Shown here one piece after another: positions 1 through 29,983 of a stretch of 29,983 nt of DNA. The first letter of the stretch is position 1. Each line of letters opens with the position of its first letter. The notes beneath the pieces were generated by a model. It did not search any database, was not told the origin of the DNA, and saw only the letters and a list, made by a program, of their open reading frames with translations. The translations under genes and the position numbers were made by a program. The DNA is from a virus, in the IMG/VR virus record IMGVR_UViG_3300032820_000072, positions 1-29,983 of that record. One strand, 5' to 3'.

Positions 1-312
1 TACTCACCCCGACTCGGCCCTCTGTTCGACCTACCTGCACGTAGGGCCGACCCTAAGCCCTCCAAGGAGGCTGCCCTAGCCCTGGTCACCAGTGGTGCTC
101 GGGGGGCTCTCCACGCCCGTGTATTGCGCCTTGTCGAGTCATCGCCTGGCGACACCAGCCGGGAATTGGCCGGCACGGACACGACCCTCTACTATCAGGT
201 AGCCCGTCGGCTTCCCGAGCTAGAGAAGCGCGGACTGGTCCGCCGGGGGGAGGCGCGGCCCAGCCGCGGGAGTAACCGGCGTGCTACGACATGGTGGCCG
301 AATGGGAGGTAA
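1..312 (+). CDS. Partial winged-helix DNA-binding-like protein (5' end outside window)
   Basis: The frame is open from base 1 to the TAA at 310-312, so the gene probably begins before the window; the TTG at 124 is the first internal start if it does not. The C-terminal half reads like a winged helix-turn-helix: S-R-E-L-A, then T-L-Y-Y-Q-V-A-R-R-L-P-E-L-E as the recognition helix, then K-R-G-L-V-R-R and a basic wing ending R-A-T-T-W-W. Many phages carry small proteins of this kind, resembling MarR or replication-initiator wHTH domains, as regulators or DNA-binding factors. The stop lies just ahead of the next gene, whose Shine-Dalgarno is embedded in this gene's last codons. The wHTH reading is by pattern only and the target is unknown. 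Confidence 0.55.
   Translation, partial: YSPRLGPLFDLPARRADPKPSKEAALALVTSGARGALHARVLRLVESSPGDTSRELAGTDTTLYYQVARRLPELEKRGLVRRGEARPSRGSNRRATTWWPNGR
304..310 (+). promoter_or_regulatory. Shine-Dalgarno fixing the start of the PP-loop gene
   Basis: GGGAGGT lies five bases upstream of the ATG at 315. The in-frame ATG at 291 has no comparable site, so 315 is the preferred start. Confidence 0.65.
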
Positions 313-314
313 CG

Positions 315-1199
315 ATGGGGTCAACTGTCCATAATTTTTACATCGACCCGAAGAAGGTCCCACCCGAGGGCTCGCCCAAGGTGCTGGAACTCATCAGCTT
401 AGGGGCGGGTGTTCAATCGACAACTATGGCGCTCATGGCCGCCAAGGGTGAGATTACGCCGATGCCGGACGCGGCCATCTTTGCCGATACGGGCGGCGAG
501 CCACAGCACGTTTACGACCACCTAGAGCAACTCATCCCACAGCTCCCGTTCCCCGTCCACAAGGTGAAGGCGGCCGGGGGGTCCCTCGAAGAAGTGAGCC
601 TGAGGGTTCGCACCAGCAAGAAAACAGGCAACCGCTACACGAAGTCTCTTATCCCCGCGCACATCGACGGGGCGGGCCTCATGGGACGCCGCTGCACGAA
701 GGACTTTAAGATAACCCCACTCCGAAAGAAGGCACGCGAATTAGCGGGCATCGTCGGAAAGCAGACGAAGGTTCTCCGCGTCCGCCAATGGATAGGCATA
801 TCGCAGGACGAAATTCAGCGCATGAGGTCCAGCGATGAGCTGTGGGTTGAAATCGTTCATCCTCTCGTTGACCTTCGCATGACGCGACAGGACTGCTTGA
901 GGTGGATGGAGTTGAACGGCTATCCCGAACCGCCCCGGTCGAGTTGTGTCTGGTGCCCGTTTCATGACCTGACCGAGTGGTCCCGATTGTCAAAAATGCC
1001 ACGCGAGTGGGCCAGAATCGTCAAGTTTGAGAAGGACTTACAGGCGGCGGCCGAGCAGAACACCGGCTCGGCCAAGCTCAGCGGGTTGCCGTACCTGCAC
1101 CCCGACCGAATCCCCATCGACGAGATTGACTTCGATGTGCCCGACAAGCAGATGGACTTCGGGTTTCTAAACGAGTGCGGCGGGATGTGCGGTGTTTGA
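315..1199 (+). CDS. PP-loop ATPase, PAPS-reductase-like (adenine nucleotide alpha-hydrolase superfamily)
   Basis: A 294-residue protein. The P-loop variant S-L-G-A-G-V-Q-S-T at residues 28-36 matches the PP-loop that binds ATP or adenylated sulfate in the PAPS reductase/DndC/tRNA-thiolation superfamily, and F-A-D-T-G-G-E-P follows, as is usual there. Cysteines are placed like those of phage homologues: C127 in R-R-C-T-K-D-F, C211 and C214 in S-S-C-V-W-C-P-F, C288 and C292 in the tail E-C-G-G-M-C-G-V. They could bind a metal or Fe-S cluster or carry out thiol chemistry. The family activates substrates by adenylation or reduces sulfonucleotides; in phages it is proposed in sulfur assimilation, nucleic-acid modification or defence evasion, and the sequence does not decide which. 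The gene overlaps the next by eight bases. Superfamily assignment is firm, substrate unknown. Confidence 0.85.
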   Translation: MGSTVHNFYIDPKKVPPEGSPKVLELISLGAGVQSTTMALMAAKGEITPMPDAAIFADTGGEPQHVYDHLEQLIPQLPFPVHKVKAAGGSLEEVSLRVRTSKKTGNRYTKSLIPAHIDGAGLMGRRCTKDFKITPLRKKARELAGIVGKQTKVLRVRQWIGISQDEIQRMRSSDELWVEIVHPLVDLRMTRQDCLRWMELNGYPEPPRSSCVWCPFHDLTEWSRLSKMPREWARIVKFEKDLQAAAEQNTGSAKLSGLPYLHPDRIPIDEIDFDVPDKQMDFGFLNECGGMCGV

Positions 1200-1305
1200 C
1201 TTTAACCCGTGGCAGGCTGGCTTGATTGGCTACGCGATAGGTTTTTTGGTGGCGCTTGTTTGCTGGGATGTATCACGCCGTCGCAAGGAGGCCGACCATG
1301 AATAA
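1192..1305 (+). CDS. 37-residue single-span membrane protein
   Basis: A GTG-started ORF that overlaps the last bases of the PP-loop gene. Residues about 8-25 (A-G-L-I-G-Y-A-I-G-F-L-V-A-L-V-C-W) form one hydrophobic segment, followed by a strongly charged tail (S-R-R-R-K-E-A-D-H-E). This is the usual shape of a small inner-membrane protein with a cytoplasmic basic tail. Without it the interval to 1298 would be non-coding, which is out of character for this genome. The function is not recognised; holin, anti-holin or superinfection-exclusion peptide are possible but unsupported. A strong Shine-Dalgarno for the next ORF lies inside its 3' end. Confidence 0.5.
   Translation: MFDFNPWQAGLIGYAIGFLVALVCWDVSRRRKEADHE
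1285..1291 (+). promoter_or_regulatory. Strong Shine-Dalgarno (AAGGAGG)
   Basis: AAGGAGG sits six bases before the ATG at 1298. It is one of the best ribosome-binding sites in the window, yet the ORF it serves is only 16 codons long and ends in an ATGA overlap with the next gene. Confidence 0.6.
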
Positions 1306-1348
1306 GCCGCCGCCGTGGTGGCGCGCCGGCCGTCCGATGACCAAATGA
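1298..1348 (+). CDS. 16-residue ORF with strong RBS, possible coupling leader
   Basis: Reads MNKPPPWWRAGRPMTK and stops at TGA 1346-1348, overlapping by ATGA the ATG at 1345 of the following gene. The AAGGAGG upstream is near-perfect. The simplest reading is a leader ORF that loads ribosomes and couples translation into the 74-residue gene. Whether the proline/tryptophan-rich peptide has its own role cannot be told. Because it is so short it could also be a chance ORF whose Shine-Dalgarno is coincidental. Confidence 0.35.
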   Translation: MNKPPPWWRAGRPMTK

Positions 1349-1569
1349 GTGCCCTGACCGAACGCCTATTGGAGGTGGTGCCCTTGGTCGAGAATATCGC
1401 TGCCGAGACTACCGAGGAGGGCCAGCACGCGATGCGTGCATTCCTGAGCTTGATTGGATTAACTGGTTTATTGAACGGTGAGGACTTCACCCGTGTGATG
1501 CGGGCGATGCATATCATCGTGTACGCGATGGGGGACCCCGAGGACTGGCTCGGTGACGACGAGGATTAA
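1345..1569 (+). CDS. Small acidic helical protein, unknown function
   Basis: A 74-residue protein starting M-S-A-L-T-E-R-L-L-E-V-V-P and ending in the acidic run G-D-D-E-D. It is mostly amphipathic helix (A-M-R-A-F-L-S-L-I-G-L-T, T-R-V-M-R-A-M-H-I-I-V-Y-A-M), with no cysteines or catalytic motif. An in-frame GTG at 1315 would add ten residues, but the ATG at 1345 makes an ATGA junction with the preceding mini-ORF and is preferred. I do not recognise the family; it sits in a run of small accessory genes. Confidence 0.6.
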   Translation: MSALTERLLEVVPLVENIAAETTEEGQHAMRAFLSLIGLTGLLNGEDFTRVMRAMHIIVYAMGDPEDWLGDDED

Positions 1570-1723
1570 TGGGTATCAGGTAGAGGGCAAGTTCTGCCGT
1601 AATTGCCGCAAGCCGATAAAGTGGCAAGTCGCGCGCTGCTGGGATTGCACCGTCCTGATGCGTCTTCGCCGGCAGAGGAGTCGCCAGTATCGGCTCCTAC
1701 AGGACAAGTTCGATGTCGATTGA
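1553..1723 (+). CDS. 56-residue zinc-ribbon-like protein
   Basis: A GTG start at 1553, with a GAGGA-type site eight bases upstream, gives a protein beginning M-T-T-R-I-N-G-Y. It has two Cys-x2-Cys knuckles, C-R-N-C and C-W-D-C, about ten residues apart, followed by a very basic helix (L-R-R-Q-R-S-R-Q-Y-R). This is the outline of a small zinc ribbon or treble clef that binds nucleic acid or protein. It overlaps the preceding gene by 17 bases and the following one by 11. No ATG start exists in the frame. The zinc call is by cysteine spacing only. Confidence 0.55.
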   Translation: MTTRINGYQVEGKFCRNCRKPIKWQVARCWDCTVLMRLRRQRSRQYRLLQDKFDVD

Positions 1724-1949
1724 GGTGGCCTGTCGGCGTTGTGGTGCCGAGCCCAAGCTAGCCGTGATTGAGCTGCCCTTGCACCGCTTCGCATTAGGCT
1801 TAGCCTGTCAGTGTAAGGTCTTTTACCAGCAGCCGGAAGTGTTCGAGTCGGTCGAGGAGTGCGTCCGCGACCTCGAAATACAGATTATCGAGGACCAAAT
1901 GACCAACCCCGGCAGCTCCGATGGCCCCGGCAACGGGACAATACATTGA
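1713..1949 (+). CDS. 78-residue Cys-pair (zinc-ribbon-like) protein
   Basis: Starts at ATG 1713 inside the end of the previous gene. C-R-R-C near residue 8 and C-Q-C near residue 32 form a second compact cysteine set, followed by an acidic helical stretch (E-S-V-E-E-C-V-R-D-L-E) and a disordered Gly/Ser tail. It pairs by overlap with the preceding zinc-ribbon-like gene, so the two may be co-translated. The family is not recognised; a zinc-binding adaptor or a modulator of a host enzyme is plausible from size and cysteines but not demonstrated. Confidence 0.55.
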   Translation: MSIEVACRRCGAEPKLAVIELPLHRFALGLACQCKVFYQQPEVFESVEECVRDLEIQIIEDQMTNPGSSDGPGNGTIH

Positions 1950-1960
1950 TTTTTTAGGTA

Positions 1961-1996
1961 TTCACGGGGCGCTAATGTCCGTTTATACGATTACTT
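1961..1996 (+). promoter_or_regulatory. Candidate sigma-70-type promoter, possibly leaderless
   Basis: TTCACG (1961-1966) and TATACG (1984-1989) are separated by exactly 17 bases in the only AT-richer gap of the early region. Each hexamer matches four of six consensus bases. A start seven bases past the -10 would fall at about 1996-1997, the A of the next gene's ATG, which lacks a Shine-Dalgarno. The promoter grammar of the host is unknown, so this is tentative. Confidence 0.3.
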
Positions 1997-2218
1997 ATGA
2001 GTGATTCATCATGCGAGGGCTTCACGGCCGGCGAGTTGATGCAGATTGTGCGCCGCCAGACGCGCGAGGGTGACCGTCGGGACCAGCTCGGTCTGACGAT
2101 TGCCGCCCGCGTTCTTGGCATTGAGAGTGTCCTGTACTCGGAGATGGTCGATTGCGAAAAGCATGACGCTATCGAGGAGTTGGTCATGGCGCTCAAGCGC
2201 GACCTCGACGCGCCGTAG
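1997..2218 (+). CDS. 73-residue hypothetical protein
   Basis: Starts M-S-D-S-S-C-E-G-F-T-A-G-E-L and is predominantly helical and charged (L-M-Q-I-V-R-R-Q-T-R-E-G-D-R-R; A-I-E-E-L-V-M-A-L-K-R-D-L). No motif is recognised. No ribosome-binding sequence precedes the ATG, and a possible -10 box ends eight bases before it, so a leaderless message is conceivable. The stop TAG overlaps the GTG start of the following HExxH gene as TAGTG, so those two genes are probably translationally coupled. Confidence 0.6.
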   Translation: MSDSSCEGFTAGELMQIVRRQTREGDRRDQLGLTIAARVLGIESVLYSEMVDCEKHDAIEELVMALKRDLDAP

Positions 2219-2586
2219 TGCGGCTCCCGAGGTCCCTAAAGATTTGCGGTCATGTCTTTCAGGTCCGTAGCTGGCCACGTTCGCGCATGGACCCCCCAAA
2301 CAAACGCTCGCTCAAGAACAACGAGATTATCGGCCGCAAGTACCATCACTACGGCTCGATGTACCCTGACGACCAGCTCATCGTTATCTGTCGCGACCAG
2401 ACCGACCAGGCCAAGAAGGAATCCATCATCCATGAGTGCGGGCATGCTATTTTTGAATTTTGTCATCTCCGCGCTGAGCTAAAGGGGGGTGCCCGGACTG
2501 AGGAGAAGGTGGTGCAGGCTCTCGGCAATGCATTGATGATGTTGATGGATGATAACCCCAAACTCCTCGCCCTATTCGGTAAATAA
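2218..2586 (+). CDS. HExxH-motif protein, zincin-like (ImmA/IrrE-type fold possible)
   Basis: 122 residues from a GTG fused to the previous stop. The core is S-I-I-H-E-C-G-H-A-I-F-E, with H72, E73 and H76 forming a gluzincin-type HExxH site: two zinc ligands and the catalytic glutamate. The preceding segment (Q-L-I-V-I-C-R-D-Q) and the helix bearing HExxH resemble the minimal metallopeptidase core of ImmA/IrrE-type and related phage proteins. A distal third ligand is not obvious; acidic residues of the C-terminal helices could supply it. In phages such proteins are proposed to cleave repressors or host factors. The fold call is fair; protease activity and substrate are inference. Confidence 0.65.
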   Translation: MRLPRSLKICGHVFQVRSWPRSRMDPPNKRSLKNNEIIGRKYHHYGSMYPDDQLIVICRDQTDQAKKESIIHECGHAIFEFCHLRAELKGGARTEEKVVQALGNALMMLMDDNPKLLALFGK

Positions 2587-2791
2587 CCGTGCGGTTGCCA
2601 TCTCCGGTGCCGTGCTTGTTCTCGGTGGCCGAGCGTTGCTGGCATCCGGTCTCTACCTTCCTGGCTTTATTGTCTCACTGGTCGGTGATGGGTGCTGGCT
2701 CTACTACGGCGTGGCGACGAAGCAGTGGTCGCTGGCCATCCTCGACATGAGCCTACTGGTCATCGACACCATCGGGGCCTACCGGCAATGA
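2549..2791 (+). CDS. Small multi-span membrane protein
   Basis: 80 residues overlapping the end of the HExxH gene by 38 bases. It shows two to three hydrophobic segments: A-V-A-I-S-G-A-V-L-V-L-G-G, L-Y-L-P-G-F-I-V-S-L-V-G-D, and L-A-I-L-D-M-S-L-L-V-I-D-T-I. The central W-L-Y-Y-G-V-A-T-K-Q-W pattern recalls half-transporters of the SemiSWEET/PnuC/YgjV type, where W-x-x-Y-G-x-x-x-x-x-W separates helices. A holin is the main alternative given its size and phage context, but no lysin gene is beside it. The stop overlaps the next start as ATGA. Confidence 0.55.
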   Translation: MITPNSSPYSVNNRAVAISGAVLVLGGRALLASGLYLPGFIVSLVGDGCWLYYGVATKQWSLAILDMSLLVIDTIGAYRQ

Positions 2792-3558
2792 ACAATAAGG
2801 ACCTCGTGTTCCTGGTCCCCGACGTCCACGTGCCCGCACACGACGAGGCCGCGGTGGAGGTGTGCCTGAAGGCGCACGAGTATTTACGCCCGCATAGAAC
2901 GATTCTGCTTGGGGATGTCCTCGATGCCGGTACGTTTTCTAGTTGGGGTGCATCAACAATCGCCGAGGTTCGAGTCCACAACTTCCAGTCGGAACTCGAC
3001 ACCGCTAAGGCGCTGCTCGCTCGCCTCGAAAAGAACACAGACAAGATAGTTTTCATCGAGGGCAACCATGAGTACCGCGTCGAGCGGTACTCGATACGCC
3101 AAGGACTGGCCGGCGTAGCAATCCACGAACTAATCAGCCCACGGGTCCACTTGTCGGCCGACCGCGAGAAGCCGTTCCAGTGGGTGCCATACGTTGAGCG
3201 CGGTGCCCTGAGTTTCTACCCCATTACCCGCGATTTAATTGCCTGCCACGGGTGGTCGCACGCTAAGCAATGCAGCACCCAAATGCTGGCACTGACCCAG
3301 TCCCGCTCGGTCGTCTTCGGTCATGTCCACCGGCAGGTATCGACGACGACTCGCGACCCGTTCTCAAATAAGCGCCGCGTGGCCTGGTCGCCAGGCTGCC
3401 TGGCTGGCCTCCAGCCCACCTACCTGCACGGCTCACCTGCCGAATGGACCCACGGGTTCGGGCTTGTCTATATTGGCAAGTCCGGCTTCTCGGAATACAC
3501 ATGCTCAATCAGTAAGGGGCAGACCGTCCTGCCTGACGGCAAGCTGATTGTGGCGTGA
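2788..3558 (+). CDS. Calcineurin-like metallophosphoesterase
   Basis: 256 residues from the ATG at 2788, which overlaps the preceding stop as ATGA; the longer in-frame ORF upstream is over-extension. All five blocks of the family are present in order: D12-x-H14 (P-D-V-H-V), G-D-V-L-D with D43 and D46, G-N-H-E at 92-95, H154 in A-C-H-G-W, and G-H-V-H with H179 and H181. These residues hold two metal ions that hydrolyse phosphomono- or phosphodiesters. Phage members are used in DNA/RNA end processing or nucleotide turnover; the substrate here is not deducible. Length is typical of single-domain phage enzymes. It sits in the accessory/nucleotide-metabolism region near the DUF3310 gene. Confidence 0.9.
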   Translation: MNNKDLVFLVPDVHVPAHDEAAVEVCLKAHEYLRPHRTILLGDVLDAGTFSSWGASTIAEVRVHNFQSELDTAKALLARLEKNTDKIVFIEGNHEYRVERYSIRQGLAGVAIHELISPRVHLSADREKPFQWVPYVERGALSFYPITRDLIACHGWSHAKQCSTQMLALTQSRSVVFGHVHRQVSTTTRDPFSNKRRVAWSPGCLAGLQPTYLHGSPAEWTHGFGLVYIGKSGFSEYTCSISKGQTVLPDGKLIVA

Positions 3559-3728
3559 ATATCTATCCGCGCCGCAGTATCCGCGACCGGCTCGGGCATG
3601 TCCCGTACTGCTATCGGTGCTGGAATCCGCTCCGGCCAGAGGATAAGGTGTATGACTATCTACGCGACGATAAGCAGGGCGGCTTGAAGCCGGTGTGCAG
3701 GGGGAAGTGTGAGCAGAGTAAACGGTGA
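3555..3728 (+). CDS. 57-residue zinc-ribbon-like protein
   Basis: GTG start overlapping the phosphoesterase stop as GTGA. Sequence begins M-N-I-Y-P-R-R-S-I-R-D-R-L. Two cysteine pairs, C-Y-R-C-W near residue 20 and V-C-R-G-K-C-E near residue 50, flank a charged loop; the spacing suits a single zinc site. It fills what would otherwise be a 150-base gap. It is the third Cys-pair mini-protein of the region and ends inside the next gene. Function unknown; a nucleic-acid or protein-binding adaptor is only an inference. Confidence 0.55.
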   Translation: MNIYPRRSIRDRLGHVPYCYRCWNPLRPEDKVYDYLRDDKQGGLKPVCRGKCEQSKR

Positions 3729-4002
3729 CGGCGGCCACTACCGCCACGGCGGCATGGAGCCGCTCGATTATATCGTGGCCAACGAGATGGGCTTTCGCGA
3801 GGGGAGCATTGTCAAGCTGGCGACCCGGTTTCGATTCAAGGGCGCGGATGACTGCCCCGACTGCCATCCGGGCGAGGCGTGCCCTAAGCATCAGGTGGCC
3901 GACCTACGAAAGATTCAGTTTTTTGTTTGCGAGCTAATCGAGGGCATTGAGGCCCAGGCGATTAAAGAACCATCACCAGGGAGTTATCCATATGACAGGT
4001 AG
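3709..4002 (+). CDS. DUF3310 protein (T7 gp1.7-like) with a CCCH insertion
   Basis: 97 residues. H-Y-R-H-G-G-M-E-P-L-D-Y-I followed by F-R-E-G-S-I-V-K-L-A-T-R-F-R-F-K-G and D-L-R-K-I-Q-F-F-V is the DUF3310 signature, the domain of T7 gp1.7, a nucleotide kinase linked to dideoxythymidine sensitivity. Between the last two blocks sits an extra segment with C49-x2-C52-x5-C58-x2-H61, zinc-knuckle-like spacing that I do not associate with the canonical domain. The GTG at 3709 is chosen because the ATG at 3754 would cut off the H-Y-R-H-G-G motif. DUF3310 call strong; kinase activity here is by family analogy; metal binding by the insert is inference. Confidence 0.85.
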   Translation: MSRVNGDGGHYRHGGMEPLDYIVANEMGFREGSIVKLATRFRFKGADDCPDCHPGEACPKHQVADLRKIQFFVCELIEGIEAQAIKEPSPGSYPYDR

Positions 4003-4159
4003 ATACCTAAGAGACAGTTACCCTAACCCGTTCGGCGTTGAGCCGTCGAGCAAGGAAGAGGCCCGGATGCAGAAGGCCCAGCGTGACTACGACATCGTCG
4101 TCAGTGCCGAGAACCGGGCTAAGGCCGCCAAGGAAAAGAAATCCAAGACTTCGAAGTAA
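3992..4159 (+). CDS. 55-residue basic protein preceding terminase
   Basis: Starts at ATG 3992 with CAGGGAG about eight bases upstream; an in-frame TTG at 3947 would extend it 15 residues but has no better site. Begins M-T-G-R-Y-L-R-D-S-Y-P-N-P-F-G and becomes a lysine/alanine-rich helix (E-N-R-A-K-A-A-K-E-K-K-S-K) to the stop. It overlaps the DUF3310 gene by 11 bases. It lies where a small terminase subunit is expected but is too short to call as one. Its A-rich 3' end (about 4130-4141) overlaps the likely start of the terminase coding frame, so it may be coupled or frameshift-linked to that gene. Confidence 0.6.
   Translation: MTGRYLRDSYPNPFGVEPSSKEEARMQKAQRDYDIVVSAENRAKAAKEKKSKTSK
4130..4134 (+). 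promoter_or_regulatory. Possible Shine-Dalgarno for a non-canonical terminase start
   Basis: AAGGA, six bases before an ATC codon at 4141 that is in frame with the terminase. There is no ATG, GTG or TTG in that frame between the stop at 4120-4122 and ATG 4243. If ATC is used as a start, this is the site that would direct it. Confidence 0.3.
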
Positions 4160-5523
4160 TCACCGAAGCGCACGACGCCGACGACGTCCAGCTTCCCCAT
4201 AAGTTCACGCCGCGGGACTACCAGCGCCCGCTCTGGAAGGCGATGTTCGAGGATGGGTATAAGCGCGCGTGCATCGTGGCACATCGGCGCTCGGGTAAGG
4301 ACCTGAACTCCATCCACCTGTGTTGCGCTAAGGCTATGGAGCGGGTCGGCTCCTACTGGATTATATACCCGACCCAGACACAGGCGCGCCGCTCTATCTG
4401 GTTCGGCATGACCGGCGATGGCACGCCCTACCTCGATGCAATTCCCCACGAACTACGCACGCAGGTCAACAACACGGAGATGCGGATACATCTCTGTAAC
4501 GGCTCCACTATCTCTTTTGTGTCAGCTTCGGACGTTGACCAGCTCGTCGGCGGAAACCCAATCGGGGTTATCTTCAGTGAGTACTCGCTGCCGGGCACGA
4601 ACATGGACAAGGCGTGGGACCTCGTCCGACCAATCCTGGCTGCGGCCGACAACGACGGGTGGGCCATAATGATTTACACCCCGCGCGGTCGGAACTGGGG
4701 GTGGACGCTCTTTAACGCAGCCGAACAATCCGAACGCTGGTTCACGCAGCGGCTGAGCGTGGACGATACGCGTCGCGCCGACGGGTCGCCCGTTATCAGT
4801 CCCGAGGCCATCGAGGACGAGCGCATCGCCGGCATGGACGAGTCGCTCATCCAGCAGGAGTTCTACGTGGACTGGGATGTCGCGCTCTCGGGTGCGTACT
4901 ACGCAGAGGACCTAAAGAAGGCCGAGGCTGAGAACCGCATCACCAATGTTCCCATCGAGGCCACGCTAGACCTTGAGGTTTCGATGGACCTTGGCATGGA
5001 CGATTCGACTGCGCTGATTTGCTTCCAGGTTCTCGGTGACCGAGAGGTTCGGGTGGTCGGGTATTACGAGTCCTCCGGCGAGGGGCTCGCTCATTACGTC
5101 CAGTGGATTCGGGACTTCGCGGCCAAGCACAAGGTCCGGGTCGGCCGCATCATCGCCCCGCACGACATCGAGGTCCGCGAGCTGGGCACTGGCGTCTCGC
5201 GAAAGGAGATGCTCGTCCGCATGGGCATCCGGGTCACGGTCGCCCCGAAGCTCAAGGTGCAAGAGGGCATCGACCAGGCCCGGCGGATGTTCCCGTTATG
5301 TTGGTTCGACAAGGAGCGGTGCGGCGAGCTGCTCGAACTGCTGGCGGCATACCGCAAGGAGTGGAACGAGAAGAACAAGGCGTGGCGCATGACGCCCGTC
5401 CACGATTACGCTAGTCACGCTGCCGATTCGTTCAGGTACTACGCATCGGTCTTTCGTCCAAGACGGGCCGATGCCGGCCGAGCGCCCATCATTGCCAACA
5501 CCGACTTCGACGTTTTCGGGTAG
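4141..5523 (+). CDS. terL: Terminase large subunit (start codon unresolved)
   Basis: Packaging motor ATPase/nuclease. Motifs: adenine-binding-like D-Y-Q-R-P-L-W just upstream of ATG 4243; Walker A A-H-R-R-S-G-K-D about 14 residues after that ATG; Walker B-like G-V-I-F-S-E-Y; and an RNase H-fold nuclease with acidic sites in S-M-D-L-G-M-D-D-S, P-H-D-I-E-V and H-D-Y-A-S-H-A-A-D. Starting at ATG 4243 gives 426 residues but removes the Q-like motif. The frame upstream is coding-like (26 of 31 codons from 4150 to 4242 end in G or C by hand count), yet holds no ATG, GTG or TTG back to a stop at 4120. ATC 4141 with AAGGA upstream, or a -1 frameshift from the preceding gene, could supply the N-terminus. 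The function is certain and the 5' end is not. Confidence 0.85.
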   Translation: MQDFEVITEAHDADDVQLPHKFTPRDYQRPLWKAMFEDGYKRACIVAHRRSGKDLNSIHLCCAKAMERVGSYWIIYPTQTQARRSIWFGMTGDGTPYLDAIPHELRTQVNNTEMRIHLCNGSTISFVSASDVDQLVGGNPIGVIFSEYSLPGTNMDKAWDLVRPILAAADNDGWAIMIYTPRGRNWGWTLFNAAEQSERWFTQRLSVDDTRRADGSPVISPEAIEDERIAGMDESLIQQEFYVDWDVALSGAYYAEDLKKAEAENRITNVPIEATLDLEVSMDLGMDDSTALICFQVLGDREVRVVGYYESSGEGLAHYVQWIRDFAAKHKVRVGRIIAPHDIEVRELGTGVSRKEMLVRMGIRVTVAPKLKVQEGIDQARRMFPLCWFDKERCGELLELLAAYRKEWNEKNKAWRMTPVHDYASHAADSFRYYASVFRPRRADAGRAPIIANTDFDVFG

Positions 5524-5983
5524 CCTGCTGCCCCGACGGGCTCGCTATGGAGAATCACTTATTGACTGGTGGGTCGTGTTCACCGACTATGACTGGCGCG
5601 AAGAGGACTCACGGCGGCATGGGGTTTGGTGGCAGCCCTGGAGATTGCTCACCCGGCCCGGCTTCCGACATTGCTTCGCGCTTAGAGCACAGCAGGGTGT
5701 ATGGACCGAAGTTAATTCCCATGTTTGCAACACAGATGTTACGGTTCTACCGACCGACGCATACCCCAACCTGCCTTACGACATGGCCCGACGAGGCAAC
5801 TGTCACATCATCCAAGTTATCCGATACCGGGGGCTCCAGTACATCCGCCGGGGACTCCGAGGTCAGTTCAACTGCGTCACCCTCACCAAGCACCTTCTCG
5901 GAATCGATGCCTCCTGGGTCCTCACACCGCATGCGTTATACAAATTCCTAATCAAAGAGGGGCACGTAGAGATTGAAACCTAG
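5471..5983 (+). CDS. Conserved phage protein, possible permuted papain-like fold
   Basis: Up to 170 residues from ATG 5471, which overlaps terminase by 53 bases; the conserved part starts at D-W-W-V-V-F-T-D. The pattern R-P-G-F-R-H-C-F-A-L with H67, an intervening V-W-T-E-V-N segment, then N-C-V-T-L-T-K-H-L-L-G-I with C135 and L-T-P-H-A-L-Y-K-F-L, matches a protein commonly found directly after terminase in T7-like podophages. The ordered His and Cys could be the dyad of a circularly permuted papain-like domain, but catalysis is not established. The competing ORF at 5547-5951 in another frame lacks these features. Start codon uncertain. Confidence 0.7.
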   Translation: MPAERPSLPTPTSTFSGSLLPRRARYGESLIDWWVVFTDYDWREEDSRRHGVWWQPWRLLTRPGFRHCFALRAQQGVWTEVNSHVCNTDVTVLPTDAYPNLPYDMARRGNCHIIQVIRYRGLQYIRRGLRGQFNCVTLTKHLLGIDASWVLTPHALYKFLIKEGHVEIET

Positions 5984-6185
5984 TAAGCCGAAGAAGACCG
6001 CCGCCCAACTCAAGGCTCAGCAGGCCCAGGCCGAGCAGCTCCAGCGCGACGAGACTCGGGTCGCCGCTAAAGAGGCGGCCCAACGTAAGCGCAAGATGGG
6101 CATGGAGTCGTTGTTGGGCTCCGGCGGCGAACTCGGGACCGGGGGGCCGCAGCCCGCGGCCACCAGCAAGCTGGGGACATACTAA
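5973..6185 (+). CDS. Small basic protein between terminase and portal
   Basis: 70 residues from TTG 5973, with AAAGAGGGG about ten bases upstream. The N-terminal half is a Lys/Gln/Ala-rich helix (A-A-Q-L-K-A-Q-Q-A-Q-A-E-Q-L-Q), likely coiled coil. The C-terminal half has M-E-S-L-L-G-S-G-G and ends K-L-G-T-Y, resembling a short-motif protein common next to podophage portal genes. It overlaps the preceding gene by 11 bases and its TAA is immediately followed by the portal GTG. Role unknown; a virion or portal-assembly accessory is likely from position. Confidence 0.6.
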   Translation: MKPSKPKKTAAQLKAQQAQAEQLQRDETRVAAKEAAQRKRKMGMESLLGSGGELGTGGPQPAATSKLGTY

Positions 6186-7838
6186 GTGCCCAAGAACGCG
6201 AGAACGCTGGTCCCCGAGGGCAAGGTCGTCGCGATGCGTGGCCGACGCCGCGGTCGGGGCAAGCCGTCCGATGCCGCCCAGTTGGTTAAGCGATTCGAGG
6301 CCGCCGCAGCGGGCCGCGACCTGTGGGCCTCGTATTGGCGTGAGTGTTATGAGTTTGCGCTTCCCCACAGGAACCTATTTTCCGGGCAGGCTGCTGGTGC
6401 GAAGAAGGACGGCAAGGTCTTTGACTCGACGGCCGTTGAGGCCGTCCAGTCGTTTGCGTCTGAGCTGTCACAGGCGCTCATCCCGCCGTTCCGGCGTTGG
6501 GTCCGGCTTGTCGCCGGCACCGATGTTCCAGAGGAGCACCGAGCCGAGATTAATCTTGCGCTAGACAAGGAGACCGAGGTCCTCTTCCAATACCTCGACC
6601 ACTCCAACCTGGCCACCGAATCACATGAAGCATTACTAGACCTGGCTGTCGGAACCGGAGCCCTGCAAGTCCAAGACTCAGGCGACGACACCAACCCACT
6701 TAGATTCACCGCCGTGCCACTGGCCCAGCTCGTCGTCGAGGAGGGGCCGATGGGTACGGTCGAGACCGTGTTCCGCGAGTACTCCATGCCGGCCCGCAAC
6801 GTCCAGCGCACCTGGCCGCAGGCTCGCGTATCGGACGCACTGGCTAGCCTCATCGAGCGCAACGGCGACGAGCGCGTCGGTCTAATCGAGGGCACGGTCT
6901 ACGACCCCGAGGGCGGCTATCGCTATGTCGTCATCGAGCGGGAAGGAAACCACCTGGCGGTTGATTCGTTCTTGGATGATAGCCCGTGGGTTATCTTCCG
7001 GTGGATGGTCGTCACTGGCGAGAAGTACGGCCGCGGGCCGCTCATGTCGGCGCTCCCCGACATCAAGACCGCCAACAAGGTCGTCGAACTCGTACTGCGT
7101 AACGCAGCCCTGGCCGTGTCGGCACCGATGCTGGCCGTTGACGACGGCATCTTGAACGCCCACTCAATCAGGCTTCGGCCGGGCGCAATCATCCCGGTCC
7201 TGAACCCCGACAGCCTTCGCCCGCTGGAGCTGGGCGGCAACTTCGACGTCAGCGAGCTGGTCCTAAATGACCTCAGACAAAGTATCCGCGAGAAACTCTA
7301 CGTACAGGAACTACCCCCCCTTGAAGGACAACCGCGCACCGCGACCGAGCTACAGATAAGAAATCAACAACTGTTGCGCCGTATCGGTTCGTCCTTCGGT
7401 AGGCTCCAGCACGAGCTGGTCTTTTCGGTAATTCGTGGGGCATTAAAAATCCTGCAACGTCGCGGCAAGATGGCACCCATCAAGCTCGACGGCCGCGAGG
7501 TCGATGTCGAGTTCCGCGGGCAGTTGGCCCAGGTCCAAGACCAGCAGGACGTCATGGTGCTCGAATCATTCCTCCAGATTGTCGGCGCGCTAGGCCCCGA
7601 GGTGACAGCCGGGACTTCACGCATCGAGGACATACCGGAGTATGTTGCCGGCAAGCTCGGCGTTCCCCAGGAACTCGTGCGGTCAAAGGCCGAGCGCGAG
7701 AAGATAAAGCAGGAGATGGCCCAGGCCGCCCAGCAGCAACAGGCCGAGGCCGCCGCTCTCTCGCCGCCCGCTACACCCGCCGGAACCGGCCCCGCGATTC
7801 TCGGAGCCCAGCCGGCGATACCGGGAGAGGGCGGCTAA
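6186..7838 (+). CDS. Portal / head-tail connector protein (T7 gp8-like)
   Basis: 550 residues, close to the 536 of T7 gp8. The N-terminal region reads L-W-A-S-Y-W-R-E-C-Y-E-F-A-L-P, typical of the podophage head-tail connector family (PF12236), with F-D-S-T-A-V-E-A-V-Q-S-F-A, then G-T-G-A-L-Q-V in the wing and G-E-K-Y-G-R-G-P-L-M-S-A-L-P-D-I-K-T-A-N in the stem region. The C-terminus is a Gln/Ala-rich coil and a Pro/Gly tail. It forms the dodecameric ring through which terminase packages DNA and to which the gp11-like tail ring attaches. GTG start directly abuts the previous TAA; its own TAA overlaps the next ATG. Confidence 0.92.
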   Translation: MPKNARTLVPEGKVVAMRGRRRGRGKPSDAAQLVKRFEAAAAGRDLWASYWRECYEFALPHRNLFSGQAAGAKKDGKVFDSTAVEAVQSFASELSQALIPPFRRWVRLVAGTDVPEEHRAEINLALDKETEVLFQYLDHSNLATESHEALLDLAVGTGALQVQDSGDDTNPLRFTAVPLAQLVVEEGPMGTVETVFREYSMPARNVQRTWPQARVSDALASLIERNGDERVGLIEGTVYDPEGGYRYVVIEREGNHLAVDSFLDDSPWVIFRWMVVTGEKYGRGPLMSALPDIKTANKVVELVLRNAALAVSAPMLAVDDGILNAHSIRLRPGAIIPVLNPDSLRPLELGGNFDVSELVLNDLRQSIREKLYVQELPPLEGQPRTATELQIRNQQLLRRIGSSFGRLQHELVFSVIRGALKILQRRGKMAPIKLDGREVDVEFRGQLAQVQDQQDVMVLESFLQIVGALGPEVTAGTSRIEDIPEYVAGKLGVPQELVRSKAEREKIKQEMAQAAQQQQAEAAALSPPATPAGTGPAILGAQPAIPGEGG

Positions 7839-8050
7839 TGGCTCGAAAGGGTCTTAGGCGTTGGCACTCCCGGCCAACCGATGTGGATGTGGCAGCCCCT
7901 CTCGTCGCCACGGTTGGGCCTCAAGCCGTCATGGTGGTCTCTGCCCGTTCATCCGTTACAGCCGTTCGGCCCGATACCGCCACCGATGCCGATACCGACG
8001 CGGTGGCGTTGGAGGCCAAACGCTATGCCATACTAACCTCGATACAGTAG
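7838..8050 (+). CDS. 70-residue hypothetical protein
   Basis: Starts at ATG 7838 in a TAATG overlap with the portal gene; its TAG is directly followed by the next ATG. The N-terminus is basic (M-A-R-K-G-L-R-R-W-H-S-R), followed by an Ala/Val/Thr/Asp-rich region without motif (T-D-A-D-T-D-A-V-A-L). Its perfect fit between two genes argues that it is real even though nothing in its sequence is recognised. An alternative ORF in another frame (7861-8163) would overlap the next gene by over 100 bases and is not favoured. Confidence 0.55.
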   Translation: MARKGLRRWHSRPTDVDVAAPLVATVGPQAVMVVSARSSVTAVRPDTATDADTDAVALEAKRYAILTSIQ

Positions 8051-8383
8051 ATGCCGCTTTCCGAGCAGCAACTAGCCCAAGGTCAGGCCCCCAGCACGGC
8101 CGCCGTCCTCTACTCCCCCGCGTCCAGCGAAACGGCGATTGTCCGCACAATCAATATCTGTAACACCGACACGGCCGCGCACACGGTACGAATCTTCCAT
8201 GACAACGACGGTGGGACCTTCGACGAGACCACGGCGCTGATATGGAATATGAGCGTGCCGGGCAACGGGACCGTCGTCTTCGACGTCTACGTCGCTATGG
8301 GCAACCCGGCCGGCCAGATTGGCATATACGCCAACACCGCAGAGAAGGTCACGGTGACTCTGTACGGCGCGGTGATAACCTAA
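8051..8383 (+). CDS. Small beta-rich virion protein
   Basis: 110 residues, almost all beta-strand: A-A-V-L-Y-S-P-A-S-S-E-T-A-I-V-R-T-I-N-I-C-N-T-D, H-T-V-R-I-F-H-D-N-D-G-G, W-N-M-S-V-P-G-N-G-T-V-V-F-D-V, and V-T-V-T-L-Y-G-A-V-I-T. Proteins with this layout, a jelly-roll-like sandwich, recur in phage structural operons as decoration, tail-tip or fibre-associated factors. Starts at the base after the preceding stop and ends in a TAATG overlap. A structural role is inferred from position and composition. Confidence 0.6.
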   Translation: MPLSEQQLAQGQAPSTAAVLYSPASSETAIVRTINICNTDTAAHTVRIFHDNDGGTFDETTALIWNMSVPGNGTVVFDVYVAMGNPAGQIGIYANTAEKVTVTLYGAVIT

Positions 8384-8964
8384 TGGGACTCAAGGATTTC
8401 GGTGGCACCACCACCTCGCCGCCTTCGACCGGCGGCACCGTCTCGACGGTCATCGCAGCGCAGCTCATGATGGCCGAATCCCCAGGCCCGGTAGTAGGCG
8501 ACCCCAAGAGCTTCATCCTCCAGCAGGTGCCAGCCGATGCTAGCCAGGTGGCCGTGTACCTCAACGGCCAGCGATGCACGTTCACTAGCGACCCGCAGGG
8601 CCGGACTGAGTTCTCGGTTGACGTCGCCACCAAGACTGTCGCGTTCGGCATCGCCCCTGACGCAGCAGACGTATTCCAATGCGACTACGCGATGCACCCG
8701 CCGCAGTCGGTGGTGCTCGGGGAGGATATTGCCACCTCCGGCGGGACCGCCTTCGACCTCACCACGGCACCCCGCAACACATCCGAGGTCGCGGTCTACC
8801 TAAATGGCCAGCGGCTCGAACAGGCTAACGATGATACGGCCCAAGCCTCACTTACTAACTCGGAGTTCGCCATGCAGCCGTTCAGCGCGAACAACCGATT
8901 CTATACCGGCTACGCAGCAACCAGCGAGGATGTGCTCATTGCGGACTATCTTAAAGAGTTTTAG
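8383..8964 (+). CDS. Beta-module virion protein with internal duplication
   Basis: 193 residues from ATG 8383 (TAATG with the preceding gene). Two homologous units are visible: F-I-L-Q-Q-V-P-A-D-A-S-Q-V-A-V-Y-L-N-G-Q-R near residues 45-65, and F-D-L-T-T-A-P-R-N-T-S-E-V-A-V-Y-L-N-G-Q-R near 125-145. Each is followed by strands and a D-Y segment (F-Q-C-D-Y; L-I-A-D-Y). The same V-x-V-Y-L-x-x module occurs near the C-terminus of the gp12-like protein and at the start of the 28069 fibre. Probably a capsid or tail decoration or an adhesion component. The next gene starts within its last 26 bases. Confidence 0.65.
   Translation: MGLKDFGGTTTSPPSTGGTVSTVIAAQLMMAESPGPVVGDPKSFILQQVPADASQVAVYLNGQRCTFTSDPQGRTEFSVDVATKTVAFGIAPDAADVFQCDYAMHPPQSVVLGEDIATSGGTAFDLTTAPRNTSEVAVYLNGQRLEQANDDTAQASLTNSEFAMQPFSANNRFYTGYAATSEDVLIADYLKEF
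8926..8930 (+). promoter_or_regulatory. Shine-Dalgarno deciding a TTG start
   Basis: GAGGA lies eight bases before TTG 8939. The in-frame ATG at 8930 would overlap this site and has none of its own. Confidence 0.5.
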
Positions 8965-10240
8965 CCTCGCGCTCATCCTGGCGCTGGCGACCAACGCCTA
9001 CGCTCGACCGCTACAGCCGTGGCAGGGCGGGACCGGCTGTGAATCCCCGGTGGCCTTTGGTTCGGCCCCCTCCACACCAAACGATGGGTCCATCTGCACA
9101 TTTTCTGACGGGACGGGTAGCGCCTGCTCGGGCGGGTCAGCCAACACGGTCTGCTTCTACAACGGGTCGGCGTGGACACCGTTCGGGGATACGCTGCAAA
9201 GCCTGAGCTGCGCCGATAACGAGTGCGCCGTCTACGACTCGGGCTCCTCTTCGTGGGCCTGCGACAGTTGCGGCAGCGGTGGTGGCGGCGGTGATGGCGA
9301 CATCACCGATGTATTCGGCTGCGCCGCTGACGACTGCGACGACATTTTGGCGGCCGACGGCGACACGCTCGACTTTGGGCTGGTCCTGCCGGGTGCCGGG
9401 GGCGACGGCATCATCCTGCCCCAGCAGGCCGGCGCGTGTACGGCGGCCACAGCCGAAGGCCAAATCTGCTGGGACTCAACCAACCACAAGCTCTACGTCG
9501 GCAACTCAAGCACGCCGACGGAAATTAACGGGGTGGAGTCTAGCGGCGCACTTGCCATTAAGGACTCCACCTCTGCCACGGTTGGCACCGATGTCGCCAC
9601 GCTCCAGTTTGGCAGCGACTTCAGCCTGGTCGCTTCTGGTTCCGAGGTCACAATCTCGAACGCCGGCAACCTGGGCTACTACCACATCGGCCAGGAGATT
9701 CAGTTATCCGACTTGCCGGCCGACGTAATGCGGCAGGACGTTGACCGCGAGATGGCGTCCGTCACCTGCACCCCGATGCCGGACTGCCTTCCCTACATCA
9801 CCATGAACGAGCCGGCCGCGGCCGGGCACGGGGCCACCAAGAACTATCACGACACGAATAGGACGCTGATGCTGAGTCTGCGCTGTAATAACTGCGACAT
9901 GGCCGGCGGAACCCACTACCGGGCCATCTCGGGGAGCGTCTATGCCTACGGGGACTCCTCGACCGCCTGGCAGCCGATGGCTATCGATTGCACGCTTTCG
10001 GATATTCGAGCCCTTACGTCTGCGACAGGCAGCGGCGAGGAAATAACCGTCAAGCTGGTGTACGGGGCCAGCACCGTCGATTGCGATTTGCCCGAGGACA
10101 CCAGCCCCCTCGCGTCATGCGTGAGTACGACCACAGAGGATGTGCCCGCAGGCGGGGTAGTCCATTGGCAGGTAAGCTGCTCAGGCACCTGTAGCGGCGG
10201 GCAGAACATCACCGCGTCGGCTATATGCGTCGGCGGCTAG
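8939..10240 (+). CDS. Exported cysteine-rich fibre-like protein
   Basis: 433 residues from TTG 8939 (the ATG at 8930 would add three residues). The first 22 residues are a textbook Sec signal: a basic start (M-R-T-I-L-K), a hydrophobic core (L-A-L-I-L-A-L-A) and a cleavage box N-A-Y-A before R-P-L-Q-P-W. The mature part is Gly/Ser/Cys-rich with many Cys pairs (S-C-A-D-N-E-C, W-A-C-D-S-C-G). A glycine hinge then leads to a fibre-type segment with G-D-I-T-D-V-F, G-Q-I-C-W-D-S-T-N-H-K-L-Y-V-G-N and further beta-rich sequence to C-V-G-G. Tail fibres use similar D-I-T-x-V and W-D-x-x-x-x-K-L-Y-V-G motifs. A cleavable signal and likely disulfides are unusual for a virion protein. Overlaps its exported partner by 16 bases. 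Confidence 0.7.
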   Translation: MRTILKSFSLALILALATNAYARPLQPWQGGTGCESPVAFGSAPSTPNDGSICTFSDGTGSACSGGSANTVCFYNGSAWTPFGDTLQSLSCADNECAVYDSGSSSWACDSCGSGGGGGDGDITDVFGCAADDCDDILAADGDTLDFGLVLPGAGGDGIILPQQAGACTAATAEGQICWDSTNHKLYVGNSSTPTEINGVESSGALAIKDSTSATVGTDVATLQFGSDFSLVASGSEVTISNAGNLGYYHIGQEIQLSDLPADVMRQDVDREMASVTCTPMPDCLPYITMNEPAAAGHGATKNYHDTNRTLMLSLRCNNCDMAGGTHYRAISGSVYAYGDSSTAWQPMAIDCTLSDIRALTSATGSGEEITVKLVYGASTVDCDLPEDTSPLASCVSTTTEDVPAGGVVHWQVSCSGTCSGGQNITASAICVGG

Positions 10241-13200
10241 CCGTACTCATTGTCGTCGCGGCGGTCGTCGCCCCGGCTGACGTATGGGCCGCACGGGTGA
10301 TGGCGACCGGGTTCGAGTGGTGCCACTACTCGGCCGGCGACGTTGTCCAGCCGTCCGCCAGCGAGTCCGACGGCAACGCCCGCAACGCGATATTCTCCGA
10401 CGAGTCTGACGGCGATAACAACGACCAGCGCATAACGACAGGCTTGCCGTCGCCCCGTGGCCTCTTCTGTAACCATGACTCACGGGGCGGCCTTCGCGGC
10501 AAGACCTGTACGGAGGACGCGAACTGCGGCAGCCACGGCCTCTGCGCTTCCGAGCCGAACAACGACTGCTCGCTTGAGATTACTCCGACCACTAAGACCG
10601 ATGAGTACGTCGAGATTTCCGGCCCCCCGTGGCTAACCAGCGCCCCCGCCCAGGTCTACGCCCATTTCCTGCTGAACATATCCGAGATACCCGAGAACGG
10701 GGACGCGGTTACGGTCATGGAAATCCGCGATGCGGACGACGACTTGGGCTGCTTCCTTCGTGCAACGCCGGGCACCGGGAGCGAGTACATACTGGAGCTG
10801 CTCTATGCCGACGACAACCCGGAATGTTCGGGTGGCACTAATAACGGGACTGAGTGCGAGCCGGAAGAACCTGGCGGCATGGAGTCAGATACCTGTACCT
10901 CCGAGACGGTGGGCGAGGCCAGTTGCTTTACGGCAGCCTTCGGGATGTCCATCTTGGCCGAGGACCAATGGTACGAGATTGTCGTCGGGCATGACGCCAC
11001 GACCCCCGGCCGGATTACCTGCTCGCTCTTCGAGGGCGGCTTTGCCAGGGGCAAGCGGTCGCGTCCGCAGGGGGTGTGCTCGGTGGATGGTGGCGCTTGC
11101 GTGACGGCTGACGACTGCGTGACCAGGCGATGCTCGGAGTATGTGTTCAACATCGACGTTGACCAGGATGGCGTAGCCACCTGCGACGACGACTCCGGCT
11201 GCGCCGGCACCTGCGACGTCCAAACCTGCCACACCAATATCGTGGGCGACGATAGTGCCGCCCGGCTCATCCTGGGCTCGACCGAGGCTTACGTCGATGC
11301 CGACAGCGACGACGCGGTCGGCGGCGTGCTCATTGATTACGGCGATAAGGTCGGCGACTCAGCATCCCAGTTCGAGGTCGGCTGGAAAATCAACTTCGAC
11401 GACCTAGTCATCGACGACGCCAGCCCCGACACGATGCTGGCCCTGCGGATTGCCGACCTACACCCGACCGCAGATGTAGCGCCCCCAGCGACCGGCTGCA
11501 TCTACTGTGACTACTATGATAACTCGACCGACGGCACTTGCCACACCAGCGTGGTGGCCTCCTGCCCGTGGGACTCGGATAGTGAGGACGGGAGCGGCGG
11601 GGTGGCCTTCTTCGACAACATCGACGACGCACTTGGTTGCGGAACCTGCGATGCCGGCGAGTCCGTCTGCGGCGGCGGCCTCACCGACTGCACATCTGAG
11701 GATGAGGCCATCGACTGCCTCACCGACTGCGTGGACCGTGGCGAGTCTAAGATTCACGAGTCGAAGGGGTTCGATAAGACCGGCGGCGGCGGCGAAGCGG
11801 AGCTGGTGATGGAGGACATCACCTGCCTGGACAGCGATGCTGACGATTGCGCCACAGCCACGCTCAGAACCGTCGGCCTTGTTGCGATGGCCAAGGACCA
11901 GGGCCGGTCGGGCACAGGCAAGAACAAGATGCTCAATCTGTGCTTCAAGAACGGCACGGACACGAACTGCCACGGCGACCTGGGTAACTCCTATAACTGG
12001 ATTAACGTGGCCCGACATCGGAATGGAGCCGGCAGTTATCAACCTTACATGCCGGAGTTTTTTCTCGCACCTGCCGCGCCCGATGCCGGTGCGTGGACTG
12101 TGGCTGATGCGAATGCGGCTGCCGCCTTCCTTCAGTACGACCGAGGGGGCTCGGGCGGGTCGGTTCGAGTTACGGAGCTTGTTGCGGAAATTGAGGTTGA
12201 AATGGACGCTCCGACGCGGGCGGATGTCCCTGACATCAACGGTGACGGAGAGAAAAGGTTCTGTCTCGCTGGAGATAGTGTGGTAACTGACAATAAGCTG
12301 CACGCCCTGATTGGGGCGTACATGACGCAGTTCGAGCACATAATGACCTGTACCAGGGGCTCGACCCTGCTGGGCGACGTCGAGCAACAGATTGGCCCGA
12401 TGTTGGATGGGGTTCTCGGGGGCCGCCAGGATTGCCAGATGCTTCTTGGCGATGCCGGCCCATGCGATTACTTGATGCTGGTCAACGGCGTCAACACGCT
12501 CTTCGGCGGCAGCTCGACGCCCAGCTCGTATTGTTCGAGCGGGGATGACGTTGGCTACCCATGCGTCTACTGCACCAAGCGTTGTGATAACGGCGAGCCA
12601 TGCACGGCCGACTCCGACTGCACCGGCACCTGTTCGGATTCTGAGTCCGACTGCGGGACTGGTAATACCTGTGCCGATAATACCTGCGACAACGAGTGCG
12701 CGGGCGGGAGCTGCGACTACTACCCGCAAGGGTATTGCCGTGGCGGGACCGACCACGGGAAGCCTTGCGGTTGCGGCACCGCCCCCCGGCCGATTTCTGA
12801 TTCGCGTTACGAGGAGCTTGGGTCAGCCGGGTACTGCATCAACAACGCCGACTTCAACGGCGACGAGACGTTTGGCGACCATTGGCTAGACCCGATTGGC
12901 GATGGCGTGGGCATGGTGCTGAAGGGCACCTGCAACCGGACCTACCTGGGCGACAGCCCGTGCAGCGAGGACAAGGGCGGCGAAAAGGCTCTGGACTGCC
13001 GGACCAACGTCGCGTGTGACGACGCCGATGACTGCCACGGCTCTGATTGCGACGACGGCGAGTGCGTGGGGGCTTGCGCCGGTAGCTGCAAGGGGGGCAC
13101 CGACGCTGGGGACTTTTGTGTCGAGAACGACGACTGTGAGGGCGGCTACTGCAACTCGTTCTGCTTTCGCTCGTTGAGCGGGTTCCCGTCCGGTGACGAG

Positions 13201-13953
13201 GGCGGCTACGACCACGCCGGATATGCGACAGCGCACAAGGCTTACCCGTCGGTCTGGGGTGCCCTTGGCTGCGTAGGGGCGACCAACTGCTCGGGCGGGC
13301 TCTGCATGAGTGCCAACCCCGTGGCTGAATACGAGCGGGGGTTAATGGGCATCGTCAGGACCGCCCGCAGCCGCACCGGCACACAGAAGGCACATATCAT
13401 CGTCGCCCCCCAGCCAGCCTCAGAGGAGGGCCTTTCTGGGTTGTCCCTGTTCAGCCAGCACCGTGCCCGGCAGCAGGCCATCGAGCGTATCGCCGTCCAG
13501 CTCGGCGACCAGGCGGACGACGTCAGCTACCTCAACCTCGATGCCTACTTCACCGCCAACTGCGCCGAGCAAAACAGGGCCAACTGCCTACGCGACACAA
13601 TCCATTGGTCGCAATGCACATCCGATGGGCACAAGGGCTCCTGTAACACCGACGTCGGCATCCAGCACGCGGCCGAGGCCATGTCGGCCTGCTTCTCGGG
13701 CCTTGACGGCCTTGCCGACGGGGTGTGTTCGAGCATCGCTAGTAGCTGTACGTCGAACTGCGCCAGCGGGACGAACGAAGGCGAGGCGTGCGTGGACGAC
13801 GGCGATTGCCCCAGCGGCACTTGCGTCGATGACGGACTGACCAACGGGAGCTGCACTTGCACCCAAGGCCGGCTCAAGTCAGCCTGCTCGGCGCACAAGG
13901 ATTGCCGGGTCTACGATTGCACCTTCCCCACCACGACCACGACCCTGCCATGA
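10225..13953 (+). CDS. Exported giant cysteine-rich protein with SGNH/GDSL-hydrolase-like core
   Basis: 1242 residues. Residues 1-22 form a Sec signal (M-R-R-R-L-A-V-L-I-V-V, then D-V-W-A before A-R-V). The first half looks like two lectin-like beta sandwiches separated by Cys clusters. The middle to C-terminal part has SGNH-type blocks: A-G-D-S-V with G683-D684-S685, N-G-V-N at 754-757, and D1124-T-I-H1127. Between and after them are disulfide-type repeats such as C-R-G-G-T-D-H-G-K-P-C, C-K-G-G-T-D-A-G-D-F-C and C-A-S-G-T-N-E-G-E-A-C, each followed by D-x-D/E-C-x-x-G-x-C. The protein ends T-T-T-T-T-L-P. SGNH enzymes remove acyl groups from glycans or lipids. Hydrolase identity is probable; the substrate and whether it joins the virion are unknown. 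Confidence 0.75.
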   Translation: MRRRLAVLIVVAAVVAPADVWAARVMATGFEWCHYSAGDVVQPSASESDGNARNAIFSDESDGDNNDQRITTGLPSPRGLFCNHDSRGGLRGKTCTEDANCGSHGLCASEPNNDCSLEITPTTKTDEYVEISGPPWLTSAPAQVYAHFLLNISEIPENGDAVTVMEIRDADDDLGCFLRATPGTGSEYILELLYADDNPECSGGTNNGTECEPEEPGGMESDTCTSETVGEASCFTAAFGMSILAEDQWYEIVVGHDATTPGRITCSLFEGGFARGKRSRPQGVCSVDGGACVTADDCVTRRCSEYVFNIDVDQDGVATCDDDSGCAGTCDVQTCHTNIVGDDSAARLILGSTEAYVDADSDDAVGGVLIDYGDKVGDSASQFEVGWKINFDDLVIDDASPDTMLALRIADLHPTADVAPPATGCIYCDYYDNSTDGTCHTSVVASCPWDSDSEDGSGGVAFFDNIDDALGCGTCDAGESVCGGGLTDCTSEDEAIDCLTDCVDRGESKIHESKGFDKTGGGGEAELVMEDITCLDSDADDCATATLRTVGLVAMAKDQGRSGTGKNKMLNLCFKNGTDTNCHGDLGNSYNWINVARHRNGAGSYQPYMPEFFLAPAAPDAGAWTVADANAAAAFLQYDRGGSGGSVRVTELVAEIEVEMDAPTRADVPDINGDGEKRFCLAGDSVVTDNKLHALIGAYMTQFEHIMTCTRGSTLLGDVEQQIGPMLDGVLGGRQDCQMLLGDAGPCDYLMLVNGVNTLFGGSSTPSSYCSSGDDVGYPCVYCTKRCDNGEPCTADSDCTGTCSDSESDCGTGNTCADNTCDNECAGGSCDYYPQGYCRGGTDHGKPCGCGTAPRPISDSRYEELGSAGYCINNADFNGDETFGDHWLDPIGDGVGMVLKGTCNRTYLGDSPCSEDKGGEKALDCRTNVACDDADDCHGSDCDDGECVGACAGSCKGGTDAGDFCVENDDCEGGYCNSFCFRSLSGFPSGDEGGYDHAGYATAHKAYPSVWGALGCVGATNCSGGLCMSANPVAEYERGLMGIVRTARSRTGTQKAHIIVAPQPASEEGLSGLSLFSQHRARQQAIERIAVQLGDQADDVSYLNLDAYFTANCAEQNRANCLRDTIHWSQCTSDGHKGSCNTDVGIQHAAEAMSACFSGLDGLADGVCSSIASSCTSNCASGTNEGEACVDDGDCPSGTCVDDGLTNGSCTCTQGRLKSACSAHKDCRVYDCTFPTTTTTLP

Positions 13954-14168
13954 GTGAGCCCATCAAAGACGTAGCCATCACCTTTGCCGCGGCCTTCTCA
14001 TCGGAGGCGGGCAAGAAGGTGCTAGCGATACTGCGCGAGAACTATCTCGACGAACCCGCGTGGCTCCCCGGACAGGACCCCAGCATGGGCTACTTCCGCG
14101 AGGGCCAGAACGATGTTATCCGTAAAATACTAGACGCCGTCGAGGACGGCCTGAATAGGAGTAAGTAA
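13950..14168 (+). CDS. Bbp19-like small head protein
   Basis: 72 residues from ATG 13950 (ATGA overlap); the longer in-frame ORF from 13857 is over-extension. The pattern F-A-A-A-F-S-S-E-A-G-K-K-V-L-A-I-L, then G-Y-F-R-E-G-Q-N-D-V-I-R-K-I-L, matches the Bbp19 family of short podophage proteins (F-x-x-x-x-G-x-x-V-L followed by F-R-E-G-x-R), found between portal and scaffold. Its exact role is not known. The neighbours fit, and the TAATG with the scaffold gene suggests coupled translation. Confidence 0.7.
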   Translation: MSEPIKDVAITFAAAFSSEAGKKVLAILRENYLDEPAWLPGQDPSMGYFREGQNDVIRKILDAVEDGLNRSK

Positions 14169-14926
14169 TGCCAGAGATTGAGATAACCGAAGAACAAGCG
14201 CCAGAGACCCCCGCATCCGAGGATTCATCTCTACTCGCACCGGACACCCCTGCCGAGCCAGCCGGGGAACCGGGCGAGGAGGCCCCATGGCTGTGGTCCG
14301 ACGGGCAACCGGGAGAGGGCGACCGGCCCGAGTGGCTGCGTGACAAGTACTCCAGCGTTGAGGCTCAGGCCCAGGCTTACGGCCACCTTGAGGGCAGGCT
14401 CGGTGGGTTCACCGGGGCACCCGAGGGCGACTACGAGCTAAGGGTGCCCGAAGGGCTCAGTGGCGAGCTGCTCGAAGAATCGGCGCTCAGGAGCGCCATC
14501 GATGAGGTCTGTAAGACCAACGGGGCGTCCCAGACGTTCTACAACCAACTGACCGAAGCCTACCTGACGGCCCTGGCCGTCGAGAATACCGTCTCGAAGA
14601 ACACCGAGATGGAGGCACTCGGGGCCGACGGGCCGCAGATGGTTAAGGACCTACAGGACTGGGGTCAGGCTAATCTGCCGGCCGAGGACTACGCGACCAT
14701 GCAGGCTCTGTGTACGTCCGCCGCTGCGGTCAAGTTTTTTCAGGTATTAACTAACAAGGTGAGTTCGGCTACACCTGTAGCTAAGGATGATACAACAGCC
14801 GGCACAGGAGATGGGCTTGACGAGGCGCGACTACACGCGCTCCTTGGCGACCCCAAGTGGGTCGATGACCCAATCTTCCAGGCCGAGACGATGAAGAAGT
14901 TTAAGAATTTCTACGGGGAAGAGTAA
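14168..14926 (+). CDS. Capsid scaffolding protein (T7 gp9-like)
   Basis: 252 residues, shorter than T7 gp9 (307). The N-terminal 60 residues are acidic and disordered (E-I-T-E-E-Q-A-P-E-T-P, rich in Glu/Pro), followed by R-P-E-W-L-R-D-K-Y and G-D-Y-E-L-R-V-P-E-G-L, then helices, a disordered Thr/Asp-rich break, and a C-terminal helix D-D-P-I-F-Q-A-E-T-M-K-K-F-K-N-F. The P-E-W-L-x-x-K-Y and Y-E-L-x-V-P pattern is the standard look of podophage scaffold/assembly proteins, and the gene directly precedes the capsid gene. It would template procapsid assembly and then leave. Confidence 0.85.
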   Translation: MPEIEITEEQAPETPASEDSSLLAPDTPAEPAGEPGEEAPWLWSDGQPGEGDRPEWLRDKYSSVEAQAQAYGHLEGRLGGFTGAPEGDYELRVPEGLSGELLEESALRSAIDEVCKTNGASQTFYNQLTEAYLTALAVENTVSKNTEMEALGADGPQMVKDLQDWGQANLPAEDYATMQALCTSAAAVKFFQVLTNKVSSATPVAKDDTTAGTGDGLDEARLHALLGDPKWVDDPIFQAETMKKFKNFYGEE

Positions 14927-15086
14927 ATCGCCCCGCCGGATACCTCACTGAGCCCGGCAATGGTTTACACGGACACCCTGCTTCGGCAGGCCCGAGAACG
15001 AGAATACAACGGCACGACGCTGCGGCCCTCTTGGACACCCGCTGGCTAGTGATGGACGATAACTGTGGAGACCCCGAGGACGCAAA
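14927..15086 (+). promoter_or_regulatory. 160-base leader of the major capsid gene
   Basis: This is one of only two sizeable non-coding gaps. It contains a 5-bp hairpin with a TTCG loop (14977-14990) and a good ribosome-binding site, GAGGA at 15076-15080, six bases before the capsid ATG. A 29-codon ORF (14960-15049) has no ribosome-binding site and is probably chance. No convincing promoter hexamers with normal spacing were found. Confidence 0.5.
14977..14990 (+). promoter_or_regulatory. UUCG-tetraloop hairpin upstream of capsid gene
   Basis: CCTGC-TTCG-GCAGG: five Watson-Crick pairs closed by the very stable cUUCGg tetraloop, with no U-tract after it. It could stabilise the 5' end of a processed capsid mRNA or act as an attenuator; a terminator is less likely. 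Confidence 0.45.
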
Positions 15087-16019
15087 ATGGCACAATTGCC
15101 AGCAGTCGCCGTTAGTTTATGGGCGGCTGAAGTAAAACAAGCGTACCAGCAGACTCAGTCTCGACTGAGAAATGCTGTAACGCTACGCACGGGCGTCAAA
15201 GCCGACATCTACAATTTTAGGAAGATGGACGCGATGGCCGCCATTGAATGGGACCAGGCGAACGCAGCCTCCGGTTCGGGTATTCTGCCCGCTGCTGTGG
15301 GTGCCGATGGTGCCGACTACGGCTTCCCAGACCTCCCTGGAAAGACGGCCGGCCACTCGAAGGTCGCATGCACACCGTCTAATTACGTTGCCCACGCGTA
15401 TACTGACTGGGCGGAATTAACGGAAATTAATTTCGACGAGCGTCGGGAGCTTGCTACTGCTTTGGCAGCTAGCATCAACCGTCGCACTGACCAGTTGGTT
15501 CTCGATGCGCTTGAAGGCGCAACGGGCGCGGCCGTCGGCGCGGATGGCGAGAAGTTTGACCTGGATGTGCTCCGCACTGCGAAGTACAACCTCGACAAGA
15601 ACAACGTCCCTCAAGAGGGCCGTACTCTCGTCTGTCATGCTTCGGCTATCTATGACATGCTTGGTGAGAGTAACCTGACCAGCATCGACTACATGAACGC
15701 GAAGGCCATCGTCGATGGCCGGCTCGACAATCAAACGCTTGTCGGCTTCAACGTGATTATGGTCGGTGACGGCACGGGCGTCACTAGCGATGCTGCGGGC
15801 ATCGCTGACGGGTCGGGCTCTGACACCAAGAAGGCGTATGCTTTCCACAAGTCTGCCGTAGGCATGGCTGTGGGGGCAGAGCTGAAAACCTCGCTGGATT
15901 TCATTCCAGAGAAGTTAAGCTACCTGACTGCTTGCCAGTTCAGGGCCGGTGCGGTTGCCATTGACAACAATGGCATCGTGGAAATCACGCACGAGGGTGG
16001 GACTGGAACCAAGACCTAA
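15087..16019 (+). CDS. Major capsid protein (HK97-fold, T7 gp10-like position)
   Basis: 310 residues with GAGGA six bases upstream. The N-terminal helix L-W-A-A-E-V-K-Q-A-Y-Q-Q-T-Q-S-R-L-R-N, the E-loop-like D-A-M-A-A-I-E-W-D, R-R-T-D-Q-L-V-L-D-A-L in the spine helix, and the late block A-Y-A-F-H-K-S-A-V-G-M-A-V-G-A-E-L with A-I-D-N-N-G-I-V-E-I are typical of podophage capsid subunits. T7 gp10A is 345 residues. It follows the scaffold gene and is the only gene bracketed by non-coding gaps on both sides, with a terminator-like hairpin behind it, consistent with very high expression. No gp10B-type frameshift extension is evident. Confidence 0.9.
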   Translation: MAQLPAVAVSLWAAEVKQAYQQTQSRLRNAVTLRTGVKADIYNFRKMDAMAAIEWDQANAASGSGILPAAVGADGADYGFPDLPGKTAGHSKVACTPSNYVAHAYTDWAELTEINFDERRELATALAASINRRTDQLVLDALEGATGAAVGADGEKFDLDVLRTAKYNLDKNNVPQEGRTLVCHASAIYDMLGESNLTSIDYMNAKAIVDGRLDNQTLVGFNVIMVGDGTGVTSDAAGIADGSGSDTKKAYAFHKSAVGMAVGAELKTSLDFIPEKLSYLTACQFRAGAVAIDNNGIVEITHEGGTGTKT

Positions 16020-16034
16020 GTGCGAGTAGGTAAC

Positions 16035-16056
16035 GTCTAGCTTTAAACGGCTAGAC
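16035..16056 (+). terminator. 7-bp hairpin after capsid gene
   Basis: GTCTAGC (16035-16041) pairs perfectly with GCTAGAC (16050-16056) around an eight-base loop. No U-tract follows directly; it may act with the larger hairpin just downstream to trim or protect the capsid mRNA 3' end. Confidence 0.5.
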
Positions 16057-16058
16057 AG

Positions 16059-16123
16059 GCGGCGGGGCCGGATAGGAAACATAGGGGTCTCCGGTCGGTC
16101 CCGTCGCCGCTTACCTAATTTTG
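16059..16123 (+). terminator. Probable intrinsic terminator after capsid gene
   Basis: GCGGCG (16059-16064) pairs with CGCCGC (16105-16110). The adjoining GGG pairs with CCC across a two-base bulge, and CC with GG beyond. The stem is followed by a T-richer stretch containing AATTTT. The long apical loop makes it imperfect. It lies between the capsid and tail tubular genes, where partial termination would keep capsid message in excess. Confidence 0.5.
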
Positions 16124-16124
16124 T

Positions 16125-16706
16125 ATGGCATTAACAGACGTTGCACTTTGTTCGCGGGCTCTCATCCTTCTGGGTGAAGCGCCCATCACATCTCTAGAGA
16201 CTGAGTCGGCACCCTCACAGGTCGCCAACACGCTCTACGCCACGGTCCTCGACGCGGCCCTGGCCTCCTATCCGTGGAGGTTTGCGCTGGTTGAGACCAC
16301 ATTAGCCAAGGAGAGTAGCGCCCCGGCCAACGAGGGTTGGCAGTACGCATACCAGCTCCCATCGACGTACCTGCACCTCAATCGGGTCATGGTCGCGCCC
16401 GGCGCGCGCGGTTCAATCCCGAACTACGAGGTTGTGGGCGAGCTTATCTACACCAACGTCTCAGACGGCCTGCTCGTTGAGACAATCCAGCGGCCGGTTG
16501 AAAGCAAGTTCCCCCCGCACTTTGTTAAATTTCTGGTTTACCAACTGGCGTCTGACTTCGCGATAGCCGTGACCGAGAACGCGGATAAGTGGGATGTCTT
16601 CAGCAAACTCGCGGAGCGTGAGCAGCGGATTGCCCGCCACGTTGATAGTCGTCAGCGACCGTCCGTAGCCATCGTGAGTGACGCTGGCTTAGTGACAGAC
16701 CGCTAG
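16125..16706 (+). CDS. Tail tubular protein A (T7 gp11-like)
   Basis: 193 residues against 196 in T7. The opening L-T-D-V-A-L-C-S-R-A-L-I-L-L-G-E-A-P-I-T-S-L, then Y-A-T-V-L-D-A-A-L-A-S-Y-P-W-R-F-A, then Y-Q-L-P-S-T-Y-L-H-L and K-F-L-V-Y-Q-L-A-S-D-F-A, is the gp11/gp4-like adaptor family pattern. It forms the ring that joins portal to tail nozzle. Its stop overlaps the nozzle gene's start as TAGTG, so the two ring components are co-translated. Confidence 0.9.
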   Translation: MALTDVALCSRALILLGEAPITSLETESAPSQVANTLYATVLDAALASYPWRFALVETTLAKESSAPANEGWQYAYQLPSTYLHLNRVMVAPGARGSIPNYEVVGELIYTNVSDGLLVETIQRPVESKFPPHFVKFLVYQLASDFAIAVTENADKWDVFSKLAEREQRIARHVDSRQRPSVAIVSDAGLVTDR

Positions 16707-19039
16707 TGGCTCGCAGTAGCAACCTCCAATCAAACTTCAGCGCCGGGGTTCTTGAGCCCCGGCTCGCATCGCGTACCGACGTCGAGCAGTACAATCGCGG
16801 CGCGAAGGAGCTAACGAACTGTAAGTCCATTCCGCTCGGCGGCGTGACACGCCGGCCGGGCACCCGCTTCGTTAAGGCGCTTCCCGACCTGACGGCTTCG
16901 GCAAATAGCCGGATAGCTGCGTTCAGCTTCTCGACCACCCAGAACTACGTCATCGTTTTCACTCACCTACTGGCCACGGTCTTTCGCGCCTCCGACCCCT
17001 ACGCCCAGGTGGACTCATTCGTAACGCCGTGGACATCCGCGCAACTGCCGGACATCAACTGGACGCAGTCACTCGACACGATGATTGTCGTCCATGAGGA
17101 CCACCAGCCCCGGACGATTGTCCGTGATGCCGGCGAGGATTTTAGCGTCTCACTCATTACCATCGACAACATGCCCTACTACAACTTCGATGACGATGAT
17201 TCGCCTGACGGCACCTATATAAACGAGAGGCAGATACTGACCTTCACTGGCGATTGGGTTGAGGAGCGCCACAACAACTACATCCTCAAAATGAAGGGCC
17301 AGGACTCGGGGTGGATATGGTACAAGGACCCGGCCTCCGACAACCACGACGCGAACGCTGCTGAGATTAAGGCCGGGCTGCTCAGGATGCCGGCGATTAA
17401 CGATGTGACCGTCACCTGGGAGCTACCCAACACCGGGGGCGCAACGGGCGAGACCTTCGTTGTCCGCTTCTACGTCGAGTTCGTCGGCGGCGATGGCGGT
17501 AAGGACTTCGACACGATTGTTAAGGAGGTCAATAACCTCGGCTCGGCCGGCAGCAGCGGGGCCGACATTACCCCGACCGAAGACCAGAGGGGCGGCTCGG
17601 CTCGCGAGGTAGTGTGGTCGGCAACGCGCGGTTGGCCCAAGACCACGACCTTCCACGAGAACCGACTTTGGTTCGGCGGCAGCAAGCTCCGACCGGCCAC
17701 GCTCTGGGGCTCCCAAATTGGCGACTGGTACAACTTTGACACCGGGGACTCCTTTGATGACGAGGCCATTGATGTCACGATTGCCGATGACCAAGTCAAC
17801 GCAATCAAGTCACTCTACTCCGGGCGCTATCTGGAGGTGTTTACGACCGGGGGCGAGTTCTACGCGGCGAACCCGCCACTGGCCCCCGGCTCCTTCCAGC
17901 TCCCACGCCAATCGAGCTTCGGTATCGGCGGCGTCAAGCCAATCAACCTCGACGGGGCCACGCTATTCGTGGATGCCTCCGGCCGCTCGGTGAGGCAGTA
18001 CCTCTACGAGTACACCGAGGAGGCTTACCAGAGCAACGACATATCCATCCTCTCGGCCCACATCATCAGTAGCCCCACGGCGATGGCGGCCTTCAGCGAC
18101 ACCGACGGCGACTACGCGGTCGTCCTCAATGGCGACGGCACCCTGGCTGTCCTGACCACCAATCGGTTCCAGGGCATCACATCGTGGACAAAGTGGACGA
18201 CCAGGGACGGCGATACGTTCGAGGGGGTTGCCGCATCCGGCCAGCAGCTCTACGCAATCGTGCAACGCACCGACATCAACAATGTCACCGGCACCGTGCG
18301 GACCCTAGAGAAATTCGACTCGGACTACTTCACCGACTGTGGCGTGCGCGTGGGGACGGGTGCCGACACCAGCAGCTTCGGCGGTGACGCGACCCTCGAC
18401 CACTTAAACGGCGCGACCTGCACAGTGCGCTCGGAAGGACCGGACGGCGAGGCCGCCACGGTGACGGCCAAGCTCGACGACGTTGCTGTGAACACGGCCG
18501 ACTTCACCTATTCACCCGAGGTGACAACCAAGTACGCGGAGCTGGGCCTGGCCTTCAATGTGACGGTTGAGACTATGCCCCCGATTACAGACTTCGGCTC
18601 AGGCCCGCTAATCAACCAGACGAAGCGAATATCCCACTGCACGCTCGACCTCTATAGGTCCAAGGATGTCTATGTCGATACTTGGCGCGTACCCGACGAG
18701 ATAATTGGAAGCCGGGACTACAAGATTTACACAGGCGACGGAGCGGACACTACGTTCGACATCGACTGGACCGCTGACTCGGCAGCCGACCTGAGCGTCT
18801 ACCTGGATGACGTCAAGCAGGCTTCCGGGTGGACCTATTCCTCACCGACAGTGACGTTCGCGGTCGCCCCGACCGCGGATGTGCAAATCAAGGTAGTCTC
18901 GAACTTGTTCGACGATACCATCACTGGCGTCTTTGATGTCCGGCTGTTGGGCTGGGGTCGGAGGCCGACGGTTACAGTCACGCAGAAGTCCCCACTCACA
19001 TTCACGCTACTCGGACTCGAAACGGAGGTGACGCTCTAA
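16706..19039 (+). CDS. Tail tubular protein B / nozzle (T7 gp12-like)
   Basis: 777 residues against 794 in T7. The N-terminus N-F-S-A-G-V-L-E-P-R-L-A-S-R-T-D-V, with N-C-K-S-I-P-L-G-G-V-T-R-R-P-G-T-R-F, is diagnostic of podophage nozzle proteins. The beta-propeller region includes F-H-E-N-R-L-W-F-G-G and the L-F-V-D-A-S-G-R-S-V-R block. Near residues 673-735 there is an extra domain, Y-T-G-D-G-A-D-T-T-F-D-I-D-W and L-S-V-Y-L-D-D-V, like the beta module of the 8383 and 28069 genes, perhaps a docking or carbohydrate-contact site. GTG start in TAGTG; stop in TAATG with the next gene. Confidence 0.9.
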   Translation: MARSSNLQSNFSAGVLEPRLASRTDVEQYNRGAKELTNCKSIPLGGVTRRPGTRFVKALPDLTASANSRIAAFSFSTTQNYVIVFTHLLATVFRASDPYAQVDSFVTPWTSAQLPDINWTQSLDTMIVVHEDHQPRTIVRDAGEDFSVSLITIDNMPYYNFDDDDSPDGTYINERQILTFTGDWVEERHNNYILKMKGQDSGWIWYKDPASDNHDANAAEIKAGLLRMPAINDVTVTWELPNTGGATGETFVVRFYVEFVGGDGGKDFDTIVKEVNNLGSAGSSGADITPTEDQRGGSAREVVWSATRGWPKTTTFHENRLWFGGSKLRPATLWGSQIGDWYNFDTGDSFDDEAIDVTIADDQVNAIKSLYSGRYLEVFTTGGEFYAANPPLAPGSFQLPRQSSFGIGGVKPINLDGATLFVDASGRSVRQYLYEYTEEAYQSNDISILSAHIISSPTAMAAFSDTDGDYAVVLNGDGTLAVLTTNRFQGITSWTKWTTRDGDTFEGVAASGQQLYAIVQRTDINNVTGTVRTLEKFDSDYFTDCGVRVGTGADTSSFGGDATLDHLNGATCTVRSEGPDGEAATVTAKLDDVAVNTADFTYSPEVTTKYAELGLAFNVTVETMPPITDFGSGPLINQTKRISHCTLDLYRSKDVYVDTWRVPDEIIGSRDYKIYTGDGADTTFDIDWTADSAADLSVYLDDVKQASGWTYSSPTVTFAVAPTADVQIKVVSNLFDDTITGVFDVRLLGWGRRPTVTVTQKSPLTFTLLGLETEVTL

Positions 19040-19548
19040 TGGCCGACCCTGTCACTTGGGCAATTATCATCGGCACCGTGGCATCGGCGTCAGCGTCGGT
19101 CATGTCCGCCGAGGCCACCAAGGGCCAGGCCGACCTTGAGGCCGAGGCCGAGGGTGAACGGGCGGAATCCGAGCGCGCGCAGCGGATGCACGCCATGCGC
19201 GGGAACCTAGCCAGTCACACGGCGGCAGCGTCGGTCTCTGGTGTTAAGCTGACATCGGCTTCAACGATGGCGACGTCCGAGGACATCAAGCGTCAACACG
19301 AAATAGGAATGGCCAGCGCCCAGACGCAGTCTCAGTACCGCATCTCTTCTGCGAAGGCTCGCGGGAAGAACGCCCGCCTGGCCGGCTACGTCGGTGCAAC
19401 CGGCACCCTGCTTGAGGGCGGGGCGGCGGCTACGAAGGCGTACCGCTCGCGGCCCAAGTCCAAGTCCGGGGGTGGCTCGGGCTACACCAAGGGGCCGCCG
19501 AAGAACTATAAGGGGCCGATTGACACCAAGGACCCCACGAACTGGTAA
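19039..19548 (+). CDS. Internal virion protein (T7 gp14-like)
   Basis: 169 residues (T7 gp14 has 196). It starts D-P-V-T-W-A-I-I-I-G-T-V-A-S-A-S-A-S-V and continues as a long Ala/Glu/Arg-rich helix, with S-G-V-K-L-T-S-A-S-T-M-A-T and a basic Gly/Lys/Pro tail ending D-P-T-N-W. This is the family layout: a hydrophobic N-terminus, helical core with S-G-V-x-x-x-x-S, and disordered tail. In T7 gp14 is ejected first and forms the outer-membrane part of the DNA-translocation channel. Order gp11-gp12-gp14 is conserved. Its TAA is followed immediately by the next ATG. Confidence 0.85.
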   Translation: MADPVTWAIIIGTVASASASVMSAEATKGQADLEAEAEGERAESERAQRMHAMRGNLASHTAAASVSGVKLTSASTMATSEDIKRQHEIGMASAQTQSQYRISSAKARGKNARLAGYVGATGTLLEGGAAATKAYRSRPKSKSGGGSGYTKGPPKNYKGPIDTKDPTNW

Positions 19549-21186
19549 ATGGCCAAGACCGACATACAGCCCACTCTCCAACGACGCCCCCGCACCCGCG
19601 CCGGCAAGGGGGCCGAACAGGGTGACTTCGAGCGGCCCGTCGCCAGGATACCTGGCGGCATCAACGTCGGTCAGTCCGGCGGGGCCGAGGCTTGGCAGCA
19701 GCTAGCCCGCACGCTCGACACGTTCCGTGGCGAGGTGGCGGCCTACCGCAAGGACGAGAGCAACCTGGAGGTCATCACGGAGTCCCGTGCGGCCGACGTC
19801 TCGGTCTCAAGAATCGAGGTTGAGTCCGACGACAACCTGGACACATTCAACGAGCGGCTCAGGAGGAACAGGGAGGGTGCCCTCAAGGGGCTATCCCCCC
19901 GCGTGGCCGAGCGTGTGGGCGCGGAGTTCGACTACCGCGCGGGCTTAGCACGCAATCGCATCGTGGGCCGGGAGCTGGAACGGGACAGGCTGTTTCGCGC
20001 CGAACAGATGGAGGGCGCGATTGGTGCCGTTTACAACAAGGCGGCCAGTGTGGCCCGCGACCGGGACCTCTCCACGGAGGCGCGGGACGACGCGGTACTA
20101 CAGGAGGGGCTTCGGTTTCACGAGGTCCTCGCGGTGGGTGTTCAGGATGGGGTGCTGGACGAGGACGCGGCCGAGAAGGCTCGGCGCAAGTACGCCGAGG
20201 ACCTCCTCGAACAGATATACATCGGGGACTGGGAGCGCGGGGACATTGATTACGCTGAGTTTGTCACTGGCGGGCCGCCCCCCGAGATGCACCCCCAGAC
20301 CTACGACCGGCTGGTTACCCGGTTCGGCCAGGACCTAACCGCCCGCCGGCTGGCCAACGAGCGTAACGACAAAGAGGAGGGGGAGGTAATAGAGGCGGAA
20401 CAGGAGCGAACCGCCTTCAACCTTACGTACCGACTAGTAAACCAGGGCGTCGTCGATGTGCCCGGAGGGACGTCGAGCGGAATCTACGGTCCCGTGACCG
20501 GGGCCGAGGTCCGGCATCTAGTCGAGACGGGGGCGCTGGACGCGAAGTTCGCCACCACGTTTGTTCAGGACCTCTTTGTGGAGGGCGGCATAGATGACGC
20601 GGACCTCGTCGCTAGCTTCCGTGTGCGTATCGCTCAGGGCGAGGATGTAACGGCAGAGGTGTTGGCAGCGGCTCGAAACGGCGACGGCGTCTCAAGGGAC
20701 ACGCGGGACGGATTGGTTGGCGATAGCATCGCCGGCCAGAAAGCTACCGGGCCTATCCCCGAAAGCCGGAGGTGGTTGCTGTCTATGGTCGATGTGAAGG
20801 ACGGGTGGACTGCCGGCTCTCCGGGGGACATGCACCCACGACTCGCGGTGGCGCTACGGGAGTTCAACGACCGGCTCGACGAGTACTCGGCAGAGCAGAG
20901 GCCCGGTGTCGCTCGGCAGGTAGCCGAATCGGTCCTTGAGCACATGAGGGTTGAGCGTGACGCACGCACGCTCCCCCCCCCGCGCTACGCGATATGGGCG
21001 GACAAGGACAATGGGATACTGGACGCAGACGCCACGGAGGACGCACTCTGGGCTGAGCTAACGGACTTGGGGGCAGGGTTCTCCCTTCATCCCGCATATG
21101 CACCACCCGAATTCCACCGGCAACTAAGGATTGTGCGTGAGTGGAGAGACGCCGGGTTCACCGGCCAGAAGAGGGACACAGAGTAG
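19549..21186 (+). CDS. Internal virion protein in gp15 position
   Basis: 545 residues, shorter than T7 gp15 (747). It opens with a disordered basic stretch, then becomes almost wholly helical and charged (A-W-Q-Q-L-A-R-T-L-D-T-F-R-G-E-V-A-A-Y). The D-A-V-L-Q-E-G-L-R-F-H and A-E-K-A-R-R-K-Y-A-E-D-L-L-E segments are typical of tube-forming internal core proteins. No enzymatic motif seen. Direct homology to gp15 cannot be read by eye, so the call rests on position between gp14-like and giant gp16-position genes and on composition. Stop in TAGTG with the next gene. Confidence 0.65.
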   Translation: MAKTDIQPTLQRRPRTRAGKGAEQGDFERPVARIPGGINVGQSGGAEAWQQLARTLDTFRGEVAAYRKDESNLEVITESRAADVSVSRIEVESDDNLDTFNERLRRNREGALKGLSPRVAERVGAEFDYRAGLARNRIVGRELERDRLFRAEQMEGAIGAVYNKAASVARDRDLSTEARDDAVLQEGLRFHEVLAVGVQDGVLDEDAAEKARRKYAEDLLEQIYIGDWERGDIDYAEFVTGGPPPEMHPQTYDRLVTRFGQDLTARRLANERNDKEEGEVIEAEQERTAFNLTYRLVNQGVVDVPGGTSSGIYGPVTGAEVRHLVETGALDAKFATTFVQDLFVEGGIDDADLVASFRVRIAQGEDVTAEVLAAARNGDGVSRDTRDGLVGDSIAGQKATGPIPESRRWLLSMVDVKDGWTAGSPGDMHPRLAVALREFNDRLDEYSAEQRPGVARQVAESVLEHMRVERDARTLPPPRYAIWADKDNGILDADATEDALWAELTDLGAGFSLHPAYAPPEFHRQLRIVREWRDAGFTGQKRDTE

Positions 21187-24100
21187 TGCCTAGTTTTCAG
21201 GACGAATACGACGACCTAATCGAGGCCGAGCGTGCGCTCGACCAGTACGACAATCTGATGCAGCGAGCTGCGGGGCTGCAACCCAAGTCCGACGGGGGGG
21301 CGGACCCCAAGGCCCCCAAGGACCCCAAGGAAGCCAACAGGTTTAGCTCCGAGGCCCCCCTCCCTCACCGGGCCGTAGACTACGCCGCCCACTCGATTGC
21401 CAACATCTCCCTTGGCGGAATCAACTTTGTGGGCCGGGGCATGGAGGGCCTTGGCAAACAGCAACAGCATGAGTCCGATACTCAAGGGATTTGGCGTCAC
21501 CCCTCTCTCAGCAAACTAGAGAAGGCCCGCAGGTTTCTCGCCATCCACGGCCCCGGCCTGTCGGCTATCAACGCGACAGGGGCGGGCCGCGCCCTTGAGC
21601 GGGCGGGCCAGGCCACAAGCGGATTTGCCGACCCGTTGATTGACCGTAGTACGCTGGCCGGCGAAGTGACCGAGGCCCTAGGGTCCCTGGCCGCGTTCCC
21701 GGTGGCACCCTTTGCCGAATACCTTGAGACTTACGAACGCAACATGGCGGTCACTGGTGACCCCAAGAAAGCTCACGCTGCCGGTTCGCCGGTCCTGATA
21801 GTCAATACGGCATGGGAGGCGCTCGGTCTTGGGACAATGTTCAGGACGGCAAGGCGCATCTCTAGGATAGGCAAGCCAGGTCTACGTCAGGCCGTGGCTG
21901 CCACTGCTCAGGTGGCCCGCAGTATCGGCACCGAAGCCGGCACCGAGTTCATGCAGGAGGTCACGCACAACGCCGCCGAAATGTTCTACGATTCGGTCAA
22001 CGACAAGTTCGACCGCGACGGGTTCTTCAAGGCCGTTCGCAACGCTCCCCACGCCGCGCTCATCGGGGGATTTGTGGGCGGCATAGCCCCGGTTGTTGGT
22101 GGGTCTGCGGCACGGGCGGCACGGGCCGAAGGGCGAAAGATAGAGGCCGAGCAGGCCGGGATTAAGGCCGGCATTGACCGTCGTATCGAGGAGGCAACCG
22201 ATGCATGGTACGAGCCAGGAGGGCCGCTCGGCGAGGTCGAGGCCGAAGTAGAGCGCATCCTCAACGACCCCGGCGCTCCCCTTGACGAGGGACTTACCGA
22301 GGAGGAGCTGAGCGAGGGCCTCCGGGTGAGCGACAATACCGTCCCCTTCGAGGTGGACATCGAGAGCCTCAAGCCCGCCGTTGCCAAGGCTGTTCAGTTC
22401 AACCGCGACGAGCTGGGCCGACTACGCCGGACCTACGACCCAACCACAACGGACCCCGCCGAACGCCAGCGGGTCCTCCGGCGGGCCGTGGGCCGCATGG
22501 TCTCGATGGTCGAGGCTCACATCGATGAGTTCGGAGAGACCGACCCGACCTTCACGGGTATCGGTTGGTACTCGCTGGCCATCCAGAAGATGGAGGAGCT
22601 GTCTACACTCATACACCCAGAGCTGGCTGCCGACGACCACGCTACCTTCTTTAAGATTCTGCTCGCCGTTACATCCCCAGAGGTAGACCCGAACGTCAAC
22701 TTCGACGCGGCAATGGACATCTATACTGCGTGGAAGGAAGGGGGGTACAACCGACTACCCGAGGTGCCCCCGACCGGCACACTCACTGTCGATGGCCAGC
22801 AGAAATTGGCGTGGACACACGACCAACCCAAGTCAGGCATCGCCATGCTGAACCGCCTACTGGCGGACCTAGGTAGCATCAAGGCCGTCAATGAATGGCT
22901 CACCACCGAGCACCCGGTCGGGGTCACCGGCAAGGCCCAGCCGGGCGAGCTGCGCTACTACGGAAACGTCGCCGGCAAGTCAGGCGAAACCAAGATGGGG
23001 TACGCGGCCCTTGGGCCAAAGCGCGGGGAGTTCTTCTCGGCGCTGCGCGGCGAGCGAGGACATGTCTTTGACCTCTGGTTCACCCGCACATGGAATCGGG
23101 CCTTCGGCACTGGTGTTACCACCGACGCCGAGGGCAACACGGTCGAGGTTCGCGGTCCTCGTAATGAGGCCGAACGGGCCAACATGCGAATTGCATTACA
23201 GCGTGCTGCTGACAAGCTCGGGATGAACCCGGAGGACGTACAGGCAGTTCTGTGGTACGCCGAACAACACAAATGGGGGGATAATCCAACAGACTATGGC
23301 TCAGCGGCAAAAAGAAACATCGAACAAAGGAACCTCGAAAGGGTCTTCAGAAATGTCACAGGAGCACCAGCGGCGGGTGAAGAAGCTCAAGGCGTCGGGG
23401 CAACTGGAGAAGCTACTGGCGCTGGCGGGGGAGGAGTACAAGGCCCTCAAGTAGCCCAGGTCCTTGCCTCCACTAGCGCGCGCGAACCCATGTCGCCAGC
23501 CGAGGCTGCGGCCCAGCGGGACTCCGAAATTACAGTCGAGGTCCGCCAGCATGTGGATGTGGTCATCGAGTCCCTTAACGACTGGGCTAATGGCGACGTC
23601 ACCCTGGAGGCCACCCAGCCCGCCATTGGGGCCTGGACCGAGGGGGATGCGGGCAACAGGGGGGAAGCCTCATTCGTCATCAATGTAACCCTCAACCCCG
23701 AGCTTGATTCCAAGGAGCAGTGGCGGCTGCTGAAGTATGTAGGGGCCGTCGTCGGGGCGGAGTTAAATCAGACCGGGATTACGATTGTTGCCGGCAACCC
23801 CAAGGGCAAGGACCTTTACCACCGTGTTACCTTTAGTGCCCCGGCCGAGGAGATAGCCGAGGGGGCTCTGGCTGCCGGCCTCCCTGGCCTCACTTTGACA
23901 GATACCCCGGATGGCGGCAGTGTGCTACAGTTCTGGGATAGCAAGAGAACACACACTCTAGCTCTTCTGGATTTCCTAGGGAGGAATGACGATGTCATCG
24001 AAAACTACGAATTCACCGAAGTCCGCGGCGAAGAAATCGCCGGGAAACGGGTCGGCTACGACCGAGACAAAGCGCAAAAAACCTATCAGCGATTTCGACG

Positions 24101-27100
24101 CGGCGTTGAAAGCGGTAGAGGCGCACCCAAAATCCCGACGGCTTCCGGCCGGGTTCGCGACCATCTTGCCCCAGCCGAACAACAGGCCCCGCTAGACCTT
24201 GTCGAGGAAGCTGGACCCAGCTACGCGGACGCGGATAGCGACACTGTTCGCCAAGCTCTTCGCGATGAACTCGAACAGGCCGGACACGACGTATACTCGG
24301 TTGGCGACCAACTGCCTATTACCGGGACCCACCAACTCGCTGTCGGTATCACTGAGAGTTTTGCCGAAGACCGGGTAGCCGACCTCCGTGGCCGCAAGGT
24401 TGAGTCCGCCCAGGACCTAGCCGCCGCAGCTCACATCCTCCGCAGCCCACGCTTTGAAACCCTCCGGGTCATCTACGTCAAGGACGGGGTGATTGTCGGC
24501 CAGCATGACATGACGTCGCGCCTGCCGGACAGGGTTAACATCAAATCGTTTGGCACCGGCTCCGACATCAGGAGCCGTATTTCCGACGGCATGGCGGCCA
24601 CTGGCGCAGACGGTTTCTATCTGATGCACAATCACCCATCGGGGGTGCCCCAGCACTCCCCCACCGATGACGCGCTGACGCAGGCCGTCGAGGAGTACAG
24701 CCGCGGGGATGGCATCAGCGGGCAGAGCATTAAGTTCCACGGGCATGTCATCCTTAATCACGCGCAGTTCGGTTGGTACGACCCCGACTCCGGCGAGTGG
24801 TCGTTGCAGGACAACCCCGCCGGCCAAGGCCCGGACCCGGCACTGAGCCCGTCGCTCGACCACCCCCTACTGGGGACCGCGCTGACATCCCCGGATGACG
24901 TATGGTCGGCCGCCAGTGTGCTCAACGAGTCTGAGGACATTGTGACAATCTTCTTTATGGACTCAAAGATGCACATCCGAGCCATCGAGGCCGTGAGTGT
25001 GGATGCTTATAACAGCGGCGACCTGGGCGACTGGGTGACTGCCCGAGCGCGCGCTCTCGGCGCTAAGGGCGTGCTTGTGGCCGCCAATAATGAGCAGGCA
25101 ACGGGACATGAGCGGGTGGCAGCCGTTCAACAGGACCTCATCATCGGCGTAGTGGTACTTGGTCGCGCCAGCACGGTGACGAGGTCGGCCACATTCGAGC
25201 GACTGAAATCGCAGGCCGACAAGCGCGGGATACAGTCCGAGCGGGTGCTCGCTGCCGAGCCCAACTGGACCTTCCCCCCTGATGAGGATGAGGCGGGCGC
25301 TACGTTGCCCGCTGAACAGACCGAGGAGGGTGCTACGCGACGGGTGTGGCAGATGACGGACATAGAGTTCGTAGCGGCGGCCGAGGCTGGCCGCGTCCAT
25401 CAGGCCACAGGCATACCTACGCCCGGCAAGCCCACGGAGGCTGACACCCCCATCTCGATTGGCGAAAGAGAGGGGTATAGCGCAAACGACATCGCGGCTT
25501 TTTACGCAAAGAGGAGGGGGGTTTTTCAGAAGGGCATACACGACAGTGAGTTCTTTGTGCGGGCACAGCGGGCACATCGCGAGCTAGTCGAAGACGCCAT
25601 CCTTGAAGGCTACCCGGTCCCCGCTGAAGTTCTTGCTGACTACGAGGCTGGCCCAATAGTCGAAGAGGCCGGCCCGACCTACGACGGCAGCAAGCCAAAA
25701 ATCTATTTCAACTTCGACCGCATCAAGACCGCCGAGGATATTAAGGAGGCCCTGGCCGAGACCCTGGACAAGGACGCCGATGCCATCAACGCCAAGCGTG
25801 GTGGCGAAACGGTTACGCATGAGGAGACCGAGCGGCTAGCCGAGGAACTCAACCTAACGGCCGAGGACCTGGAGGCCCGCCGGGGCAAGGGGCAGAACGC
25901 GCTGACGGGGCCAGAGGCGGTAGCTTACCGCAAGATGCTGGTCGCGTCGGTCGAGCACCTAGTGAAGCTCGCCAAGATAGCGAGTTCACCGCACTCCTCT
26001 GACATAGACGTCTATAATTTTGAGCGAATGAGGGGCATCCATTACGCCCTGCAAAGCGAGGTCATGGCCGCGCAGACCGAGACGGCCCGTGGATTGAACG
26101 CCTTCGCTATCGATGTCGAGTCCGACATCGAACGCCGACAGGCGCTCGATGCCCTCATCAACCAGGAGGGCGGCGATGTTGATAGTCGCGAGTTCGCCAA
26201 GAGGCTGGCGCAGATTGCCGATACGTCGGGCAACGCGGGCGTCAACGTGGCTGTCCGCAAGAGCTTCGCCGCTAACTTCAGGGACATCTTCTTCGAGGTA
26301 TGGATTAACGGCCTGCTCTCTGCCCCCGTCACTCACATTGTGAATCTAACATCAAACCTGCTGACCGCCGTGTGGGCTATACCCGAGCGTGCGCTCATGG
26401 GTGTCATCTCCCAGCACATCACTGGCGGGGATGCCCGAGCGGCCGAGGCGCGCGCGATGTTCTGGGGTGCCCTCCAGGGGGCACGCGAGGGCTGGGTGTT
26501 GGCGGGCAAGGCGCTGAGAACCGGCAAGAGCCACTTCGGAATGAGTAAGCTGGAGCTTCGCGACACAGAGGCGCTGCGCGCTGCTAACCTGGGGCTCGAC
26601 CCCGCGGCAATCTCGGGTAAGGGCGTCGATATGCTCGGCAAGGCCGTTCGGTTCTCCGGTCGGATGTTGGTTGCCGGCGACGACTACTTCAAGGCCGTCG
26701 CCTACCGACAGGAACTCCATGCGTTGGCGTACCGCCAGGCGGCATCCGAGGGACTGGAGGGGGACGCCGACGCAATGGCGGCACGGATGGCCGAGATAAT
26801 GGCCGACCCGCCGGCCAAGATGAAGGTCGCCAGTCAGAACTTCGCCGCCTACCAGACCTACACGAACAAGCTCGGCAAGAAAGGGCAGCAGTTCCAGACG
26901 CTCATGGGTGGTGAGGGTTGGGGCATCCTTGGCACTTTAGTGATGCCGTTCAAGCGAACCCCAATCAACATCACCAAGTACGCATTCCAGCGCACGCCGC
27001 TAGCGGCAGGGAGCGCGGCTGTTAGGGCCGACATCAAGGCGGGCGGCAACCGTGCCGCGCAGGCTTGGGCTCGCATCGGGCTGGGTTCGAGTGCGCTGGC

Positions 27101-28067
27101 CACAAGCGCGACCCTGGTCGCGGCCGGTCTCCTCACGGGTGGCGGCCCGCCGGACAAGGACCTACGTAAATTCCTGAGAGACCAGGGATGGAGGCCGTAC
27201 TCCCTCAAGGTAGGCGGGCGCTATTATCGGTATAACAGGCTGGACCCGCTGGGGTTGCTGATTGGCATGGGCGCCGACTTGGGCGAGATTATCCAGTTTG
27301 CCGGCGAACCCGACTCCGAAGAATTAATGTCCGGCATGCTGTTCAGTTACTTCCGGGCAATGGGCGAGCGTCCGTATGTCATGGGCCTAGCCGAGGCGTT
27401 CACTGCCATGACCGGCGACGAGACATGGGAACGTGAACGGTTCCTACAGAGGTTTGCCGGGACATTGATTCCTTTCTCGACCTTAGTGGCGCACACCGAG
27501 CGTGCGATTGACCCCGAGATGCGCGAAATTCGAGGCACCAGCGACGAGATTGTACCTGATGCCCAGAGGGATTTCCTCCAGTCCCTACTGAACTCGGCCT
27601 GGGAGCGGACCCCGCTTGCCAGTGGGGGCCTTTCCGAGCGTCGGGACATCTGGGGTGAGCCGATGAGTTACAGCTCGGGGCTCGGTTGGATTTACGACTT
27701 CCTATCCCCCATAGCCGTCAGCAAGGATGAGCCCGACGCGGTCAGTCAGATGTTTGTGGACAATCACGTTGGGCTGGAATTACCCCGCGCCGCCATCGGG
27801 CATGTCAAGCTGACCGGCGAGGAGCATTCCCGCTATACGGAGCTTGCCGGCAAGATGGCCAAGCAGAAGCTCGAAGAGCAGTTGGCCGGCGGTAAGTTCA
27901 AGAAGCTAACCACGGGGGCCGGGTCGCAGACATCCGAACAACTGATGCACACAGTCAACATGGCGCGTGCCCAGGCCAAGGAACTGGTGAAGAAGGAGTT
28001 CCCAGGTCTCAAGGCCCGAATCGACGCGAGGCAGGCCCGGCTTCAAGCCGCCCTGATGGGAGAGTAG
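21186..28067 (+). CDS. Giant internal/polyvalent virion protein with JAMM (RadC-like) domain
   Basis: 2293 residues from GTG 21186 (TAGTG); T7 gp16 has 1318. Helical N-terminus with glycine-rich hydrophobic segments near residue 290. A domain spans about 455-690 (T-F-T-G-I-G-W-Y to V-L-W-Y-A-E-Q) as seen in other giant phage proteins. A Gly-rich linker lies at about 725-758, then a mixed domain. The RadC/JAB core is H1148-N-H1150-P-S-G with S1158 and D1161, a JAMM zinc site. About 1235-1352 looks like a second copy lacking that site. Helical repeats follow, then L-L-S-A-P-V-T-H-I-V-N-L-T-S-N near 1700 and a hydrophobic region near 1965, shared by large polyvalent proteins. Such proteins are ejected with DNA and may counter host defence. 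No lytic transglycosylase motif recognised. The two linkers carry alternate-frame ORFs. Confidence 0.85.
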   Translation: MPSFQDEYDDLIEAERALDQYDNLMQRAAGLQPKSDGGADPKAPKDPKEANRFSSEAPLPHRAVDYAAHSIANISLGGINFVGRGMEGLGKQQQHESDTQGIWRHPSLSKLEKARRFLAIHGPGLSAINATGAGRALERAGQATSGFADPLIDRSTLAGEVTEALGSLAAFPVAPFAEYLETYERNMAVTGDPKKAHAAGSPVLIVNTAWEALGLGTMFRTARRISRIGKPGLRQAVAATAQVARSIGTEAGTEFMQEVTHNAAEMFYDSVNDKFDRDGFFKAVRNAPHAALIGGFVGGIAPVVGGSAARAARAEGRKIEAEQAGIKAGIDRRIEEATDAWYEPGGPLGEVEAEVERILNDPGAPLDEGLTEEELSEGLRVSDNTVPFEVDIESLKPAVAKAVQFNRDELGRLRRTYDPTTTDPAERQRVLRRAVGRMVSMVEAHIDEFGETDPTFTGIGWYSLAIQKMEELSTLIHPELAADDHATFFKILLAVTSPEVDPNVNFDAAMDIYTAWKEGGYNRLPEVPPTGTLTVDGQQKLAWTHDQPKSGIAMLNRLLADLGSIKAVNEWLTTEHPVGVTGKAQPGELRYYGNVAGKSGETKMGYAALGPKRGEFFSALRGERGHVFDLWFTRTWNRAFGTGVTTDAEGNTVEVRGPRNEAERANMRIALQRAADKLGMNPEDVQAVLWYAEQHKWGDNPTDYGSAAKRNIEQRNLERVFRNVTGAPAAGEEAQGVGATGEATGAGGGGVQGPQVAQVLASTSAREPMSPAEAAAQRDSEITVEVRQHVDVVIESLNDWANGDVTLEATQPAIGAWTEGDAGNRGEASFVINVTLNPELDSKEQWRLLKYVGAVVGAELNQTGITIVAGNPKGKDLYHRVTFSAPAEEIAEGALAAGLPGLTLTDTPDGGSVLQFWDSKRTHTLALLDFLGRNDDVIENYEFTEVRGEEIAGKRVGYDRDKAQKTYQRFRRGVESGRGAPKIPTASGRVRDHLAPAEQQAPLDLVEEAGPSYADADSDTVRQALRDELEQAGHDVYSVGDQLPITGTHQLAVGITESFAEDRVADLRGRKVESAQDLAAAAHILRSPRFETLRVIYVKDGVIVGQHDMTSRLPDRVNIKSFGTGSDIRSRISDGMAATGADGFYLMHNHPSGVPQHSPTDDALTQAVEEYSRGDGISGQSIKFHGHVILNHAQFGWYDPDSGEWSLQDNPAGQGPDPALSPSLDHPLLGTALTSPDDVWSAASVLNESEDIVTIFFMDSKMHIRAIEAVSVDAYNSGDLGDWVTARARALGAKGVLVAANNEQATGHERVAAVQQDLIIGVVVLGRASTVTRSATFERLKSQADKRGIQSERVLAAEPNWTFPPDEDEAGATLPAEQTEEGATRRVWQMTDIEFVAAAEAGRVHQATGIPTPGKPTEADTPISIGEREGYSANDIAAFYAKRRGVFQKGIHDSEFFVRAQRAHRELVEDAILEGYPVPAEVLADYEAGPIVEEAGPTYDGSKPKIYFNFDRIKTAEDIKEALAETLDKDADAINAKRGGETVTHEETERLAEELNLTAEDLEARRGKGQNALTGPEAVAYRKMLVASVEHLVKLAKIASSPHSSDIDVYNFERMRGIHYALQSEVMAAQTETARGLNAFAIDVESDIERRQALDALINQEGGDVDSREFAKRLAQIADTSGNAGVNVAVRKSFAANFRDIFFEVWINGLLSAPVTHIVNLTSNLLTAVWAIPERALMGVISQHITGGDARAAEARAMFWGALQGAREGWVLAGKALRTGKSHFGMSKLELRDTEALRAANLGLDPAAISGKGVDMLGKAVRFSGRMLVAGDDYFKAVAYRQELHALAYRQAASEGLEGDADAMAARMAEIMADPPAKMKVASQNFAAYQTYTNKLGKKGQQFQTLMGGEGWGILGTLVMPFKRTPINITKYAFQRTPLAAGSAAVRADIKAGGNRAAQAWARIGLGSSALATSATLVAAGLLTGGGPPDKDLRKFLRDQGWRPYSLKVGGRYYRYNRLDPLGLLIGMGADLGEIIQFAGEPDSEELMSGMLFSYFRAMGERPYVMGLAEAFTAMTGDETWERERFLQRFAGTLIPFSTLVAHTERAIDPEMREIRGTSDEIVPDAQRDFLQSLLNSAWERTPLASGGLSERRDIWGEPMSYSSGLGWIYDFLSPIAVSKDEPDAVSQMFVDNHVGLELPRAAIGHVKLTGEEHSRYTELAGKMAKQKLEEQLAGGKFKKLTTGAGSQTSEQLMHTVNMARAQAKELVKKEFPGLKARIDARQARLQAALMGE
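23296..23454 (+). CDS. Alternate-frame nested ORF in the first linker of the giant gene
   Basis: 52 residues in the +1 frame of the polyvalent gene, starting M-A-Q-R-Q-K-E-T-S-N-K; a second ATG at 23353 is possible. The C-terminal 33 residues are a charged helix (Q-R-R-V-K-K-L-K-A-S-G-Q-L-E-K-L-L). By hand count 30 of those 33 codons end in G or C, against 10 of 33 in the main frame over the same bases, where the protein is a low-complexity Gly/Ala/Glu linker. That reversal suggests selection acts on this frame. No strong Shine-Dalgarno precedes 23296; GAAAGGG stands before 23353. Function unknown. Confidence 0.5.
   Translation: MAQRQKETSNKGTSKGSSEMSQEHQRRVKKLKASGQLEKLLALAGEEYKALK
23980..23984 (+). 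promoter_or_regulatory. Shine-Dalgarno inside the giant gene
   Basis: GGAGG, seven bases before the ATG at 23992 in the +1 frame. Good sites are rare inside long genes, and this one heads a 67-codon ORF. Confidence 0.4.
23992..24195 (+). CDS. Alternate-frame nested ORF in the second linker of the giant gene
   Basis: 67 residues, again in the +1 frame, starting M-S-S-K-T-T-N-S-P-K-S-A-A-K-K; the ATG at 23986 is too close to the Shine-Dalgarno. The product is basic and disordered for 30 residues, then helical (S-D-F-D-A-A-L-K-A-V-E-A-H-P), with a Pro-rich end. About 48 of 67 codons end in G/C against 39 of 67 in the main frame, a mild bias only. It covers the linker leading into the JAMM domain. 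Could be real or chance. Confidence 0.35.
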   Translation: MSSKTTNSPKSAAKKSPGNGSATTETKRKKPISDFDAALKAVEAHPKSRRLPAGFATILPQPNNRPR

Positions 28068-28068
28068 C

Positions 28069-28983
28069 ATGCCGTTACCACCAGATTTTAAGGTTGAGGA
28101 CGAGGCCCCGAGGGTCCAGTACACGGCCTCCGGGGGTAACACTGAGTTCGCCTACACCTGGCCAATCTTTGCCACCACGGACCTTGACGTCTTTGTCAAC
28201 GGAGTAGCCCAGACCGAGGGGGCCGGCAATGACTACACGGTCACGGGTAACGGTGCCGGGGAAACGGGTATTAACCAAGAGGGGGGTGGTAAGGTAGTAT
28301 TCGAGAGCGGACTGACGGGGGGCGATGTGGTCACGGTAGTGCGTGACATCGCGATTGCCCGTACCAGTGACTTCGTCCAGGGCGGCCCACTACGGGCACG
28401 GCAACTGAACGACCAACTGGATAAGCTCATAGGAATGTTGCAACAGCTTGAGATGAACATTGCACGCTCACTGCGCGTGCCGGTCACCAGCGATTTCCTG
28501 AGCACACTATCGACCGACCTACCCACGCCGGAGGCTAACAAGCTGCTCGGCTGGAACTCAGCCGGGACCGCAATCCAGAATCTATCGCTGGCCAGCTCCG
28601 TCGCCTCCAACCCCTGGTTGACCCAGACCCCCACCATCGCGGTCGTCGGTACGTCGGCCACGGTCACCTACACTTTGAAGAAAATCGAGGGCGGGGTGGA
28701 CACTGGGGCCAGCTCAACGGACGACGGTGTCATAGCCGGGGTCAGCCTATCTGACTCGACCGGGAGCGCCTCTCCGTCCACTACAGCGGCCATATCGGGC
28801 AGCTCTGTGCTCGATGGCGTTGGCACGGCCACCGCAATCGTCAAGCAGGGCAGCGATGGCACCATCGAGTTTACAATTACGGGAACTGCATCCTCATCAG
28901 TATATGTACGAATTGAGGCGGCGGCCGGCTCAAGCCGGCTGCTGCTGGATAAAGACGGGGCCAACGCGGTCACGTTCGCTTAG
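28069..28983 (+). CDS. Tail fibre protein with T7-fibre-like N-terminal domain
   Basis: 304 residues, starting one base after the giant gene's stop. The first 140 residues match the N-terminal tail-attachment domain of podophage fibres (T7 gp17 type): V-Q-Y-T-A-S-G-G-N-T-E-F-A-Y-T-W-P, L-D-V-F-V-N-G-V-A-Q-T, D-Y-T-V, G-D-V-V-T-V-V-R-D-I-A-I-A-R-T-S-D-F, and the helix L-R-A-R-Q-L-N-D-Q-L-D-K-L. The rest is a Ser/Thr-rich beta domain. The protein is short for a complete fibre (T7: 553), so it probably serves as an adaptor to which the following receptor-binding protein docks. Confidence 0.85.
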   Translation: MPLPPDFKVEDEAPRVQYTASGGNTEFAYTWPIFATTDLDVFVNGVAQTEGAGNDYTVTGNGAGETGINQEGGGKVVFESGLTGGDVVTVVRDIAIARTSDFVQGGPLRARQLNDQLDKLIGMLQQLEMNIARSLRVPVTSDFLSTLSTDLPTPEANKLLGWNSAGTAIQNLSLASSVASNPWLTQTPTIAVVGTSATVTYTLKKIEGGVDTGASSTDDGVIAGVSLSDSTGSASPSTTAAISGSSVLDGVGTATAIVKQGSDGTIEFTITGTASSSVYVRIEAAAGSSRLLLDKDGANAVTFA

Positions 28984-28991
28984 GAGAAATT

Positions 28992-29921
28992 ATGGCAACG
29001 ACCAAACTAGGTAACCTGGGCCTGACCGCCGACATCCTCAACGGGACGGTCGTCACCACCGACCTTGCATCGACCGGCGCGACGACGGCCGGCTATGTCC
29101 TGAGTACCGACGGTGACGGCACGATGACCTGGGTCTCGAACTCGGCCGCCATCGCAGCCGACAGCGTGGACTCCGACGCCTACGTCGATGGCTCCATCGA
29201 CAACGTCCACCTCGCAGCGAACAGCGTGGACTCAGACAACTACGTTGACGGCTCTATCGACAACGCCCACCTCGCAGCGAACAGCGTGGACTCTGACCAG
29301 TACGTTGACTTGTCTATCGACAACATACACCTCGCGGCCGGGTCAGATACCACCGGCATTACAAGCGACAAGCTGGCCATAGGCCGGGAGGAGCTTCGGG
29401 GTAACACCTGGAAAATAGGCGCGGACGACAAGACAATGATTGCTGACCGTAGCCAGGGGGGCACCTCCGGGGCATACACGCTCAAGCCCCTCGTTCTCTA
29501 CATACTGGACATGACATCGCTTGCGACCGCTGTGTACCCCACCGCAGCCGCAGACATCGGCAGGAAGCTGATGTTCCGGGTTGGGTTCAGCACCGTCGAG
29601 GACGGGTTCAAGCCCGACCCCAACGTGGCCATCACTGGCGTCAACAACACCGACGATTTCACGCCCGCCGCCGGGGCGGACATAACCTCGACCGAGGCCG
29701 GGTGGGAAATGGCAGACGGCGCGGGCACTTGCCAGGGCGTCTTCGCGCCGTCAATCACTACGACCCTGTACCAACGAGTCCCGCTCGTTCTGGATGTAAC
29801 CAGCACGCACACCGGCACAACCACGAAGTCCTACCTCCAGGTAATGAACATGGGCATGGGCACACTCTGGTCTCCCAGTAGTGCCCCTGCACTCGAAGTC
29901 ACCTGGGACGGCAGCAGCTAA
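28992..29921 (+). CDS. Tail fibre / receptor-binding protein with 20-residue repeats
   Basis: 309 residues with TAGGAGA eight bases before ATG 28992. N-terminus G-L-T-A-D-I-L-N-G-T-V-V-T-T-D and S-T-D-G-D-G-T-M-T-W-V are common in phage fibres. Three tandem repeats follow (N-S-V-D-S-D-N-Y-V-D-G-S-I-D-N-A-H-L-A-A), a beta-helix or triple-fibre shaft pattern. The C-terminal 200 residues are a beta-rich head, probably the receptor-binding tip. Its stop is followed immediately by another ATG. Confidence 0.8.
   Translation: MATTKLGNLGLTADILNGTVVTTDLASTGATTAGYVLSTDGDGTMTWVSNSAAIAADSVDSDAYVDGSIDNVHLAANSVDSDNYVDGSIDNAHLAANSVDSDQYVDLSIDNIHLAAGSDTTGITSDKLAIGREELRGNTWKIGADDKTMIADRSQGGTSGAYTLKPLVLYILDMTSLATAVYPTAAADIGRKLMFRVGFSTVEDGFKPDPNVAITGVNNTDDFTPAAGADITSTEAGWEMADGAGTCQGVFAPSITTTLYQRVPLVLDVTSTHTGTTTKSYLQVMNMGMGTLWSPSSAPALEVTWDGSS
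29161..29340. repeat. Three 60-base tandem repeats in fibre gene
   Basis: Copies start at 29161, 29221 and 29281, each with ACAGCGTGGACTC and ending near CACCTCGC. They encode 20-residue shaft repeats. Third-position substitutions and a few amino-acid changes separate them, so the array is not freshly duplicated. Confidence 0.9.
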
Positions 29922-29983
29922 ATGCGGCTGTTCCGACGTAGCGCGTCGGCCGAGGCCTTAGCTGTCCTGGCCAGGCGCATCGA
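29922..29983 (+). CDS. Start of a further gene, truncated by window end
   Basis: ATG directly after the fibre stop, open through the last base. The visible peptide begins M-R-L-F-R-R-S-A-S-A-E-A-L and continues A-V-L-A-R-R-I. Too short to identify; a fibre-associated, lysis or small virion gene would be typical here. Confidence 0.6.
   Translation, partial: MRLFRRSASAEALAVLARRI

Follow-up and report, generated by a model that had tools for sequence, protein, structure and literature searches.

We analysed a linear, 29,983-base IMG/VR virus record, possibly a fragment (the window), which has its genes in the same order as podoviruses of the BPP-1/HMO-2011/MEP301 type: terminase, portal, scaffold, capsid, tail tubular proteins A and B, ejection-like proteins and fibres. 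No tRNA was found in the window. Between the portal and the scaffold lie two large genes, P0001 and P0002, and the genes around them are arranged as follows:

Terminase, 4243-5523.
Portal, 6186-7838, plus strand (PF12236, 2.7e-105).
Small gene, 7838-8050, the first of three between the portal and P0001.
110-residue protein without a signal, 8051-8383, plus strand, upstream of P0001 in the same coupled operon.
P0004, 8383-8964, plus strand, a two-repeat protein without a signal that overlaps the start of P0001.
P0001, 8939-10240, plus strand, 433 residues from TTG 8939, predicted exported, cysteine-rich and fibre-like.
P0002, 10225-13953, plus strand, 1242 residues from ATG 10225, predicted exported, cysteine-rich, with a putative split SGNH-hydrolase-like domain.
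Bbp19-like pre-scaffold protein, 13950-14168, plus strand (PF25181, 1.6e-6), at the far edge of the insertion.
Scaffold, 14168-14926, plus strand (PF05396, 1.8e-9).
Capsid protein, 15087-16019 (PF19821, 1.5e-49).

In the region of P0001 and P0002, the starts and stops of adjoining genes overlap and a promoter scan found no consensus promoter-like site above chance, which suggests that the two genes are co-expressed with the head genes. The most likely start of P0001 is TTG 8939, which follows a Shine-Dalgarno sequence (GCGAGG at 8924-8929) with a 9-nt spacer; ATG 8930 abuts that sequence and is an unlikely start. Upstream of P0001, the 110-residue protein has relatives only in the same phage and none among GenBank phages, and a search of GenBank phages likewise returned no relatives of P0004. 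P0004 does weakly match a virion structural PHROG (phrog_11431), to which the window nozzle, P0007, also has a match (0.0045 and 1.7e-4, respectively).

To score export signals we used a purpose-written, rule-based scorer (not SignalP), which passes 11 of 12 exported, 0 of 37 cytosolic and 6 of 24 membrane proteins of E. coli K-12 and does not formally separate an uncleaved anchor from a cleaved signal. Just two of the 23 window open reading frames pass, those of P0001 and P0002:

8939-9004, plus strand, Sec-type signal peptide of P0001, MRTILKSFSLALILALATNAYA followed after the cut by RPL, score 13.7.
10225-10290, plus strand, Sec-type signal peptide of P0002, MRRRLAVLIVVAAVVAPADVWA followed after the cut by ARV, score 16.8.

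Both N-termini have the features of Sec type I signals, with a basic n-region, a hydrophobic core of 8-16 residues and small residues at –3 and –1. The uncharged cores span about 14-16 residues, which is short for a membrane anchor, and are followed by cleavage sites of the AYA and VWA type; in P0002 the best-scored cut falls after A18, and cleavage after A22 is just as plausible. None of 2000 shuffled N-termini matched the real score for P0001, nor did any of 2000 for P0002, and in reference relatives that share this portal type the scorer accepts just 1 of the 463 genes that begin with the portal and lie downstream of it. The original prediction of two consecutive genes with Sec signals between portal and scaffold thus holds up against both shuffles and reference genes. 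Judged by their N-termini, P0001 and P0002 are very probably exported, and their signals are probably cleaved.

Both proteins had also been described as cysteine-rich, and the counts agree: cysteine makes up 22 of 412 residues (5.3%) of mature P0001 and 86 of 1220 (7.0%) of mature P0002, as compared to 29 of 6615 (0.44%) in the other window proteins. This is a 12- to 16-fold enrichment, with binomial tails of 4e-17 for P0001 and 6e-72 for P0002, and many of these cysteines may form disulfides.

To place the insertion among related phages, we collected 80 relatives by a portal profile search and measured the portal-scaffold interval where possible (76 intervals, window included). At 6330 bp, the window interval is the largest of the 76 (median 264 bp), and it is the only one that contains a signal-bearing gene (0 of the 75 others), so the survey supports the view that the insertion in the head operon is unusual. 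The second-largest interval, 3045 bp in L085, contains a signal-free gene for a collagen-like tail fibre, and in L028, L046, L065 and L080 this position is occupied by non-structural cargo (a phosphoesterase and genes like DUF3310), so that fibres and cargo can both be accommodated there. The Bbp19-like gene that bounds the insertion has equivalents in L085, L028 and L046.

P0001 carries a motif with two cysteines that are invariant in all seven aligned copies:

9278-9526, plus strand, two-cysteine fibre motif GDITDVF.C...DC...EGIILPQ...C..ATAEGQICWD...LYVG (residues 159-241 of P0001, numbered from the frame start at 8804).

The motif is also present in fibre-like open reading frames in the structural regions of five other metagenomic phage records, all of which start with signal peptides or signal-like N-termini (that of G002 was judged by eye). 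P0001 matches signal-bearing fibres with phmmer values from 4e-35 to 1e-9, and it matches the exported fibre of L010, which adjoins an exported nozzle (E 1.4e-9). The tail-fibre homology of P0001 runs through this motif only, to genes in tail position, and a PHROG search with P0001 returned no fibre match. The C-terminal domain of P0001 resembles the C-termini of the L009 and L005 fibres by eye; this similarity did not exceed that of shuffled sequences and was set aside. In genome scans, we found the motif only in cellular proteins, including those of Patescibacteria and Omnitrophota, and two of these cases have signal-like N-termini.

In P0002, we found three SGNH-like motifs arranged around a long cysteine-rich insert, and a threonine-rich end:

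12271-12279, plus strand, SGNH block I, GDS (residues 683-685), in register with the PF13472-family profile.
12487-12495, plus strand, SGNH block III, GVN (residues 755-757), aligned to the family GVND.
13594-13605, plus strand, SGNH block V, DTIH (residues 1124-1127), aligned to the family DGLH.
13930-13950, plus strand, C-terminal TTTTTLP tail (the protein ends PTTTTTLP).

To compare these blocks with the family, we built an SGNH profile from Omnitrophota PF13472 proteins and removed the insert from P0002, with the splice guided by the motifs. The spliced segment aligns end to end with the profile in hhalign with a score of 28.0, as compared to at most 19.6 for 200 shuffles and at most 20.9 for other segments of the window, and blocks I, III and V lie in the order and register of the family. 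Because the splice was motif-guided, we regard the evidence as moderate. Against Pfam, the whole protein, its fragments and the spliced segment gave no match, staying below the curated cut-off. P0002 thus appears, with moderate support, to be SGNH-like rather than a member of PF13472. Searches with P0002 and its pieces against Pfam, NCBIfam, PHROG and PDB returned nothing, and no homologue was found in viral contigs, species genomes, GenBank phages or the related records. A visual likeness of its N-terminus to an exported G005 protein gave no phmmer match. Single-sequence AlphaFold of the SGNH half of P0002 gave a pLDDT of 33. As a guess, the TTTTTLP tail could serve as an O-glycan acceptor.

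The relatives of P0001 led to an uncultured clade of LUZ24-like podoviruses (L161-L185), and the structural regions of G005 and G006 contain runs of signal-bearing genes. The signal-bearing nozzle gene at 7570-9444 of L010 (G006) is homologous, from residue 33, to a LUZ24-like 'particle protein', which is a known virion protein (phrog_3287, 9e-30). The homologue of the L010 nozzle in the isolate SCYZ1 has no signal and begins where the mature chain would, and one signal-bearing G005 protein is homologous to a protein of cyanophage S-H9-1 that is annotated as virion structural and has no signal. AlphaFold of the L010 nozzle gave a pLDDT of 38.

Nozzle scans returned 26 contigs. Of the nozzles with a complete start, 24 of 25 pass the signal scorer, and the 25th looks signal-like; decoration-like proteins (17 of 18), small adaptors (18 of 18) and fibres (20 of 20) also pass, whereas capsid (0 of 19) and neck proteins (0 of 22) do not. 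Mean identity in the nozzle alignment is 30% in the signal region as compared to 53% in the mature region, so the property of a signal is kept while its letters drift. Compared with the other genes of these contigs, the exported ones have more cysteine and more serine plus threonine. The surveyed signal-bearing contigs of the clade are all metagenomic. That such signals are missing from virion proteins, as the original prediction assumed, was right for the known relatives (the 1 of 463 genes above) but wrong for whole groups of metagenomic phages.

In all 25 contigs that cover this region, the stretch from the decoration-like gene to the neck gene contains a gene matching Wzy_C (PF04932), 22 over the curated cut-off and three below it. 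Such a gene is present in 0 of 43 portal relatives that lack exported tail genes and is absent from SCYZ1; G002 has a weak match, and we found none in G001, G004, G005 or G000, the 30-kb fragment that is the window. The family includes O-antigen ligases and protein O-oligosaccharyltransferases, both active on the periplasmic face, and although the sequence does not separate these two activities, the ligase may glycosylate the exported proteins of the clade. The window nozzle P0007 has no signal by the scorer; together with the lack of Wzy_C in the fragment, this means that the window phage cannot simply be counted among the LUZ24-like clade.

Taken together, these data lead us to favour, with a probability of about 0.48, the reading that P0001 and P0002 are Sec-exported, disulfide-bonded appendages of the outer virion surface, a fibre and a fibre-associated SGNH-type esterase that join the heads at lysis. 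Both proteins would be translated late with the head genes, exported through Sec and then oxidised outside the cytoplasm, where P0001 would act as a fibre and P0002 as an SGNH-like esterase; they would probably attach to DNA-filled heads once lysis brings the contents of the compartments together. The late timing of both proteins and the SGNH activity of P0002 are presumed from operon position and motifs, and virion attachment is proposed by analogy. The original prediction had left open a virion appendage or a late cell-surface protein. Its export and its insertion stand, and the choice leans to a virion part on account of the P0001 motif, the fibre in the same slot of L085 and the clade in which a recognised virion protein is signal-bearing. 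The SGNH motifs of P0002 and the non-structural cargo in the slot of four relatives keep a cell-surface role alive. Counted against the appendage reading are that cargo, the lack of P0002 homologues and of P0002 matches in Pfam, PDB and NCBIfam, the low pLDDT of both AlphaFold models (33 and 38), the signal-free P0007 and the lack of Wzy_C in the fragment.

The main rival is a free receptor-modifying role, which we consider a serious though not the likeliest explanation. Here the two proteins would be an exported non-virion pair: P0001 would mask the host receptor and P0002, as an SGNH esterase or deacetylase, would alter it late in infection, and together they would block superinfection and the re-adsorption of progeny to debris, in the manner of a receptor-destroying enzyme. 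The catalytic motifs, the export signals on both proteins, the lack of a virion homologue for P0002 and the cargo in the slot of relatives would all fit such a pair. However, the P0001 motif recurs in genes in tail-fibre position, and since recognised virion proteins are signal-bearing in another clade, a signal is no argument against virion origin. Accessory genes of the lysogenic-conversion type, whose products would affect the host surface at times other than lytic growth, have precedents in the exported phage proteins Lom, Bor and Cor, but they are improbable at this locus, where overlapping genes in a head operon have no promoter-like site above chance; nor was an integrase recognised among the searched proteins of the fragment, which is not decisive. 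Slightly less probable still are hydrophobic N-termini that act as uncleaved membrane anchors for proteins aiding envelope disruption at lysis: the scorer does pass a quarter of the membrane proteins (6 of 24), yet the short uncharged cores lead into AYA and VWA type sites, and the large cysteine-rich mature chains are unlike spanins. That these are ordinary cytoplasmic virion proteins with signal-like N-termini by chance has nothing specific in its favour and is very improbable given the shuffles (0 of 2000), the reference genes (1 of 463), the occurrence in both adjacent genes and the cysteine enrichment.

Signals conserved on nozzle, decoration-like and fibre genes but missing from capsid and neck genes would imply that some of the tailed-phage virion is completed outside the cytoplasm, where disulfides can form and glycans can be added. 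To this the window would add another phage lineage, in which the fibre and an esterase-like partner are exported, and signal-positive genes in phage structural operons would not simply be accessory genes. More tentatively, virion assembly in some tailed phages may be divided between two compartments. The cytoplasm would supply the heads, neck and ejection proteins, whereas the outer-surface parts (decoration, nozzle and fibres) would be exported through Sec and acquire disulfide bonds; in the LUZ24-like clade, a phage-encoded Wzy_C/PglL-type ligase would also O-glycosylate them in the periplasm. The outer parts would then join the heads at lysis, and the window phage would export its fibre and esterase only.

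Textbook assembly of tailed phages is cytoplasmic, and in the open-access literature we found no report of signal peptides on tail proteins or of periplasmic virion maturation, which does not by itself prove novelty. The head operon of the BPP-1/HMO-2011/MEP301 type has, like the window, the order portal, Bbp19-like gene, scaffold, capsid and tail tubular proteins A and B, and the MEP301 portal is 38.5% identical to that of the window; the window differs in having 6.3 kb with two exported proteins where the median is 264 bp. The LUZ24-like clade shares with the window an exported fibre that carries the P0001 motif and adjoins other exported genes of the structural region; in contrast to the window, its nozzle and decoration-like genes are signal-bearing and Wzy_C is present. 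SGNH esterases and deacetylases of phage tailspikes, such as G7C gp63.1, belong to virion tailspikes assembled in the cytoplasm. P0002 has SGNH catalytic motifs in common with them and would likewise be expected to act on surface glycans, but differs in its signal peptide, its cysteine-rich insert and the lack of a detectable sequence relative. Lom, Bor, Cor and Llp are small outer-membrane proteins or lipoproteins that are phage-encoded and exported, as P0001 and P0002 are predicted to be; however, P0001 and P0002 are large, fibre- or enzyme-like, cysteine-rich and located in a head operon. In filamentous phages, virion proteins such as the coat proteins pIII and pVIII are routed through the inner membrane, but their particles are extruded filaments, unlike the DNA-packaging heads of tailed phages.

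A second contig from the same phage (L006), 99.84% identical to window 1-8837, ends its match at 8837, immediately upstream of the block encoding the two exported cysteine-rich proteins, and strain variation at this block is perhaps the cause of the contig ending there. In a relative, the interval between portal and scaffold is occupied, as it is by the exported block in the window, by a fibre gene:

L085 11547-13715, collagen-like fibre gene

Genes with predicted Sec signals were also found in the structural regions of other phages, among them a run in a 59-kb phage:

L009 (G005) 4794-20237, eight structural-region genes with predicted signals

One of these eight genes is homologous to a cyanophage virion protein, which itself has no signal. 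Further contigs from IMG/VR (L148 and L161-L185; e.g. L155 and L158) form one LUZ24-like podovirus clade. Predicted Sec signals in this clade are present on nozzle, decoration-like, adaptor and fibre genes, and the capsid and neck genes are without them. All 25 contigs of the clade that span the region (G006, G069-G089 and G091-G093) encode a Wzy_C (PF04932) membrane protein within the structural operon, which we found neither in the isolate SCYZ1 nor in 43 further relatives; for example:

L155 7829-8968, Wzy_C (PF04932) gene

Some cellular proteins of Patescibacteria and Omnitrophota (L013, L014 and L015), fibre-like and very large, share the two-cysteine fibre motif of the first exported protein (P0001), and two of them have signal-like N-termini.

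Elsewhere in the window we located the following features:

21141-28067, ejection-like protein of 2308 aa with a RadC/JAB-like domain (Pfam, 2.1e-6)
29152-29335, tandem repeat of a 60-bp unit inside a fibre-like gene
2692-3558 and 3709-4002, phosphoesterase and DUF3310-like pair

In the window this last pair lies upstream of the terminase, whereas in Pelagibacter-type relatives (L028, L046, L065 and L080) a phosphoesterase/DUF3310-like pair is found between portal and scaffold.
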